Positions 1-64,000 of a stretch of 64,000 nucleotides of DNA are shown piece by piece. A model generated the notes under the pieces. That model saw only the letters and a program-made list of their open reading frames with translations. It did not search any database and had not been told where the DNA came from. Location of the stretch: contig CAJJBZ010000002.1 of the NCBI GenBank assembly GCA_905182535.1, forward strand, positions 1-64,000, read 5' to 3'. Position numbers and translations under genes: made by a program. Each line of letters begins with the position of its first letter. The stretch's first letter is position 1. Source of the stretch: an uncultured Planktomarina sp. (GTDB lineage: Bacteria > Pseudomonadota > Alphaproteobacteria > Rhodobacterales > Rhodobacteraceae).

Positions 1-438
1 TTCCCGGATAGGTACCGGAATAGGCGTTGCACCCGTATATTCGATCATTGACCGATAAATCGGAAAGCCTGGGTCCGGGTAAAGAATTTCAGCCCCCACT
101 TCACCAAACATCAAGATGGCCGTAAACATCGTGACTTTTCCTCCGGGTACAATCAACACATTTCCCGGACTCACTTCCGTTTTATAACGGCGATATAGGT
201 CGGCGCTGACGGCTTCTCGAAGTGGCAGAATTCCTGTGGCATCAGTGTACCCATGATGACCATCGCGCAGTGCGCGAACTGCAGCCTCCACAATGTTTTC
301 CGGTGTTGGGAAGTCAGGTTGTCCAATGCCAAGGTTAATCACATCCATACCACTCGCAGCCAGCTGACCTGCACGCCCCAACACAGCAAAGGCGTTTTCT
401 TCGCCAATTCTATCAAAATTTGTCACCGTTTTCATCAT
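1..438 (-). CDS. Class I/II PLP-dependent aminotransferase, N-terminal part (runs off the window)
   Basis: Only the first ~146 residues are in the window. The protein begins MMKTVTNFDRIGEENAF and has the N-terminal segment typical of fold-type I aspartate/methionine-type aminotransferases: an INLGIGQPDFPTP stretch (substrate-binding arm), DGHHGYTDATGILPLREAV, then NVLIVPGGKVTMFTAILM and a YPDPGFPIYRSM segment. The pyridoxal-phosphate lysine lies beyond the window edge, so substrate preference cannot be judged. Two ATG codons stand in tandem (436-438 and 433-435) behind a GAGG ribosome site, and either may be used. The family transfers amino groups between amino acids and 2-oxo acids in the cytoplasm. 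It is separated from icd by about 300 bases in which I see no gene. Confidence 0.85.
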   Translation of the reverse strand, partial: MMKTVTNFDRIGEENAFAVLGRAGQLAASGMDVINLGIGQPDFPTPENIVEAAVRALRDGHHGYTDATGILPLREAVSADLYRRYKTEVSPGNVLIVPGGKVTMFTAILMFGEVGAEILYPDPGFPIYRSMIEYTGATPIPVPIRE

Positions 439-736
439 TAATCCTCATTCGTCTTTAGGCTATTTGTCGAATCGATAATTCTGCAAAAATCATTTTGATC
501 GGCTGCAGGTGAATGTCTACCAATTATGCTATTGTTGCCTGTATGTGTTGTATAAAGATTTACTATCCATAACAAAAACTAGATTCACGCAACTCAACAG
601 GTGCAAGATCTACTTCTCCTCATAATGTACTGATCTAAGCCGTCTGCGGGTTACACGAGCATTTGTTGATGCTCTTCGAGATATAATTTAGCTCTAGCCA
701 GAGTGGATCTCCAAAGATCTGGTGAAAACCCGACAC

Positions 737-2950
737 CTAGAGGCTGCCGAGTATCCGCAGTAAGGTTTGTGATGGACGCATAATACTTTCAGTTTTTTGC
801 GTATCAGTCAGATAGTATCCACCCAAATCGGCTGGATTACCCTCATCTGCCGCCAACTCATCTAGAATAATTGCTTCATATTCTTGTAGTGCCGAAGCAA
901 TTGGCGCGAACTTAGCAATCAGGGATGGGTCTTCGTTCTGAGTGGCCAAAGCCTGGGCCCAGTAAAGCGCAAAGAAATAATGACTGCTGCGGTTATCCGT
1001 TTCACCTACTTTTGCCCGTGGTGATTTATTATAATCCAGAATACCTTGCGTCGCATGATCAACAGCTTGACCAAGAATGCGTGCCTTGTCGTTATCTTTT
1101 GTTTCAGCCAGAAACTTTAAGCTTTCACCAAGGGCACAGAACTCTCCAAGGGAATCCCAACGCAGGTGGTTTTCTTGAGCCAGCTGCTGCACATGTTTTG
1201 GTGCAGACCCGCCTGCCCCAGTTTCAAACAAGACCACCACCATTCATCAACTTAACTATGGACAACATTTTTGCTGAGGTGCCGAGCTCAAGAATGGGGA
1301 AGAGGTCGGTCAAGTAGTCACGCAGAACATTGCCAGTCACTGCGATAGAGTTTTTACCCACACGGATAGTTTCTAACGATAGGCGCGTAGCTGCACGAGG
1401 GCTCAAAATCTGAAACTTATCAGAGACACCTGCCGCTATCAGGAGTGGCGTCACATATTTCAGCAACTCAACATCATGCGCACGGCTCTCATCCAGCCAG
1501 AATATAGCCTGACAACCTTCAGTTTTTTGACGATTGATTGCCAATTGCACCCAATCTTCGATTGGCGCCTGTTTCGTAGATGCAGAGCGCCAGATATCGC
1601 CAGCCTCAACTTCATTAGCCAGCAACGTGTCACCATTAGCCAGTACAATACGGACCGAGCCGTCATGAGGAATTTCAAACGTTGTCGGGTGCGAGCCGTA
1701 TTCTTCTGCTTTTTGCGCCATGAGGCCTACGTTTTGAACCGTGCCTGCAGTGGTCGGATCAAACGCACCTGTTTCTTTAAAGTACGCCACAGACTCGTCA
1801 TAAATTGGGGCATAGGAGCTATCAGGAATAATGCAGTTTGTGTCAGCGGCAGCGCCATCCGGCCCCCACCCTTTTCCACCAGCACGGATCAGCGCTGGCA
1901 GTGATGCGTCAATGATGACATCAGAGGGTACGTGCAAATTCGTGATGCCTTTGTCCGAGTTAACCATATACAGAGATGGACGATCAGCCATGTCTCGCCG
2001 ATAGCAGCCAAAATTTCTTCTTAGCATCAGATCACCAGCCGTTGTTCAGCATCGCACCCAAGACCAGTAATCGGGTTAGCCACTTGCACTAGCTTTTCAA
2101 AAACATCTCGGTAGAACACTTCCACTGCATGACCAAAAATGATCGGGTCAGAAACCTTCATCATAGTAGCCTTCAAGTGGATGGAAAACAAAATACCAGC
2201 CGCTTTAGTCGTCTTAACCTGTTCAGCCAAGAAGCTATCAAGCGCGCGAGCAGACATAAATGTAGCATCAACTATCGTACCAGCAGAATAGGTCACAACA
2301 TCCTTAAGGACAGTAATACTCCCATCAGTCGCTACAAGTTCAACACGTGCATCACCAGCCTGCTCTGCAGATAATGTCACAGATTTTTCATTAGAAAAGA
2401 AGTCATTGCCTGACATCGTAGAAACGATCGTCTTACTATCTGGGGCCCATTTTCCCATATAATGTGGATTGGACATTGCATAATTTTTAACAGCAGCGGC
2501 CGCGCGACGATCCGAATTACCTTCACGAAGAATAGGGTTCACCGCGGAGCCCTTGATCGCGTCAAAGCGTGAGCGAATGGATTTCTGTAGGTCATCCGTT
2601 GGCTCTGCAGGGTAGTCAGGAATAGTATATCCCTTTTCTTGTAATTCCTTGATTGCCGCCAGAAGTTGAGGCACCGAAGCAGAGATGTTTGGAAGCTTGA
2701 TGACATTAGCGTTTGGCATTTTAACCAGCTCACCCAACTCAGCCAGATCGTCCGGTTGGTATTGATCAGAGTCTAATTTATCCGGAAACGCCGCGACGAT
2801 GCGACCCGCAAGCGATATATCCTTTACACCAACGGAGACCCCAGCAGCGGAGGCGAAAGATTGAATGACAGGTAGAAGTGAAACCGAGGCCAGTTGAGGC
2901 GCCTCATCAACTTTGGTGTAAATGATATCTGGGGATGCAATGTTTGTCAT
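737..2950 (-). CDS. icd: Monomeric NADP-dependent isocitrate dehydrogenase, frame-disrupted as sequenced
   Basis: Three reading-frame pieces add up to one ~740-residue monomeric isocitrate dehydrogenase, the normal family length. Piece 1 (to ~2027) starts [18 protein letters not shown] and contains [18 protein letters not shown]. Piece 2 contains [33 protein letters not shown] and [16 protein letters not shown]. Piece 3 carries [33 protein letters not shown] and DLGGYYLTD. The enzyme converts isocitrate to 2-oxoglutarate and CO2 in the TCA cycle, making NADPH. The frame is lost in two places: one extra base at about 1233-1238, and at least two indels between about 1985 and 2060. A TCA-cycle gene with otherwise perfect family motifs suggests sequence error rather than decay. 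The start is taken as ATG 2950; an in-frame TTG at 2971 is less likely. Confidence 0.9.
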
Positions 2951-3434
2951 GGTTCTGCATAAATCTTTCAAATTTGTAGTCGGCGGTCGACTCGATAGGC
3001 TTGCATTGCCGTAATTAGGTCAAAAACGCAATGATGTGGCTCGGGATCGCCGCCGTCATACTAATGAGGTTAATATTTTATTAAACTTCTTTAAAGAGCC
3101 ACTGGCCTAGACTGACAGCACAGGAAGAAGGCAAAATCGCTCTCTGGTGGTACATAATTCTATCGGATTAAAGAGGAGCTGTAGCATATTAAAAATCAGT
3201 ATTTATAAGAATTCTCGGAGAGTGCCTCGGGTGATGTCACCCACTCCAACTAGATTCTGAGTCATACTCTTATCTCTTTGCCAGGAAATATTAGCAGCAA
3301 TTTCTCCACCACATAAGATAAAATTTTATCCTGTGTCTTTAGACTCATAACAAAATGGCAAATGATTTTTCAAGATTACAAGCATACGATATGCCTCAAT
3401 TATTACCGAGCCCAAATTAATATAAAACAATGAC
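2951..3434. other. Intergenic, no gene recognised
   Basis: AT-rich stretch of about 480 bases upstream of icd. It should hold the icd promoter, but I could not pick a convincing -35/-10 pair. No tRNA, repeat or protein-like reading frame was seen. A short near-palindrome (GGGTGATGTCACCC, near 3230) is the only structure noticed. Confidence 0.5.
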
Positions 3435-3683
3435 TTATATCAGACTGATCTTTGCAAGAGATATATTTTGGGAAGTTAGGGTAGCTATCAAAGTAGGTAA
3501 AATACACCGAGACTGAATTGCTTTTTTAATAGCAGAATTTAATAAAGCTGCCGGCACGTCCGGCGTTTCTAAATCATAAACTTCACGACATGTACCAGCG
3601 CAGTCGTATACCATTTGAACCTTACCAAATGAAGATTTTCGGTAACCTAAAAAATGATTTCCATCTTCACTATGCATAAACAT
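3435..3683 (-). CDS. Small hypothetical protein (82 aa)
   Basis: Unrecognised 82-residue protein beginning MFMHSEDGNHFLGYRKS. It has no signal peptide or membrane segment. It contains two cysteines in DCAGTCREV and an Ala-rich amphipathic stretch (AALLNSAIKKAI). A strong GGGGGA ribosome site lies 7 bases before the ATG, which is the main reason to accept it as real. It stands alone between icd and the photolyase operon, with 250 or more bases free on each side. The base composition is AT-rich compared with its neighbours. Function unknown. Confidence 0.45.
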   Translation of the reverse strand: MFMHSEDGNHFLGYRKSSFGKVQMVYDCAGTCREVYDLETPDVPAALLNSAIKKAIQSRCILPTLIATLTSQNISLAKISLI

Positions 3684-3940
3684 CTTACATCCCCCGATAA
3701 GTTTATTCTATTGAACTGCAGGATTCGGGGGAGTCATATTCTGAATCAATTTTAGCACAGTGTTGAATCTACAACACCACATAAAAAAGCAGGATAAAAT
3801 AAAGCTTTAGCACACCCAACAGCCAGAATATTTGACTAATTCTATCACTTCCCGACACCACCTCGAGTACGTGCTGCCCCCCCTAAAGCAAAACTAACTG
3901 CACCAGATTACATTTCAGGAGTATTTTAACTTTTTTTATT

Positions 3941-5470
3941 CTAAATTAAAGTTAATTGGTTTCCTTCTTTTACGGCTAACTTTTTTTTGCGCCTAGCAGT
4001 GAGTTTTCTACTACCTAGTTTTTGGTGAACAGTGGCTGCTGTCGTTCGAAAGAGTGGGCTATTCCGAACTTTAGTAATTCTTTCCTTTGCCTGTTTGGCA
4101 GATACCACGTGATCCACGACTGGCGATGGATAGCCTTCCGAAACTTCATAATTGCCGAAAAGTGATCCCTTTATTTTCCAAGGCTCATGAATGAATTCAT
4201 CAGTTACACTACGTAGTTCAGGAACCCATTTTCGGATAAATGAGCCTGTCGGGTCGTGTTCTTGGGATTGTTTAACTGGGTTGTAAACTCGCATTGCGTT
4301 TATACCGGTTACACCTGACTGCATTTGAAGCTGGCTATAATGAATGCCGGGCTCATAGTCGGTAAACAAGCACGCCAAGTGATCCCCAGTTATCCGCCAA
4401 TCAAGCCAAAGTTGATAACTTGCAAAGCTGACTAACATCGCCCGCATACGAAACGTAATCCACCCTTCAGAAGCTAAATTTCGCATACAAGCATCAATAA
4501 ACGGGTACCCAGTGTTTCCCGTAGCCCATGCTTGAAAGTAGGTTTCGTTATGTTCATCCACACGCAAACTCTCAAAGGCGGGATGCATGCAGTGCGTTTC
4601 AATTTCTGGTTGATCCTCAATCTTCTGAATAAAATGGCAGCGCCATGCAAGGCGTGACCCAAAGGCATTAAGATTTCGAGAAAAATGCTTGCTGCTATCA
4701 CTGTTAAGTTGGGTGCGTCGTTTAGAAATAGACTGTATTACTTCGCGCACTGACAGAGCACCCCACGTAAGGTGGGTCGATAAGCGCGAGCAATGAACTT
4801 CGGATAAATTTGGGGCAGATATGTGCTGAAGATATGCTCTGGATCGGTAACCTAGAAAGCTAGTTAAATCTTCGACGGCAGCGTTGCGGCCACCCTTTTG
4901 AACATGCCCAACAGATTTTTCCCCAAACATTGGATCAGCCTTGCTGGGCAAATCAACAGATTGGTAGTCGGCAACAGTTTGCAGGGCAACAGGCCTTGGC
5001 GAAATACGCTCAGCCATACGTGCATTTCGGATCGCACTCCAATTATCGCGATTTCCAAGCCTGCGTACCACACCGTTCGAAGGTAGCTCATGAATTGTGA
5101 TGCCATTCATGGCACAAGTAGAATGGACAGCAATATCACGGTCGTAGGTCCAACGGTTTCCAGTCTCTTCATGGGCCCAGATATTAATGATAGAATAATC
5201 TTGAGATAATTTCATAAAAACATCGCACGCAGTTCCTATCTTTATGACGAGTGGTTGGCCCAAGCTCGTTAGAGCTTCATTTAGATCTATGAGGCAATCA
5301 TGGACGTAATGCCAATGCCTGCGCGAGGCAAATGACTGCCGCCAATAACCAGGTTCTATAATGTACAATGGTATTATTGGCGCACCTTGTTGTGATGCAG
5401 CCAGCAACGGGGCGTGATCACTAATGCGTAAATCACGTTTAAACCAAACTACGTGGGGCTGCAGCTTCAT
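3941..5470 (-). CDS. Cryptochrome/deoxyribodipyrimidine photolyase family protein
   Basis: 509 residues with canonical domain order. The N-terminal alpha/beta antenna domain (about 5-165) opens VVWFKRDLRISDHAPLL. The C-terminal FAD-binding helical domain (about 250-450) contains WATGNTGYPFIDACMRNL, EGWITFRMRAMLVSFASY and YEPGIHYSQLQMQSG, and then MRVYNPVKQSQEHDPTG. The Trp, Asn and Asp residues around the flavin pocket are present. The family repairs UV-induced pyrimidine dimers with blue light or acts as a light sensor; sequence alone does not tell which. A basic, lysine-rich C-terminal tail (SRKLTARRKKKLAVKEG) may add DNA affinity. The start ATG overlaps the stop of the ABC1-kinase gene by four bases (ATGA), so the two are translationally coupled. 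Confidence 0.9.
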   Translation of the reverse strand: MKLQPHVVWFKRDLRISDHAPLLAASQQGAPIIPLYIIEPGYWRQSFASRRHWHYVHDCLIDLNEALTSLGQPLVIKIGTACDVFMKLSQDYSIINIWAHEETGNRWTYDRDIAVHSTCAMNGITIHELPSNGVVRRLGNRDNWSAIRNARMAERISPRPVALQTVADYQSVDLPSKADPMFGEKSVGHVQKGGRNAAVEDLTSFLGYRSRAYLQHISAPNLSEVHCSRLSTHLTWGALSVREVIQSISKRRTQLNSDSSKHFSRNLNAFGSRLAWRCHFIQKIEDQPEIETHCMHPAFESLRVDEHNETYFQAWATGNTGYPFIDACMRNLASEGWITFRMRAMLVSFASYQLWLDWRITGDHLACLFTDYEPGIHYSQLQMQSGVTGINAMRVYNPVKQSQEHDPTGSFIRKWVPELRSVTDEFIHEPWKIKGSLFGNYEVSEGYPSPVVDHVVSAKQAKERITKVRNSPLFRTTAATVHQKLGSRKLTARRKKKLAVKEGNQLTLI

Positions 5471-6801
5471 GGGAACAATTCAGTTTTTTTCCATAGAATT
5501 TTTCTAATATCAACCTGGGCAGCAAGCCTCGTCGCTAACAAAAAAATTCCAGCAAATTTTCGTTGTATTAAAAGGACATCAATTGGCAAAACTGGGGGCA
5601 AAAACCCGTCTTCCAATAATGCTAGACCCTCAGCCTGTAGCTGCTCAGCCAATTCTAAACTCTTAAAATCCATAGTGCCACCTTTTAGGATCGCTTCAAA
5701 CACGGAGCAGACCATTCGAATTATGCGGCCACGGTGTTCAATAGAAGTGCTGGCATCAATAAACCCAATACTAGAGATGGCATCCAACAAGCCACCTATG
5801 TCATCACTCAACCCAGAGAATACTAACCTTTTATATTTTTCTATAAGGTCTGGATCAATTTGGGTCACGGCACCAAAATCGAGTAAAACGATCTGCTTCG
5901 TGTCTGGTTTGTATTGGTAATTGGCAAAATTTGGATCTGTCTGCATTAGTCCAAAATCAAACAGCTCCCTCAACAAAAGTTCCACAAGGCTAATGATTAC
6001 ATTATCACGAACATCTTGCGTTTCACTGTCTAGGTTCTCAATGGCAATACCTGCCATAAAGTCCATTGCTAGTACATTTGACGTTGACCATTCAGCGTGA
6101 ACAGTCGGTACGGCAAACTGTGGCGCATCTTCCAGAAGCTCTTTAAACTTTGTAAGATTACTCGCTTCTTGGACGTAGTCTGTTTCTTTATGAAGTTGCT
6201 GGCGCCCTTCTTCCAAGTAAGTTTCTAGCCTAAATTCTTTTGGAAGAAGCCCAGACATTTTAATTACTACACCTACGTTAGCCACGTCACTATCAATGCT
6301 TACTGCAACACCAGGGTACTGAACTTTTATCGCCAGATCACGGCCATCCTTGAGTTGCGCACGATGGACTTGCCCTATTGAAGCCGCCGCGATGGGATGT
6401 ACGTCAAATTTTTTAAATGAGGCGAGCCAACTGTTCTGAAATTGTGTATTTAAAACTTGCTTAAGTTGTGCAGGTGGCATTGCATAAGCATTATCCCGCA
6501 ACCGCGCCATTATTTGCGCCAGTTCTGGAGACAAAAGTCCACCAGCATCCATAGAGACCAGTTGTCCAATCTTCATCGCAGCTCCCCGCATTTTTGCCAG
6601 CTGTTCAGTTATGCGAAAGATGTTTTGTGGCGTAAGCAGGAGGTCCTTGATTACAGGCCGTTGTCTTTTCACAAGTTGGGACATGCCGCCCAACGCCACA
6701 CTGCCAGCCACGCTGGCAGTCACTGTAGTGATGTAACCTAACCTCGCCAATCGTCCTGCGGGGACTGCGACTAACCTCTTGTTTAGAAGTTTTTTTTTCA
6801 T
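5467..6801 (-). CDS. ABC1/UbiB (AarF/COQ8) family atypical kinase
   Basis: 444 residues with the full ABC1 motif set. The KxGQ motif is at residues 77-80 (AAMKIGQLVSMD). The Ala-rich loop AAASIGQVHRA replaces the kinase P-loop. The catalytic lysine is K159 in LAIKVQYPG, QTDPNFAN lies at about 287-294, and the DFG motif is at 308-310 (VLLDFGAV). A hydrophobic stretch near residues 21-40 and another at the C-terminus could attach it to the membrane. Family members support ubiquinone biosynthesis or lipid handling as ATPases/kinases. Here it sits between TIGR03643 and a photolyase, so a light- or quinone-related job is plausible. It starts 8 bases after the TIGR03643 stop. I give no ubiB symbol because paralogues are common. 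Confidence 0.88.
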   Translation of the reverse strand: MKKKLLNKRLVAVPAGRLARLGYITTVTASVAGSVALGGMSQLVKRQRPVIKDLLLTPQNIFRITEQLAKMRGAAMKIGQLVSMDAGGLLSPELAQIMARLRDNAYAMPPAQLKQVLNTQFQNSWLASFKKFDVHPIAAASIGQVHRAQLKDGRDLAIKVQYPGVAVSIDSDVANVGVVIKMSGLLPKEFRLETYLEEGRQQLHKETDYVQEASNLTKFKELLEDAPQFAVPTVHAEWSTSNVLAMDFMAGIAIENLDSETQDVRDNVIISLVELLLRELFDFGLMQTDPNFANYQYKPDTKQIVLLDFGAVTQIDPDLIEKYKRLVFSGLSDDIGGLLDAISSIGFIDASTSIEHRGRIIRMVCSVFEAILKGGTMDFKSLELAEQLQAEGLALLEDGFLPPVLPIDVLLIQRKFAGIFLLATRLAAQVDIRKILWKKTELFP

Positions 6802-6809
6802 AGCATTAC

Positions 6810-7031
6810 CTATTTATAGGTTTCCCTACGATCACTGAAGTCGCGCACACGCTTACGCCACGCCCTATAACTCCCACTCTTTAGGGTACTTCGCATAAGG
6901 GCTTTTACTTCTTTGTCGCCAATACCATATTCTGCTTGAATAGTAGCGAAGCTGGTATGATCAGATAAAGCCATTTCTACAATATCACTGATATGTTCTT
7001 CGAGTAGCTCAGGTTTTTTATTCATTGCCAT
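6810..7031 (-). CDS. TIGR03643 family (DUF2805) small protein
   Basis: 73 residues, beginning MAMNKKPELLEEHISDIVEMALSD in two overlapping stretches and ending KSGSYRAWRKRVRDF. This is the TIGR03643/DUF2805 pattern: a short helical protein with a helix-turn-helix-like middle (FATIQAEYGIGDKEVKALMRS) and a basic SYRAWRKRV end. From memory, the family is often encoded beside cryptochrome/photolyase genes in marine bacteria, which fits this operon (TIGR03643, ABC1 kinase, photolyase). The molecular role is unknown; the helical, basic profile would allow nucleic-acid binding. Confidence 0.8.
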   Translation of the reverse strand: MAMNKKPELLEEHISDIVEMALSDHTSFATIQAEYGIGDKEVKALMRSTLKSGSYRAWRKRVRDFSDRRETYK

Positions 7032-7203
7032 CAGCTAGAGCCTAATTCCACCAAATCAAGATCGTTTTAGATTTAGGTTGCCCTTAGTATATTACAGAAA
7101 ATACCCAACTTAAAATCTCAAATTTTTATTTGGTCTCGCGTCTAGAACAAGCCTATGAAATTTAGTATTTTAATTACCAGTGTGGCAAATACAGTAAAAA
7201 AAT

Positions 7204-8046
7204 TTAGGGTGCCCGTCGAAATATACCATCAACTAGCAGCATGTGTGGAACCGTTAGCGCAGCCAATCCAATGAAAATTATTTGCAAAATTGGGCCTCTA
7301 ATAGTCTCTGTTGTTGGCATCAGCCAAAACATTAATATTCCCGCAACCCAACTTATCACAGTAAACAAGCAGGCAAGCAGTACGAGAGTGCGCACGCCGT
7401 AAGCCCGCAAACGTAGTTTGATCCAAGTGTAGCGGAGATGACGAACTGAATGTACTGCGCAAAAATATAATGCGAACCCTACCAAAGGTGGCAAAAAATA
7501 ATAAGCAAGTCCAAGACCTAAAAGTTCAAAACGCCTAATTCGCAGTGAAGGCTGCATGAAGGCTTGTATAAGATACGTGATCAAAACAGCTATCAAACCG
7601 AAGCTGGCTATATTTAAAAACTGCCACAATAATTCTGTTTCACTGCCAACTAAATGAACAAAGATTAGCTCGACTTCACTTTGATGAAGAGTGCTAATTC
7701 CAACAACGACCAAACCACCGTGAGCAAGGCTTTGAATACCGCGCTGCAAAAACGCACCAGACTGGCTGTCGCCAATTCCAAAATGAACTGCACTGATTGC
7801 CAGAAAAAGCAACAAAGCTATCACCGGAAAGGTCAACCAGAATAACACCACAAGGAGAGATATAGCCACATATGTGACCACAAACCCCACCATGGATTTT
7901 AGGGTTTTTCCATAACCTAATGCCAACGCCACGGCACCGTCAAAAGCGCCATGTGGCAAACCAATCAGTACGACTGCTGTGAGGGCTATTAATGACTGTG
8001 GGCCAAGCGCTATGAATGGCGTCCATGCTGCAATTAAATTAACCAC
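7204..8046 (-). CDS. blh: Brp/Blh family beta-carotene 15,15'-dioxygenase
   Basis: Integral membrane enzyme that cleaves beta-carotene into two retinal molecules, the chromophore of the proteorhodopsin encoded upstream. About 280 residues with seven or so hydrophobic helices. The conserved histidines that bind iron appear in GLPHGAFD, SAVHFGIGD, CAVHSVRHL and TVPHMLLVD. I prefer the GTG start at 8046: GGAGG lies nine bases upstream, and it overlaps the crtY stop by 8 bases. An in-frame ATG at 8082 would add 12 residues and a 44-base overlap. It is the last gene of the minus-strand retinal operon; 170 bases separate it from the TIGR03643 gene. Confidence 0.93.
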   Translation of the reverse strand: MVNLIAAWTPFIALGPQSLIALTAVVLIGLPHGAFDGAVALALGYGKTLKSMVGFVVTYVAISLLVVLFWLTFPVIALLLFLAISAVHFGIGDSQSGAFLQRGIQSLAHGGLVVVGISTLHQSEVELIFVHLVGSETELLWQFLNIASFGLIAVLITYLIQAFMQPSLRIRRFELLGLGLAYYFLPPLVGFALYFCAVHSVRHLRYTWIKLRLRAYGVRTLVLLACLFTVISWVAGILMFWLMPTTETIRGPILQIIFIGLAALTVPHMLLVDGIFRRAP

Positions 8047-9145
8047 TAGCAACTGCCTCCATTCTAAAAAGAGCACGCACAAAAGGCCAAACTGGCATGG
8101 CGGTAATGACCTTTAACCGCAATTTTATATTTGCTTCACCACTAAGAAATATGGCAAATTCATCGCCCGTCAGCCTTGCGGCCATCGCAGCGAATAACGT
8201 CGGGGCATAGTGAGGCTGGTTGCGAAGCACAGATAAGAATACCCGATCCATAAACAAATCAATTTTTTTATGAGGTGTAGAGAAACTCAACTCTTTACCA
8301 CTTGCAACCCGACTAAGAGCGACTGCGATCTGCTTTTGAATAAAACTGAACGCGTAGCCACTTGATGGTCGAATAGCACCACAATTACCTCCAATCCCGT
8401 GGTAGTTTGGATCATGGCGTTTCATCAATCCCAAAGGTATGGCCCCTTGTTCAGACCGTAGAACCTCAAAGCGGTTTATTCCAGCACAGTCGGAAAGCCA
8501 GGTTGAAATTGCACCCTCATAGAACTCATCCCGTTCTATATTTGGAGAAAGCAAAGTCGATTCTACCAATGCCTCACTATCAGAAAACGGTAAACAGTAG
8601 ATAAAATGTACTCCACGCGATTGATCGCAACGGAAGTCCATCAAGATGGCGGTGCCATCCTTAAAGCTCCCGGCGTCCGCCCGCACTTCCCAACCTAAAA
8701 AATGCTGCACCATCATGTTGGCCCTCCACTTAGGAGGTCGACTGTCAAATACCCGTTCATTTGAAAACTCGGCAATACTCGACATATCATTATGAAACTG
8801 TACACCGTTTTGCTTTGCATTCTTCCGGCAATGAGCCAGCCAACCATCACGTTTCACCGCTTTATAAGGATGATGACAGGCCTGCATCTCGACTTCAGTG
8901 TCAGCAGTTATCACTGACCATTTATACCAAGTCTTAAATGTCAGAGGTGCAACAAATTTCATCCAATCCATTTGCCAATAGCCCCAAACATGATTATTTT
9001 TGGGACTATTAGGTTGGGGGGAAAATAAATGCATAGTATGGTTAGGAAGATTTTCTGATTGTGCTGCAAAGGATAGCCCAGCGCAACCATCTCCAATCAC
9101 TGCGATTGCAACATTTGATACTGCGGTGGCACCGTCATTGGACAT
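8039..9145 (-). CDS. crtY: Lycopene beta-cyclase
   Basis: Flavoprotein that closes both beta-ionone rings of lycopene to give beta-carotene. About 368 residues. The N-terminal dinucleotide-binding motif reads VAIAVIGDGCAGLSFAA, and DFRCDQSRGVHFIYCLPFS and YHGIGGNCGAIRPSSGYAF match the CrtY family core and the conserved GxxGGxxxPSSGYxF-type segment. The start ATG 9145 overlaps the crtB stop by 11 bases and has a GGGG ribosome site; an upstream ATG at 9160 is possible. It lies between crtB and blh in the retinal operon. The reading frame is intact, unlike crtI. Confidence 0.92.
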   Translation of the reverse strand: MSNDGATAVSNVAIAVIGDGCAGLSFAAQSENLPNHTMHLFSPQPNSPKNNHVWGYWQMDWMKFVAPLTFKTWYKWSVITADTEVEMQACHHPYKAVKRDGWLAHCRKNAKQNGVQFHNDMSSIAEFSNERVFDSRPPKWRANMMVQHFLGWEVRADAGSFKDGTAILMDFRCDQSRGVHFIYCLPFSDSEALVESTLLSPNIERDEFYEGAISTWLSDCAGINRFEVLRSEQGAIPLGLMKRHDPNYHGIGGNCGAIRPSSGYAFSFIQKQIAVALSRVASGKELSFSTPHKKIDLFMDRVFLSVLRNQPHYAPTLFAAMAARLTGDEFAIFLSGEANIKLRLKVITAMPVWPFVRALFRMEAVASG

Positions 9146-10049
9146 GAGGCAGCCCCACAAGTGTATCGTGAAGAGCAGAATGGTGTCCGGGAAAAGACCG
9201 CGAGCGCAAAGGTAAACTTCTTATGGCTTTAACAGAGCATGTGAACTTTGTAAGTCGATTGGTGATCTCACGTCCATTATACCATTGGTGGCCTGCCACT
9301 GCTATCTGAACACCAATTTGGCGGTAAACCTGCGCCGCCACTGCAATAGCAAGGTGCGCCCTAGGCGGGAGGTAGACCAGCCCTTTAGTACCGCTCTCAT
9401 AGTAGGTTTCAGCCAGCTGTAGTAGCCGCGCTACTGCAGTAGACATAGTATCTCGCTCATAGCTTGGCTGGTCGTTTGCTGCAGCCAAGATTGCAGTAGG
9501 TGCCATATCGCCTACCCACGTTGCTGGTATATAACGGCGCCCCATGCTTGCATCTTCAAGTACATCCCGTGCGATATTAGTTAATTGCATGGCAATACCT
9601 AAATCTACTGCATGCGAGAGAGCGGACCGATCAGTACATCCAAGTATTGTGCTCATCATGACGCCGACAGTACCAGCCACTCGATAGCTATAACGCAAAA
9701 GCGCACGTTCATCTGCTATGGAAACGGCTCTTTGGTCCTGAATAAGGCCATCAATTAAGGTTACCAATTTTGGTAATTTTTTTGATGTAATAAAAAATTC
9801 GAAATCCGATAATAAAGGGTCATTTGTTAGATAGTCATTCAATAATCCATCACGTATTTTATGTAATCTTTCTGGCCCATTGATAATATCACCATCAGCC
9901 ATATCGTCTAGAACTCTACAAAACCTATATAAGATTGCTGCATTGGTACCCATTTCTTTACCAAGAAATCTTTTTGCCCAATTAAAACTTTTACCATAAA
10001 TAGCCAGCGCTTTTGTAGGTGTTAGGTTTTCACTATCTATTTTATTCAA
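9135..10049 (-). CDS. crtB: Phytoene synthase
   Basis: Condenses two geranylgeranyl diphosphates into phytoene, the first committed carotenoid step. 304 residues. The two Asp-rich substrate motifs are RVLDDMADGD near residue 47 and LTNIARDVLEDASMGRRY in the middle of the protein. AGTVGVMMSTILG and GTKGLVYLPPRAHLAI are also family-typical. The start codon is TTG (10047-10049), overlapping the crtI TGA stop in a TTGA arrangement; GGTGA lies six bases before it, so translation is probably coupled to crtI. The first ~80 residues are noticeably AT-rich in codon use compared with the rest of the operon. Confidence 0.92.
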   Translation of the reverse strand: MNKIDSENLTPTKALAIYGKSFNWAKRFLGKEMGTNAAILYRFCRVLDDMADGDIINGPERLHKIRDGLLNDYLTNDPLLSDFEFFITSKKLPKLVTLIDGLIQDQRAVSIADERALLRYSYRVAGTVGVMMSTILGCTDRSALSHAVDLGIAMQLTNIARDVLEDASMGRRYIPATWVGDMAPTAILAAANDQPSYERDTMSTAVARLLQLAETYYESGTKGLVYLPPRAHLAIAVAAQVYRQIGVQIAVAGHQWYNGREITNRLTKFTCSVKAIRSLPLRSRSFPGHHSALHDTLVGLPHVQ

Positions 10050-11602
10050 AATATATCACCAAAATTACATAACTGCGCTTGGAGTTCTTCATCAATAAGG
10101 TTTTCAACCACCTTTGCCGAACACAGTACGCCCGGCATGCCAGCACCAGGATGCGCCCCAGCCGCAGAAAAATACAAATTTGGGATATGTGGGATCTCGG
10201 TTGTGAAACCGAAACCAGGCAGATTGAGTGAAAATTGGAGCAATCGAAAACCCAGCGCCATGCATCGAGCGATAGTCAGCTTTGAAATCTTCAGGGGTCA
10301 TCCAGAAGTCTTCAGTGATTGTTGTCTCAAGGTCAGGCATTATTGTCTCAGATAAGGCCTTAACAATGCGGTCCCTTAACTCCGGAGCCTTTTCAGACCA
10401 ATTCACCTGGCCACGTAGGTTTGGTACTGGGCAGAGAACATAATAGCTGTCACATCCCTCGGGTGCAAAGCTAGGGTCAGTTGCTGTAGGTCGGTGCACA
10501 TAGAGCGAAAAATCGTCAGACAGAATTTTTTTTTCAAAAATATCTGCAAGTAATTCTTTATAGCGCGGTCCCATCCATATTGTGTGATGCGCCACATCCG
10601 GATATTGGGCCTTGTGTACCAAAAAAGAGCACATACAACCCCATCGAATAATGAGTAAGCTTTTCAGAGGCCAAACGCTTACGCCTATTACCATCTGCCG
10701 GCAACATCTGGGCATAGACGGTGGGCGGATCACCGTTACAAATGACCCTGTCGGCGTAAAAAACTCGACCATCTTCGGCGACGGCACCGGTGGCTAAACC
10801 GTTGCTTCAACGTAATCTCTGCAACATCGACATTGAGCTCCACCTTAACTCCAGCACGTAGCAATAAAGCGTGTAGTGCTTCCACCAACTTGCCAGTTCC
10901 CCCCATGCAGAAATACACCCCCCATTTACGTTCAAGGTAATGGATTAATGCGTAGATTGACGTTGTACTAAACGGGTTCCCTCCAACCAACAAAGGATGG
11001 ATCGAAAATGCCTGCCGAAGCTGTGGATGTTTTAGGTGTCGGTTTACAATGCCCGCAACAGAGTAGTAGCTTTTCAAACGAAACAAGCTGGGAATCTGCG
11101 TTACCATAGTTCTTATTTTGTGAAATGGGCGACTTGCAAGCTGCTCGAACCCTACCTCAAATATTGCCTTAGAGGTTGCCAGCAGACGTTCATACCCCTT
11201 CACATCTCTTGGTTCAAATTTTCTTATTTGTTCGTTGGTATCTTCAATAGACCTACAATAATCAAATTGGCGTCCACCATGAAAGTAAAAACGGTACCAA
11301 GGGTCAAGTGAACGAAATTCGACATGATCACTTCGTTTTTCACCAAACAGCTCAAATAACTCATCAAATAGGAATGGCGCCGTAATCACCGTGGGGCCGG
11401 CATCATGGCGGAAGCCTCCACGTTCAAATACCTGAGCTCTTCCACCAATAGCCGTCAAGCGATCAACGAGGGTTACTTCGAACCCTTTAGCACGCATGCG
11501 TAGAGCTGCTGCAATACCACCGAAGCCTGCTCCGATGACCAAAACGGTTCCTAAATCTGGGGCTCGGCCTTTAGGAAAGTTAGAAGAGGAGTTTAATTTC
11601 AT
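10046..11602 (-). CDS. crtI: Phytoene desaturase, frame-disrupted as sequenced
   Basis: Converts phytoene to lycopene by four FAD-dependent desaturations. The N-terminal 280 residues are continuous: VLVIGAGFGGIAAALRM (FAD-binding), DRLTAIGGRAQVF, GFRHDAGPTVITAP and GGTGKLVEALHALL. After that the frame changes at least three times. An extra T sits near 10795, after which the true frame reads LATGAVAEDGRVFYADRV. An extra base near 10618 precedes QYPDVAHHTIWMGPRYKELL. Another indel near 10190 precedes IPNLYFSAAGAHPGAGMPGV, the conserved C-terminal FAD segment. Stitched together the length (~515 aa) and motifs are normal for CrtI. It starts 17 bases after crtE and is the most damaged gene of the operon, so either the sequence has errors or retinal synthesis is compromised. 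Confidence 0.9.
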
Positions 11603-11619
11603 AGTTTGAGCACCTTGCC

Positions 11620-12642
11620 CTAGGAGTTAACCGGTGAAGTTGCCTTTAAACAGACCTGTCGCAAGAGTATTTGAATAGGTAATACTGCTTCAGACAGTGC
11701 CATTGGCATTTCCTTGGCCAAGTGAGCAGTTTTACTCAAACACTTTTGCATTCTATGAGCACTCTGTGCCATCGCTTGCGAAGATAAAATCCTGCCTTTC
11801 CAGCTTACAAAATCTAAATTTGAGCCTGAACCATACCAATCATCAAACGCTATTAATTGCTCTGATAATAGGCTTTCTCTGTAGATTACAACTACCGCAT
11901 TTGGCGCACGCCGGGAAAGATCAGAACCCTGATCGACGGCGCCGTCCAATGCCCGAAAGTTCATAATATCGTTAGCTATTTGATATGCAGCACCTAGGCT
12001 ACGGAAGTAAGTTCCAATTGACGATGACGCATCCACACGTAAGGCCATAGCCGCTACACCCTCCAGAGGAGCAGTCAGAAGTGGAGCAGTTTTATCAGAG
12101 GCAATCTCTATATAGCGGTCCCACTCAAGTGCTTTATCCAAAGAAAATTCTGAAGCCTCACCAGCCGTGGTGGTAGCCATATGCTGCGCTAATATTTTAA
12201 CTAAGAGTGGGGTTTGGGCTCTCTGGCCAGCCTCTGCTGCAAGTTCAAACGCCAGCGCTACGAGCCAGTCCCCAAGGGTTAACGCCACATTAGGTCCGTA
12301 CTTGGACCAAATTGACGGCCTATCACGCCGAAGTAGATCATTATCGCAAATATCATCATGGATCAAAGATGCATTATGGAGAATTTCGATTGCGGCAGCC
12401 CAATGTAGTGCTGCAGCATCGTTTACTTTTAAAATACTAGCGGCATGGAGAGCCATTTTAGCTCTCAACATTTTTCCAGGTTTTTCGAAATGGTATTGAG
12501 CTGCTAGGCTCAGTGTCGTTTCATTTTTAAGTAATCTGTCACAAATAAAGCCATGCAGTTTTTTGACCACATCATCTTTAAAATAAATTGAAGGGTTTTT
12601 GTTCTGGACTTCAGAAGCTGTATGTTCCCAGGTGTTTGACAT
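11620..12642 (-). CDS. crtE: Geranylgeranyl diphosphate synthase
   Basis: Trans-prenyltransferase supplying C20 diphosphate to CrtB. About 340 residues from ATG 12642 (MSNTWEHTASEVQNKNPS). The first Asp-rich motif is intact (LIHDDICDND), preceded by EKPGKMLRAKMALHAA, the substrate-binding GKxxR region. The second Asp-rich motif, normally DDxxD, is degenerate (QIANDIMNF), with Asn in two of the Asp positions. An upstream in-frame start at 12720 would place the intercistronic hairpin inside the gene, so I reject it. The gene lies directly behind proteorhodopsin and ahead of crtI. Given its neighbours, C20 product length is the natural reading, but it cannot be proven from sequence. Confidence 0.88.
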   Translation of the reverse strand: MSNTWEHTASEVQNKNPSIYFKDDVVKKLHGFICDRLLKNETTLSLAAQYHFEKPGKMLRAKMALHAASILKVNDAAALHWAAAIEILHNASLIHDDICDNDLLRRDRPSIWSKYGPNVALTLGDWLVALAFELAAEAGQRAQTPLLVKILAQHMATTTAGEASEFSLDKALEWDRYIEIASDKTAPLLTAPLEGVAAMALRVDASSSIGTYFRSLGAAYQIANDIMNFRALDGAVDQGSDLSRRAPNAVVVIYRESLLSEQLIAFDDWYGSGSNLDFVSWKGRILSSQAMAQSAHRMQKCLSKTAHLAKEMPMALSEAVLPIQILLRQVCLKATSPVNS

Positions 12643-12688
12643 AATCCAGTACAACCTCTTCACCAGTAACATAGAGTTTAGATAAAGT

Positions 12689-12713
12689 TGAGGTGGCCCT
12701 AAGGGCCACCTCA
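12689..12713 (-). terminator. Strong intercistronic hairpin between proteorhodopsin and crtE
   Basis: Perfect 11-bp inverted repeat (arm TGAGGTGGCCC) with a three-base loop, placed 10 bases after the proteorhodopsin stop and about 45 bases before the crtE start. On the transcribed strand it is followed by ACTTTATC, not by a clear U-tract. It could be a partial terminator, or an RNA-stability element that keeps rhodopsin mRNA more abundant than the downstream crt mRNA. Confidence 0.65.
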
Positions 12714-12722
12714 TTGCCAAAT

Positions 12723-13508
12723 TTAGGATTTAGCTTTGTCAGACTCTGTAACTGCAACGTTCCAGATGATCACACCAAACGCAATTTTGTTTACAACGTC
12801 TGCGAGGTTATAAACGATGTTTAGCATGGCAGACGACTCTTCTGGGCCGGCTCCTGTGAAGTAACCGAGGAAATAACCAAGAGGGTAAATAGCCCAGCCG
12901 ATTGTAACAATCCAACGCATCGTTGAGAATGCAGATTGAACTGATGCTGGAGCTTTCTCTGCAGCAACCTTACCGGCTTCACCAAAGAAGATTTCATACA
13001 AGATGTATGCCCAGCCGACTATGCCGACGATAAAGCCGAGCCAAGCGCTGATGTAGCCAGCTTCGCCCATGTAGCCGGCAGCGAGCATAACCAAGGTACC
13101 GATCATAAGGCGCCAGAATACGCCGCCTGAAACAGCAGTAATCGCACGAAGGATGAGGTAGAACTCAACCATCAAAAGCGGCACTGTGATCAGCCAGTCA
13201 ATGTAGCGGTAAACTAGAGGCGTGGCACCAGTTTCGATCCAGACATCACGCATGTAAAAGTAATGAACCGCTGCTACTAGTGTAACAAGGCCAGAAACTG
13301 TCAGCGAAGTTTTCCACTTACCTTCAACCCGCTGGGTTTCCATGAAGAAGAATGCTGTAGCCGCAACCAAAGCCATCGAAATTAGCCAAAATGAAATACC
13401 GACAAAATCATCGGATTCTAGATTAGCACTTGCCGACGCCAGAGATGGCGCCGCAACTAATGCAGCTGAAGCCATCATTAGTTTAAATCGACCGTATATA
13501 TTTCCCAT
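12723..13508 (-). CDS. Proteorhodopsin, green-absorbing proton-pump type
   Basis: Light-driven proton pump of the inner membrane, 261 residues: a cleavable signal peptide (about 1-27, ending ASASA) and seven membrane helices. Retinal lysine is K241 in ADVVNKIAFG. The proton acceptor is D104 and the donor E115 (RYIDWLITVPLL then MVEF), with T108 completing the DTE pump signature; H82 is the conserved partner of the acceptor. The spectral-tuning position, equivalent to residue 105 of the first described proteorhodopsin, is L112, which predicts green absorption. The ATG has a GGAGG site eight bases upstream. It is the first gene of the retinal operon, followed by a hairpin and crtE-I-B-Y-blh, so the cell encodes a complete route to its own chromophore. 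Confidence 0.97.
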   Translation of the reverse strand: MGNIYGRFKLMMASAALVAAPSLASASANLESDDFVGISFWLISMALVAATAFFFMETQRVEGKWKTSLTVSGLVTLVAAVHYFYMRDVWIETGATPLVYRYIDWLITVPLLMVEFYLILRAITAVSGGVFWRLMIGTLVMLAAGYMGEAGYISAWLGFIVGIVGWAYILYEIFFGEAGKVAAEKAPASVQSAFSTMRWIVTIGWAIYPLGYFLGYFTGAGPEESSAMLNIVYNLADVVNKIAFGVIIWNVAVTESDKAKS

Positions 13509-13613
13509 TGTCTTTCCTCCTTATAGTTCGACCGGTTTTTCACGGCCGATTGAGCGTAATGCTCATAGTAAAATTTTACTTAGTATTCTTTAGTATGCAT
13601 TGTTAACATTCTT

Positions 13614-13641
13614 ATTTTAGGCCAACTTTATTAAATTTCAA
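13614..13641 (-). promoter_or_regulatory. Predicted promoter of proteorhodopsin
   Basis: On the minus strand a TTGAAA box (13636-13641) and a TAAAAT box (13614-13619) are 16 bases apart and lie about 105 bases before the rhodopsin ATG. A perfect 14-base palindrome, AGTAAAATTTTACT, sits downstream at 13567-13580 in the predicted leader and could bind a regulator. The boxes are weak but plausible sigma-70 matches. The remaining ~340-base gap up to 13847 shows no gene. Confidence 0.4.
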
Positions 13642-13847
13642 CTATATGTTGTAAAATAATTGGAATTACGTTCAGTTATAACTAAATACACCCAATTTTC
13701 TTGGATCAGAGCCACTGCGGCTATGGCTTAATATATTATATTCCCCACCTCTAAAATGAAGATATTAAGCGTGCGTATAATTTAATGCAGATCCTTGCGT
13801 TACCAGCTGATCAAATTAATAAATTATAACAATTTCTGTTTCTCAAT

Positions 13848-14780
13848 TCAGTTGCTAAATATTATCTCGTTTGCCAAAGCCGTACCACTTGTCCAAGCTG
13901 CCTCTACACCAGAGCCAATGCACCAGTCGCCAGCAAGATATAAATCTGAATTCTCATGCTGCAAGAATGGCAGGCCCAGTGGTGCTGTGACGCGGGCATA
14001 AAGCCATCGGTGAACTGAGGCATAGCTAACTTGATCCAAGCCAACTCCAAGACGGTCACACAACATCGGCAACATAAGGTCAACGAGTTCTGCCGGTGTT
14101 TTCTCTAAGTTTTGTTTACTGAGTTTAGCTCCGGCATGAGCAACCCAAGTAGATGCATCACTGGCACTGCGATTTGGTTTGCTACTATCTTGTGCGACCC
14201 ATGAAAGTAACGCATTTTCGTCATCCCAGACTATGCGACCAGCAGGGACACGAACGGCAGCCATAAGTGTCAGACAGGGTGCAAAGCTGACAGGCTTTAG
14301 TTTGGCAACTAACGGGTGTTCCAAGCCAAGCAGTGCAGGCACCTGTGGCGCCGGCACGGTGACAACTACTTGCGTGGCCGTTTGCTCACTACCGTTAACC
14401 GTAAAAAGCCATTTATTGCCGGCATCCATAATGCTGCCCACTAGTGCGTTCTGTCTAATATCTAGATCGACAGACAATGCTTTTGCTAAGGATGACATCC
14501 CCGGAGAGCCCACAATACCAATAAGTTCGTTCGCAGCACGCCAGGTCGCTGCTGAACCAGATGCCACAAAACGTTCCAATACAGCGGAAAACGCTCTGCC
14601 GTGCGCGTTTATATATTGCGCACCGTGATCGAATTGCATCCCATCTATCCTTCTCGTTGCAACTCGCCCTCCAATGCCCCGCCCTTTGTCAAAAATAACA
14701 GATTTTAACCCAGCCTCCTTTAGCCGCTGAGCGCAGGCAAGCCCCGTAATACCAGCACCAATAATTGCGATCGGGATCAT
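13848..14780 (-). CDS. Renalase-like FAD-dependent oxidoreductase
   Basis: 310 residues. The N-terminal Rossmann motif IAIIGAGITGLACAQRL is followed by FDKGRGIGGRVATRR and MQFDHGAQYINAHG, the pattern of the bacterial renalase / NAD(P)-binding amine-oxidase-like family. The C-terminus has SDLYLAGDWCIGSGVEAAW, where the flavin-contacting GDW motif is typical. Members oxidise reduced dinucleotides or amines; the substrate here is unknown. The start overlaps the preceding gene's stop by four bases (ATGA), so it is coupled with the photolyase-related flavoprotein. Lying immediately upstream of proteorhodopsin, the pair may belong to the same light response. Confidence 0.8.
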   Translation of the reverse strand: MIPIAIIGAGITGLACAQRLKEAGLKSVIFDKGRGIGGRVATRRIDGMQFDHGAQYINAHGRAFSAVLERFVASGSAATWRAANELIGIVGSPGMSSLAKALSVDLDIRQNALVGSIMDAGNKWLFTVNGSEQTATQVVVTVPAPQVPALLGLEHPLVAKLKPVSFAPCLTLMAAVRVPAGRIVWDDENALLSWVAQDSSKPNRSASDASTWVAHAGAKLSKQNLEKTPAELVDLMLPMLCDRLGVGLDQVSYASVHRWLYARVTAPLGLPFLQHENSDLYLAGDWCIGSGVEAAWTSGTALANEIIFSN

Positions 14781-15994
14781 GCAGACAACATTTTTTTAAT
14801 AATATCAGGCACCTGTTTTTTAACTTTAAAAAATCCAGCAGTGGCATACGGCCAAATTGCAGCGTCCCAGTCACGTTGCCACTCCGCAATTATAATACCA
14901 TGTTCTGAAAGTTTGGGTTTCGCTTGCTCCAGCCAGTCCCACAACGGACCACGCGTCACGTAGGAAGTAACAATCTGGGTAACTCCAGCAGCGAGGGCCC
15001 AATTGAGCAACACATCCGGATCATCAGCCCTGAGATGAATAGCCTCCAATTCAATCCGTGCCGCAGCATCCTCAAGTGCGGCATTTTCAAAATCTGAAAC
15101 CCTCTCAGAGACCTCCAATGCGGATCGCAAATGGCTAGCACTGAGCGTGGCAGTTGATCGTATATCAAAATCCCCAATATTAAAATCTTCAAGCTGACAA
15201 TCAAAAATTATTACAAGAGGCTCGTCGCGTGGTTAATGGATAATTTACTGCTCGCAATGGCAACACCGGTGGCAGACCGTCAGGCTCTGTGGCTTCAAGC
15301 CCATGCGCTACATTGGCAAAGTCATTATCTTTCAAGTTAAAACGTTGTACTGAAAAGGTGGCGATATTTTTCGCTGTAGCAACGTAAGGTCTGCCACGCG
15401 TATGCAGGCCAGCAACCCAACGCCAGCTGAGAGTATTAGAGGCCGCATCACCATCGAGTAGATGCCGAAAGAAGAAATCTGCGCCAAGCCGCCACGGCAG
15501 ACGCAGTGTGAAAATCCAGATAGAGGCGAACCACATACGTGCGTGGTTGTGCAAATATCCAGTTTTCAGCAATTCCACTGTCCAGGAATCGAAGCAGGCA
15601 ATTCCTGTCTTTCCAGCCATTGCGCAAGACACATCACTGCGGAGGCCACGATCAAGGTCCCAAAGATCGTAAATCAGAGTTCAGACCGTCACGGTATAGG
15701 TCCCAAACCTGGGGCCGCAGCTCAAGCCAACCCTTAAAATAACTCCTCCAGAACACCTCTTGTATAAATTTCTCGGCCTCATCATATCCATGAGCCGTAA
15801 GTGCCGATGAAACAACTTCTTGCTCTGTAATCAGTCTGCGAGATATGTAGGGTGAAAGACCCGATACCGATGTATGATTGCCCATACCGATGATCAAAAT
15901 TGCGGCCAGAAGCGTACGGCTGCCCCATCTCAGGAACGAACAACTGCATGGCAACCAAGCCAGCGGCTCTAGTAGCATCTAAACTTAAAGGCAT
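14777..15994 (-). CDS. FAD-binding photolyase/cryptochrome-related protein with inverted domain order, frame-disrupted
   Basis: Reassembled from several frame pieces, ~405 residues starting MPLSLDATRAAGLVAMQL. The FAD-binding helical domain comes first: SGLSPYISRRLITEQEVV, EKFIQEVFWRSYFKGWLE, TGYLHNHARMWFASIWIFT and FRHLLDGDAASNTLSWRWVAG. These are hallmark photolyase flavin-pocket residues. A C-terminal segment (VLLNWALAAGVTQIVTSYVT to IWPYATAGFFKVKKQVP) resembles the alpha/beta domain that normally sits at the N-terminus. Apparent indels lie near 15893, 15655 and 15225. An AGGA ribosome site precedes ATG 15994. The role is probably light-dependent flavin chemistry or sensing; I would not assume DNA repair. 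It is coupled to the renalase-like gene, and proteorhodopsin follows about 340 bases after that gene. Confidence 0.75.
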
Positions 15995-16388
15995 TTTTAT
16001 ATCCTATATTTCCGACAATCAAATATTACATGCAACACTAATTTCAATACGAAGCAGATAGGATAAAATATTAAAAGTTCCTGCATATATGTAAAATGAG
16101 GAATGAGATCATACTTCGACATTACAAAGATGCATTAATTAAATGTATTTTTATTGTCGGCCTACACTCAAAGGTCGACTTTTTAAGTCTGTTCGCAGAT
16201 GCCTTACTGGTCTAGCGGCTTTTTGCTGAAAATATAGGACTGATAGTTAATTGACTTTTGTGCAAGGCGTCGAGACGTAGACAGTGCTACCTTATTTTTG
16301 ATACTCTAGAGTAATGTTACGCCGAACCGAGTGAAATTAGATGTTAGCGTTTTGCTAGTAGCCGTTTCGCACAGAAAAAGGACGGACG
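15995..16388. other. Divergent intergenic region
   Basis: AT-rich gap between the leftward photolyase-related gene and the rightward unknown genes. It should carry promoters in both directions. A TTGACT box near 16252 could serve the rightward genes, but I see no good -10 partner. No repeat or RNA gene recognised. Confidence 0.4.
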
Positions 16389-17007
16389 ATGTTTGATGAA
16401 GAAGTAATTATAAAAGAAGAAAAATCGCCAATTAAAATAAATATCATTAGACGACTATCTAATTTATTTTATCAAAATTCCAGCCTTTTAATAGCTATTG
16501 CTCTGGCAATAATCTTTACCGGCTACCTATTTTTAGTAATGATGAGCAAATCTACAGGTTTTGAATTGTCCGATGGCAACATAAAATCTTTGGGAACTTA
16601 CTTTAGAAACAAGTACTTATATTATCTTATTTTTTGCAGCACGTACTAGAGAAATGATAGAAGCATACATCAGTTTCAATCAGATTTGGGATACACTTTT
16701 CGGACTTATATACGGCTTAATGTATGTTATTTGGGTGTCAGTTTTGTTCAAATCATTTTCCCACAAGGCTGGCATTTTGAACCTATTTCCATTCATTCAA
16801 GTACTTTTTGATTGGCTCGAGAACTATACGCTAGCCGCCTTAGCCAACCAATATTTAGCCGATGGTGTGTTTTCTTCAGTAAACGCAAAACTGGCTTCAA
16901 TCTTTTCTATTTTTAAATGGGTGTTTTCTGGATTGACGCTCACGTTAATTTTAATTGGAGGTATTCTAATGATCGCCCAAGCAATTAAAAATAAAAGACA
17001 ATTTTAG
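16389..17007 (+). CDS. Unknown multi-spanning membrane protein, one frameshift
   Basis: Two adjacent frames form one ~205-residue protein. The first 80 residues have a Lys/Glu-rich cytoplasmic start and a membrane helix (LLIAIALAIIFTGYLFLV). The second part has MIEAYISFNQIWDTLFGLIY, a further helix, and a C-terminal helix (LTLTLILIGGILMIAQAI) ending in KNKRQF. Removing one T from the six-T run at 16630-16635 joins them as YLIFAARTREMIEAYISF, which reads smoothly, so I treat the break as an indel. Predicted: four helices, inner membrane. Family and function not recognised. It heads a rightward group of unknown genes with higher AT content than the flanking light and catabolic genes. Confidence 0.6.
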
Positions 17008-17100
17008 TGCGCAAAATGACTTCAACAAATGCAGCTGAAAGCCAACTGTATGAATTCTAGATATTAGTGTTAGAGAACATTTAAAAAAAGGGAATAAATT

Positions 17101-17412
17101 ATGTCAGGCGAAGAACAAAAAGAAGCGCAGAAGTTTTATAAAAACCTTCGTTTAAAAGGTAGTAAGTACCAGTTTAAGAACACTCTTGGCATACAAATTA
17201 AGTGCTTTGGAATTGCCTTTCCTAACGGACACGCAGAACTGCACGAAAGGGACATAATAGTTGGACTTATTGAGATGGTTGGACCAGCCCCTTCTTTTGA
17301 AGATTTGGTAGCCCGTCTCGGCTTAGAAGCCTTCGACAAGGTGGATGCTGTTTACGGCTTCGCAGAACCTTTTGAAGATGTTTGGGACGAAGCCATGGGT
17401 GTAGTTAAATAA
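17101..17412 (+). CDS. Hypothetical protein (103 aa)
   Basis: Soluble 103-residue protein beginning MSGEEQKEAQKFYKNLRLKG. It has no signal peptide and no recognisable domain. Features: a basic N-terminal third (KGSKYQFKNTLGIQIKCFG), then an acidic C-terminal half rich in Glu/Asp (PSFEDLVARLGLEAFDKVD, EPFEDVWDEAMG). An AGGG site nine bases upstream supports the ATG. It is followed by a good rho-independent terminator at 17522-17568. Function unknown. Confidence 0.5.
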   Translation: MSGEEQKEAQKFYKNLRLKGSKYQFKNTLGIQIKCFGIAFPNGHAELHERDIIVGLIEMVGPAPSFEDLVARLGLEAFDKVDAVYGFAEPFEDVWDEAMGVVK

Positions 17413-17521
17413 GCTATGATAAAGGCCTACTAATTTTAAAAAAATACCTTCCAGTTCCTAACTGGTCACATCACTCAACCCATTATGACCAAACGTCATA
17501 AACTGAGCACTAATTATATCC

Positions 17522-17568
17522 CATCTGTTCGCAACTCGTTGTTCCAACTGTTGGAACAGATGTTTTTT
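17522..17568 (+). terminator. Rho-independent terminator with an overlapping alternative hairpin
   Basis: Arms CATCTGTTC (17522-17530) and GAACAGATG (17554-17562) pair perfectly over 9 bp and are followed directly by six T residues, which is a terminator for the rightward gene at 17101. Inside lies a second hairpin (GTTCCAA / TTGGAAC, 17541-17557) that uses part of the same 3' arm, so the two folds compete. This is the arrangement of a terminator plus an alternative fold, although no leader peptide or ligand motif is visible. Confidence 0.6.
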
Positions 17569-17705
17569 ACTGATTGCAGCCGTGGGGAGCATTATCAGAC
17601 AATATGAACTACATCGAAATTTTGCCTTACTGAACACCCCGATGTAGGGTACGGATCGGCTAGGGAACTCTTAGAGTACCGAAATTTAGTAGAGAGTAGA
17701 GAAAA

Positions 17706-18185
17706 ATGAGATTTGCGCCAGACTGGGTTTTAGCACTTACCTGCTCGGTAATCGCCAACAGGTATATTGGCAGCCACATCCCAATAGAAGCGTTCAGCAA
17801 TAAGCTATCTCAAGGCTTAGAAGAACAATATGTTGATCTTACAAGTGACAAACTAAGTGAAGTTTCTGAGGTGTTAATGAGATTTTTAGTTACTATTGAA
17901 AGTGACGATCACCCGGCAATTTTTGATGCTTTTATTTTTACAAGCGCAAATTTTGATGCGAGTGGCAAAAAGCGAAGAATTAAGGGCATGTTTGCTTCAG
18001 CACTTGAAGCTACAGAGAAAGAAACAAATATCGGTGCGGTTTTGAAACTCTTCAAGGCATTCGTATTTAAATTGAGATCAGATCCAGATTTAGCCCCAAG
18101 CAAACCCTGGCAACTGGACAAGGTAAAAGGCATGGATGAGTTATCAAAATTACTATATGTGGACGTATCAATTGAAGATGCATAA
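17706..18185 (+). CDS. Hypothetical protein (159 aa)
   Basis: 159-residue soluble protein, MRFAPDWVLALTCSVIANRY at the start. The rest is mostly alpha-helical with alternating charged and hydrophobic residues (SEVSEVLMRFLVTIESDDHP, IGAVLKLFKAFVFKLRSDP). A short hydrophobic N-terminus is not long enough for a clear signal peptide. The ribosome site is weak (AGAG). The stop is six bases before the next ATG (FAH family), so the two may share a transcript. I do not recognise the family. Confidence 0.5.
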   Translation: MRFAPDWVLALTCSVIANRYIGSHIPIEAFSNKLSQGLEEQYVDLTSDKLSEVSEVLMRFLVTIESDDHPAIFDAFIFTSANFDASGKKRRIKGMFASALEATEKETNIGAVLKLFKAFVFKLRSDPDLAPSKPWQLDKVKGMDELSKLLYVDVSIEDA

Positions 18186-18191
18186 AAAAAT

Positions 18192-18875
18192 ATGAAATAC
18201 GTAATTAATACCCAGCCGATAGTATGCCTTCCAGTAGATGGAACTGACGCAAAATTTCCAGTTCGACGCATTTATTGCATTGGCAGGAACTACGCGGCCC
18301 ATGCAATCGAGATGGGCCACGATCCAGATCGTGAAGAACCATTTTTCTTTCAAAAAAATCCTAATAATTTGGAATTTTCGGGGAAGTTTCCCTACCCAGC
18401 AAAATCTAACGACGTACATCACGAGGCTGAGTTGCTTGTTGCCCTAAAGACAGGCGGTACAGATATTCCAGTAAATAAAGCGCTAGACCATGTTTTCGGC
18501 TACGGGTTGGCGCTAGACATGACACGCCGCGACTTGCAAAACATTCAGAAAAAAATGGGTCGTCCTTGGGAAGTGGGTAAGGCATTCGAAAAATCTGCTC
18601 CATGCGGCCCAGTCCACCCCGTGTCCGCAGTCGGCCACTTAGATCACGGCCATCTAGAATTAAAAGTGAACGGCGTGGTGCGTCAGGAAGCTGACCTAAA
18701 TCAGATGATCTGGAAGGTACCCGAGATGATCTCATACTTATCTGAGTACTACGAACTGGCGCCTGGCGACGTGATCTTGTCGGGTACACCGTCTGGCGTT
18801 GCTGCCGTGGAGAAAGGTGATGTCATGGTATTAACAATTGATGGGCTAGGAAGCCTCGAAGTAAAAGTTGTCTAG
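18192..18875 (+). CDS. Fumarylacetoacetate hydrolase (FAH) family protein, fumarylpyruvate-hydrolase-like
   Basis: 227 residues with the compact FAH fold and little N-terminal extension. IYCIGRNYAAHAIEMGHDP and EPFFFQKNPNNLEF match the acylpyruvate/fumarylpyruvate hydrolase branch. HHEAELLVAL gives the metal-binding H-x-E-x-E set, GYGLALDMTRRDLQN the second ligand region, and SGTPSGVAAVEKGD the C-terminal core. Such enzymes hydrolyse a C-C bond of an acylpyruvate using Mg2+ or Mn2+. Gentisate-pathway partners are not nearby, but a second FAH gene, an acyl-CoA ligase and a PanE-like reductase follow on the same strand, suggesting a small organic-acid pathway. The substrate cannot be deduced. 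Confidence 0.85.
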   Translation: MKYVINTQPIVCLPVDGTDAKFPVRRIYCIGRNYAAHAIEMGHDPDREEPFFFQKNPNNLEFSGKFPYPAKSNDVHHEAELLVALKTGGTDIPVNKALDHVFGYGLALDMTRRDLQNIQKKMGRPWEVGKAFEKSAPCGPVHPVSAVGHLDHGHLELKVNGVVRQEADLNQMIWKVPEMISYLSEYYELAPGDVILSGTPSGVAAVEKGDVMVLTIDGLGSLEVKVV

Positions 18876-19188
18876 AGCTTATAGCTTCCGTTTGTTAGGA
18901 GCGGTATACTTCCCCTAATATTTGTTTCTCAGCTCGTGACGCTTCGTAACCGCAGCGCTCAAGGTCCAGGCAACCGCTGAAGGCATGCTTAGCCACCAAG
19001 TAGCTATTGCGTTGTTTGGCAGCCGCTATTATTGGTGTCTGCCTATTTCTAAATTGGATTTGTCAGAACCAGACCATAGCTAAATACGCTAAATTTTTTA
19101 TTACTAGTTATATTTAACTTTGCTACACAGCTTTTAAACCAGATTTTATTAAGTACATCACTCAATCTAACGAATAGGGAAGCCTTTC
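18876..19188. other. Intergenic, possible decayed coding remnant
   Basis: No complete gene. On the minus strand about 50 codons ending near 18893 read as protein-like sequence without a start (ending EKQILGEVYRS), bounded upstream by a stop, so it may be a remnant. The promoter of the ligase gene should lie at the right end, but no clear boxes were found. Confidence 0.3.
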
Positions 19189-20719
19189 ATGCAAACCACT
19201 CTCAAGACACTTATTGCTAGTCATGCAGGCGAAAATCCAGCTATCGGCGCACCAGGGCGGAATTGGCTAAACTATGATGAATTGCGGGCTCTGTCAGCTG
19301 AGGTTGGAAAAAGTTTGAATGCTATGGGTATTGATGCCTCCGACCGGGTCGCTATTGTACTCCCAAATGGTCCTGAAATGGCGACAGCTTTTGTGAGCAT
19401 TGCGCAAGCAGCGACTACAGCGCCGCTCAACCCAGGCTACAGACAAGAAGAATATGCTTTTTATTTGGAAGACCTGAAAGCCAAAGCGCTTTTGGTGGCC
19501 GACGGCTATGATGGCCCAGCGTACTCTGCCGCCAGATCACTGGGAATGGACGTTATCCGACTTTGTGTGCCAGCAGACGCGCCGGCGGGCTACTTCACTT
19601 TATCATCCGAAATTGCGGCCACACCAGCCACCAAAGAACCGACCGCCGATGACATAGCACTGATATTGCACACGTCAGGTACTACGTCGCGGCCCAAAAT
19701 CGTACCCCTATTACAATCCAACGTGGCCGCATCGGCGCTACACATACAGACTTCTTTAAAATTATCACCGGCCGATCGTTGCATGAATGTCATGCCACTT
19801 TTCCATATTCATGGGCTCATAGCCGCTGTGACTGCATCGGTGGCATCTGGAGCTTCAATATGGTGCGCACCAGGTTTTGACGCGCTGAAAATTCTTTGGG
19901 TGGATGCGCGAAGCTCATCCCACTTGGTACACTGCAGTGCCAACAATGCACCAAGCAATTCTAACGCGCGCAGCACGTAATTCAGACGTTATTGATACCG
20001 TTCCCCTGCGGTTCTTGCGGTCATCTTCAGCGTCCTTGCCTGCGCAAGTAATGGTCACGTTAAACCAAACCTTCAGAGCCCCCGTCGTTGAGGCCTATGG
20101 CATGACCGAGGCCGCACACCAGATGGCGTGTAATCCGTTGACGTCTGGCACCCAAAAACCTGGTGCCGTTGGTGTCCCTGCAGGGCCAAAAATGCGGATA
20201 GCCCATGAGGCCGAGGACCATCTTATTGATGGCACAGGCGAGGTTGTCATCTCCGGGCCCAACGTCACACCAGGGTATGAGAACAATCCAGAGGCAAATG
20301 CAAAGAACTTCTTTGAGTTTGACAGCGTAAGGTGGTTCCGTACTGGTGATCAGGGTGCCTTTGATGCTGACGGCTACCTGCATCTAACCGGGCGACTGAA
20401 AGAAATTATCAACCGCGGTGGCGAAAAAATAAGCCCCCTCGAAGTCGACGGCGTCTTGCTGGATCACCCGGACATCGCGCAAGTAGTAACTTTTGCAACA
20501 CCCCACGCTAAACTAGGCGAAGAGGTTGCAGCAGCCGTAGTTTTGACTGATGGGTCGAGCACCACCGAAAAAGACATTCGCGCCTTTGCTACTGAGCGGA
20601 TGGCCGACTTTAAAGTACCGCGAAAAATCATTATTTTGGATGAAATCCCTAAAGGTGCCACTGGCAAAATGCAGCGGATTGGTCTGGCTGAAAAGCTGGG
20701 CTTAGTGGAAAAGGCCTGA
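19189..20719 (+). CDS. AMP-dependent acyl-CoA synthetase, oxalate-CoA ligase-like, one frameshift
   Basis: ATP-dependent acid:CoA ligase of ~510 residues once a single indel is allowed for. The AMP-binding signature is LILHTSGTTSRPKIVPL, followed by NVMPLFHIHGLIAAVTAS, VEAYGMTEAAHQMACNP, the hinge TGDQGAFDADGYLHLTGR, LKEIINRGGEKISPLEV and the C-terminal catalytic lysine region PKGATGKMQRIGL. PLNPGYRQEEYAFYLEDLKA and the TWYTAVPTMHQAIL segment fit the AAE3/Pcs60-type (oxalyl-CoA synthetase) branch. One extra A in the run at 19888-19891 breaks the frame; without it, LKFFGWMREAHPTWYTAV reads through. It lies six bases before the PanE-like gene, probably in the same operon. Confidence 0.85.
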
Positions 20720-20724
20720 ACAAT

Positions 20725-21700
20725 ATGAAAATTTGTATTTTTGGGGCTGGGGCCATCGGCGGCTATATGGGTGCCAAACTGGCACAGGCGGGCGCCGAGG
20801 TCAGTCTTGTGGCCCGCGGGCCACATTTGGCTGCTATTAAAGATAAGGGTCTCACCTTGGCTGAAGCCGACCGAGATCCTGTCACTGTGAAAATTAATGC
20901 TAGCGAAAACCCCGCCGACCTCGGACCCCAAGACTATGTAATAGTCACACTCAAGGCACATTCAGTCCCCGCAGTAGTGCCTAAGATGCAACCACTTATT
21001 GGGGAGAAATACAACGATTGTGAGTGGCGTAAACGGTGTGCCGTGGTGGTATTTTCATAAAATTGGGACAGACCTCGAGGGCACTCGCTTGGAGAGCGTA
21101 GATCCAGATAACACGCAGTGGGACGGCTTCGGGCCAGATCGAGTGCTTGGCTGTGTCGTCTATCCGGCAGCCGAAGTCTCCAAGCCAGGTACAATTAAAC
21201 ATATTGAGGGAAATCGCTTTTCGCTTGGCGAACCTGACGGCAGCAAATCCGAACGGGCGGTAGCCCTGTCACAGGCTCTCTCAGCTGCAGGCCTCAAGGC
21301 CCCAGTCCGGCCACGGCTGCGTGATGAAATTTGGGTAAAGCTCTGGGGCAACTTATCGTTCAACCCAATCTCAGCCCTTACGCAGGCGACATTAGATGTT
21401 TTGTGTACCGACAGTGGCACGCGGGCCGTGGCAAAAGGTATGATGCTTGAGGCGCAAGAAATCGCTGAGAAGCTTGGGGTAAAGTTTCCAATCGACGTTG
21501 AGCGACGTATTGATGGCGGGGCGGCTGTTGGCTCGCACCGCACCTCTATGCTGCAAGACCTAGACGCGGGACGACCCATGGAAATTGACGCACTTATTGG
21601 GTCGGTGCAAGAACTTGGGCACCTGACTAAAACGCCCACGCCCACTATTGATACGGTACTGGCACTTACCAGACTAAGGGCACGTACCGCAGGGTTATAA
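20725..21700 (+). CDS. 2-dehydropantoate 2-reductase (ApbA/PanE) family protein, one frameshift
   Basis: NADPH-dependent 2-oxoacid reductase of ~325 residues. The N-terminal dinucleotide fold starts MKICIFGAGAIGGYMGAKLA and the substrate domain contains LRDEIWVKLWGNLSFNPISA and RPMEIDALIGSVQEL, with the catalytic Lys and the GRPxE-type motif. An extra G in the run 21001-21004 shifts the frame; with three Gs the usual IVSGVNGVPWWYFHKIG follows smoothly. In pantothenate synthesis the family reduces ketopantoate, but many alphaproteobacteria carry several paralogues inside catabolic clusters, and this copy sits beside a CoA ligase and FAH hydrolases. I therefore leave panE as possible but unassigned. 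Confidence 0.82.
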
Positions 21701-21789
21701 ACCGTTTGACTAAAGGCGCATTAAAATAGCGAACGCGTCATATTAAATAGCCAGACGATTAATTTCACAACACATAAGGGAGCTATGAA

Positions 21790-22563
21790 ATGAAGTGGGG
21801 CAGAGGTCACATAGCAGATGGTTCAGAAATCATCGGGGTAATAGACAATCACGAGTTTCATCCGCGTGTAGGGCTCGGATCAGAGATCTCTGCGGGCGCA
21901 TCTGTGCCCATATCTGAGGTAACCCTGCTCGCTCCGATACGGCCAGGAAAATTCATTGGGCTCTGGAACAATTACAAAGCTGCCGCTGAAAAGGGTGGCA
22001 TGGAACACCCTACTCACCCATTATATTTCTTTAAGTCGGACAGCTCACTATCTGGCCAAAACGCTGATGTTGAATTGCCAATTTCGGCCGGTCGTGTGAT
22101 TTTCGAGGGGGAGCTTGGTATCGTGATTGGCAAAACCTGCAAGGAGGTTACGGCCGAGAAGGCCGAGGAGGCTATCTTTGGCTATACCTGCGTCAACGAC
22201 ATTACTTCACTCGACGTACTGCATGCAGACCCCTCTTTTCCACAATGGACCCGCGCCAAGAGCTTTGATGGCTTTGGTGTAGTCGGCCCCGTCATCGAAA
22301 CCACATTGAATTGGCAGGAGTTGACAGTAAAAACGTTAGTGAACGGGAGGGAGCGCCAGTCATATCTCACGTCAGACATGATCCTGTCACCAGCTGAAAT
22401 TATAAGCTGCTTGTCACAAGATATGACGCTTAACCCTGGTGATTTGATCGCGTGCGGTACCTCCTTGGGGGCCCGTCCAATAAAGCCCGGCATGGCTGTT
22501 GAAGTGGTAATTGAGGGAATTGGTAGCGTCTCTGTGACGATGAAGGCACCCGCTGCAAACTAA
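21790..22563 (+). CDS. Fumarylacetoacetate hydrolase family protein (2-keto-4-pentenoate hydratase/HpcE-like)
   Basis: 257 residues of the longer FAH type, with an N-terminal segment (about 1-55) before the catalytic core. PIRPGKFIGLWNNYKAAAEK is a variant of the usual GRNYxxHAxE element. The metal site appears in IFEGELGIVIGK (E-x-E), and FGYTCVNDITSLDVL and FDGFGVVGPVIETT follow. ACGTSLGARPIKPGMAVEV is the C-terminal core. Expected activity is hydrolysis, hydration or decarboxylation of a 2-oxo-acid with a divalent metal. Second FAH paralogue of the 18-22.6 kb cluster; the two share only the core motifs, so they are not a recent duplication. Confidence 0.85.
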   Translation: MKWGRGHIADGSEIIGVIDNHEFHPRVGLGSEISAGASVPISEVTLLAPIRPGKFIGLWNNYKAAAEKGGMEHPTHPLYFFKSDSSLSGQNADVELPISAGRVIFEGELGIVIGKTCKEVTAEKAEEAIFGYTCVNDITSLDVLHADPSFPQWTRAKSFDGFGVVGPVIETTLNWQELTVKTLVNGRERQSYLTSDMILSPAEIISCLSQDMTLNPGDLIACGTSLGARPIKPGMAVEVVIEGIGSVSVTMKAPAAN

Positions 22564-22616
22564 TGATTAATAGTCTAAGGCAAACAGCTTTCAGGTCTTC
22601 TCGTTAGCAATCACAA

Positions 22617-23822
22617 TCAAGCCGCGGCAATTTCTTTTTTGGGATCATAGAACGGGCGGCCAACAATGCTGGCACGGATTAAGCCAGAACTGGCCAAGAC
22701 GTCGACACTTGTCCCAATGTCAGCGTGCTCCGCAGAAACCATAGCCAGCGCAATATTTTGTTCGAGACGCGGCGAATACACTGCAGAAGTGACGTTGCCT
22801 ACTGCGACCCCGTCTTTCTGAATGGTCCAGAATGTGGTATTCGGCCCTTTCAGTGGAACGCCTTCAATGATGAGGCCAACTTGCTTGCGGGTGACACCTT
22901 CCTCTTGAATGCGGATCAACGCAGCCTTACCGATAAAATTAGCGTCCATGTCTAGGTTCATAAGCCGGTCGAGCCCAAGTTCGAAGGGATTGGTACTGAT
23001 GTCGGCGTCGGCGTGATACGAAAGCATCCCCCCCTCAATTCGTCGGATAGACGATGTGTGGCCAGGCTTCAGACCAAGTGGCGCCCCCGCTGCCATAATC
23101 TTTTCCCACAATTCATACCCCTGTGCACTGTTCCTCAGATAGATTTCATATCCCAACTCGCTTGACCAGCCAGTACGCGAAACGACTAGGGGGATACCGT
23201 CAAGTTCTACTTCACGTAGCCAGTAGTAGCGCAGGTCCATGATGCTATCACCGAACAAGGCCTGCATAATTTTTCCAGATTTTGGACCCTGCAATTGCAG
23301 TGGCGATACGTCTGGCTCCACAATAGTGATATCTAGGCCAGAATTAATGGCAACACCCTGTGCCCAAAGCAAGATATCACTATCAGCTAGTGATAGCCAA
23401 AAGTGATTTTCGGCTAGCCGCAGCAAGATTGGATCGTTTAATATTCCGCCATCAACATTTGTGATTAAAATGTATTTACACTGCCCGACAGCCATATTCG
23501 ATAGATCGCGTGGGGTAAGTATCTGGATGAATTTAGCGGCATCCGGGCCAGTTATTTCCACCTGACGTTCAACTGCGACATCGCAAAGGATGGCGTCGTT
23601 CACCAAATTCCAGAAATTCTGCTCTGGATCTCCAAAGTCACGTGGGATGTACATATGATTATAAACCGAAAACGACTGTGCCCCCCACTGAACTGTTGCA
23701 TCAAAATAAGGTGATTTACGGATTTGTGTTCCAAACCCAAAGTCGTCTGACTGCATGACGTGTACCTTGTCTATATTAATTGGCCCAGTGCTAGGGAGTA
23801 AACCAACTACAGTCTGCTCCAT
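22617..23822 (-). CDS. DmdA-like / GcvT-family (aminomethyltransferase fold) protein
   Basis: 401 residues with the tetrahydrofolate-binding GcvT/DmdA fold. DVAVERQVEITGPDAAKF, ILTPRDLSNMAVGQCKY, HFWLSLADSDILLWAQG and VEPDVSPLQLQGPKSGK are close to DMSP demethylase (DmdA) in wording and spacing. However SRTGWSSELGYEIYLRNS and SSIRRIEGGMLSYHADADIS fit a related alphaproteobacterial branch better than the SAR11/Roseobacter DmdA consensus, where RSGYSxQGG and PNLIERxExG are expected. It may demethylate a methylated sulphonium or amine compound onto tetrahydrofolate. The ATG at 23822 follows an in-frame TTG at 23825. The gene is convergent with the FAH gene, with a 50-base gap. Confidence 0.72.
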   Translation of the reverse strand: MEQTVVGLLPSTGPINIDKVHVMQSDDFGFGTQIRKSPYFDATVQWGAQSFSVYNHMYIPRDFGDPEQNFWNLVNDAILCDVAVERQVEITGPDAAKFIQILTPRDLSNMAVGQCKYILITNVDGGILNDPILLRLAENHFWLSLADSDILLWAQGVAINSGLDITIVEPDVSPLQLQGPKSGKIMQALFGDSIMDLRYYWLREVELDGIPLVVSRTGWSSELGYEIYLRNSAQGYELWEKIMAAGAPLGLKPGHTSSIRRIEGGMLSYHADADISTNPFELGLDRLMNLDMDANFIGKAALIRIQEEGVTRKQVGLIIEGVPLKGPNTTFWTIQKDGVAVGNVTSAVYSPRLEQNIALAMVSAEHADIGTSVDVLASSGLIRASIVGRPFYDPKKEIAAA

Positions 23823-23832
23823 CAAAACAATA

Positions 23833-24120
23833 TTAGACTGTAGGGCTTATAGAAGTAATCAAGTTTACGACAATTTCTAATTCAATGCCGTCGCTGGCGC
23901 GTGTGGATGGAATTTTAGAAGCCATGAGGCCTTCCCGGCCACTTGACAGCAACCCTAAGCGCCCGAGAAGCCCCTGCCAGAAAGTTGCTTCAGTGTGAGG
24001 TATCATTGGACCCAGGTAGTTTGTTCGGCTAGATTCTGGCGTACCCGCAACGGCTTCATCACCGACACCAAACGCGTTTGCTGCGATGCAGTACACCCCT
24101 AAATCCCGTTCATTAACGTC
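23833..24120 (-). pseudogene. Possible minus-strand gene remnant
   Basis: An open stretch of about 95 codons reads as ordinary protein (FGVGDEAVAGTPESSRTNYL, PHTEATFWQGLLGRLG, SKIPSTRASDGIELE) but has no good start; a GTG at 24096 is the only candidate and an in-frame TAA interrupts it upstream. Beyond that stop the same frame continues protein-like for about 25 codons (KLTLAPERKAIPLSDIR). It lies directly upstream of the DmdA-like gene in the same orientation. I do not recognise the family. It could be the 3' end of a broken gene or a small gene hit by sequence error. Confidence 0.3.
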
Positions 24121-24514
24121 GACAGAAAACCTAAATTAGCGAATATCAGATAGAGGAATTGCCTTCCTTTCTGGCGCCAGCGTCAGCTTGACGTGTCTTG
24201 CAGTGGCGGCACCAGATCATTAATTTTGCAGCCACAAATCAACGAAATCAAAGTGGCTTCTTAGTATAGTTTGAACTTTTCAAACACAATATTGCAAGCA
24301 CAACCCTGACGGCACCCAATAGGTGCTACAAAACAGGACCGCCTTGAATAATTTGCCCCGGCCTGGGCCTTTCCACGGACCTGTGTATCAGATAGCAGCA
24401 ACACTCTGGGTAAGTCTGACATACCACAGACTAGTATCACAAAGATGTCTTCAGGTTCTAATAACAAATCCGATAAGAGAATTTATTGCGTGGTTGGAAT
24501 TAAAGGAAAATAAA
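24121..24514. other. Intergenic upstream of maeB
   Basis: About 390 bases between the remnant and the malic enzyme start. Minus-strand protein-like snippets continue to about 24330 ([18 protein letters not shown]), suggesting that the decayed or error-laden gene extends into this region. The maeB ribosome site (AAAGGA, nine bases before ATG 24515) lies at its right end. No clear promoter boxes. Confidence 0.35.
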
Positions 24515-26795
24515 ATGGCGCTCGACAAAACCAAGACTGCGACAGAGCGTCAAGCCGCTTTAGATTACCACGAGTTTCCCCGTCCCGGGAAACTTGAAAT
24601 TCGACCAACAAAGCCAATGGCAACGGGGCGCGATTTAGCCCTCGCCTATTCCCCAGGTGTGGCAGATGCTTGCGTCGAAATTGCAGCTAACCCTATGGAA
24701 GTTTATAGATATACAAACAAGGGGAATTTAGTCGCTGTAATTACAAACGGAACAGCAGTTTTAGGGTTGGGCAATATCGGGGCACTGGCCGCAAAGCCAG
24801 TGATGGAGGGCAAGGCGGTTTTGTTCAAAAAATTTGCCAATATCGATTGCTTTGACATCGAACTGGATGAAACAGATCCAGAAGCACTGGCTGATTTAGT
24901 TTGCAAGCTTGAGCCTACATTTGGAGCCGTTAACCTTGAAGATATCAAGGCCCCAGATTGTTTTATTGTTGAACGAATTTGCCGTGAGAGAATGAACATT
25001 CCGGTGTTCCACGACGACCAACACGGCACGGCAATTGTTGTAGCAGCAGCTGCCACTAACGCGTTGCAAATTGCGGATAAAAAGCCAACGGATATTCGTA
25101 TTGTTGGCTTGGGTGCCGGCGCCGCAGGCATTGCTTGCCACACAATGTTACACAAAATGGGTGTGCCGATTAGTGCTCATTACACTTTTTGATAAAGGTG
25201 GCGTGTTACATCCGCAGCGCACGGATCTATGCCCAGAACAAATGCAATTTGCCACAGCTGATATCAGTACCACCCTTGAAGAAGCGCTCAAGGGAGCGGA
25301 CTTATTTTTAGGGCTATCCGGTCCTGGCCTATTGCCAGCTGAGCTAGTTGGAGCAATGGCACCTAACCCCATTATTTTTGCGCTCGCAAACCCTACTCCA
25401 GAAATTATGCCCGATGAGGCGCGTGCCGTGTCACCCGGCGCGATGATTGCAACGGGCAGATCAGATTTCCCCAATCAAGTTAATAATGTGCTGTGTTTTC
25501 CTTTTATCTTTCGTGGAGCACTGGACGTTGCAGCTAGCGATATCAATGACGAGATGAAACTTGCCTGCGTTGACGCCATCGCGTCGTTGGCACGAGCAAT
25601 AACCTCCGCAGAAGTTGGGCAGGCCTATCAGGGAGAGAAGCTTAACTTTGGTCCCGATTACCTGATACCAAAACCATTTGATCCAAGATTGTTACCTACA
25701 ATAGCCCTCGCAGTCGCGAGGGCTGCCATAGCTTCAGGTGTGGCGCAGAAAGAAATCGATCTAGACGCCTACAAGCGCACTCTTGAGGCTCAGGTATTTA
25801 GGTCGTCACTGATCATGCGAGATGCATTCGCCGCTGCACGTAAGGCCAAGCGGAAAATAGTTTTTGCTGAGGGCGAAGACGAGCGCGTAATCCGTGCGGC
25901 CCAAGCAATGGTCGAAGATACTGTGGATACGCCCATCTTAATTGGGCGCCCCGAAATTATTGAGGCGCGGATTGAACGCGCTGGCCTAAGTATTGTACCT
26001 GGCCAAGATTTTGAAATTGTAAACCCCGAGAACGACGTCCGCTACCGCGACTATTGGCAGACCTATCAGAAGCAAATGGCACGCAGCGGTGTCACACCTG
26101 ATCTAGCCAAGGCAGTGTTGCGAACTAATACTACAGCCATCGCTGCTGTAATGGTTGCACGAGGCGATGCCGATAGCTTGATATGCGGAACCTTTGGCCA
26201 ATATTTGTGGCACCTTAATTACGTCAAGCAGATGCTCGCTAGTGAGAATTTTCATCCTGTCGCAGCGCTGTCTTTGATGATCTTGGACGATGGGCCCCTA
26301 TTTGTAGCAGACACGCATATCAATACGGAGCAGACTGCTCAGACGCTTGCTGAAACTACAATTGCGGCGGCCCGTCACGTTCGACGCTTCGGTATTGAGC
26401 CACAAATTGCTCTGTGTTCAGGTTCACAATTTGGAAACCGTGACTGCGCGTCGGGACGCGTGATGCGGGCGGCCCTTGAGATACTTGACGCACAAGATCA
26501 TAATTTCAGTTACGAAGGTGAAATGAACACCGATGCCGCTCTTGATCCTGAACTCAGGGCCCGCCTCTTCCCCGATAATAGATTATCTGGGAAGGCAAAT
26601 GTACTGATCTATGCTAATACTGACGCAGCAGGAGCAGCACGCAACCTACTTAAATCTGTGGCAGGTGGGCTTGAGGTAGGGCCCATTTTAATGGGAATGG
26701 GAAACCGTGCCCACATAGTTACCGCGGGTGTTACTGTCCGGGGCCTACTAAATATAGCTGCCCTAGCCGGGTCAGATGTCTCTAGTTACGGCTAA
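24515..26795 (+). CDS. maeB: NADP-dependent malic enzyme fused to a phosphotransacetylase-like domain, one frameshift
   Basis: Oxidative decarboxylation of malate to pyruvate and CO2 with NADP+, linking the TCA cycle to NADPH supply. ~760 residues, normal for the MaeB hybrid type. The malic domain carries [55 protein letters not shown] and the NADP fold [14 protein letters not shown], then [14 protein letters not shown] and [19 protein letters not shown]. From about residue 425 a phosphotransacetylase-like domain follows ([19 protein letters not shown] to [20 protein letters not shown]), usually regulatory and inactive. One indel at about 25170-25180 breaks the frame between KMGVPIS and [10 protein letters not shown]. 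The start is ATG 24515 with an AAAGGA site; it stands alone and ends before a hairpin at 26801. Confidence 0.92.
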
Positions 26796-26800
26796 GAACT

Positions 26801-26832
26801 AGTGCAGACAGGTCAACCCACCTGTCTGTACT
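26801..26832 (+). terminator. Hairpin after maeB
   Basis: Inverted repeat with 13-base arms (AGTGCAGACAGGT and ACCTGTCTGTACT, one mismatch) and a loop of about six bases, starting six bases after the maeB stop. It is followed by AATCCTGTTTAT, a poor T-tract. It probably ends or stabilises the maeB transcript. Confidence 0.6.
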
Positions 26833-27167
26833 AATCCTGTTTATCAAACTCCTATAAAATACAAAGTAGCTAGTATTTAAAAGTGAGGATTTGTGTCTCT
26901 GCTCAATATTGAAAGTTTCTCAGCTAGGCATAATTAGGCAATCTATTAAGCTTGGCGGTATGGGTCCGTGAGGTTCGTGACAGGAAGTAATTTCGAATTA
27001 AGTAATTCCAGTCACGGCTTTAGTCACAGCATTTTCGTTCAATTGGGCCCATGCATTTGAAACAAACTCAACTCTTTATATCATTTCCAATAATTCACTC
27101 TGATGTGCCAAGACGCCATAAATTGGGATCAATTGAAACCCCACAGGCAATAGGTTAATTAATCTAT
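26833..27167. other. Intergenic upstream of the amine oxidase
   Basis: About 335 AT-rich bases with no reading frame, repeat or RNA gene that I can support. The promoter of the amine-oxidase gene is expected here but not identified. Confidence 0.4.
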
Positions 27168-28424
27168 ATGTCGGAGAAAGTTATAATCATCGGAGCCGGC
27201 GCCGCAGGGATTGGTGCGGGGCTGGAACTGCAAGCGCTTGGCATTCCTTTTGTCATCATAGAAGCTAGTAACCGCATTGGCGGTCGCGCCTACACAGATA
27301 AAACGTCACTGCGAAGCCACTGGGACCAAGGCTGTGGGTGGTTCCACTGCGCGGATGTAAACCCTCTTGTCCATTGGGCAGACAGATTACGCTCAGTTTA
27401 CGACCGTAATGATCGCAGTAAAAATGCGTTATTCTGGGTTAAAAATCGGTGGCTAGACATGGCCGAAAGTGCTTCAGTCCATAGCAGCATCAATGACAGG
27501 TTTAATACTATTTATGCGGTTGCAAAAAAAGGCTTAGACGTTCCCATCTCCGATGTTCCAGCAAAAGCAGGTATTGGGGAAGCTATTGCCGAGGAGATGG
27601 TACGGCTGATGTGTAGCGATGACACTAAGTATGCCTCCGCTGTGGGTTATGGTGATTATAATGATACTGAAGTGAACTGGGCTGTAACTTCAGGTTATGG
27701 GGATTTAATTAATCGAATGGCGACCGGTTTGCCAATCCATACGAGAACAGAAGTTGTGTCTGTAGAGTATCATCGGGGCGGCGTGAGAGTGCAAACCAAT
27801 TCGGGACAGATCGATGGGCGCGCGGCCATTGTGACAGCTTCAACGAACGTGTTGAGATCAGGGAAAATTTCTTTCCCCTCAGGCCCAGTCCAGACGCTAC
27901 TGGATCTGGTAGAGGATGTGCCTTGTGGAACGTATGAGAAAGTGGCCTTAGCGCTCAAACACTATCCACTCGACCCCAAAGATAATGAAGCTTTATGGGT
28001 GCACCAGCACTCAAGGGAAAGTCCAATTTATTTTCAAATTATCCACGGTAATCAACCAATGATGATCGCGCATATCAGCGGCGATCAAGCCCGAGGTTTG
28101 ATCGCCGCTGGACCACAAGAAATGGCTGATTTTGCAATTCAGAAATTAAAAAATATTTTTGGGTCTCATGTTCAAGATTTGATCTGTGGCACTGCGGTTA
28201 CGGGGTGGCAAACTAACCCCCTAATACAGGGCGGTTACAGCTATGCCCGCACAGGTGCGGGACAGAACCGGCGCAAAATGATTACATTGGATACCGGTGT
28301 AATTACTTTTGCCGGTGAGGCATTTTCACTGCCGTGGTATGGCACTGCCCACGGTGCCTATGAAAGTGGAAAATGTGCAGCGTCGCGGTTACAGGTACTT
28401 TTAAATTTAAAACCCGCTAGTTGA
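27168..28424 (+). CDS. Flavin-containing amine oxidase family protein
   Basis: 418 residues. The N-terminal FAD-binding motif VIIIGAGAAGIGAGLELQAL is followed by IEASNRIGGRAYTD, the classical amine-oxidase GGR motif, and DQGCGWFHCADVNPLV. The C-terminus has ITFAGEAFSLPWYGTAHGAY, the flavin-contacting segment, and SYARTGAGQNRRKM. The family oxidises primary or polyamines with O2 or other acceptors. The substrate is not predictable; related alphaproteobacterial proteins are annotated as monoamine oxidase, or as desaturase-like flavoproteins. The frame is intact and the gene appears to be a single transcription unit, convergent with the large minus-strand catabolic operon. Confidence 0.82.
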   Translation: MSEKVIIIGAGAAGIGAGLELQALGIPFVIIEASNRIGGRAYTDKTSLRSHWDQGCGWFHCADVNPLVHWADRLRSVYDRNDRSKNALFWVKNRWLDMAESASVHSSINDRFNTIYAVAKKGLDVPISDVPAKAGIGEAIAEEMVRLMCSDDTKYASAVGYGDYNDTEVNWAVTSGYGDLINRMATGLPIHTRTEVVSVEYHRGGVRVQTNSGQIDGRAAIVTASTNVLRSGKISFPSGPVQTLLDLVEDVPCGTYEKVALALKHYPLDPKDNEALWVHQHSRESPIYFQIIHGNQPMMIAHISGDQARGLIAAGPQEMADFAIQKLKNIFGSHVQDLICGTAVTGWQTNPLIQGGYSYARTGAGQNRRKMITLDTGVITFAGEAFSLPWYGTAHGAYESGKCAASRLQVLLNLKPAS

Positions 28425-28488
28425 GGGTGAGACACCAATTCCTGAGGATACCTAAATTCAATTACGCTGCGTGTGAATGTGACAGAAC

Positions 28489-29184
28489 CTAAGTCCGACT
28501 ATTTTCAAAGTCTGCCCATGCTTTTTCAAATGTTTCAAAGTCAAAAAGAGCCTCGCGGGCAGGTTTCAAAATTAGCTGCTCTGTTGTAAGCAGTTTCTCG
28601 ATGGAGCTCTCTAACGTTTTGATTACCTCTTCTGGGATGACAACCGCACCATGCCGGTCAGCGTGAACCAAGTCACCCTCGATAACCTGCATACCAAAAA
28701 TTTTAATTGGAGTTCCTATTTCTTTAACATGTACAAAACCATGGCTTGGGCCAATCGACCCAGCTACAACAGGATAGCCAGCTGGATTATCACTAAGGTC
28801 ACGCATTACGCCGTTCGTTAGCGTGCCGGATAATCCAAAACCTTTGTGAACTGTAGTATTAATTTCTCCCCAATATGCACCGATACAATCAGGGAAATCT
28901 AAATCCTCAACCACTGCAACAGCCGGCATCGGGGCGGAGGCCATGTATTTATAGTAGTCCATACGGCGTTTCTTGATAACTTCCGGCGCCTCAGACGGGG
29001 GCAGCACAGCAGCAATTTTAGCGGTTCTTGCATATCCGACGATTGCCAGTTCGTGAGGTGAGCTACAAAGGACTGTGCCGCGAGTGAAGGCATCGAAGCC
29101 CCTTTTGCCTTGGGCTACCTCGATTGCGTTGCAAACAGTTGGCGTATCGACAGCTCGTAATACTTTTAGCAGGCTTGGTGTCAT
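28489..29184 (-). CDS. RraA-like aldolase/decarboxylase family protein
   Basis: 231 residues of the RraA / HMG-CHA aldolase fold. DTPTVCNAIEVAQG is the N-terminal element. The pocket pattern is in GTLTNGVMRDLSDNPAGYPV (the G-x-x-x-D/R-D set) and EGDLVHADRHGAVVIPEE, which carries the metal-site Asp. In catabolic clusters such proteins act as 4-hydroxy-4-methyl-2-oxoglutarate or oxaloacetate-type lyases, needing a divalent metal; RNase-inhibitor function is limited to the E. coli type. It is the last gene of the 28.5-41.3 kb operon, eight bases after the MetE-like gene, so a terminal lyase step is a reasonable guess. Confidence 0.82.
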   Translation of the reverse strand: MTPSLLKVLRAVDTPTVCNAIEVAQGKRGFDAFTRGTVLCSSPHELAIVGYARTAKIAAVLPPSEAPEVIKKRRMDYYKYMASAPMPAVAVVEDLDFPDCIGAYWGEINTTVHKGFGLSGTLTNGVMRDLSDNPAGYPVVAGSIGPSHGFVHVKEIGTPIKIFGMQVIEGDLVHADRHGAVVIPEEVIKTLESSIEKLLTTEQLILKPAREALFDFETFEKAWADFENSRT

Positions 29185-29192
29185 TGAAACAA

Positions 29193-30320
29193 TTACCTCA
29201 CTAAGCTAGCGCCCTCAGACAGGCTTGTTAATTTCGCATACGCAATATCTGGATCGACAGCACCAAACCCAGCAAATGTGCCAAAGCCACAATCAGAGCC
29301 GCCAATCACACGGTCTCGACCAACAATTCCAGCAAATCGTTCAATCCGCTGGGCTATCAGTTCTGGATGTTCAACAAAGTTAGTCGTCGTATCAACAACA
29401 CCAGGTACAAGAACCTTACTATCCGGAATTTCCGATTTGCGATCGCGAAAAACCGTCCACTCATGCGCGTGACGTGGATTTGAAGTTTCAAACAATAAAT
29501 ACTGCGCTTTAGTTGACATAAGTGTTGAGAAAACTTTGTCCATTGGGATATCGCAGCAATGCGGTCCCTCATAGTTCCCCCAGCAAATGTGGATACGCAC
29601 CTTATCTTCAGGCACATTCTTCAAGGCATGGTTCAGCGCCTCTACATGGGAGGCGGCAACTTTAAGGAACTCATCATCAGTCAGGTCTTGAAATAGCATA
29701 TGCCGCGACAATGCTAGGTCAGGGCAATCCAATTGAAGGTCCAGGCCAGAAGCGATAATCGTTTCGTATTCCTCACGCATCGCATCTGCGAGTGCAGCAA
29801 GATATGCATCGCGAGTCTTGTAGTGATCATTTTGTAAAAAAAGAGATATTACGCCAGGTGAAGCCGCATTCATAAAACCACGTTCCACCCCATGTTTAGA
29901 CATTGCACCTTTGAGATTGTCTATGTCCTTTTTCAGCTCACCTTGGCCTTTTGATTTGACCTCACCTGTACACATTGGACGCGCGTATTGTGGGGTACCA
30001 CCATCGTCGGCAAGCCGTTTTAAAAATCCTGGGAACATCTTTAAATCACCCGGTGCATTACGAGGGCTATCGCCAGAAAAACCTGTGTAGCGGTCTTTGA
30101 CATAGGTCGCATATGAGATTTTTGACGTCTCGCCGTCACTCACAATATCTATACCAGCTTTGACTTGCTTGGCTACGGTCTCGTCCACCGCGACTGTCAT
30201 CGCAGTATCAAATTCTGCTTGATCAAACGACTGTTCATTCTCACGCGCAAAAATAAAATCTACAACGTTTTGTGTACGCGGAAGGCTGCCAACATGAGAG
30301 GTAAGGATTTTGTTCATCAT
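29193..30320 (-). CDS. MetE C-terminal-like (cobalamin-independent methionine synthase family) protein
   Basis: 375 residues, the size of a stand-alone catalytic UROD/MetE-like barrel. It starts with LTSHVGSLPRTQNVVDF. GIDIVSDGETSKISYATYV is the conserved G-E-x-x element. The zinc ligands appear as the His of HICWGNYEGPH, the Glu of LLFETSNPRHAHEW and the Cys of GGSDCGFGTFAG. Lacking the N-terminal MetE half, such proteins are usually not methionine synthases but methyl- or thiol-transfer enzymes in degradation pathways (compare epoxyalkane:CoM transferase). The start is one of two tandem ATGs (30320 or 30317) behind AAAGAG. Eighth-to-last step is not implied; it is simply the penultimate gene of the operon, between the bicupin and the RraA-like gene. 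Confidence 0.8.
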   Translation of the reverse strand: MMNKILTSHVGSLPRTQNVVDFIFARENEQSFDQAEFDTAMTVAVDETVAKQVKAGIDIVSDGETSKISYATYVKDRYTGFSGDSPRNAPGDLKMFPGFLKRLADDGGTPQYARPMCTGEVKSKGQGELKKDIDNLKGAMSKHGVERGFMNAASPGVISLFLQNDHYKTRDAYLAALADAMREEYETIIASGLDLQLDCPDLALSRHMLFQDLTDDEFLKVAASHVEALNHALKNVPEDKVRIHICWGNYEGPHCCDIPMDKVFSTLMSTKAQYLLFETSNPRHAHEWTVFRDRKSEIPDSKVLVPGVVDTTTNFVEHPELIAQRIERFAGIVGRDRVIGGSDCGFGTFAGFGAVDPDIAYAKLTSLSEGASLVR

Positions 30321-30350
30321 TTCTCTTTCAAAAACAGTTAAATAAGATTG

Positions 30351-31308
30351 CTATAAACCCGTCCAAGTTGGACCCGCGGGATCATCATTAGACATAACCC
30401 GATAGAGGCTAGCTTCACCAGCCATGGAAGGCTGTAAATTATGTGTGAACCCTGACGGAAGCAGGCAAGTATCACCAGGATTTAATGTCACAGCCCCACC
30501 ATTCCATGAGAGTTTCCAGTGACCTCGCATCGGCATCAGCACAACGGAATATCCAATGGAGATGGAGACGTCTTCCAAAGACCCTCGAGTAATAAACTCG
30601 ATATCAAAGCCAGGTTTGTCAGGCAGTATAGCATCAGAGCCAATAACCTTCGCAGGAGACTTCCCGGCGAGCCCCATCAAGTCGAGATACCGCGCAACGT
30701 GGCGCGGGATCACGTCCAAGGCTAAGGGCTCCGGCATGCTGTGCAATTCAGCATCACTCAGAACTTGCATCGGGCCAACACCGCTAGGCAGCTGCATACC
30801 TTTTTTGGTATCGTAAAGCTTGCCATTATCACCCAATATCAAACCATGCTTAGCAGCATCTTCGATGACTTGAGGGGCCCACGTCACACCACCACCGGCG
30901 TCGTCACCACCGAGAACGGCCATGATCATTCCATAGTCAATCCCAATATTTTCAAAGCCCCTAAAAATACCAGTGGGAATATTAATTATGTCGCCTTCCT
31001 CCAGTAAAACCTCACCGGCGTCGCCCCAACGTCCCCAAAAAAAACGCCAGCGGCCCTTTAGCACGAAGAAAACTTCAGCAGCTTCCGTCGCCGGCCCGGG
31101 CTTCGGGCTGGCCTGCAGCTCCAATATTAAACCCCGGTGTGTCCTGAATATGGACATGCTGGTCCACACTTTCACTGACACCGCCACCAATGATCGTAAA
31201 ATTCTCTTTTTGATCACTGCCTGGCGTGTGTGCGTCGATAAACGCTGTCTTACACGGAACCAAATCACCGTAGCGTACAATACACGCTTCCATTTCTGCT
31301 GGTGTCAT
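30351..31308 (-). CDS. Bicupin protein (gentisate-dioxygenase-like fold), one frameshift
   Basis: About 318 residues once one indel is repaired. The true start is ATG 31308 (MTPAEMEACIVRYGDLVPC), four bases after the upstream NTF2-like gene. The first cupin has VSESVDQHVHIQDTPGF followed, after an extra G at 31121-31122, by ELQASPKPGPATEAAEVFFV and DIINIPTGIFRGFENIG. The second has SVVLMPMRGHWKLSWNGGAV and NPGDTCLLPSGFTHNL. A clear metal triad is seen only partly: the first cupin lacks the usual HxH and keeps Glu and some His, so catalysis is uncertain. It might be a sugar-acid isomerase, a dioxygenase or a binding protein. Confidence 0.7.
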
Positions 31309-31312
31309 TTAC

Positions 31313-31690
31313 TTACCCTGTCTTCATTGCGATCTGTTTCCAAATCGAAGTTTCATCATATAGTGTATACTCACGGCGAATGCCCCAAGGACCAAATTCG
31401 ACATGACTTGCACCCATAACATGCACTTCGGCTCCTGAAGGTTTACCGAAGGCTCCCCATCCATCATGCTTGCCGGTCAGGCTCCAACGGATCGCAGCGC
31501 GTGGTGACATCATTGGGTCTTCGCGTCCTATTTGATGTTCAATTGCAAACGTTGCTGAAGGAAACGCAGCACGCAGCTTTATCCAAAAATCATCGACACC
31601 ATCAGTTGATACCAATTCCACACCACCAGGGTAAAACCCTGTTATGGCGCGATCATACTCTGCAGGAATAATACTTAAATCAGCACTCAT
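31313..31690 (-). CDS. NTF2/SnoaL-like small protein (125 aa)
   Basis: Single alpha+beta barrel domain of the NTF2-like superfamily, 125 residues. DFWIKLRAAFPSATFAIEHQ and AAIRWSLTGKHDGWGAFGKP are typical of SnoaL-like cyclases (a helix, then the long curved strands), and a GKPSGAEVHVMGASHVEFG stretch recurs in its cluster paralogues. No catalytic Asp-His pair can be assigned with confidence. The ATG overlaps the stop of the preceding NTF2-like gene by four bases (ATGA), suggesting a heteromeric complex of the two. Function unknown; family members act as cyclases, hydratases or isomerases on polyketide- or steroid-like substrates, or are non-catalytic. Confidence 0.75.
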   Translation of the reverse strand: MSADLSIIPAEYDRAITGFYPGGVELVSTDGVDDFWIKLRAAFPSATFAIEHQIGREDPMMSPRAAIRWSLTGKHDGWGAFGKPSGAEVHVMGASHVEFGPWGIRREYTLYDETSIWKQIAMKTG

Positions 31691-32280
31691 GATGCGCCAA
31701 AAATATCAGCATATTTTGCGCCCCATTCATTATCGTTGCCGCGGCCTGTGTAGGGACCAACTTTATCGATTGAAGGATGGAAAGGTTGCACACAGTTTTC
31801 CACACCACCCTCCTGCTCAATCAGGTCAACCGCGTATTCTTTTGGGTCCCAACCCAACTGACGCACAACGGCTCCTTGATCTCGTATCAGCCATTCATCA
31901 TTGATTTGATTATTGATCGCATGGCAATCCGCAATAACGCGGTAGCGCAGCTTGGCGCCTGTCGGCTTACCATAAATCCCAGCACCCAAGTGCGTCGCCG
32001 TTGTCAAAATACGGTGAGACGACAACATGCCCTCCTCCGGGCTTCCCGACCAAATCACATCTTCACCGAGTAGACGCCTGTCAGGGAATTCAGCGAGGGT
32101 TGCCATCGTAGCACCTACAACGCCTACGTTTCCAAATACTATTGAGCCAGGAGACCTCACTGGAATATCTTCAGAATAATAGTGGTTTAGCGTGGAAAGC
32201 CCACGGTTTTCCCAAATTTCTTTAGTGATACCCAATATGTAATCAGGAAAATCGGTGAACTGATCTGAAAAGCCTTTCAT
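31687..32280 (-). CDS. NTF2/SnoaL-like protein (197 aa)
   Basis: 197 residues, MKGFSDQFTDFPDYILGITK. One NTF2-like domain (about 15-145: LGITKEIWENRGLSTLNHYY, DIPVRSPGSIVFGNVGVVGA, GIYGKPTGAKLRYRVIADCH) plus a C-terminal extension rich in Gly and acidic residues. ATG 32280 is chosen because it overlaps the LacI stop by four bases and has AAGGA eight bases upstream; the ATG at 32289 has no proper spacing. It is coupled to the 125-residue paralogue downstream. Its position immediately after the LacI-type regulator inside the operon is unusual for an enzyme unless the whole set is co-regulated. Confidence 0.75.
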   Translation of the reverse strand: MKGFSDQFTDFPDYILGITKEIWENRGLSTLNHYYSEDIPVRSPGSIVFGNVGVVGATMATLAEFPDRRLLGEDVIWSGSPEEGMLSSHRILTTATHLGAGIYGKPTGAKLRYRVIADCHAINNQINDEWLIRDQGAVVRQLGWDPKEYAVDLIEQEGGVENCVQPFHPSIDKVGPYTGRGNDNEWGAKYADIFGAS

Positions 32281-33293
32281 GACGTCCATCCTTCTGGAAT
32301 TTTAGCAGAGCTACGAACAATCAGTGGGCTATCAATTTTGATATGCCGTGGCGCAGATGCAGGGTTTCTAATTTTTTCAATCATCAAAGTAACCGTTTCT
32401 TTGACCATCACGTCAGCACGTTGGCGTACAGTTGAGAGATCGTAAGCAGCCCATGATGCTGGTGGGACATCGTCATAGCCAACAACACTGACATCATTCG
32501 GTATGTGTAAATTCAATTCACCACGCAGCACATCCATAACGGCAAATGCCATATGATCTGTAGCTACAAATACTGCGTCTGGATGATCAGATTCCCCAAA
32601 CATCTGACGAGCAGCTTTTTTTGCACCTTCCACTGTGAACTGACCGAGGGCATGTGCCGCGAGAGCTTCACCTGCTTCAGCCAATGCACTGCGGAACCCA
32701 GCCTCTCGTTCACGCTGGGTTGATGCGCCCTCCCACCCACCGATATAGCCGATACGCTTATGGCCAGCTGCAAGAAAAAATTCAGCCACAGATTTACCAC
32801 CAGAAAAATTATTTGATGTGACAGCAGAATGATTTGCCGCATCCTGAGATCGATTAAACAAAACAACGGGTACCCCTGCGGCTTCACAGCGTGCGGTCAA
32901 ATCGCTCGAAAGACCGACGCTGGCAGTGATGATACCCTCAACTTGATAATCAAGTAATTCATCAATAACTTGATCCGTTGATAGCGTATCATTTGTAGCC
33001 ATAAAAATAAGGACGTGGTAGCCTTCGGATTGCAAGTAATTTGAAAGTTTTTCCAGCGCTAGAGGATAGAAATAATTATCCAAATACGCTACTACCAAAC
33101 CAATGATACGGCTTTTTCCCGTAATAAGTGAGCGAGCCAGGACATTTGGGCGATAGCCCAGCTCTTGGGCTGCCTCACGCACTTTCAAAATAGTTTTATT
33201 GCTAGCCGAAGCTCCAGGCGTAAAGACACGGCTGACTGCAGACTGGCTAACCCCAGCACGCTTTGCTACTTCTAATGAGGTCACTTTATCCAT
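32277..33293 (-). CDS. LacI family transcriptional regulator
   Basis: 338 residues. The N-terminal helix-turn-helix (about 4-50) reads VTSLEVAKRAGVSQSAVSRV with the hinge region AAQELGYRPNVLARSL. It is followed by the periplasmic-binding-protein-like effector domain (SRIIGLVVAYLDNYFYPL, GKSVAEFFLAAGHKRIGYIG, PDAVFVATDHMAFAVMDVL, SVVGYDDVPPASWAAYDLST). The effector domain implies control by a sugar-like or related small ligand, consistent with the ABC importer in the same operon. The ATG at 33293 overlaps the SDR stop (TGATG). Being inside the operon it would autoregulate; I could not find a convincing LacI-type palindromic operator in the 41301-41460 control region. Confidence 0.9.
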   Translation of the reverse strand: MDKVTSLEVAKRAGVSQSAVSRVFTPGASASNKTILKVREAAQELGYRPNVLARSLITGKSRIIGLVVAYLDNYFYPLALEKLSNYLQSEGYHVLIFMATNDTLSTDQVIDELLDYQVEGIITASVGLSSDLTARCEAAGVPVVLFNRSQDAANHSAVTSNNFSGGKSVAEFFLAAGHKRIGYIGGWEGASTQREREAGFRSALAEAGEALAAHALGQFTVEGAKKAARQMFGESDHPDAVFVATDHMAFAVMDVLRGELNLHIPNDVSVVGYDDVPPASWAAYDLSTVRQRADVMVKETVTLMIEKIRNPASAPRHIKIDSPLIVRSSAKIPEGWTS

Positions 33294-34057
33294 CAATCTG
33301 CAGTCCAGCCACCATCAATAATTATATTCGTACCAGTCATCAGTGCGCTAGCGTCTGACGCCAGATACACAACCGCGCCCATTATATCAGTCACTTCTCC
33401 TATACGTCCAAGTTTGATCTTTTCCTTAATCCACTTAACCCTTTCAGGGTTAGAAAACGTAGGTTCAGTGAGGGGAGTACGCACAAAAGTGGGGCAGATG
33501 GTATTTACTCTAATCTGATGAGGGCCTAGCTCAATCGCCATGGCTTTAGTAAAGCCCTCCACAGCATGTTTGGTGGCGCAGTAAACAGCGCGCTCAATCC
33601 CACCAACATGGGCCATTTGGCTAGATACATTTATCAAGCTTCCCGGCCTTCTAGCCTCAACAAGGCCTTTGGCCACTGCTGTTGTCAAAAAATAGGCCCC
33701 TTTGATATTAAGGCCAGCGACGACGTCATAGTCGTCCTCAGTCGTATCAATCGCCAATGAATGTAACGCAGCACCTGCCGAATTTACTAAAATATCAAAT
33801 GGTCCTGAAGCCCTAACTGACACTTGAGTGGCGGCTATATCTGAGACGTCCATCGCCATTGCATTTGCTACTAGCCCCATGGCCCTAAGTTCAAGCACTG
33901 CTTCTTCTAACTTGTCCACCGAACGCGCGGCAAGAGTGACTTCAGCACCAGCTTGCGCAAGGGCCACAGCACAGCCAAGGCCAATACCGGATGAGGCGCC
34001 AGCGACCAGTGCTCTCTTTCCATCTAAGCGGAATGATGGAGTTTGTGGCAGGGTCAT
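33293..34057 (-). CDS. Short-chain dehydrogenase/reductase (SDR)
   Basis: 254 residues, classical SDR. The cofactor motif is ALVAGASSGIGLGCAVALA (TGxxxGxG variant with Ala first), then DILVNSAGAALHS (NAG region), SLINVSSQMAHVGG (catalytic Ser) and YCATKHAVEGFTKA (Tyr-x-x-x-Lys). The Arg at AARSVDKL after the second strand favours NADP(H). The C-terminus GTNIIIDGGWTAD is typical of the gluconate/glucose-dehydrogenase-like branch. It probably oxidises or reduces a hydroxyl group of the imported substrate. ATGA overlap with the double-NTF2 gene upstream and TGATG overlap with lacI downstream. Confidence 0.9.
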   Translation of the reverse strand: MTLPQTPSFRLDGKRALVAGASSGIGLGCAVALAQAGAEVTLAARSVDKLEEAVLELRAMGLVANAMAMDVSDIAATQVSVRASGPFDILVNSAGAALHSLAIDTTEDDYDVVAGLNIKGAYFLTTAVAKGLVEARRPGSLINVSSQMAHVGGIERAVYCATKHAVEGFTKAMAIELGPHQIRVNTICPTFVRTPLTEPTFSNPERVKWIKEKIKLGRIGEVTDIMGAVVYLASDASALMTGTNIIIDGGWTAD

Positions 34058-35100
34058 GCCACTGCCTCGTCTGCAATTGGAATGGGGCCAGTAGCGCGCG
34101 CCTTATTGAATTCACGCAACCTCGCAAAGACGTCGACTCCCAATTGGGAATAGACGTCTAAAAGATCAACTAATACCCAATTTTCACGAATTTTGCCTTT
34201 TTCCATCCGCCAAAAATCTAATGAGCGAAGCTTGATTTTCTGACCATTGGGCACAATACCCATCCAACCATCACGCGCCATAGTTTGCGCCATATCTGGC
34301 CAACCAGTAACCGCCACATAATCACCTTCAGCAAAGAAATGGGCCAATACTTCATCCTTATATTGCCCGCGATCAGGCATGGCATTCAGGAATGGGATTT
34401 GATGCCAATTGCGAAAGCCTGAAATACCACGCGCCGTTCCGATCCCAGCGGGCCCGTACCATGACATTTTTGGATGCCAGTATCGCTCTAGTTCCATTGA
34501 AGCAACTGGCTCAATAGGGTGACGCGACAGAGCAACCAGCATATCGATTACATGTGTCAGACTTTGATTAGATTGCGCTGTATCATCTGGACGATCCACT
34601 AACCCATCCTGCGTCATGGGCGTAGGCGTCGCCCATTCACGTCCCAAGCTGGGTGCCATAGGCCAAGCGTTTGCCTGCATCATCAATTCTGGAATATCCC
34701 AGATAGCCTGAACCTCGACAACCTGGCCGTTTGAAATCTTATAAAACTCATGGAACCTCATGTGAGCAAGATGGCCCGTTGGTGGAATCTCGAGGAAGGG
34801 CGCCACAAATGTTCCAACGTATGATCCACAGCAACCAACCCAGTCAGAACCTTCAGGCGTAGTTCCTCTGACAATTATTGCGTCACGACGTTCTACATCC
34901 GGAAATGCAATTTGAAGTGGCTTAAAACAGGTGTCATACAAACTATCAGTAGTTAGGTCGCCAAAGGGGTGACACATTCGAACGTCACATGTGGGAGAGA
35001 GTATATCTACAATTGCCTGACGTAACTGCGTCTCATCCAAATCCCGAATTGCTTTTAAAAACAGCTCTATACTTTCTCTATTTTTCTGCGCGCTATTCAT
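34054..35100 (-). CDS. Tandem double NTF2/SnoaL-domain protein (348 aa)
   Basis: Two NTF2-like domains in one chain. Domain 1 (about 5-150) ends IPPTGHLAHMRFHEFYKISN then QVVEVQAIWDIPELMMQ. Domain 2 (about 185-330) has RYWHPKMSWYGPAGIGTARG and ends VPNGQKIKLRSLDFWRMEKG then NWVLVDLLDVYSQLGVDVF. The shared pattern P-x-G-(x)5-R-(x)3-(E/D)-(F/Y) followed by G-(x)n-W/D-(I/L)-P/D marks each unit. Aromatic residues (Trp, Tyr) and conserved His/Asp could line a pocket. The same architecture recurs in the divergent gene at 41461. The gene lies between the HisD-like and SDR genes with ATGA coupling. Confidence 0.8.
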   Translation of the reverse strand: MNSAQKNRESIELFLKAIRDLDETQLRQAIVDILSPTCDVRMCHPFGDLTTDSLYDTCFKPLQIAFPDVERRDAIIVRGTTPEGSDWVGCCGSYVGTFVAPFLEIPPTGHLAHMRFHEFYKISNGQVVEVQAIWDIPELMMQANAWPMAPSLGREWATPTPMTQDGLVDRPDDTAQSNQSLTHVIDMLVALSRHPIEPVASMELERYWHPKMSWYGPAGIGTARGISGFRNWHQIPFLNAMPDRGQYKDEVLAHFFAEGDYVAVTGWPDMAQTMARDGWMGIVPNGQKIKLRSLDFWRMEKGKIRENWVLVDLLDVYSQLGVDVFARLREFNKARATGPIPIADEAVA

Positions 35101-36429
35101 TTATTCTCCAACTTTACGAAAAGCTGCTCCTTCGCCATAAGGGACATTAATTCCACCATACCGTCGAACTCGGATATTACATTGTTCCGCATGCCCAACA
35201 AAACCTTCTAACATGCATAATCTACTACCATATTCACCTACCAGTGTAGCAGCCTCGTCAGTTGTGATCTTTTGATAAGAGTGCGTTTTTAGGAACTTCC
35301 CAACCCATAGGCCACCTGTGTATCTGCCTGCTTTTTTTGTTGGGAGTGTGTGGTTCGTACCAATAACCTTATCTCCGTTTGAGACATTTGTCCGCGCTCC
35401 AAGAAACAATGCACCATAGCAAGTCATTTTTTCCAAAAACCAATCATCACGATCTGTCATAACTTGGACGTGCTCAGATGCGATATCATCCGCCACTGAA
35501 AGCATTTCATCATAGGTGTCGCACAAAATCACCTCTCCATACTCGGACCAACTAACCGATGCTGTATCAGCTGTTGGAAGGATGGTGAGAAGGCGATCAA
35601 TCTCACGCAGAGTATCTTCTGCTAGCTTACGAGAATTTGTGAGCAGGATCGCAGGACTATTGTATCCATGCTCCGCTTGGCCAAGAAGATCAGTTGCACA
35701 CAATTCACCGTCAACGGTCTCGTCTGCAATTACCATTGTCTCGGTGGGGCCAGCAAAAAGATCGATCCCAACACGACCAAATAGCTGCCGTTTTGCTTCT
35801 GCGACAAACGCATTGCCCGGACCAACAAGCATATGCACAGGATTAATTGTTTCAGTCCCAATAGCCATTGCACCAACCGCCTGAATGCCACCCATCACAA
35901 ATATTTCGTGAGCACCACCAAGATGCATAGCCGCGATCACAGCAGCATTTGGCTTGCCATTAAAGGGCGGTGTGCAAGCAACTATGCGCGGCACACCCGC
36001 GACTGACGCCGTAGCAACAGACATGTGAGCAGATGCAACCATAGGAAATTTACCACCAGGAACATAGCAGCCAACCGATTGCACTGGTATATTCTTATGA
36101 CCCAAAATTACGCCAGGCATCGTCTCGATCTCAATATCAAGCATGCTGTCGCGTTGGGCTTGGGCAAAGTTGCGCACTTGTTTCTGGGCAAAGTTAATAT
36201 CAGCCAACTCACGCTCGGTTAACGATGCTATTAACGCCTCAATCTCATCCTCAGTTAGCTTAAACGAGGCTGGGCTATAACTATCAAATTTCTCAGACAA
36301 GGAACGCACTGCAGAATCGCCCAAATCTTCTATCTGTTTCAGCGTACTCTCGACAATGGCCTTAGTTTTAGCATCATCTTCAGCCCGCTCCGTATCAGGT
36401 TTCCCACGCTTTAGATAATATACAGTCAT
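35101..36429 (-). CDS. HisD-family alcohol/aldehyde dehydrogenase, catabolic paralogue (HpsN-like)
   Basis: 442 residues with the histidinol dehydrogenase fold. [53 protein letters not shown] and [18 protein letters not shown] are the conserved NAD and zinc segments (Gln-Ala-Glu-His). [20 protein letters not shown] contains the catalytic His, and [17 protein letters not shown] lies near the C-terminus. HisD itself makes histidine, but this copy is embedded in a transport operon with no his genes, as seen for HpsN, the sulfopropanediol dehydrogenase. A four-electron oxidation of a primary alcohol to a carboxylate, via an enzyme-held aldehyde, is the likely chemistry. The substrate is unknown, and the sulfonate-specific partners are absent here. 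Confidence 0.85.
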
Positions 36430-36914
36430 CGGTCTCTCCTTGGTGATGGTGGTGCTTTTTCACCACAGTCAAATGCCTCCCAGCCTTGACCATTAAAAAC
36501 GTCTACGCCCAGTTGCGCCAACACATGTGGAAAATCCACCATTACCCAATTATCAGTAATCTTGCCACGTTCTACTTTCCAAAAATCCATGTAACGAATT
36601 TGTATCTTTTTTCCTGATGGCTTTACGCCCATAAAAGTACCCGAGTGAACAGCTTCTTGTCGTCCAAATGCTGCAGCCCATTCGCCCATATAAAGCCGAG
36701 CTTCATCAACACATACCTTGTCAGAGAACGCTGCTTGGAAAGGCTTTTGCCAGTTATCTTGAAACTCACGGACACCCTCTTTGGTTCCGCAGCCGGTGTT
36801 GCCCATCCAACGAAAGCTCTCATCAAAAAACTCACCAATATCAACAATACGATGATCATTGAGGCCATCAACCATTCCCTCAATGACGGCACGTGTTTCT
36901 TCCGTCTTTGACAT
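36426..36914 (-). CDS. NTF2/SnoaL-like protein (162 aa)
   Basis: Single NTF2-like domain, [20 protein letters not shown]. The middle carries [20 protein letters not shown] and the end [20 protein letters not shown] then [19 protein letters not shown], very similar in pattern to the second domain of the double-NTF2 protein at 34054. I chose ATG 36914, which has an AGGG site eight bases upstream; an in-frame ATG at 36962 overlapping the permease stop (ATGA) would add 16 poorly conserved-looking residues. It overlaps the HisD-like gene by four bases. One of five such genes around this transporter. Confidence 0.78.
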
Positions 36915-36958
36915 GTTGGTATCCCTAGTCAGGACGGCTTGTTCTGGTCTTGGTCCGA

Positions 36959-37840
36959 TCATCCTTTTACTGCTCCCGCTGTGAGGCCACTAACTATTTG
37001 ACGTTGAAAAAACATAACTAAAAGAAACAAGGGCGCAGTAGCAGATACAACGGCTGCAACCGCGAACATAACGTTACCTTCTACTTGAGTAGTTCCTAAA
37101 AAGCTTGCAATTTTTGGGACCATTGTCTGACTGCTTTGGCCCAGCAATGTGGCTGTAACGGTGAAATCATTGTACGCCAGTAAAAATGAAAATAACCCAG
37201 TAGTAATAACGCCAGGCCACATAACAGGTACGATTACGCGTCTGAATGCTTGGAACCGAGTGCAGCCATCAACCATCGCACTTTCATCAAGATCTTTGGG
37301 TATATTCAGAAAAAAGCTATGAAGCATCCACAATGTAAACGGCTGGTTTATAGCCACTAAAACAATAATAGCTGTCGGCAGGTGTCCCCAAATATTCCAC
37401 TCAAAGAACGGTAGTAAGTACCCTGAGACCAGTGTGATGTGGGGCATAGCTCGAAACACTAAGGCGAGCATCAACAAGTAAAATGCATATTTTTTGCCCG
37501 ACCTGGCCAATGCATAGCCGCCCAGAGTGCCTAGTGTTAGAGATATTACTACAACAGAAATCACAACAATCATTGTATTTAGTGCAGCGGTCCAAAATGA
37601 TTTGGTTACCCACGCACCAAAATAGCCATCTCCAGTAAAAGCACCACCAGTTTCTATCTGCGTACGCACCCCACTGATTGCATAAGTCCAATCCGCCTTG
37701 GAGAAGAAATCCCCCTGAACTTTAAAAGAGCCCCACATAGTCCAAAGAAATGGGAACCCTGCAGCTACAACCCAACACAGTACAAATACCCATATTACGA
37801 TATTTAGTGACTTTGGGCGCCGATGAATAAGCTCAGACAT
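36959..37840 (-). CDS. Sugar-type ABC transporter permease (MalG/CUT1 class)
   Basis: 293 residues and six predicted membrane helices. It starts MSELIHRRPKSLNIVIWVFV, with a first helix at about 12-32 and a large periplasmic loop holding the FFSKADWTYAIS and GDGYFGAWVTKSFW stretches. The inner-membrane-component signature (EAA loop) is DESAMVDGCTRFQAFRRVI followed by VPVMWPGVITTGLFSFLLAY. It pairs with the upstream permease and the ATPase to import a carbohydrate-like solute. The ATG at 37840 shares one base with the upstream TAA (TAATG), so the pair is translationally coupled. Confidence 0.9.
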   Translation of the reverse strand: MSELIHRRPKSLNIVIWVFVLCWVVAAGFPFLWTMWGSFKVQGDFFSKADWTYAISGVRTQIETGGAFTGDGYFGAWVTKSFWTAALNTMIVVISVVVISLTLGTLGGYALARSGKKYAFYLLMLALVFRAMPHITLVSGYLLPFFEWNIWGHLPTAIIVLVAINQPFTLWMLHSFFLNIPKDLDESAMVDGCTRFQAFRRVIVPVMWPGVITTGLFSFLLAYNDFTVTATLLGQSSQTMVPKIASFLGTTQVEGNVMFAVAAVVSATAPLFLLVMFFQRQIVSGLTAGAVKG

Positions 37841-38870
37841 TACACGACCTTTCCCTTGAAGTCCCGCCACGTCCTGAACAAAACAGGTATCAATAATACG
37901 GCAACACCCAAAATAGTTAGAACTGAAGTTGCTCCCGCAGAGCCAAAGAAACTGCCTTCACCGCCTGCTAGGTCATTAAAGATAATCCAAGACAGAGAAG
38001 TCGCGTTAGCTTGTGCAGAGAAGCCAACGATAGGTTCGAACACACGGAAATTATCCATCAGTTGGATTAGCGCTATAAAAACAATCAGTGGCACCAAGTG
38101 TGGTAGAACTACATAGCGCGTGCGTTCCCAGCGAGAGGCACCATCAATCATGGCAGCTTCAATCGTCTCTGCTGGAACGGTTTGTAGACCTGCGTAAAAT
38201 ATAATGAAGGCGAAGGGCGCGGAGTGCCAGACTCCGTACACTATCAACATTGCCCAGGTTACTTAGGTGAAGCCTTCAACGACAAATTTGGATCTTCAAA
38301 AAGCCACTGTAACGTGGAACCTAAAATCCCCTCAGCATCAATCATCCAAAAAAGTATCAGCGAGCCGATTAATGGTGTCACTATCATTGGAAGAAGCGAA
38401 ACAAAAATAGTTGGCCCCTTGAACTGTTTGGGCAAACTATTGACGCCCAGCGCGATGCAAAAGCCAAGTAGCAACACCATTGGTGTAACCACAAAAGTAT
38501 AAGTAAGAGTGAATGCCAGAGCACGGTAAAATGGTAGGTTGTAAGCTTCACTTAAAAAGACTCCAAAGGTTGGGCTATTAGTCCAGGCTGTAGATAACTC
38601 CGAAACAGCAAGGTGATTGCGGTTTTTATAAGTTCCAAATCCATTAAATTTCCCCAAAGGGCTATCTTGTTTAAGCTGAGAAGTTGCGTCAACATCGACT
38701 TGCATTTCAAGTTTGCATCCAAATGGGCCACAATTTTTAACTTCTTTTAAAACTGTAGTGTGCTCGATGTGTAGGGATTGGATGAACACTGATCCAATCG
38801 GCAGTGCGATAAACAGCATCATCGTCACTAATGACGGTAGAATAAACCAAAAAAATGTACGGTTTTTCAT
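37840..38870 (-). CDS. Sugar-type ABC transporter permease (MalF/CUT1 class), one frameshift
   Basis: ~343 residues when joined. The N-terminal part has a first helix (WFILPSLVTMMLFIALPIGS), a ~90-residue periplasmic insertion with two cysteines (NCGPFGCKLEMQVDVDATS) and helices to about 200. The C-terminal part resumes with AMLIVYGVWHSAPFAFIIFY and carries the EAA signature ETIEAAMIDGASRWERTRYV then VLPHLVPLIVFIALIQ. The break is one missing base near 38262-38266 (an A-run) just before VTWAMLIVYG. It is the partner of the downstream permease and lies 60 bases after the binding-protein gene. Confidence 0.85.
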
Positions 38871-38931
38871 TTTGAGTGCCTATTAATGTAATGTAGTAGG
38901 GGAAGAGCGGTGGCTCTCCCCCAGGGCTTCC

Positions 38932-40167
38932 TTACTTAAGGAAACCTTTTTCTGTTGCAGCCGCAGTATATGCCGCTTCAACGTCCATCAAAGCTTGCTC
39001 TGCACTTTCAGATCCCTGTAGGAAGTCTGAAATTTCAGCGCCAAGCGCCCCATGTAATGTGCCCATAAATGGGAGCATTGGATATGGTGCTGCACCACCT
39101 GCTGCGGTTGCCGTAACTCCTGCAGATGCAGCCGATGGCGTATAGCCATCACCGAGCCAGACAGTCGCATCATTGTTTGCCTTTATAACATCCGAGGATA
39201 TGCCATGCATCATAGCAATGAAGGTTGCTTCCGCATCTTCATCAGAAATATTTGCCGAAATTGCGATGCCGTCCCACCAGAGTGTTGACGCTGGACGTGC
39301 ATTGTTACCCCAAGTTGGCGCACCAGTAAGTACAGTTGTGGATGTTACAGCCTCAGTTGAACCTTCACCATCCAAGACAGCTCCACCACGACTACCCCAC
39401 AATGTTGCCAATGCTATATTTCCAGCTTCCCACTCAGCCTGAGTGGCATTAGAGTCATATGTCAAATAATCTGGATTTGAATAAGCAACCAAAGACTTGA
39501 GCATATTCAATGTTGCAACGCCATGATCATTGTTGACAGCTACTTCAGCTGTACCCGGCTTAAAAAATTCTGCGCCAGTACCCATGTACATGTTGACAAA
39601 CTCTTCCGCGAGGTTCCAACCAGCTTTGGTATTCAAAGCTACTGGATAATCCATTAAACCCGCAGATTTGATTGCTTCAGCCGCTACTAAAACGTCTTCA
39701 TATGTTGCGGGGATACTGCTTACGCCAGCTTGCTCCAACATGTCAGAACGTGAAAATAAATGCTGTGCGTTAGCCATAAAGGCAACAGCCATAATTTTGC
39801 CATCTACTGTGACCAATTGGCTTGGCTTCAGACCTGAACCGTGCTTTTCGACCAGAGCATCCAACGATTGCACCAGGCCATCATTCATCAATGTGACCAA
39901 GGTAGAGTTACTTGCAATAATCGAAGTGTATTGCGCAGGATTAGCTGTCAGTGCTGCAACCATAATATCTTTATGGTCTTTGGTGAGGTTAGCTTCGACC
40001 ATTACGCCGTCACCAGCACAAGTACTTGCGGCAGCAGTTACGGCTTGGATGGCGGGGAAGTCATTTGAAAGAATGCTAACATTACCCGAAGAAATTCCAC
40101 ATCCTGCCATTGCCGTAGTGCCAAGGAACATGAATGCACCAGCTACTGTTATTTTATTTAGAAACAT
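38932..40167 (-). CDS. ABC transporter substrate-binding protein (family 1, sugar type)
   Basis: 411 residues with a Sec signal peptide (MFLNKITVAGAFMFLGTTAM, cleavage likely after AMA). The mature protein starts near GCGISSGNVSILSNDFPAIQ. The Cys there does not fit a standard lipobox and probably forms a disulfide with Cys in STCAGDG. The middle holds QAEWEAGNIALATLWGSRGG and RPASTLWWDGIAISANIS, typical of family 1 carbohydrate-binding proteins. ATG 40167 is preferred over longer in-frame starts because GGGAG lies five or more bases upstream. It is the periplasmic receptor of the importer. Several Trp and Tyr residues in the C-terminal half suggest a ring-stacking ligand, which is inference. 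Confidence 0.9.
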   Translation of the reverse strand: MFLNKITVAGAFMFLGTTAMAGCGISSGNVSILSNDFPAIQAVTAAASTCAGDGVMVEANLTKDHKDIMVAALTANPAQYTSIIASNSTLVTLMNDGLVQSLDALVEKHGSGLKPSQLVTVDGKIMAVAFMANAQHLFSRSDMLEQAGVSSIPATYEDVLVAAEAIKSAGLMDYPVALNTKAGWNLAEEFVNMYMGTGAEFFKPGTAEVAVNNDHGVATLNMLKSLVAYSNPDYLTYDSNATQAEWEAGNIALATLWGSRGGAVLDGEGSTEAVTSTTVLTGAPTWGNNARPASTLWWDGIAISANISDEDAEATFIAMMHGISSDVIKANNDATVWLGDGYTPSAASAGVTATAAGGAAPYPMLPFMGTLHGALGAEISDFLQGSESAEQALMDVEAAYTAAATEKGFLK

Positions 40168-40248
40168 TTGTTTCTCCCAGTTGTAGTAAGATACGACAAA
40201 CTTTGCCACATCTTGGTTAATCCCCACCATGGGGAACCTTAAAGGGGA

Positions 40249-41300
40249 TCAGCCCCCAATCCGCGCACCCGTTTGAACATCAAACAAATGGCAAATTTCT
40301 TTAGGTACAGAAATGCGAACCATGTCACCAATTTCTCACACGATAATCCTTATGTGCCTTGACCGAAACTAGCTCACCATTCAACCGCACAGTGATCATT
40401 GTCGCATCACCCAACAACTCCATTGTATAGACTGCCGCGTGAATATCGCCGCCCTCATTTACTATGCTCGCATCCTCAGCACGAAATCCAAGCTGAGCAG
40501 GCTGGCTGGGTGCAGTAAACCCAGAAACGGTAAGGTCGCTCGAGCTAAACTTGTTATTCACAACGTCACCCTGAACCAAATTCATTGCAGGGGACCCTAT
40601 AAAGCTTGCAACAAAAGCATTTTCAGGTCGGTCATAAATATCTGTAGGACTACCAACTTGCTGAACAATTCCACCCTTCATAACAACCACACGATCTGCA
40701 AGGGTCATCGCCTCAATTTGGTCATGCGTCACGTAGATAGTTGTAACCTTCAACTCATGACTCAGATTCTTTATCTGAGCGCGTGTAGACACGCGAAGTT
40801 TTGCATCTAAGTTGGAAAGCGGCTCATCCATCAAAAATACATTTGGTTCACGTACAATCGCACGGGCCAGTGCCACACGCTGTCTCTGACCACCTGAAAG
40901 TTCTGCCGGCTTTCCTGTGTAAGAATTCGTCCAACTCTACCATGGAAGATGCACGCATCACCCTATCATTGTGCTCTGATTCTGGAATTTTTCGTACTTT
41001 TAGTGGGAATCGGATATTTTCATACACATTCATATTTGGATAAAGTGCGTAAGATTGAAATACCATCGACACATCTCGATCCTTTGGATCAAGATCATTC
41101 ACTCGAACCCCGTCGATGAAAATATCACCATCAGTGACCTCTTCAAGGCCGGCAATCATACGCATTGTTGTAGTTTTTCCACAGCCCGACGGGCCTAAAA
41201 GCACAAGGAATTCTTCATCTGCAACTGTGAGGTTGAAGTTTTCTACACCTACAAACGAGCCCCAGCGCTTGGATAAATTACGCAATTGAATTTCGGCCAA
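40249..41300 (-). CDS. ABC transporter ATPase (MalK/UgpC class), two frameshifts
   Basis: ~350 residues. Walker A is [20 protein letters not shown] and the Q-loop [20 protein letters not shown]. The LSGGQ signature appears only after removing one A at 40911-40913 ([19 protein letters not shown]). Walker B and the H-loop are [17 protein letters not shown] and [18 protein letters not shown] second indel near 40331-40337 hides the last ~27 residues ([19 protein letters not shown] then VQTGARIGG), which end at TGA 40249. The C-terminal OB-like regulatory domain ([18 protein letters not shown]) is present, as in sugar importers. The start is TTG 41300 with GGAGG five bases upstream. First gene of the 14-gene minus-strand operon. 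Confidence 0.88.
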
Positions 41301-41460
41301 CTCGCCCTCCCATAAACGATCAGAGATGATTTTGAACGATCTCTAAGAAAGTTATCCGTTGATCTATTGTCAGCGCAAGCAATTTCTGCAAGCGTATGCA
41401 AGATTATACTTAAATAAGAAATCATAACCTCTATAAGATAAGTAAATAAGGGAACTAACG

Positions 41461-42456
41461 TTGAATTTTCAAGCTGAAAAAAAATTAGTACGGGACTTTT
41501 ACAAGTCCTTGGATGCGGCAAGTGGGGAGGGAATCACTTCTGTCTTGAAGAGTTTCACTGCGGCCAACTACGAATGGCGTGCGTTTCATCCCTTTAACTT
41601 GAAAACTGATATTCAGGACGTTTCAGACAATTTCTGGCAACCCTTCCGCCATGCAGTCACTAGCATACAGCGTCGAATGGACGTCTTTTTTGCAGGTGAC
41701 AACTTCATTGATAGCGGGTCGTCCGTGTGGGTCTGCTCAATGGGACACCTAATGGGCCTGTTCGATAATCCCTGGTTAGGCATCCAACCAACTGGTAAAA
41801 TGGTTATGCTGAGGTATGCAGAATTTCACCAAGTGGTGGATGGTAAAATTACCGAGACAGCTTTCTACTTTGATATTCCACACTTCATGATTCAAGCTGG
41901 ATATGCACCATTTCCAGAACAAACAGCAGCCCATATGGTCCAGCCTGGCCCAGCACCTCATGATGCCCTTTTGTTCGAGGATGCGGTTCCAAAAGCAGGG
42001 CAAAGGACGATGGCCGCCATAAACTTTATGATAGAGGATCTTGGACAGTGGCAAAGTGGCTTACCGCTAGTGGAGGAGCTTTCACGAAGTTGGCACGACG
42101 ACATGGTTTGGTGGGGACCCGCGGGGATTGGTGCAACCTACACAATTGCACGATATGCCGAACAACACTCGGCTCCATTTCGCGCCGCATTCACTGACCG
42201 ATCTGGTACGGACCATATCGCACGCATCGCCGAAGGAAACTATGGCGGCTTCTTTGGGTGGCCAAATTTCATAGCAAAACCAACAGGCGGATACTTAGGG
42301 CTTCCGCCCAGTGACAAAAGTAGCGAATTTCGTGTTATCGATATTTATCGACGCGAGGGTGACAAACTCCAAGAAAACTGGATATTCATCGATATGCTGC
42401 ACTACCTAAAGCAACAAGGCATCGATATTTTGGGACAAATTAAGACAGTAGGCTAG
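41461..42456 (+). CDS. Tandem double NTF2/SnoaL-domain protein (331 aa), divergent to the operon
   Basis: 331 residues starting at TTG (41461) with an AAGGGA site. Two NTF2-like units: domain 1 has NYEWRAFHPFNLKTDIQDV and ends QPTGKMVMLRYAEFHQVVDG then FYFDIPHFMIQAGYAP. Domain 2 has SWHDDMVWWGPAGIGATYTI and ends PPSDKSSEFRVIDIYRREGD then NWIFIDMLHYLKQQGIDIL. The W-x-GPAGIG element matches WYGPAGIGTARG in the 34054 gene, so they are paralogues. It is divergent from the ABC operon across a 160-base control region and probably belongs to the same regulon. Function unknown. Confidence 0.8.
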   Translation: MNFQAEKKLVRDFYKSLDAASGEGITSVLKSFTAANYEWRAFHPFNLKTDIQDVSDNFWQPFRHAVTSIQRRMDVFFAGDNFIDSGSSVWVCSMGHLMGLFDNPWLGIQPTGKMVMLRYAEFHQVVDGKITETAFYFDIPHFMIQAGYAPFPEQTAAHMVQPGPAPHDALLFEDAVPKAGQRTMAAINFMIEDLGQWQSGLPLVEELSRSWHDDMVWWGPAGIGATYTIARYAEQHSAPFRAAFTDRSGTDHIARIAEGNYGGFFGWPNFIAKPTGGYLGLPPSDKSSEFRVIDIYRREGDKLQENWIFIDMLHYLKQQGIDILGQIKTVG

Positions 42457-42988
42457 TCAGTTCCATCGATCTAAATTTTAGAACTACTGATTTTATGCTC
42501 ATTGAACTGATACTCCCCCTTTGAAGTGGCCCAACCTTTTAGTCAGGAAATGGGGGGTAACTATGGGAGTTCAACGACCTAGGCCTGTAGCCCAGTGGGA
42601 GACTATGCAGGCTTAGGTTCTAGATCGGCTAAGGCTTCTGAGGCACTAGCTGGTCACTACTGGGCTCATACCCACTTAACGGATTTGAGCCCCACTAATA
42701 AAGATAAGGCTTCAATACTAAAGGCCAGCCAGTCTGGGCAAACCACCCAAGATTAGGGCTCCCTGGACCCTCACCCGGCCTATTAGGCGTTATGGATATA
42801 CCTAACTAGCCCCACGGCCACCATAATTAGCGTTAAAGATTCATAAATTTATAAAGTTTAGCAGCTAGGAGGATGTTAAATAATTCGATTGACATACCAT
42901 ACTATTTTAGTAAGGTAATATTAATTCTTAGCCACTTCACCATAAAATGAAGAAGCCAACACTCAATAAATTCTGAGAAGGTTTCTAA
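42457..42988. promoter_or_regulatory. Upstream region of the hemP operon with promoter-like box and palindrome
   Basis: Two parts. At 42889-42894 a perfect TTGACA box is followed directly by a 23-base inverted repeat (42895-42917, arms TACC-A-TACT and AGTA-A-GGTA around ATTTT), placed where a repressor would cover the promoter; the -10 box is weak (TAAGGT). An iron-responsive regulator is a natural guess for hemP, but I do not recognise the exact site. The left part (about 42520-42840) is free of genes and shows short pairing arms (AGCCCAGT/ACTGGGCT, GGGCTCA/TGAGCCC). No known RNA motif identified. Confidence 0.4.
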
Positions 42989-43156
42989 ATGCCAAACCCG
43001 ACAACAATTCGAGATCATGAAACGTACTCTGAAAGTGAAATTGATCTCATATTAATTGAGGCTCTTGGCTCAAGAGCTTCCGAAGAGGTACCGAGCGACA
43101 TATCTTTCGAATGGTTGCTAGATTATTCACATATCAACATTGAGGGTTTAGTATGA
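42989..43156 (+). CDS. Small conserved-looking protein upstream of hemP (55 aa)
   Basis: 55 codons, MPNPTTIRDHETYSESEIDL at the start and SFEWLLDYSHINIEGLV at the end. Acidic (many Glu/Asp), no signal peptide or helix spanning the membrane. The stop overlaps the hemP start (ATGA), and a GAAGG site lies six to eight bases before its ATG, both strong signs of a real translated gene. It would be the first gene of the hemP operon. Function unknown; possibly a small partner or regulator in haem/iron handling, which is inference from position only. Confidence 0.55.
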   Translation: MPNPTTIRDHETYSESEIDLILIEALGSRASEEVPSDISFEWLLDYSHINIEGLV

Positions 43157-43413
43157 GTACCTCAGCACCTCTTCAAACTTCTATAGAAGCAGATTTAGAG
43201 TCAGTTGTAGATAATTACAGCAGTTCAGTCAGGGTTAGAAAATTGATGTCCTTCCATTCGGTCGAGGAGCAGATGGTGCCTATTGTAAATAAACTGCCAA
43301 TATATGATGCTAAAGCTCTAACCAAGGGGGTGGATCAAGCCCAGATCATTTTGGGAGATCAAATCTACACACTACGCATTACGCGTGCAGGCAAGTTACT
43401 ACTTACCAAATGA
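43153..43413 (+). CDS. hemP: Hemin uptake protein HemP
   Basis: 86 residues. The C-terminal half is the HemP domain: ALTKGVDQAQIILGDQIYTL followed by RITRAGKLLLTK, matching the family's G-x-x-Y-x-L-R-I-T-R-x-G-K-L-(I/L)-L-T-K core. The N-terminal ~45 residues (Ser/Val-rich, with MSFHSVEEQMVPIVNKLP) are an extension beyond the usual ~60-residue length. HemP supports haem uptake, reportedly as a regulator of the haem receptor gene in some proteobacteria; no TonB receptor or haem ABC genes are in the window. It overlaps both neighbours by four bases (ATGA), forming a tight three-gene operon. Confidence 0.88.
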   Translation: MSTSAPLQTSIEADLESVVDNYSSSVRVRKLMSFHSVEEQMVPIVNKLPIYDAKALTKGVDQAQIILGDQIYTLRITRAGKLLLTK

Positions 43414-43901
43414 CAATAGCTCAAAAAAAACGCGGCGGAGCTCCCGTTGGCTTTTTGACCGAGCTTGATGGGATAGGGGCTGCGTCTATAGTCTACTTGC
43501 GAATGTGGCATAACGGACCCGATAGCCAAGCAGATGTTTGGGCAGACCTGTCATCCAGCCTCGGCGCTGATCATGGTCGCAAAGCCCTAAAAGCCTTTGA
43601 GGCACTGTGTAGCTTGTGTTCACAACATGGGCGCAGGCCACTGATGCTGCACGCAATAACCTGTAAATGTATTGGATCAGATGAATCCTGTTTTGCCAAT
43701 TTTATCGCAACTGCAGCAACAGGTGAGCGCGAGGATGCGATGCTGATCTCTACCCTCCTAGTTAGAGCAGATATTGGACCGATCATCACCTCTTTGGCAG
43801 CTGACTTCGGTTTAGCGCTTATGCTGATGAACCTTCGAGCCCCAAAAGACCTTGATGATGATACGAACAACCGCCAATCACACCTAACAACATTACACTG
43901 A
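43410..43901 (+). CDS. Unknown protein encoded with hemP (163 aa)
   Basis: 163 soluble residues: MTIAQKKRGGAPVGFLTELD, then AASIVYLRMWHNGPDSQADV, a Cys-rich middle (FEALCSLCSQHGRRP, HAITCKCIGSDESCF) and helical C-terminal part (LVRADIGPIITSLAADFGLA). The cluster of five or six cysteines between about residues 65 and 95 could bind a metal or haem. Start overlaps hemP by four bases. From memory, alphaproteobacterial hemP genes are often followed by a gene of this size, but I cannot name the family. A Fe/haem-linked role is inferred from position and the cysteines. Confidence 0.6.
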   Translation: MTIAQKKRGGAPVGFLTELDGIGAASIVYLRMWHNGPDSQADVWADLSSSLGADHGRKALKAFEALCSLCSQHGRRPLMLHAITCKCIGSDESCFANFIATAATGEREDAMLISTLLVRADIGPIITSLAADFGLALMLMNLRAPKDLDDDTNNRQSHLTTLH

Positions 43902-44239
43902 AAAGTTAAGTTACAGACGCACAGACTTACAAACAAACTTCTCTGATTGATCCACTTCGAATGCTAACGCATGAGTGGTCTTTGCTAAATCGGTATGATG
44001 GTTTCAGGAGCCATTGGAGATAGCACACTGCAAGTATGTGGTAGTTTGCTATTTCAGTGTCTCATCCATTGTTCAAATTTAATTGGAACTTCTTGGCGCG
44101 ACTAAAAGACGCCGCTACCACAGCATTGCTCGAGTGCAACCCGGCTTATTTTTTCAATGGTATACAGTGGGCGATCATACTGAGTGAGATACCAAAGCAT
44201 AGGTAGCTGATCTCTCTGCAAGACCCCCAGCCAATCCGT
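43902..44239. other. Intergenic between convergent hemP operon and cox locus
   Basis: About 340 bases between convergent genes. No reading frame, repeat or RNA gene that I can support, and no textbook terminator was found at either end. Confidence 0.4.
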
Positions 44240-45184
44240 TTAAGGCAACCTGACTTGGGCAGAAGGGAGTTTTGAAGTTACTTCTGCAAGGGAGGATACG
44301 GCTATTAAAGATGCGTTTCGTAAGGAAGGGACCAAGCCTATTGGCCCTTGGATCTTGCTACAAAGTTCGGCGCTCAATCCCGCTTCCAGCAATCTTTGCA
44401 GGCGTGCTTCATGAGTTTTTCTGCTACCTAATGCGCCTATAAAAAACGGCTGCGCATTTGCGGCACTCATAAGAAAATTATGTTCCCACTCGTGATCGTG
44501 AAATAACAGCAACACCGCCGTATGGGCGTCCATTGGCAACTCCAACGATACGTCCGGCCTAGTCATTCGGTGGGTACTTTTAGGATTCAAATCCGATAGG
44601 CAAGCGATATCGTCCACGTCTGGCGAGGCGACATGGAGCTCAAAGCCCATACTTTCTGCCAAGGTAGCAGTACTGCGCAGAATTGGGCCGCGCCCAGCTA
44701 AAACTAACGCTGGTTTGGGCGCATATTGAAACCGAAGGGCACCACCGCCGTCCAGTATCAATTCAGGATCTGCTGCAAAAGACATTACAGTCATCTCACG
44801 TGCACGCAAAGCTTCCAATGCCCCACTCAAAATCTCCAATTTAGGCGCAGGGTTAATGATAAGCTCAAGTGCACCGCCGCAGGGCAGCTTGAGATCCATA
44901 TATGGCGAGCCAGCGCCGTAGCGAATGTGTTTGATCTGACCGTTCCGGATGGCATTGAGCCCATGCAGCATGATGTCACGATCAATACAGCCATTGGACA
45001 GATAGCCAGTCATAACACCAGATTGCGCCACAACCGCCAAAGACCCAACCTCACGCGCCGCGCCGCCCTCAATCGCAAGGCTGGTCACCAGCGCACAAGG
45101 TTGGCCCGAATGGATCAGCGCCACGGTGGTTGCTAGAATGTCTTGTGCATGCTCAAAATAGGCTATGCTGCTCTCAGGTGGCAT
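44240..45184 (-). CDS. XdhC/CoxI family maturation protein
   Basis: ~314 residues. The N-terminal XdhC_CoxI domain has SLAIEGGAAREVGSLAVVAQ and GVMTGYLSNGCIDRDIMLHG, where the conserved Cys sits. The C-terminal Rossmann domain has PALVLAGRGPILRSTATLAE and FFIGALGSRKTHEARLQRLL. XdhC-type proteins deliver sulfurated molybdenum cofactor to xanthine dehydrogenase/CO dehydrogenase family enzymes. The start is one of two tandem ATGs overlapping the coxG stop; GGAG precedes them. Last gene of the cox transcription unit and a second XdhC copy besides the one at 46353, so the two may have different roles (insertion and sulfuration). Confidence 0.85.
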   Translation of the reverse strand: MPPESSIAYFEHAQDILATTVALIHSGQPCALVTSLAIEGGAAREVGSLAVVAQSGVMTGYLSNGCIDRDIMLHGLNAIRNGQIKHIRYGAGSPYMDLKLPCGGALELIINPAPKLEILSGALEALRAREMTVMSFAADPELILDGGGALRFQYAPKPALVLAGRGPILRSTATLAESMGFELHVASPDVDDIACLSDLNPKSTHRMTRPDVSLELPMDAHTAVLLLFHDHEWEHNFLMSAANAQPFFIGALGSRKTHEARLQRLLEAGLSAELCSKIQGPIGLVPSLRNASLIAVSSLAEVTSKLPSAQVRLP

Positions 45185-45626
45185 CATCTTCTCCAACCAA
45201 ATCAGCAAAGCTTTTAAAAAATTTCGTCGCTAATTTTTTAGAAGTACCCTGGATCAACCGGCTACCTAATTGCGCCAGCTTGCCACCAATATCTGCAGTT
45301 GCTGTGTAGTGTAGCAGAGTGCCGTCTAGATGTTTTTCTAACTCCACCACAGCTCCACCCTTAGCATAACCCGCAGCTCCACCATTGCCTTTGCCAGTCA
45401 GCGAAAACCGCTCCGGGGGGGCATCTGGACTCAGCGTGACGTTACCACTGAATTTAGCTTTTACGGGACCAATTTTTAGCACAACTTTAGCTTCTAATTC
45501 GGTGTCCGAATGCTTGACCAGCTCCTCACAGCCTGGGATGCACTGTTTAAGAATTTCAGGATCATTTAATGCAGCATAGACGACTGCTTGAGAGGCCTTG
45601 ATTATAATTTCGTCTTTGAGTTCCAT
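45174..45626 (-). CDS. coxG: CO dehydrogenase subunit G family protein (CoxG, SRPBCC fold)
   Basis: 150 residues, SRPBCC/polyketide-cyclase-like fold. MELKDEIIIKASQAVVYAAL, PEILKQCIPGCEELVKHSDT and KIGPVKAKFSGNVTLSPDAP are diagnostic of CoxG, as is GGKLAQLGSRLIQGTSKKLA near the C-terminus. CoxG is reported to help anchor CO dehydrogenase at the membrane or assist quinone interaction; it is not a catalytic subunit. It overlaps the downstream XdhC gene by about 11 bases. A gap of 131 bases separates it from the MobA-like gene upstream, so it may have its own promoter. Confidence 0.88.
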   Translation of the reverse strand: MELKDEIIIKASQAVVYAALNDPEILKQCIPGCEELVKHSDTELEAKVVLKIGPVKAKFSGNVTLSPDAPPERFSLTGKGNGGAAGYAKGGAVVELEKHLDGTLLHYTATADIGGKLAQLGSRLIQGTSKKLATKFFKSFADLVGEDDAT

Positions 45627-45757
45627 ATTGGTAGTCCTATTTTCAACAGTAAGGAAATTTGATCCTAACCAATAACTCGGCTTGATCTTTTGTTAAGATG
45701 GAAAAAATATACCCCCATTTTGTAGGCTATAATTTTAAAGCATAGCATCGAAGGAGG

Positions 45758-46360
45758 TCAACTTTCTATGAGATTCAATCGCGCAGAAGCGAGGTCTTCC
45801 AGCGTATCAATATCAGTAATAAAACAGGCGTCGTCTGTCACAAACTGATGGACGCGTTCTGGACAGTTGCGTGTCAGTTTGCGGCACCCAAGATTAACTG
45901 GGTCTTTCAACATAAGCGTCCGTTGCGCAGCAGGCACCACAATCGGATTACCCCGAATGCCACCTACTACTGGAACAGTGATCCGCCCATCCGCTTTAGC
46001 GTGATGCGCGGCAAGAAGGTCTCTCAGGTGACCAGACTTAATATTGGGCTGATCACCCAGCGCTATTAGATAGGTCTCTGCTGTTGGTGCACAGCGCAAC
46101 CCAGCATCGACAGAGGTCATTTGCCCCTTTTCAAACTGGCTGTTATAGACGAAATTGACTGGTGCATCACTCATGGCAAAGGTTACAGCGGCCTGCTGAT
46201 GCCCAGTCACCACAGTCACCGGGTGATCCGATACTTCGGTACAGGCAGATATAACACGACACAGCATTGTATCATTGCCGATGGACAACAATAATTTGTT
46301 TATCACCCCCATTCGACGCGATAGCCCAGCCGCAAGAACAATCACCGCTATGTCAGACAT
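45758..46360 (-). CDS. MobA/MocA-like molybdenum cofactor nucleotidyltransferase
   Basis: 200 residues. The nucleotide-binding start is IAVIVLAAGLSRRMGVINKL and the metal-binding region EKGQMTSVDAGLRCAP to TYLIALGDQPNIKSGHL. GGIRGNPIVVPAAQR follows. MocA-type enzymes attach CMP to molybdopterin, giving the cytosine-dinucleotide cofactor used by CO dehydrogenase. The start overlaps the XdhC-family gene by 8 bases. One point of difference: the usual GNPxxx segment is present, but the C-terminus (CRKLTRNCPERVHQF) is Cys-rich. Confidence 0.85.
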   Translation of the reverse strand: MSDIAVIVLAAGLSRRMGVINKLLLSIGNDTMLCRVISACTEVSDHPVTVVTGHQQAAVTFAMSDAPVNFVYNSQFEKGQMTSVDAGLRCAPTAETYLIALGDQPNIKSGHLRDLLAAHHAKADGRITVPVVGGIRGNPIVVPAAQRTLMLKDPVNLGCRKLTRNCPERVHQFVTDDACFITDIDTLEDLASARLNLIES

Positions 46361-47177
46361 CGGCGCAATCTCGATTGAGGGAGCCAGCGCGACGCAATTG
46401 GGTGATCTCAGCCAGAATTGACAGAGCTATTTCATCTGGTGTGATCGAGTTGATACTCAAACCGGCAGGAGCTTTTACCTTGTTGAGGTTTGTAGAAAAA
46501 TTAGGATTTTCCATCTCCAACTTAGCTGAAATGGCTTCAAATTTTCGCCGGCTGCCTACGAAACAGACATAGCGAAAATTAATAGATAAAGCCGCACGCA
46601 ACGCATCAATATCTCCCTGACCTTGGGTTGCCACAACCACAAAGTCACCTGTTTCAAAGTTAAAACCGTGGGTGGACTGAGTATTGATGTCGACAACTGG
46701 AGCGGCATGAGCCGACACCTTGAAATCAAAGCGTGTTGCGAGCTCAGATAACGCCATGGCAACCAAGCCAGTGCCGCAAATTACTAGTTCAGGCAAAGGC
46801 AAAATGGGCTCCACAAACACATCCATCGTGCCTTTAGAAGGGCAACCATTGTGGGCAAAATGTACGCCGTCACGCAATTCACCGGTAGCGACCCCTTCGC
46901 TGTCCAACAGTTCTTGCGGTCGCAGGGAAATAAACTTCGGTTCGCCCGTTTTGATGGCTTCACGCGCAGCTTTACCCACTGCGCCGCGAGCACAGCCACC
47001 ACCAACCCAACCCATAAGGATTTTTCCATCAGGATCGAGCAAGGCTTTGCAACCCGGTTTAGCAGATGTGGCGTCAATGGTGCGTACAACTGTAGCCATA
47101 GCAAAGGGCAGACCTTTGAGTTTCAGAGACTGCATTTCCGCCTCCAGCTGGGTATGCTCTGACAGCGATAGGTTCAT
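46353..47177 (-). CDS. XdhC family protein (CoxF/CoxI type)
   Basis: 274 residues. The N-terminal XdhC_CoxI domain has GLPFAMATVVRTIDATSAKP, GCKALLDPDGKILMGWVGGG and CARGAVGKAAREAI, with the conserved Cys in GGGC. The C-terminal domain has LPELVICGTGLVAMALSELA, and YVCFVGSRRKFEAISAKLE followed by NSITPDEIALSILAEI, typical of this family. It should bind sulfurated molybdenum cofactor for CoxL. Position between coxE and the MobA-like gene corresponds to coxF in Oligotropha-type loci; I do not assign the letter because a second XdhC gene lies downstream. ATGA-type overlap with coxE. Confidence 0.86.
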   Translation of the reverse strand: MNLSLSEHTQLEAEMQSLKLKGLPFAMATVVRTIDATSAKPGCKALLDPDGKILMGWVGGGCARGAVGKAAREAIKTGEPKFISLRPQELLDSEGVATGELRDGVHFAHNGCPSKGTMDVFVEPILPLPELVICGTGLVAMALSELATRFDFKVSAHAAPVVDINTQSTHGFNFETGDFVVVATQGQGDIDALRAALSINFRYVCFVGSRRKFEAISAKLEMENPNFSTNLNKVKAPAGLSINSITPDEIALSILAEITQLRRAGSLNRDCADV

Positions 47178-48360
47178 AGTCGCTCCAATGCGCGTTCAAG
47201 GCTTGCAAGATCGGCGAGTGTGGCTGCGGCGGCGAATGCATCAAGATGCGGCAATGCGGCGGCCATGCCTTTGGCTACAGGCTCATATCCTTGCCAGCCT
47301 TTTAGCGGGTTCAACCAGATGATCTTGCAGCCACGTCGCTTCAATTTGGCCAATGCATCTCCTAAGACCTCTGAGCTCTCACTGTCATAGCCATCCGATA
47401 AAATCACTACCACGCTGCGTCCATCGACAAAATTGCGCGCATAGCTGTTGGCGAAGTGCTTAAATTTGCACCAATCTTTGAGCCACCGCCAAAACCATCT
47501 GCGAGTAAAGTAATCCGGTTCAACGCCCGCATCGGATCATCGTCTCGCAATGCATTGGTAATACGCACCAACCGAGTATGAAACAGATAGGCATCACTAG
47601 AACTATCTGCCCGCATTAAGCCCGCAAGGAAGGCCAAAAACGGACGGGCATAATTCATCATCGATCCAGATACATCACAGAGAGCCACAATTTTCAAAGC
47701 AATTCATGCCCATTTACTTTTGGCCAGATGCAGAGGTTCTCCACCAGTCGCTAAGCTGCGCCGTATGGTACGACGCAAATCAATTGAACGGCCTCTTTGG
47801 GCCACCTTGCGGCGGCGCGACCGGCGGTCTCTCAACGCTTTTCCCAACCGAATTGCTACTCGCTCTGCGATGCGGATATCTTCAGAAGAGACTAGCTCCC
47901 GCAGATCTTTCTTCATTAAGTTATGCGCCCTAGAGGCTAGTAGCTTACCAGTGCCTTGCGCATAGCTTTCATCGTCATCCTGCGAATCTTCAGGTTCGTG
48001 AATAGACCCTTTGCCCGAGGTGCTTCGATTATTATCTGTACGGATACTTTTGGTACCTTTCCCCGCAGGGGTAGCCTTGGAGGGAATAACCTTGTGGCGC
48101 ACACGACCTTCGGCCATCCAGAAAGAGTCGAACAACATATCAAACTGTGCAATGTCTTCCACTGATCCTGCACAAACAGACTTAAGCGCCAACCTAGCTT
48201 CAGAGTGGACAATGGGGTTGACGCATGACAAAGCACGCAGCGCCAATTCTGTTTCTGATACTCCAAGGTGAAACCCATGCGCGCGCAAATGTGCCATAAA
48301 CCCTGAAACTCGTGCCACAGCACCCGGGTCCGATCCAGTAAAGCGGGTAATTTTGCTCAT
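47174..48360 (-). CDS. coxE: CoxE (von Willebrand A domain protein), in-frame stop plus one frameshift
   Basis: ~395 residues in total. The N-terminal helical part begins MSKITRFTGSDPGAVARVSG and ends RTIRRSLATGGEPLHLAKSK. The VWA domain follows with the MIDAS motif IVALCDVSGSMMNYARPF and later VVVILSDGYDSESSEVLG and WLNPLKGWQGYEPVA. Two defects: a TGA stop at 47704-47706 interrupts the frame between KSKWA and IALKIVALCDV without any shift (one C-to-T change of CGA would create it), and a base is missing near 47458 before FANSYARNFVDGRSV. CoxE works with the AAA+ protein CoxD in maturing the Mo-Cu site of CO dehydrogenase. Confidence 0.85.
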
Positions 48361-49232
48361 GCTGCTTTGCCGGCTATACGAGCTGCTACTTCCATGGGTA
48401 CCGCCGCCCGATCCGCCTGTGTTTTCAACAATGTCGCAAGAGCAGCCTGTAGGACGGAAGGGTCAGACGTGAGATCCTTAATACCAAGCCCCGCCAAAGC
48501 GGCGGCAAAATCCAGCATTTCGGCGATACCAGGCACTTTTTCCAATTCTTCTTGCCGCAGCTTCTGTACAAATCCAACAATCTGTTGGCCAAGATACACC
48601 TCGATTTCAGGACAGCGCGACGCCAAAATGGCCAGCTCAGTTTGGCGGTCCGGATAATCAATGTGCGCATAGATACAGCGTCGGCGTAGCGCATCAGACA
48701 GATCACGCGTACCATTGGCGGTAAGTATCACTAAGGGCTTTGTAATTGCAGTGATCGTGCCCAACTCAGGTATAGTGATCTGAAACTCGGATAGAACTTC
48801 AAGCAAATAGGCCTCAAATTCCTCATCAGCGCGATCAATCTCGTCGATCAAAAGTACAGGTGACTTGTCCTGCCGGATAGATTTGAGCAGTGGTCGTTCC
48901 ATCAGATAATCTTCAGAAAAAATACGGCTTTCAACAGCCGCGCCAGTTTCACCCGCCTCGGAGGCTGCACGAATTGACAGCAACTGTCGCTGATAGTTCC
49001 ACTCGTAAATAGCTTGTGACGCATCCAGCCCCTCATAACATTGGAGTCGGATCAACTGGGTATCTTTAATCACAGCCAAGGCTCTTGCAACTTCAGTCTT
49101 ACCCACACCGGCGGCACCCTCTAAAAGCAGCGGGCGGGCAAGAGTGATGGCGATATGAAGCGCCGTAGCAAGATCATCAGATGCAACATAACCAGTTTTC
49201 TCAAGCTATATTTGTAAATTTTTCGAGGTCAT
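48357..49232 (-). CDS. coxD: CoxD (MoxR-type AAA+ ATPase), early in-frame TAG
   Basis: ~291 residues. Walker A is LEGAAGVGKTEVARALA and Walker B VLLIDEIDRADEEFEAYLLE; sensor 1 is LVILTANGTRDLSDALRRR. The protein matches CoxD, the chaperone-like ATPase that builds the [CuSMoO2] centre together with CoxE. As sequenced, the only plausible start (ATG 49232 or 49235) is followed after MTSKNLQI by an amber codon at 49206-49208; from there LEKTGYVASDDLATALHIA continues in the same frame. A CAG-to-TAG change would explain it. Without that N-terminus the next in-frame ATG lies at Walker A (49106), too late for function. Overlaps coxE by four bases. Confidence 0.85.
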
Positions 49233-49245
49233 CATGGTTTTGTGC

Positions 49246-49266
49246 GGGGCACCCAATGGGTGCCCC
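49246..49266 (-). other. Perfect hairpin between coxL and coxD
   Basis: Nine-base arms (GGGGCACCC and GGGTGCCCC) with a three-base loop, 10 bases after the coxL stop and about 12 bases before the coxD ATG. No T-tract follows on the transcribed strand, so it is better read as an mRNA-stability or attenuation element between the structural and accessory genes than as a full terminator. Confidence 0.6.
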
Positions 49267-49275
49267 TCCCTTTCA

Positions 49276-51690
49276 TTAATCGTGCAGGCCAAGGTCGTTG
49301 GCAGTCTTCCAAATACGCCAGTGATCATGAGGCATATTGGTGTGACGGTTGCCAAAAGGCCGGAAGGCATCTTGTACTGCATTCGAGAAACACGGGACGC
49401 CACCAACATGTGGGCTTTCCCCCACACCCTTCGCCCCTATTGGGTGATGCGGAGACGGCGTCACAGTGAAGTCGGTTTCAAAGTTTGGGACTTCCCAAGC
49501 AGTTGGAAGGAAAAAGTCCATCAAGGTTGCCGTTTTGCAATTACCCATATCATCATAGGCAATTTCTTGCCCCAGAGCTACCGCAAGTGCCTCGGTCAAA
49601 CCACCATGGATCTGACCTTCGATGACCATAGGATTAATCCGTGTGCCGCAATCATCAAGCGCATAGAAGCGATTAATTTTGGGGACACCAGTGTCCACGT
49701 CTATATCCATCACGCAAACATATGCGCCAAAAGGATAGGTCATATTGGGTGGGTCATAGTAGCTTACCGCCTCAAGACCTGGCTCCAGACCGGGGATAGC
49801 TTGATTGTATGCCGCATAGGCAATTTCCCCCATCGTCTTAAATCGCTCCGGTGCGCCTTTTATCACAAACCGGTCTACATCAAACTCGACGTCATCGTCA
49901 TGTACTTCTAGCAAATAAGCCGCAATCATTTGGGCTTTTGCGCGGATTTTACGCCCTGCCATGGCCGTTGCAGCGCCAGCGACCGGTGTAGAACGTGACC
50001 CATATGTGCCCAAACCATAAGGGGCCGTATCGGTGTCGCCCTCCTCTATAGTGATCGAGTCAGCTGGAATGCCAATCTCAGACGCAAGAATCTGCGCAAA
50101 GGTCGTGGCATGTCCCTGGCCTTGGCTGATCGTACCAAGCCGTGCAATAGCAGAGCCCGTTGGATGGATACGGATTTCGCAGCTGTCGAACATGCCCATC
50201 CCAAGGATATCGCAGTTCTTTACCGGCCCAGCTCCCACAATTTCCGTGAAGAAGCTCAAGCCAATGCCCATGATAGTCCGGGTTTCACCGCGCTTAAAAG
50301 CAGCCACGCGTTCAGCTTGCTCTTTGCGCAACCCTTCATAATCCACAGCCTTAAGAGCCTTGTCCCACGCCGTGTGATAATCGCCACTATCATATTCCCA
50401 CCCAAGCGCCGAGTCATAGGGAAACTGCTCTTTTTTGATAAAGTTGATCCGGCGCAGCTCTGCTGCGTCCATGTTCAATTCAATAGCAAGAACTTCGATC
50501 ATACGCTCAATGAAGTATACAGCCTCCGTAACTCGGAAAGAACAACGATAAGACACACCACCCGGGGCTTTGTTCGTGTAGACACCATCCACACCAAGAT
50601 AGGCGATTGGAATATCATAGGAGCCTGTACAGATACTCATGAAACCTGCTGGAAATTTGGTTGGATCAGCACAGGCGTCAAAGGCACCGTGATCTGCGGT
50701 AACATGACAATGCAAACCAGTGATCTTACCTTCTTTAGTAGCCGAAATTTTACCCTTCATCCAATAATCACGCGCAAAGGCAGTAGACATCAGGTTCTCC
50801 ATCCGGTCCTCAACCCATTTAACAGGAACACCGGTAACAATTGAGGCCACAATTGAGCAGACATAGCCAGGGTAAACTCCAACTTTATTACCAAAACCGC
50901 CACCTATATCGGGAGATACAACTCGGATGTTGTGCTCTTCTATGCCAGACAGGAGTGAAGCAACTGTGCGCACCACATGCGGCGCTTGGAATGTACCGTA
51001 AAGTGTCAGCTTGCCATTCACCTTATCCATACTCGCAACAGAGCCGCATGGTTCTAGCGGGCAGGGGTGGGTGCGATGGTAATACATTTCTTCAGTGGCA
51101 ACGACATCAGCGTCGTCGATGACAGCATTTGTGCCCTCTTCATCGCCTGCTTCCCATGTGAAAATATGGTTGTGGTGTTTGCGTGGCCCATGTGCACCGG
51201 GCGCTGTTGGATCGAGATCCTCGCGCAAAACCACATCAGACTGCAAAGATTTGAACGGGTCAACAAGGACTGGAAGTTCTTCATATTCGACCTCCACGAG
51301 GTCAACGGCATCCGCTGCGATATAACGATCTTTGGCCACAACAAAGGCCACTTCTTGGCCTTGAAAAAGCACTTTTCCATCGGCCAGAACCATCTGCTTG
51401 TCACCGGCCAGCGTTGGCATCCAGTGCAAAGACAACGGCTCAAGGTCTTTGGCAGTCAGTACAGCCACAACACCATCCAGCGCCATGGCAGCATCAATGT
51501 TGATCGATTTGACGCGAGCATGTGCATATGGCGAGCGGACAAAGTCGCCTGTCAGCATCCCAGGTAAATTTATGTCATCGACATAGTGACCTTTGCCTTG
51601 AGTGAAGCGAGCATCTTCGACGCGTTTGCGTGAGGAGCCTAGACCCTTAAGGTTTGTGACGCGTTCTTCGCGTGTGACTTCGTCCTTCAT
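49276..51690 (-). CDS. coxL: Aerobic CO dehydrogenase large subunit, form I
   Basis: 804 residues, molybdopterin-binding subunit that oxidises CO to CO2. The active-site loop is SYRCSFR at residues 380-386, with Cys383 as the Cu/S ligand. This is the form I signature (AYxCSFR) except that Ser replaces the first Ala; form II enzymes would have AYRGAGR. Other cofactor segments: [35 protein letters not shown] and [17 protein letters not shown], then [10 protein letters not shown] and [17 protein letters not shown], whose Glu is the general base. Forms the (LMS)2 complex at the inner membrane. The start overlaps the coxS stop by four bases. The reading frame is intact. Confidence 0.95.
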
Positions 51691-52178
51691 TGGGCGGCCT
51701 CCTTGGCTGCATTCAGTTCAGCGGCTGCCGACAAAATGGATTTCACAATATTTTGATAACCAGTGCAGCGGCAAATATTACCAGAAATGCCAAAGCGCAC
51801 GTCTTCTTCGGTTGGATTCGGGTTTTCCTGGAGCAAGCGGTGCGCGCGGGTGATCATCCCCGGTGTGCAATAGCCGCACTGTAATCCATGATGCTCTTTG
51901 AAATTCGCTTGTAACACATGCAAATTATCTGGGCTTCCCAGCCCTTCAATTGTGGTAATCTCAGCGCCTTCAGCCTGAACCGCAAACATGGTGCAAGATT
52001 TAACTGATTTGCCGTTAATCTCAACCGTGCAAGCGCCACAATGGGATGTTTCACAACCAACGTGTGCGCCGGTAAGTCCAAGTTTCTCACGGAGCACATA
52101 GATCAGTAGTTCGCGGGGCTCAGCGAGTATTTCTTTTTTCTCGCCGTTAACCGTCATTTTTATGATTTGGTTTGTCAT
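51687..52178 (-). CDS. coxS: CO dehydrogenase small subunit (2Fe-2S)
   Basis: 163 residues with both iron-sulfur clusters of the xanthine oxidase family. The plant-ferredoxin-type cluster uses C42, C47, C50 ([10 protein letters not shown]) and C62 (SCTMF). The second uses C101 and C104 (QCGYCTPGM) with C136 and C138 ([13 protein letters not shown]). It carries electrons from the Mo-Cu centre in CoxL towards FAD in CoxM. ATGA overlap with coxL, and 12 bases after coxM, so the three structural genes are in M-S-L order as in known form I loci. Confidence 0.95.
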
Positions 52179-52190
52179 ATTATCTTCCCC

Positions 52191-53045
52191 TTACGCCCTT
52201 GACCAGGCACGTGCGATTGCACGTGAAATTATGATCCCAGCGACGTGTATTTTAAATTCAACGGGACCACGATTATCTTCAGTCGGGTCAATATCCTGTA
52301 GAGCGGCAGCAACAGCAGCTTTCATGGCGATAGCATCGCAGGATGTTCCCACCAATGCGGCTCCGGCGGCTTCAGACAGAACTGGCACATCGCTCAGGTT
52401 CGTCATTGCTACAGATGCACTGGTAACTTTGCCATCCTCTTTGGCAATCAACACCGCGCAGGCTGCAGTCGCATAGTCACCAATTTTGCGTTTTTGCTTT
52501 TCGTAGGCAAAGCCAGAATTAGTCACGGGAAAACTAATTTGAGTCAGAATTTCTCCATCTTCGCGTTCCGTCATGTAAGCGGCTTCGTAAAATTCGCGGG
52601 CCTTCACACTACGGGTACCATCCGGTCCAACCAGAGTGAAAGTCGCATCAAGGCACTGCATGAGGCCAGGCATATCGTTGCCAGGATCGCCATTGGCGAC
52701 ATTGCCACCAATCGTGCCCATATATCGCACTTGGGGATCAGCAATCTGAAGCGCTGCTTCGTGAATGATTGGAGCTGCCGCCAACAGCGCCTTATTGTTG
52801 ATAAGGTCGTGTTGGGTGGTCATTGCACCGATGGTGACAGTGCCAACTTCGACTGTTATTCCTTTCAGGTCTGCAATGTCTTGCAAATCGATCAAATGTG
52901 GCACGTCGGCCATGCGCAGTTTCATCATTGGGATCAGGCTGTGCCCGCCCGCGATGACGCGCGCATCATCTCCATGTTCTTCCAAAACAGACAAGGCGCC
53001 TGCTAGATCAGAAGGTCGGTGGTATTCAAAAGCTGATGTGATCAT
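52191..53045 (-). CDS. coxM: CO dehydrogenase medium subunit (FAD-binding)
   Basis: 284 residues from ATG 53045, which has GGAGG seven bases upstream; a longer in-frame start at 53117 is unlikely. The first FAD motif is ARVIAGGHSLIPMMKLRMAD and the second GTIGGNVANGDPGNDMPGLM, the double-glycine loops typical of CoxM. It hands electrons from CO oxidation to the quinone pool. First structural gene; only about 165 bases separate it from the MHYT-LytTR regulator upstream, in which the cox promoter or a read-through junction should lie. Confidence 0.94.
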   Translation of the reverse strand: MITSAFEYHRPSDLAGALSVLEEHGDDARVIAGGHSLIPMMKLRMADVPHLIDLQDIADLKGITVEVGTVTIGAMTTQHDLINNKALLAAAPIIHEAALQIADPQVRYMGTIGGNVANGDPGNDMPGLMQCLDATFTLVGPDGTRSVKAREFYEAAYMTEREDGEILTQISFPVTNSGFAYEKQKRKIGDYATAACAVLIAKEDGKVTSASVAMTNLSDVPVLSEAAGAALVGTSCDAIAMKAAVAAALQDIDPTEDNRGPVEFKIHVAGIIISRAIARAWSRA

Positions 53046-53208
53046 ACGGTGTCCTCCCTGACGACGGTATACTTCAGAATACAACAGGGGCAGCTCAATA
53101 AGCGCCAGAGCAAACATCCGAGTTGCGGGAGTCCACGCACGAAATGCGAATAGCGAGAATGAAATGCGTTAACCGTGTAGCGAAACTACACTACAAATTA
53201 AATCTTAA

Positions 53209-54330
53209 TTATAAACCGAGGCGTGCGCGCACATTTTTGAGATAGGATCGGCTAATAGGGACATGATCAAGATGTACATTGCCATCAAAAAAACATTGGC
53301 CATTGTCTTTGTTGCGTTCGAAACTCGTAACATGGTCTGTGTTAATCAAATAACTACGATGACCCTTCACAAAACTTAAACCGTTAAGTTTTGTCTCTAT
53401 ACTGGTTAGCGACCATGGGCAAAACAAGCACCCTGTATTATGATATAAGAGAGTATAGCGGCCATCAGCCTGAACCGCCGCAACCTCATCACTGTGTACA
53501 AAGTGCGTCTGCCCAGTACTTTCATAGGGAATTCTGACAATACTTTTGTCGTTAGAATTAGCAGTTAAAACTACACCACTTTCCATGACGTATTTTGAGA
53601 CATCCCCATCTTCGCGGAAACCCTGTCCTACAGAAAATGTCACACCCACAAGTAGAAACGCGCCAGAAATTATAAACGATGTCAGTGTTACGCCAAACGC
53701 GAGCACTTCATTGCTCAGCCATAATCCAGTAGACAGGCCACCATCCACTTTCACAAAATGTGTGCCAGCCATAGCAATAAAATGAACCGCGACAACAGTG
53801 CTTCCAAAAACGATAGTTGCTACTAGAATGTTACGCTTGCCACGTTCACTATAGCTTATCCAAAAAGACGCCACGCAAAGAATCAAAGACGCGATAATGG
53901 ATATTACAATACCCAAGGTAGAGTAAACAATTTTCACATCCTGGATACCTGACATTCCCAGATAATGCATTGCAAGAATCCCGCAACCGGCACATAGCCC
54001 CGCACTTATTATTTTTTGGGGCGTGCGATCTCCAAAGTGTACGAGAAGTAGTGCAATTCCCGTCAATAGGATGGCGACCAAAGCGGAAACCATAGTGATT
54101 AGAGCATCATAATGGAAAGGCACTGGTAGGGTCATCCCTAGCATGGCAACAAAATGCATCGACCATATGCCACCCCCTAAAGCAATTGCTGACATCGAAA
54201 CAACCAGTTTGCGATGACCAATTTCTATAGCTGATGCACCCCGAGTTAACGACAGGCCAGTGAAACCTGACATCAAAGCAATAGCTAGTGATGCTAACAA
54301 TAAATAGAGATTGTGGCCGTATTCCATCAA
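53209..54330 (-). CDS. MHYT-LytTR membrane regulator (CoxC/CoxH-like)
   Basis: 373 residues. Seven membrane helices (about 5-245) hold three MHYT-type repeats: SMHFVAMLGMTLP, AMHYLGMSGIQD and AVHFIAMAGTHF. MHYT domains are thought to bind a metal such as copper and to sense a gas (CO, O2 or NO). The C-terminal ~100 residues form a LytTR DNA-binding domain (VHSDEVAAVQADGRYTLLYH, FVKGHRSYLINTDHVTSFER, HVPISRSYLKNVRARLG). This architecture matches CoxC/CoxH of Oligotropha. Placed directly upstream of coxM in the same orientation, it is the likely CO-responsive transcription factor of the locus. ATGs are in tandem at the start. Confidence 0.88.
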   Translation of the reverse strand: MMEYGHNLYLLLASLAIALMSGFTGLSLTRGASAIEIGHRKLVVSMSAIALGGGIWSMHFVAMLGMTLPVPFHYDALITMVSALVAILLTGIALLLVHFGDRTPQKIISAGLCAGCGILAMHYLGMSGIQDVKIVYSTLGIVISIIASLILCVASFWISYSERGKRNILVATIVFGSTVVAVHFIAMAGTHFVKVDGGLSTGLWLSNEVLAFGVTLTSFIISGAFLLVGVTFSVGQGFREDGDVSKYVMESGVVLTANSNDKSIVRIPYESTGQTHFVHSDEVAAVQADGRYTLLYHNTGCLFCPWSLTSIETKLNGLSFVKGHRSYLINTDHVTSFERNKDNGQCFFDGNVHLDHVPISRSYLKNVRARLGL

Positions 54331-54810
54331 TTTTTATCATATAGTATTGGCATAAGTTTGCAAATTGGATGTAAGATGCCGATCTACTCTAACTAACTAA
54401 GCTTCCAATGTGATTGAGGCCTACCTATTTAATTTGTATGGTTGCCGCCATCAGTTGGCTCTCGTCATAGACATTAAACACATTGCATTATCCTTGGCAG
54501 TATAAGGATGGGCCTCATCTTCGATGCCACTCCTATCAAACTTAGCCAGCCACCCGGTTCAATGCCTTGCACAGTCAGCCGGTATGGAGATAGAGCTAAG
54601 CAACCACTAAAATGCTCGCTCCGTGCCACGTAGCGCACATCAGAAGCCAGCTCGAGAGATGGGCTAAGGTGGATTAAACCCTAACTGGCGGGCACCGGGC
54701 TTATGCACGATGCATTGCACAATTTATGTTAAGATTTTATTAGGAAGACAGAGGGTCGCCTCTATTGTTTAGTAAGAGTTATATGAAACTTCACTTACAG
54801 AAATTAAAAA
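54331..54810. other. Intergenic between cox regulator and MFS gene
   Basis: About 480 bases without a gene. Both flanking genes run leftward, so the promoter of the MHYT-LytTR regulator should lie near 54340-54420, but the boxes there are not convincing. No repeat, RNA gene or attachment site recognised. Confidence 0.4.
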
Positions 54811-56049
54811 TTAACGCAGTCGGAGGGCAAAAGTTGCCAAAACTACAATTCCTAAAGCGCTACCTGCGCCAAATGCTAGCGCAAATCCAATATAATCCGC
54901 CAGTCCACCTAGCGCTATAGCACCCATCGCTGTAGCGCCTATACCAACCATCGTCCAAAGGCTCATCACCCGCCCACGAAGGCTGTCATCTAGATCAATT
55001 TGGATAGCTGTCTGAATTGATATTCCAGACAATGTGCCAGAAAATCCTAGATAGGAAATGCATATAAGTGTGAACCCCCATGAATTTGAGAGACCTAATA
55101 GAGACACCAGAGCAATTCCAACCAATGCACTGGCAAGTACATACTTTGGTAATTCTCCAGAAATTTGACTTGGCATAAGGGCTTTTGCCATTCCAGCAAG
55201 CAGGGCACCAAAACCTGCGCTCGATGTTAATAGTCCGAGCCCTGCTGCACCCTTGCTAAACAAGCCATCAGCAATAACTGGCAGAATTTCTAAGGTACCA
55301 CGTATCAAAAAAGAATAAAGAACCGTGATTAAAAGAGCTCGGCATATAAAGGGGCTTTTTAAAACATGCCTAATTCCAGATTTAAGCGCACTAAAGAAAG
55401 CTTCATCCTTAACTCCCGATGACAATCGTTCTCTGGGACGCAGCAGACCTATTGCAAATAGAAAGGGTAGATAGCACAACATTTGGACTAATAGCGCTAA
55501 ACCTACCCCCCAAACTGCAATCAGCCAGCCACCTAGGGCCGGGCCAGTTAGTCTTGCCAAATTGAAATTGATTGCTCCGATTGTGATGACCGACGAAACA
55601 GAGGTGCGATCAACCAGTCGAGGCGCCAGAGACATTCTAACGGGCGTGTGAGCCGAAACGACTAACCCCGACAGACCCGACAACACTGACAAGACCACCT
55701 CATTTAAAATTCCAAAGGTAAAAAAAAGATAAAACCCTAGAGCGATCATAAATGAAAGTAACTGCGTTACCTTCGCCGCTTGCTTAACCCGCACTCTATC
55801 GATCAATACACCAAAAAACGGCCCGATGATCATCGATGGTGCAAAATTTATAAACGCCACAAAACCCACGAAGGTGGCAGATGACGTCAGGTCCCAGGCG
55901 AGCCAACCTATGGTAACTCGTTGCATCCAGAGAGCGTTCGATGCAAATAAATTTCCGCCAAGATAAATACGGAAATCACGAAAACTAAGTGCAGATAGAT
56001 TCATTCCAAATCGGTACCGTAATGCATTCATTACTACAATGCAGATCAA
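54811..56049 (-). CDS. MFS transporter (MFS_3/EntS-like)
   Basis: About 400 residues, 12 predicted helices. The N-terminus LSFRDFRIYLGGNLFASNAL and QRVTIGWLAWDLTSSATFVG, then PFFGVLIDRVRVKQAAKVTQ (the A-motif-like loop after helix 2), and LDDSLRGRVMSLWTMVGIGA in the C-terminal half are typical of the MFS_3 (enterobactin-exporter-like) family. Exporters of this type carry varied small molecules. The exact start is unclear (ATG 56049, 56031 or 56004); I report the longest. Last gene of a leftward group with the TIM-barrel-like protein and the amidohydrolase, 35 bases after the former. Confidence 0.85.
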   Translation of the reverse strand: MICIVVMNALRYRFGMNLSALSFRDFRIYLGGNLFASNALWMQRVTIGWLAWDLTSSATFVGFVAFINFAPSMIIGPFFGVLIDRVRVKQAAKVTQLLSFMIALGFYLFFTFGILNEVVLSVLSGLSGLVVSAHTPVRMSLAPRLVDRTSVSSVITIGAINFNLARLTGPALGGWLIAVWGVGLALLVQMLCYLPFLFAIGLLRPRERLSSGVKDEAFFSALKSGIRHVLKSPFICRALLITVLYSFLIRGTLEILPVIADGLFSKGAAGLGLLTSSAGFGALLAGMAKALMPSQISGELPKYVLASALVGIALVSLLGLSNSWGFTLICISYLGFSGTLSGISIQTAIQIDLDDSLRGRVMSLWTMVGIGATAMGAIALGGLADYIGFALAFGAGSALGIVVLATFALRLR

Positions 56050-56084
56050 TGTGAATTGGGAAGCAAAGCATTACGCGGCAAAGA

Positions 56085-57268
56085 TCAGTCATACGCTTTA
56101 GGATAGTTTCTAGAAAGCCAGGAAAGTCGTGCATTGGGCACAAGACCAAAATTGTAATAATTGCAACCATCGGCAACTTGAAGCGCTGCGTCCGTCCTTG
56201 CAGCAAAGTCAGCACGATCAGAGACCTCTGGGTAAAAAAGTTGGAAGCCCGCGATCAATGTTTTGTTTGCTCCAATAACACACCTGACGTTTTCCAAATT
56301 GGAGAGTATTTGCTCCTGAGATGTTGTATAGGCGCAATACACGATCCCATCAAAGTATGTCGCAGCGGTGCTAAGATCAACGCCACGCCACCAACTATTG
56401 ATGTCGTCAATCAGCAGAATGCGACTGTCAGGGTGCGCGGCAGCACGAATATCTCTGATCAGTGATACAATGGGCTCACTGCGCCATTTTAGATAGTCAA
56501 ACAGGTCAGGATGGTCGGAAAATGCATTACGCTTGGTGGCTGGAAAGTCTGGAAATTGTGTTTCGGGAATTTCACGCTCAAAGGACTGGTCTAGAAGTCG
56601 GTGCGTGACTTCCTGCCCGGCGTCTGCGTCCACCCCATTGCTCTTTGCCCGTTTTTGGCAATGTGCGCAAAAGCACACGCCAAGTAAAAATAAATCCTCA
56701 GGTAGCAGCCCCAGTCCATCTTTTTCGTAGTGAAACCCGTGATCAAATTCCATAAAATCGGGACTTTCCAACTCGACCCGATCGGGGCGATAACGTTCGC
56801 TTATTTCGGCAACAACGCCGATCACGTAAGCCCGCGCCGCTGGGCTCGAGGGACAAAGCCCATAACTAAGGGAATCGCCATGCGCAGTGCGTAAAACGTG
56901 TTCAGAATGTGCCATCCCCAGACGGGAATTATGCATACAAACCGTCCAACATGAAACCTTTGGCTCACCCGCATCCCGAAGACGCGTCAATTCAGCCAAA
57001 TAGTCGCCTTCACTGGCGACTATTTGGCTTGCAAAGGCTTGATCTCAGAATTTTTCCAACGTTCCGGTTCAACTGTATAATAAACAGTGCCATCTTGTGG
57101 AAAGTAGATCCTACGCTTCGGGTTCCCCGGACCCAGGAATTTCCAAGCATGATGGGATGTTGCAAGACTGATGGTATTGACTTCGCAGTCTACAAAAATC
57201 TGTAAAGCGGCATCAAGACCACAATCATGCAGGTCCCAAGGATAGACCCAAACAGATTGCTGGCTCAT
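56085..57268 (-). CDS. Unknown TIM-barrel-like protein, one frameshift
   Basis: ~393 residues after repair. The N-terminal 80 residues run MSQQSVWVYPWDLHDCGLDA to VEPERWKNSEIKPLQAK. The second part runs EGDYLAELTRLRDAGEPKVS to GLVPNARLSWLSRNYPKAYD, with VSCWTVCMHNSRLGMAHSE, SYGLCPSSPAARAYVIG, DRVELESPDFMEFDHGFHY, VCFCAHCQKRAKSNG and DDINSWWRGVDLSTAATYF. Regular strand-helix alternation with acidic residues at strand ends (ELESPDF, LLIDDIN) looks like a glycoside-hydrolase-like barrel. The frame is lost at 57023-57025 where one A seems missing, exactly in the arm of a perfect 15-bp inverted repeat. No family name recognised. ATGA overlap with the amidohydrolase. Confidence 0.65.
56994..57029. 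repeat. Perfect 15-bp inverted repeat inside a coding region
   Basis: Arms AGCCAAATAGTCGCC (56994-57008) and GGCGACTATTTGGCT (57015-57029) with a six-base loop. Such a long perfect stem is rare inside a gene, and the frame break of the surrounding gene lies in it. It may be a real element, or a spot that is difficult to sequence. Confidence 0.7.
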
Positions 57269-58398
57269 TGTTTAGCCACAACGTATTTACCGTCCTTAAT
57301 CGTTCCTATTGGTACTATATTTTTATTGAAAGGGACGGTTTCCCCAAGCGCATCTACCAGATCAATAACTTGATTTTTTAAAGTGACGATACTTGCGTCA
57401 CCCGTTTTCCCAATTGTCAGGTGACCCAAATCATCCCGCCTAATTGCTCTGGCAGGATTAAGGGAGGCTGCCTTGATAACATCGACCAAGGACATCCCAA
57501 GGGCCAAAAATTTTGTCATTGTATATAATAAATCACGAGCAGGTCCATCGATACAAAGTGCATGAATATCTGACGAAATAGTATCCGGTGGAAACCCTGC
57601 TGCGATCATCGCCTGACCAGTTTGCCACGAGAATGAACCCATTCCATGCCCAACATCAAAAAGAACTCCTCGCTTCCGCGCACGCAGTACTGCATCTTTC
57701 ACGCGTCCGTCAGATTGAACGGGACTGTTGGGGTATGGACGAAAGCAATGTGTAAGGACGTCACCAGGTCGGAGAAGGTCAACCACATCTTCAAACCGGG
57801 GCGGGGCTTCGTCGATGTGGGCCATCAGCGGCAGGCCAGTTTTGTCGGCAACGTCTAGAGCGATTTCAAGAGGCGCGATGCCAGAGGCACCACTAGTATG
57901 ATGGCCGACACGGACTTTGATACCAATGATCAGGTCTTTGTTAGCTAGGGCAACTTCAGCAGCCTCGCGAGCGGCCATCAAACGCATATCCCAGCTTTCA
58001 CCCACCATAATATTTGATGAAAAACCGAAGATTCCAGCAAATGACACATGCAAATATACAAGGACCCGTGTATTGGCCCGTTCAATCACATGTGCCCGAA
58101 ATCCCGCAAAATTTCCAGGTCCCGCGCTGCCTGTATCAACCAACGTTGTCGTCGCCGATTTTGCTGAATAAGCATCGGCGTCGACACCTAAAGAGGTTCC
58201 ACCCCAGTACACGTGAGTATGAAGGTCAATTAGGCCTGGAGTGACAATGGCACCCGTGACGTCGTGGCGTTCTGCGCCTTCGAGTCCAATGCCAAACCCC
58301 GAAACCCGCCCCTGGGTGAATGCAATATCTTCGATACAATCTCGACCACTCAGTGGGTCGATAACTCTGCCGCCTGCCAATACTAGATCATGTTTCAC
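57265..58398 (-). CDS. Amidohydrolase/deacetylase family metallohydrolase
   Basis: 377 residues, dihydroorotase/amidohydrolase-like barrel. MKHDLVLAGGRVIDPLSGRD is the N-terminal beta-sandwich and TPGLIDLHTHVYWGGTSLG holds the first metal HxH. GIKVRVGHHTSG carries the lysine that is usually carboxylated and a His pair, and LMAHIDEAPPRFEDVVDLL, VLTHCFRPYPNSP and ISSDIHALCIDGP supply the remaining metal ligands, including the catalytic Asp. The match is to the EF_0837/AHA_3915-type deacetylase branch. It probably hydrolyses an N-acyl or cyclic amide group of a sugar- or amino-acid-derived compound. It is first in the leftward group and overlaps the TIM-barrel gene by four bases (ATGA). Confidence 0.85.
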   Translation of the reverse strand: MKHDLVLAGGRVIDPLSGRDCIEDIAFTQGRVSGFGIGLEGAERHDVTGAIVTPGLIDLHTHVYWGGTSLGVDADAYSAKSATTTLVDTGSAGPGNFAGFRAHVIERANTRVLVYLHVSFAGIFGFSSNIMVGESWDMRLMAAREAAEVALANKDLIIGIKVRVGHHTSGASGIAPLEIALDVADKTGLPLMAHIDEAPPRFEDVVDLLRPGDVLTHCFRPYPNSPVQSDGRVKDAVLRARKRGVLFDVGHGMGSFSWQTGQAMIAAGFPPDTISSDIHALCIDGPARDLLYTMTKFLALGMSLVDVIKAASLNPARAIRRDDLGHLTIGKTGDASIVTLKNQVIDLVDALGETVPFNKNIVPIGTIKDGKYVVAKQ

Positions 58399-58696
58399 TT
58401 CGTGTCCCCGCGATTGTGGCCACAGACACCTCGGTCTGCAACTCGAGTGTCTAGTGACTAGCCTTTATATCTCCTATTATTCTCTCTATTTCTGCCAATA
58501 ATTCAAGGGTACGGCGTTGAAACTAGAATAATGGCCCATAAATTGTAAATGTTTTATGGACATATTGCTCAGATATTAGAGAAATGTGGGGGTGCTGGAC
58601 GTAACGCCAAAGTATTGGCTATGATTGCAACAGATATTGGACTAAAATATATTTTTGATAGGCAGGAAATGTAGCTGGTTTCTCAAAGGAAAATTA

Positions 58697-59464
58697 GTGA
58701 TTAATTTGTCAGGTTCGCGCGTCATAATAACGGGTGCAGGTGGCGGAATAGGGTCGACGATGTGCGACACGTTTTCTGCGGCTGGGGCCGAGGTCGTCGG
58801 GTGCGATTTAGCCAGCGCCGAATTCCGCCCAAACTGCGCTGAAACGTTCGAATTTGACTTTCTCGACAGGGATGCCGTCAGCCGCGCCGCTGATGCTATA
58901 CTTTCAAGGGGCACACCATCGATTGTCATTCTCAATGCAGGCTGGACGAAGGCCGCAACGTCGGCGTCTATGACAGAAAATGATCTCGACCATGAAATGG
59001 CAGGAAATTTCACGGCATCAGCACTTTTTTGTCTGAAGCTCTTGCCAATGATGCGGACTTTACAGGGGGATCGTAGTTTCGTATTTACCGCCTCCGTCAA
59101 CGCATTGGTGCATTTTGGTAATCCGGCTTATTCGGCTGCAAAGGCAGCCGGGATGGCATGGATGCGTGCATTGGCTGTTGAAGAGGGAACAAATGGAATT
59201 CGGGCCAACGCGGTCATTCCCGCTTCCACACAAACTCCAGCCTGGAATGTACGCATGAAAGCAGATCCAGGAATTCTGAACCGGTTATCTCGACTTTATC
59301 CACTGGGGCGCATCGTAACCGCGCAAGAAGTCGCGAATGCGGCCCTGTTCCTCGCATCACCGCTTGCCACTGGCATCACCGGTACTTCGATAACTGTTGA
59401 TGCCGGGCTGTCTGCAGGCAATCTACCGACAATGGAAGCAATAGCAGAAGCCGCCAAAGAGTAA
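58697..59464 (+). CDS. Short-chain dehydrogenase/reductase (SDR)
   Basis: 255 residues from GTG 58697, which has AAAGGA seven bases upstream; an ATG at 58655 would add 14 poor residues. SDR motifs: VIITGAGGGIGSTMCDTFSA (cofactor), VILNAGWTKAATS (NAG), SFVFTASVNALVHFG (Ser) and YSAAKAAGMAWMRA (Tyr-x-x-x-Lys). The Asp in VVGCDLASAEF after the second strand favours NAD(H). GITGTSITVDAGLSAGNL is a typical C-terminus. Divergent from the amidohydrolase across a ~300-base gap in which I see no further gene; convergent with the M81 gene, 23 bases apart. Probably part of the same degradation set. Confidence 0.88.
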   Translation: MINLSGSRVIITGAGGGIGSTMCDTFSAAGAEVVGCDLASAEFRPNCAETFEFDFLDRDAVSRAADAILSRGTPSIVILNAGWTKAATSASMTENDLDHEMAGNFTASALFCLKLLPMMRTLQGDRSFVFTASVNALVHFGNPAYSAAKAAGMAWMRALAVEEGTNGIRANAVIPASTQTPAWNVRMKADPGILNRLSRLYPLGRIVTAQEVANAALFLASPLATGITGTSITVDAGLSAGNLPTMEAIAEAAKE

Positions 59465-59487
59465 TAAATGCGTGCAAAACTGCAATC

Positions 59488-60987
59488 TCAATCGCCCGAT
59501 AATTGTTTTCCCACCAACTTTTGGTATGGAAGGGCTTTCAAATTACTGGTGCATAACCCGACGCTTTCCACATTGTAACTTGCAGCAGCTATCGGATCGT
59601 AGGCGTCTTTGTGCGAAACAGCCGCTTTGACTACGACATAATCTGCATTTTCCGGCCGAATGCCCTGGGAATGTAGCTGACCAAGGTCCATGGGTGGTGT
59701 TTTTCTACTTGTAAGCAGAATTGTTACCTGTTCGTTTCGCAACACGGCGCAAAGCCCCATGTCGATATGAATTCCCACCATCGAAGCGAGGTGGGAATTC
59801 TTGTTCTCTAGATCAAACTGACCATCGCTGAGGTGACGGATCATGCCGTCAAATTTGATTGGGGCCCCATGATGATTGTCTAATTTAGCACCAATCAAGA
59901 GGCTAACCTGATCACCAACTTTTAAGGTGTGACATTGGCTTGCAGCTTTAGGATCATTGAGGATGGCAATGATGTTTTTACGGCCAGAATCTAACAGTGG
60001 CGACAACAAACCGGTTCCGTCACCCGGCGTGCCTCCACCAATGTTATCGGCAGGTTCAACCAACAAGATGGGCCCAGAGCCACGCGGTTCGGTGTCGATG
60101 CGTTTCAAAACCATCTCAAGTGCAGCTTCTTTAGGATAAGCGCCAGACATGTTGGCTTCAAATACTAACAGCAATTCATCAAGATAGCCTTGCGCGACCG
60201 AGGCGACACCACTGGTGCAGCAATTCAAACTGAATCCGCAATCCACAATGTCAGCGTAGGAATATCCACCCATTACATTGATGCATAGTATGTCTGGATC
60301 CTGAAGTTCGATCGCGCGAGCCCGTGTCAAAACTGCTTTCATTGGGTCAGATGCTGTTGCGAGACCAGTTGGCGGAATAACGTATGGTGTTCCAAGATGA
60401 TGTTGGGTCGCCTTTTGGCCACGCATTAATATTCCAAAGAGGGTGGCGGCTTCGACTGCCGCTTTGCGGGCATCAGTGTGAGGGTTCATTCGATAAGAAT
60501 ACAAGCAAGTGCTCAAGTCAGTCATGTCTTTGGACACATTGGCATGAAAATCAATCACGGCCACGACGGGAATATTGATACCCTTGGCCGTCAGTCGAGA
60601 GTGAATTTCACGAAAGAGATCTCCTTCAACATCGTCTGAGCCTTCACTTACCATTGCCCCATGAAGAACTAAAAATATGCCATCTATGTCAGCACAATGT
60701 TTTTCAAAAGACTCAAAGAAGTGTTTGTAAAAAACTTCAATAACCTCTTGCATGACGATACCAGAAGGGTTTGCCATCATTTGAATGGCAGGTATAATTG
60801 ACCACTCTTGGGTGTCTGCATAGTCCAGAAACCCATCCGCCGGTGAACCATTGCCAATGTTATTCGAAATTACATCTGGGCCAATAGATATACCGCCTTC
60901 GCAGAATTCTTTCAGACCCGTTTTATGGTAAAGAAATGAGTGAGTTTCGTGGAAAAGTCCAGCCAGCAATACGGTCTTATTTTTCAT
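59488..60987 (-). CDS. M81 family metallopeptidase-like protein (MlrC/microcystinase C type)
   Basis: 499 residues from ATG 60987, with AGAGGGG about nine bases before it. VLLAGLFHETHSFLYHKTG is the N-terminal hallmark with the metal-binding His of FHETHSF. DGIFLVLHGAMVSEGSDDVE, VAVIDFHANVSKDMTDLST and YRMNPHTDARKAAVEAATL hold the other ligands (Asp-Phe-His, His-Thr-Asp). LLVEPADNIGGGTPGDGTGL and EPRGSGPILLVE are in the C-terminal half. MlrC degrades linear microcystin products, but many marine bacteria have paralogues in amide or sugar catabolism; the substrate is unknown. It starts 33 bases after the phytanoyl-CoA dioxygenase-like gene, so the two share a transcript. Confidence 0.85.
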   Translation of the reverse strand: MKNKTVLLAGLFHETHSFLYHKTGLKEFCEGGISIGPDVISNNIGNGSPADGFLDYADTQEWSIIPAIQMMANPSGIVMQEVIEVFYKHFFESFEKHCADIDGIFLVLHGAMVSEGSDDVEGDLFREIHSRLTAKGINIPVVAVIDFHANVSKDMTDLSTCLYSYRMNPHTDARKAAVEAATLFGILMRGQKATQHHLGTPYVIPPTGLATASDPMKAVLTRARAIELQDPDILCINVMGGYSYADIVDCGFSLNCCTSGVASVAQGYLDELLLVFEANMSGAYPKEAALEMVLKRIDTEPRGSGPILLVEPADNIGGGTPGDGTGLLSPLLDSGRKNIIAILNDPKAASQCHTLKVGDQVSLLIGAKLDNHHGAPIKFDGMIRHLSDGQFDLENKNSHLASMVGIHIDMGLCAVLRNEQVTILLTSRKTPPMDLGQLHSQGIRPENADYVVVKAAVSHKDAYDPIAAASYNVESVGLCTSNLKALPYQKLVGKQLSGD

Positions 60988-61019
60988 CCCAAACGGCCCC
61001 TCTGTGGCGCTCAATTCGC

Positions 61020-61796
61020 CTAGATCTTTTTATCAAACGCCAAATCCTGATCAAGCTTTGCTTGATAAGCTGCACGAGTTTCTTTATCAACTTCAGCACT
61101 TTTTGCAAAATATATAAACCCTAGCGCTCGTCGAGATCTGGTCTTGGATCGGTTCTTGCCAGCCCAATGTATGGTGTTGCAGTGATGCATTAGGAATGTT
61201 CCAGCCTGACAAGGGAAGCCGACTGTATTTGCCTTGTCAGTATCAGTACCGAAGTCCGTCATTCCTTGCGAAAACCCCAGCACGTTTGACCGCCCGTGGA
61301 GGCGTAATCCTGATTTGTGAGACGACCGGACATAATGGAGGCAACCATTCTCATGATCAACTTCCTCCAAAGCCAACCAACCAGTGACGGCCTTTAAAGG
61401 CTTGATGTGAAAATAATATCCATCTTGATGCGCCGGCGTGGCCTTGCCAATTCCTGGCGGTTTGTTGAAATACTCTACGTTGACGCCCTTTACGTCCTCA
61501 CCCAGCGCTGTTTCTGCCATCGTGCGGATAGCGCTGTTTCTTAATAAGTCATCAAAATACGGATCATGGTCGTGCATGTTCATCATTTGCTTGATGCTCG
61601 TGCGATCGTTGATGTCTTCATAATACACTTCGTTCTTGCCCATACTTTGCACTCTATCAGCTAAAAACCTGTCAAGTTCGATATTGATCTCGGCCATTTT
61701 GGCAAAATCAAACAGCGGTTCAACTGTTAAATAACCATCACGGTCAAAACTGTCTTTAACGTCTAAAGCTGCCACAGACTTAGATAAATGAGCCAT
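61020..61796 (-). CDS. Phytanoyl-CoA dioxygenase (PhyH) family protein
   Basis: 258 residues, Fe(II)/2-oxoglutarate-dependent oxygenase fold. MAHLSKSVAALDVKDSFDRD begins the protein. The iron ligands are His and Asp in ATPAHQDGYYFHIKPLKAVT and the distal His in FLMHHCNTIHWAGKNRSK, followed by the 2-oxoglutarate Arg in SRRALGFIYF. YVRSSHKSGLRLH is typical of the family. It probably hydroxylates a small substrate in the cytoplasm. ATG 61796 is chosen over 61832 by homology-like start and GGA spacing. It is the first gene leftward from the AraC-regulated divergent promoter and leads into the M81 gene. Confidence 0.86.
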   Translation of the reverse strand: MAHLSKSVAALDVKDSFDRDGYLTVEPLFDFAKMAEINIELDRFLADRVQSMGKNEVYYEDINDRTSIKQMMNMHDHDPYFDDLLRNSAIRTMAETALGEDVKGVNVEYFNKPPGIGKATPAHQDGYYFHIKPLKAVTGWLALEEVDHENGCLHYVRSSHKSGLRLHGRSNVLGFSQGMTDFGTDTDKANTVGFPCQAGTFLMHHCNTIHWAGKNRSKTRSRRALGFIYFAKSAEVDKETRAAYQAKLDQDLAFDKKI

Positions 61797-61923
61797 AAAA
61801 TTTTTCCAATAAATGATAATTTTGTTGCACAATTCAAACTTAGATTGTTCTGTAAGTCTTGTAGGTAGATCGACAAAAATATAGGAATATCGATAATTTA
61901 AGCTAAAAATGGATTAATATATT

Positions 61924-62730
61924 ATGAATACCAGTATCCAAGCCAACCAGTTAGCTCTTGGAAAGCATCAGTTTGGGCGTATTGACCAACGCATGAAAGT
62001 CGGACCAGTGACTTGGCCGTTCCATGATTTGTTTTGGGTTCATCAAGGCCAAGTTGAGTTGGAATTTCCAGACTTAGAGTGCAAAGAGCTGCTTGACGCG
62101 CCGGCAGGGGTTTTGATCTTACCCAACACTGCATTCTTGGGGTACGCCGTAGATGGTTTTGCATCCGCTTCTGTGTGCCACTTCAAATATTCGGGGCGTG
62201 ATGTCGTCAGTTTTTGTGCGCCAGGATACCTAGTTGTGCGCCGGGACGAAGGCTTACATGTCCAAAACCAGGTACGACTGGCAATGGAGTTGTCACAAAG
62301 TGACGCTTCAGAGACGATGGACAGGCGACAGCGGTTACTTCGATCGATCCTCGACGGGTTTGAGTATCCAGAAAAACGACTACGCAAAGCATCTTTGGGC
62401 CCAAAAAACCGATTGACGGCCTCATGGAAGCAAGCAGCTGACCATTTAGAAAGTATGCGGACATTAAGTGATGTTGCCCGCCTTGCTGGTGTAAGCGAAA
62501 GCGGGTTTCGAAAACAGCACCGCGAAAATTATACCAAGTCGGCGGGAGATTATCTACGCGACCTGCGCCTAAAAAAAGGTGAAGAATTGTTGGCTACAAC
62601 GGGGTTTTCAGTTTCTGAAATTGCACACCTAGTTGGATATCAGCATGGGGAAACCTTTTGTACGGCATTTCGAAAATCACGTGGACTGACGGCAGGGCAG
62701 TACCGCCGCTGGTCCAAACCATTCGCATAA
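61924..62730 (+). CDS. AraC family transcriptional regulator
   Basis: 268 residues. The N-terminal cupin-like effector domain runs about 15-110 (VTWPFHDLFWVHQGQVELEF, DAPAGVLILPNTAFLGYAV). The C-terminal ~100 residues have the double helix-turn-helix: TLSDVARLAGVSESGFRKQH followed by DYLRDLRLKKGEELLATTGF and SVSEIAHLVGYQHGETFCTA, FRKSRGLTAGQYRRW. Divergent from the PhyH-M81 pair across a gap of about 125 bases and 15 bases upstream of the sialidase-like gene, it most likely controls both directions in response to the unknown substrate. Confidence 0.9.
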   Translation: MNTSIQANQLALGKHQFGRIDQRMKVGPVTWPFHDLFWVHQGQVELEFPDLECKELLDAPAGVLILPNTAFLGYAVDGFASASVCHFKYSGRDVVSFCAPGYLVVRRDEGLHVQNQVRLAMELSQSDASETMDRRQRLLRSILDGFEYPEKRLRKASLGPKNRLTASWKQAADHLESMRTLSDVARLAGVSESGFRKQHRENYTKSAGDYLRDLRLKKGEELLATTGFSVSEIAHLVGYQHGETFCTAFRKSRGLTAGQYRRWSKPFA

Positions 62731-62745
62731 TTAAAGGGCTTTCAA

Positions 62746-63828
62746 ATGAAACTAGCGCACGAAATTTTAATCTACGCAAACCCACATCCTCTATTAATTA
62801 GTAGGCAAGCAATCTTTCCAGGCATTGTACAATTACCCGACGAAAGTCTGCTCGCCATGTTTTCGATAGGACAAGCGTTTGATGCCGCAGATCATCGAAC
62901 CTTTATTAGCAAAAGCTTTGACCTGGGAAGATCCTGGACAGCGCCAAGCCGAATGAACGACCACGAATTTCAGCCAGATCAGATATCCGAAACTCTCAAA
63001 CCGCTCTTGTTAGGTGACGGCAGCTTACTTGCAACTGGCTACGGATTTGTTCGCCCAGACGATATCACACCGATTGTGGACCCAGTCACGTTTGATGTAC
63101 TTTCGCTAAAACATATGGTCAGTAAATCATCCGACAACGGAGCGACATGGGACAAGCCTCGCATCGTAGATATCGGTGGTAGGGCCCTAGAAATATCAGG
63201 CCCATGTATTCAGCTCAAATCGGGGCGCATCCTTGCGGCAGCCCCCCCGTTTCATCTTGGTGTCAATGGCCATGTAGGATGGATTATTTACAGTGATGAT
63301 GGCGGTCAAAATTGGGATCGCCTTTCAACTTTTTTTGAAAGTCCAAATGGAGAAATTGCTGCTTGGGAATGTAGATTGTGCGAAACATCATCCGGGCAAC
63401 TAGCCGTTTTATTCTGGGCTTACGATAATGAAAAAAAGTGCAATTTGAACAACCATATTGTTATTTCAAATGATGGGGGGAAAAATTTTGGGCTGGCGGT
63501 CGACACTGGCATTCGCGGCCAAGCCTCCAACTTAATGCCGTTTGGAGAGGGTAAAATTCTAACGATCCACGCGCATCGTGAAAACCCAGTTGGGCTATGG
63601 GTTCGCAAAGTTAATATCGAAAATGGTGATTTTGAAATTGAAAGTGAAGTTAACTTATTTTCTGATGACACTTTGGGCAGTGACGCTACAGATATTCGCA
63701 AACAATTTGGCAGCCTGAAATTTGGACAGCCGTCGTTGTTACAGCTTTCAAATGGTCAGGTATTGGCAGCTTGCTGGGCGTTTGAGAATTGTCAGCATGT
63801 AATAAAGGGCTTCATGCTTGATCAATAA
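62746..63828 (+). CDS. Sialidase-fold (BNR/Asp-box) protein
   Basis: 360 residues without a signal peptide, so probably cytoplasmic. Asp-box repeats of a six-bladed propeller: SFDLGRSWTAP, SSDNGATWDKP, SDDGGQNWDRL and SNDGGKNFGLA. FPGIVQLPDESLLAMFSIGQ is the first blade, and GRALEISGPCIQLKSGRILA holds a Glu/Arg combination that could be catalytic. A sialidase-type Arg triad is not obvious, so glycosidase activity on sialic acid is not established; related genes occur in uronate or amino-sugar clusters. It follows araC by 15 bases, so it is probably in the same transcript. Confidence 0.82.
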   Translation: MKLAHEILIYANPHPLLISRQAIFPGIVQLPDESLLAMFSIGQAFDAADHRTFISKSFDLGRSWTAPSRMNDHEFQPDQISETLKPLLLGDGSLLATGYGFVRPDDITPIVDPVTFDVLSLKHMVSKSSDNGATWDKPRIVDIGGRALEISGPCIQLKSGRILAAAPPFHLGVNGHVGWIIYSDDGGQNWDRLSTFFESPNGEIAAWECRLCETSSGQLAVLFWAYDNEKKCNLNNHIVISNDGGKNFGLAVDTGIRGQASNLMPFGEGKILTIHAHRENPVGLWVRKVNIENGDFEIESEVNLFSDDTLGSDATDIRKQFGSLKFGQPSLLQLSNGQVLAACWAFENCQHVIKGFMLDQ

Positions 63829-63863
63829 CCGGTTTGGTCATTATTTTTATAATACCCCCACTT

Positions 63864-64000
63864 TCAGACCACAAGCCGCGCAAAGTGCAGATCCATGGCG
63901 CTATGGTCGCCTGCGTAGTAGGCGATTAGCACATCGTCGTCTGGCAAATGTACGGCAAACGGCAATCCAAAACTCCACATTTCCATACCAGCTAATAGGT
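63864..64000 (-). CDS. C-terminal end of a second sialidase-fold protein (partial)
   Basis: The last ~45 codons of a leftward gene that enters from the right edge: GMEMWSFGLPFAVHLPDDDV then YYAGDHSAMDLHFARLVV, stop TGA at 63864-63866. The G-x-P-x-x-V-x-L-(P/D)-D-x-x-V-L-(I/V)-x-Y-Y-x-G pattern is the closing blade of BNR/sialidase-like propellers. Convergent with the complete sialidase-like gene, 35 bases apart, so two such genes lie face to face at this cluster. Everything upstream is outside the window. Confidence 0.65.
   Translation of the reverse strand, partial: LLAGMEMWSFGLPFAVHLPDDDVLIAYYAGDHSAMDLHFARLVV

Follow-up and report, generated by a model that had tools for sequence, protein, structure and literature searches.

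The window, the whole 64,000-nucleotide stretch of DNA from an uncultured Planktomarina sp. analysed here, carries 16 minus-strand ORFs between positions 28489 and 41300, not counting nested shadow ORFs. By comparison with relatives these make up 13 genes and not the fourteen counted in an earlier, sequence-only reading; the genes for the ABC ATPase, one permease and one double-SnoaL protein are each split in two. The tight same-strand packing noted in that reading was confirmed (intergenic gaps of -31 to +94 bp), as was the divergent SnoaL (NTF2-like) gene at 41461–42456 on the plus strand, which is one of four SnoaL-like genes (one single, three double) rather than of five. Pfam profile matches bear out the family assignments, except that the HisD-like gene is nearer to HpsN. 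The features are as follows:

28489–29184, minus: RraA-like protein, predicted class II pyruvate aldolase for the last step (PF03737, RD motif)
29193–30320, minus: core-MetE-type methyltransferase without folate domain (PF01717)
30351–31280, minus: bicupin, predicted dioxygenase (Pfam, fold search); frame broken near 31082–31107, N-terminal part of the ORF not true
31313–31690, minus: double-SnoaL protein, C-terminal half of the split gene (Pfam, comparison with relatives)
31687–32289, minus: N-terminal half of the same double-SnoaL gene (Pfam, relatives)
32277–33296, minus: LacI-family regulator inside the operon (PF00356, PF13377; 67/80 loci)
33293–34057, minus: SDR dehydrogenase (PF13561; 60/80 loci)
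34054–35100, minus: double-SnoaL protein, the query defining the loci (PF07366; model)
35101–36429, minus: HisD/HpsN-family dehydrogenase, predicted NAD- and Zn-dependent alcohol-to-acid oxidation
36426–36962, minus: single-domain SnoaL protein (PF07366, 64.4 bits)
36959–37870, minus: ABC sugar-type permease 2 (PF00528)
37840–38250, minus: ABC sugar-type permease 1, 3' part of the split gene (PF00528; indel at 38264 versus L032)
38259–38870, minus: ABC sugar-type permease 1, 5' part (comparison with relatives and L032)
38932–40230, minus: extracellular solute-binding protein of the importer (similarity to an annotated Ruegeria conchae gene)
40325–40876, minus: ABC ATPase, 3' part of the split gene (PF17912 OB_MalK, 23.1 bits, below the cut-off of 27; indels at 40335 and 40915)
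40848–41300, minus: ABC ATPase, 5' part (PF00005)
41387–41400, no strand assigned: LacI-type operator TGCAAGCGTATGCA
41461–42456, plus: divergent double-SnoaL protein (PF07366; 54/80 loci)

The solute-binding protein gave no match in the Pfam search and shares 51% identity with the R. conchae gene annotated as "extracellular solute-binding protein". The model of the double-SnoaL protein encoded at 34054–35100 (pLDDT 91) has SnoaL/NTF2-like proteins as its fold matches. Comparison with annotated genes of R. conchae indicated that 40325–40876 and 40848–41300 are one ABC ATPase and that 37840–38250 and 38259–38870 are one permease, and relatives likewise join 31313–31690 and 31687–32289 into a double-SnoaL gene of about 325 aa. 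Relative to locus L032, which is 94% identical to the window locus, single-base indels occur in or beside the split genes (31699, 38264, 40335 and 40915), the cupin has a disturbed stretch at 31082–31107 and a broken start, two further indels (30335 and 38927) fall between genes, and an indel pair at 35070/35093 is compensating. These frame breaks may be sequence errors of the MAG or decay. Decay to a non-functional operon in this genome, with relatives keeping theirs, would agree with the broken frames of the ATPase, permease 1, double-SnoaL and cupin genes, but seems unlikely, as the unbroken genes retain 92–98% protein identity to L032 (genes interrupted in L032 by runs of N excepted) and a malic-enzyme-like gene of the window is, by eye, likewise split, as sequence errors in a MAG would give. 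An argument from frame breaks of L032 itself was discarded because the interruptions there are runs of N.

The double-SnoaL query located 204 places in genome_contigs with a relative of one operon protein, and 80 loci were kept, most of which belong to Rhodobacteraceae or relatives by their record titles. Among the 54 full loci (at least 20 kb), the LacI gene is present in 51, the HisD-like and cupin genes in 50 each, the MetE-like gene in 43 and the RraA-like gene in 42 (53 of all 80 loci). The gene order recurs in Rhodobacteraceae, Roseibium/Labrenzia, Kiloniella and one Oceanospirillaceae MAG, which is more than chance, and the MetE-like gene lies within 1 kb of the cupin gene in 17 of the 21 genomes having a cupin at 60% identity or more. 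Unassigned gene clusters occurring in at least 10 loci comprised only an alpha/beta-hydrolase, an amidohydrolase and, as judged by eye, a methyltransferase. Neighbouring genes in 109 loci included gcvP at 4 and gcvT at 3 (all closely related loci), serine dehydratase at 2 and sarcosine oxidase at 1 (Vibrio plasmids), and DadA at 1; as a sign of amino-acid release they were considered too weak. The homologues stay together in many genomes; their dispersal would have told against the sequence-only reading. Its further suggestion of a single catabolic pathway becomes likelier because the operon genes are co-conserved, though it stays at the level of a proposal. Among the matches listed in the open-licence literature, the scope of our search (subscription papers and preprints lying outside it), there was no description of the gene set, so that "undescribed" holds to that extent; the same matches included nothing relevant on homarine.

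A LacI-type operator was found in 50 of 53 divergent promoter regions, 32 of them with at least two sites, compared with 0 in 200 shuffles of the region set (the regions are related and hence not independent); those of L052, L128 and L136 gave no operator. The motif TGCAWNCGNWTGCA matches once in the window, at 41387, the predicted site for the operon's own LacI, and the conserved palindrome at the promoter suggests that the operon is under LacI control. Sharing of this operator by most loci, together with co-occurrence in many genomes, supports one operon-like unit. In 13 genomes, ten exact matches not of the CCGG type were found, seven at the cluster and three elsewhere (two in genome G346, one in G222), one-mismatch sites lay both at clusters and elsewhere, and the search named no further regulon members.

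The dehydrogenase gene was rightly placed in the HisD family by the sequence-only reading, but its closest solved relatives are HpsN and not histidine-biosynthetic HisD. All eight catalytic and zinc positions are kept in 10 of 10 sequences; for the zinc ligands and catalytic Glu/His, the equivalents of E. coli HisD Q259, H262, E326, H327, D360 and H419 are kept in 10/10, and HpsN Lys353 is also kept. The HpsN motif is given as GRY[AS]H, with His126, in an excerpt of PMC11382572; at its position the operon enzyme has GKFPM, each column being conserved in at least 95% of 78 sequences, and the HisD motif GSAPL is likewise absent. By published motif, the enzyme is neither HisD nor HpsN. Ordinary histidine biosynthesis was ruled out, the gene being nearer to HpsN and six near-complete relatives each having another, better-scoring HisD-family gene; in G000 (74% complete) no HisD-family match was found beyond the cluster copy, and a separate HisD could fall in the absent portion of that genome. 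Catabolism of a sulfonate (DHPS), with this gene as hpsN, would suit the proximity to HpsN and the retained Lys353; it is nevertheless very improbable and was rejected on the motif, which is GKFPM in place of GRY[AS]H, and no sulfolyase is among the operon's Pfam matches.

The MetE-like protein consists of a C-terminal MetE domain alone, without the folate domain. Core methionine synthases have zinc residues H641, C643, E665 and C726 and homocysteine residues S433, E484 and D599 (excerpt of PMC7857596), and all seven were kept in 14 of 14 MetE-like members tested; the methyl acceptor is therefore expected to be a thiol and the donor a non-folate compound, and since the gene lies in a catabolic operon, the donor may be a pathway intermediate. 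A comparison of folate-side residues (W561 and H707) was set aside, E. coli MetE as read here having Leu at 707. The gene is absent from 11 of the 54 full loci, and no match was found in Ensifer L116 or in L134, which means that not every locus would have the demethylation step; L137, L138 and L141 have MetE relatives but lack the other operon genes. MetE and the alpha/beta-hydrolase as alternative removers of one methyl group were not supported in 69 loci (both 44, MetE only 14, hydrolase only 9), because the 2 loci with neither compare with 2.6 expected.

The HxHxxxE motif of the cupin is invariant (36/36), but Arg replaces the usual motif-2 His, and the metal site HxHxxxE ... H is kept in the first part only; in the model, which is weak in that part, His51/His53 might take the place of the motif-2 His. 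The best match in a profile search of the PDB was acireductone dioxygenase (E 0.002, PDB profile E-values being weak), and the nearest folds listed were salicylate 1,2- and quercetin dioxygenases (11–17% identity), from a model with pLDDT of only 73 and a low-confidence N-terminus. The protein thus resembles ring-cleaving dioxygenases and is a predicted dioxygenase. The RraA-like protein scores 57.9 bits against PF03737 (cut-off 24.5) and keeps the RD motif in the alignment, with weak similarity to LigK (23.8 bits, below the NCBIfam TIGR02798 cut-off of 304.5); it belongs to the RraA superfamily, which includes class II pyruvate aldolases, and is predicted to act as an aldolase. Nine cupin-bearing stretches lack RraA; an HpcH/HpaI aldolase was found in two (L130 and L133) and in none of the other seven (in three of which the contig stops shortly afterwards). 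A wider role of this aldolase as a substitute for RraA was rejected, its presence in just 2 of 109 loci making such a role only suggestive.

As an alternative, the operon could serve to degrade an O-methylated sugar or sugar acid, in a route where i) the SDR would yield a lactone, ii) the amidohydrolase would open it, iii) the HisD-like enzyme would oxidise the terminal CH2OH, iv) the SnoaL proteins would dehydrate and v) the aldolase would release pyruvate. Such a substrate is possible but rather unlikely. The importer is of the sugar-type ABC class, the regulator is LacI, the SDR is nearest to the glucose 1-dehydrogenase, gluconate 5-dehydrogenase and KduD models, and a fuconolactonase-like amidohydrolase (27/80 loci) and a GarL-like aldolase (two variants) occur, all of these enzyme matches being below cut-offs. 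However, among the unassigned clusters in at least 10 loci, which are only the three named above, neither a sugar kinase nor a sugar-acid dehydratase was noticed to recur, the best cupin matches are dioxygenases, and four SnoaL genes are left without explanation.

A methoxylated aromatic acid like syringate, degraded to 4-carboxy-4-hydroxy-2-oxoadipate, is a distinctly improbable substrate. A MetE-like + NTF2 pair lies near DesA in Croceicoccus and Sphingobium, the MetE-like relative of Croceicoccus within a DesA/LigK/LigU/LigJ/LigAB stretch, and syringate catabolism is known to use an alpha/beta-hydrolase, an NTF2 isomerase and an aldolase (excerpt of PMC12314914). But HisD-type oxidation is unneeded for a benzoate, the operon has a sugar-type importer, and the queries, Croceicoccus DesA, LigB, LigJ, LigK, LigU and MTHFR, had no match (at least 35% identity, over 80 bits) in 103 operon-related loci.

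With gene content, co-conservation, the conserved operator and the conserved catalytic residues in hand, we infer every reaction, the step order and the substrate class of a LacI-controlled catabolic operon. The substrate, on an evenly balanced judgement, would come from one class of O-methylated polyhydroxy compounds that are small and polar, with an enone/enediol carbocycle as the likeliest core. It would be taken up by the sugar-type ABC importer; SnoaL proteins would act on the enone system by isomerisation, hydrolysis or dehydration; homocysteine would receive the methyl group through the core-MetE-like enzyme; using two NAD+, the HpsN-like dehydrogenase would turn a CH2OH next to a carbinol into a carboxylate; the SDR would adjust a ketone or alcohol; the bicupin would cleave the enediol C–C bond with O2; and the RraA-like aldolase would split the resulting 4-hydroxy-2-oxo acid into pyruvate and a second oxo acid. 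This course is also favoured by the closeness of the MetE-like and cupin genes, the cupin's invariant HxHxxxE and dioxygenase matches, the HpcH/HpaI aldolase of L130 and L133, the kinds of enzyme shared with syringate catabolism, and the Des/Lig surroundings of the Croceicoccus MetE-like relative. Against it stand the full loci without MetE and the MetE relatives outside the operon, the cupin's pLDDT, PDB E-values and Arg, the RraA-like protein's LigK score and the seven stretches with neither aldolase, and the equal fit of the SDR, amidohydrolase and LacI to the sugar route.

Within the proposed course, a more specific and rather unlikely substrate is the mycosporine/gadusol family, which serves algae, corals and cyanobacteria as UV sunscreens; this would be the first recognisable operon for full bacterial catabolism of these compounds, for which the open-licence literature gave no reference gene set among the matches listed. 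SnoaL enzymes would remove the amino acids attached to the cyclohexenone/imine ring, the 2-methoxy methyl would go directly to homocysteine by the core-MetE enzyme, and the cupin would cleave the cyclic reductone so formed in the manner of acireductone dioxygenase. Oxidation of the C5 hydroxymethyl would fall to the HpsN-like enzyme, the ring-opened -OOC-CH2-C(OH)(R)-CH2OH end being shaped like DHPS in which a carboxylate replaces the sulfonate, and an RraA-type aldolase would convert the product 4-carboxy-4-hydroxy-2-oxoadipate to pyruvate and oxaloacetate.

This block of conserved gene order is widespread in marine bacteria and looks built for uptake and breakdown of one small, probably methylated compound. 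If that is a common algal metabolite, the block marks a route of carbon from phytoplankton to bacteria for which no genes are assigned; if the compound belongs to the mycosporine/gadusol family, the block would offer marker genes for following how microbes turn over natural sunscreens. Two testable enzyme novelties are suggested: a core methionine synthase with a catabolic intermediate as methyl donor, and a third specificity class in the HisD/HpsN family.

Several known systems resemble parts of the operon. The syringate/3-O-methylgallate pathway (DesA, MgaC/DesC, MgaD, GalBCD/LigUJK) shares the logic of methyl removal, ring opening, NTF2 isomerase, alpha/beta-hydrolase and class II aldolase, whereas the operon loci have a cupin and a HisD-like enzyme in place of any DesA or LigB match. 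The bicupin/cupin fold and HxHxxxE are shared with salicylate 1,2-dioxygenase, quercetinase, acireductone dioxygenase and 3-hydroxyanthranilate dioxygenase, from which the operon cupin differs by its Arg and its low identity in the fold matches listed. The RraA family and RD motif are common to the LigK/GalC 4-carboxy-4-hydroxy-2-oxoadipate aldolase, but similarity is low and far under the LigK cut-off. With the folate-independent core methionine synthases MesA–MesD the MetE-like protein shares the lone C-terminal domain and all zinc/homocysteine residues; it differs from MesD in reaching only 53.7 bits against the PRK09121 cut-off of 392, which a DUF1852-paired Vibrio gene passes, and in lacking a DUF1852 partner, none being among the Pfam matches of the operon genes. 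Finally, the HisD-like enzyme has the family, zinc ligands and catalytic Glu/His of HisD and of HpsN, the sulfopropanediol 3-dehydrogenase (PDB 8v35), with Lys353 in common with the latter, and four-electron alcohol-to-acid oxidation is therefore expected, whereas its operon and its substrate motif set it apart from both.

Between 28489 and 41300 the minus strand of the window carries 16 ORFs (nested shadow ORFs excluded), and Pfam searches placed RraA-like, Meth_synt_2, Cupin_2, several SnoaL, LacI, SDR, Histidinol_dh, BPD_transp_1 and ABC_tran families in the operon, which bears out the family assignments of the sequence-only reading. The solute-binding protein (SBP) had no match in the Pfam search; a Ruegeria conchae protein annotated as an extracellular solute-binding protein shares 51% identity with it. 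ORFs 31313–31690 and 31687–32289 correspond to a single protein of about 325 aa in relatives, where the genes for the ATPase and first permease are likewise unsplit. Alignment with the MAG Rhodobacteraceae bacterium ASP10-04a (L032), the closest named relative found (93% identity in one protein; 94% of nucleotides identical over the main piece), shows that the window carries indels at 31699, 38264, 40335 and 40915, a disturbed stretch at 31082–31107, two more indels between genes and one compensating pair inside 34054–35100. From the relatives and these indels, the cluster is read as 13 minus-strand genes, instead of the 14 counted earlier, and one divergent gene, with four rather than five SnoaL genes among them once the split ORFs are joined:

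28489–41300, minus strand, operon of 13 predicted genes
31313–32289, minus strand, second double-SnoaL gene, split into two ORFs
34054–35100, minus strand, double-SnoaL gene
41461–42456, divergent from the operon, SnoaL gene

Consecutive operon genes lie −31 to +94 bp apart, and the close spacing described earlier stands. We favour sequence error as the source of the frame breaks; decay of the operon in this genome is the rival reading, and L032 cannot settle between the two because its interrupted genes contain runs of N. A malic-enzyme/phosphotransacetylase-like gene, recognized by eye at 24323–26795, likewise appears to be divided into two overlapping ORFs resembling the split operon genes, possibly a sign that the sequence of this MAG contains errors (2.39 Mb, 74% complete, 16 contigs, the window belonging to contig C2).

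The double-SnoaL protein (34054–35100) had 204 relatives in genome_contigs, from which 80 loci were kept, and an operon gene was scored as present when identity was at least 35% and the score exceeded 80 bits. Since the loci were picked by this gene, its own presence in 80 of 80 is uninformative.

Operon genes matched: all 80 loci; the 54 loci that are 20 kb or longer
HisD: 67; 50
Cupin: 64; 50
LacI: 67; 51
Second double-SnoaL: 70; 51
Single SnoaL: 68; 50
SDR: 60; 48
MetE: 54; 43
Alpha/beta-hydrolase: 49; 41
RraA: 53; 42
Divergent SnoaL: 54; 45
Amidohydrolase: 27; 23
ATPase (54 loci): 52
SBP (54 loci): 53
Each of the two permeases (54 loci): 53

The co-occurrence search proposed earlier found HisD-like, MetE-like and RraA-like genes keeping company with the double-SnoaL gene in 50, 43 and 42 of the 54 longer loci. 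By the same rule, HisD, cupin, MetE, RraA, LacI and SDR were not matched in L078, L088 and L103, nor were HisD, SDR, cupin, MetE and RraA in L051. In L078 and L103 the double-SnoaL gene adjoins sugar-type importer genes, with no HisD, cupin or MetE; such pairs of SnoaL gene and importer seemingly form units of their own. Flanking the operon in the window, a flavin amine oxidase gene (27168–28424, plus strand) adjoins the RraA-like gene and, among the loci fetched, lies beside the cluster only in L032. On the other side, 44240–47177 (minus strand) is probably a molybdenum hydroxylase accessory set, with an XdhC/CoxI-type gene at 44240–45208 and CoxG, MobA-like and second XdhC-like ORFs recognized by eye only.

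Among 53 divergent SnoaL/ATPase regions, including that of the window, the palindrome TGCAWNCGNWTGCA is present in at least one copy in 50 and in at least two in 32, and is absent from those of L052, L128 and L136; no such site arose in any of 200 mononucleotide shuffles of all 53 regions. The window has a single site, at 41387. Exact TTGCAWNCGNWTGCAA sites not of the CCGG type numbered ten in 13 genomes, seven at this cluster and three elsewhere. We infer that the LacI protein of the operon binds this palindromic candidate operator. Another perfect palindrome, TTGCAACCGGTTGCAA, located at C1:279836, C1:287467 and C16:109149 of the source genome and present too in G154, G252 and G331, resembles an operator recognized by a different LacI-type regulator.

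In an independent sample of 385 genomes from the class, matches were found to the double-SnoaL protein in 28 (E ≤ 1e-20), to the MetE-like protein in 72 (E ≤ 1e-60) and to the L033 cupin in 29 (E ≤ 1e-40); the MetE-like family extends beyond the operon. The cupin reached at least 60% identity in 21 genomes, and in 17 of these a MetE-like gene lies no more than 1 kb away on that contig (no more than 160 bp in 16). It is adjoined only by a MetE-like fragment at a contig end in G349, the two genes are on different contigs in G084 and G074, and no MetE-like gene was found in G193. The cupin-MetE pair occurs twice in one genome (L126; contigs C89 and C90 of G157).

The HisD-like protein best matched HpsN entries in the PDB (E 2e-114), followed by HisD (6e-72), and all catalytic and zinc positions examined are kept in 10 of 10 members, the alignment at E414 being uncertain. 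At the motif used to discriminate HpsN from HisD in PMC11382572, it has GKFPM, which differs from both. The MetE-like protein has no folate domain, and all 14 of the operon-encoded or related members compared keep the seven residues named in PMC7857596. In Phaeobacter inhibens, according to PMC12366255, DMSP still shortens the lag phase of a mutant deleted for a Mes-like protein, not necessarily the MetE-like protein of the operon. The cupin HxHxxxE motif is invariant in 36 of 36, with Arg at the position of the motif-2 His. Its PDB profile search ranked acireductone dioxygenase first (E 0.002), then a cupin of unstated function (0.04) and 3-hydroxyanthranilate dioxygenase (0.08); the folds nearest to its model (pLDDT 73) were salicylate 1,2-dioxygenase and quercetinase, and that of oxalate decarboxylase was close as well. 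The double-SnoaL model (pLDDT 91) most resembled the polyether epoxide hydrolase MonBI-MonBII and SnoaL-type cyclases, a predicted likeness that leaves the reaction unfixed.

HisD, the second double-SnoaL and the cupin recurred most widely among distant variants (twenty genome stretches and seven plasmid stretches). MetE had no match in L134 or the Ensifer locus L116, and L137, L138 and L141 contain a MetE relative (49–59%) without any other operon gene. The cupin was matched in 13 of the 20 stretches (at least 35% identity, more than 80 bits), nine of them without a RraA match, the contig ending shortly afterwards in L126, L136 and L142. Among these nine, L130 (4164–4946) and L133 (16229–16996) encode an HpcH/HpaI aldolase that scored best against the GarL and HpaI models, under their cut-offs, and was found in no other of 109 loci. 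This replacement hints at, but does not prove, a pyruvate aldolase function for the RraA-like protein. A D-amino acid dehydrogenase scoring above the model cut-off is encoded in L133 as well. Elsewhere, five SnoaL genes adjoin a 40% MetE-like gene on a Halobellus plasmid; the Croceicoccus and Sphingobium stretches each contain a DesA gene and a 51–52% MetE-like gene with a small NTF2 gene after it, and that of Croceicoccus also carries LigK, LigU, LigJ and LigAB. On the Vibrio pelagius plasmid (L115), genes for sarcosine oxidase, purU and serine dehydratase adjoin an ABC importer and four double-SnoaL genes, and a MesD-type methionine synthase with DUF1852 lies further on.

Judging from gene content and residues, the compound would be imported, the SnoaL proteins would perform enone chemistry, a methyl group would pass to homocysteine, a CH2OH beside a carbinol would undergo four-electron oxidation, and O2-dependent C-C cleavage and a pyruvate aldolase would complete the course. 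The mycosporine/gadusol skeleton combines amino-acid substituents with a 2-methoxy enone and a tertiary carbinol bearing CH2OH; on paper, demethylation, reductone cleavage and CH2OH oxidation would convert it to 4-carboxy-4-hydroxy-2-oxoadipate, on which the LigK branch of the RraA superfamily acts. This fit, including a cupin of the acireductone dioxygenase type, had been proposed before the profile search put that enzyme first, the match being weak. Genes of amino-acid metabolism lie beside the cluster too seldom to inform the choice. We consider such a substrate unlikely: MetE is absent from 11 of the 54 full loci, and the SDR, the lactonase-like amidohydrolase and LacI fit sugars.

No paper describing the gene set was found among the matches listed in the open-licence literature, judged from titles and the starts of abstracts; to that extent the set may be called undescribed, as the sequence-only reading had it, although this does not prove it. 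Operons for catabolism that include a sugar-type importer are already a known kind. In PMC12314914, syringate catabolism of Pseudomonas NGC7 employs enzyme classes similar to those of the operon: an alpha/beta-hydrolase opens a methyl ester, and the product is proposed to be isomerised by a SnoaL-like protein. New here would be the way these genes are combined, together with a core-MetE serving catabolism and a third class of motif in the HisD/HpsN family.
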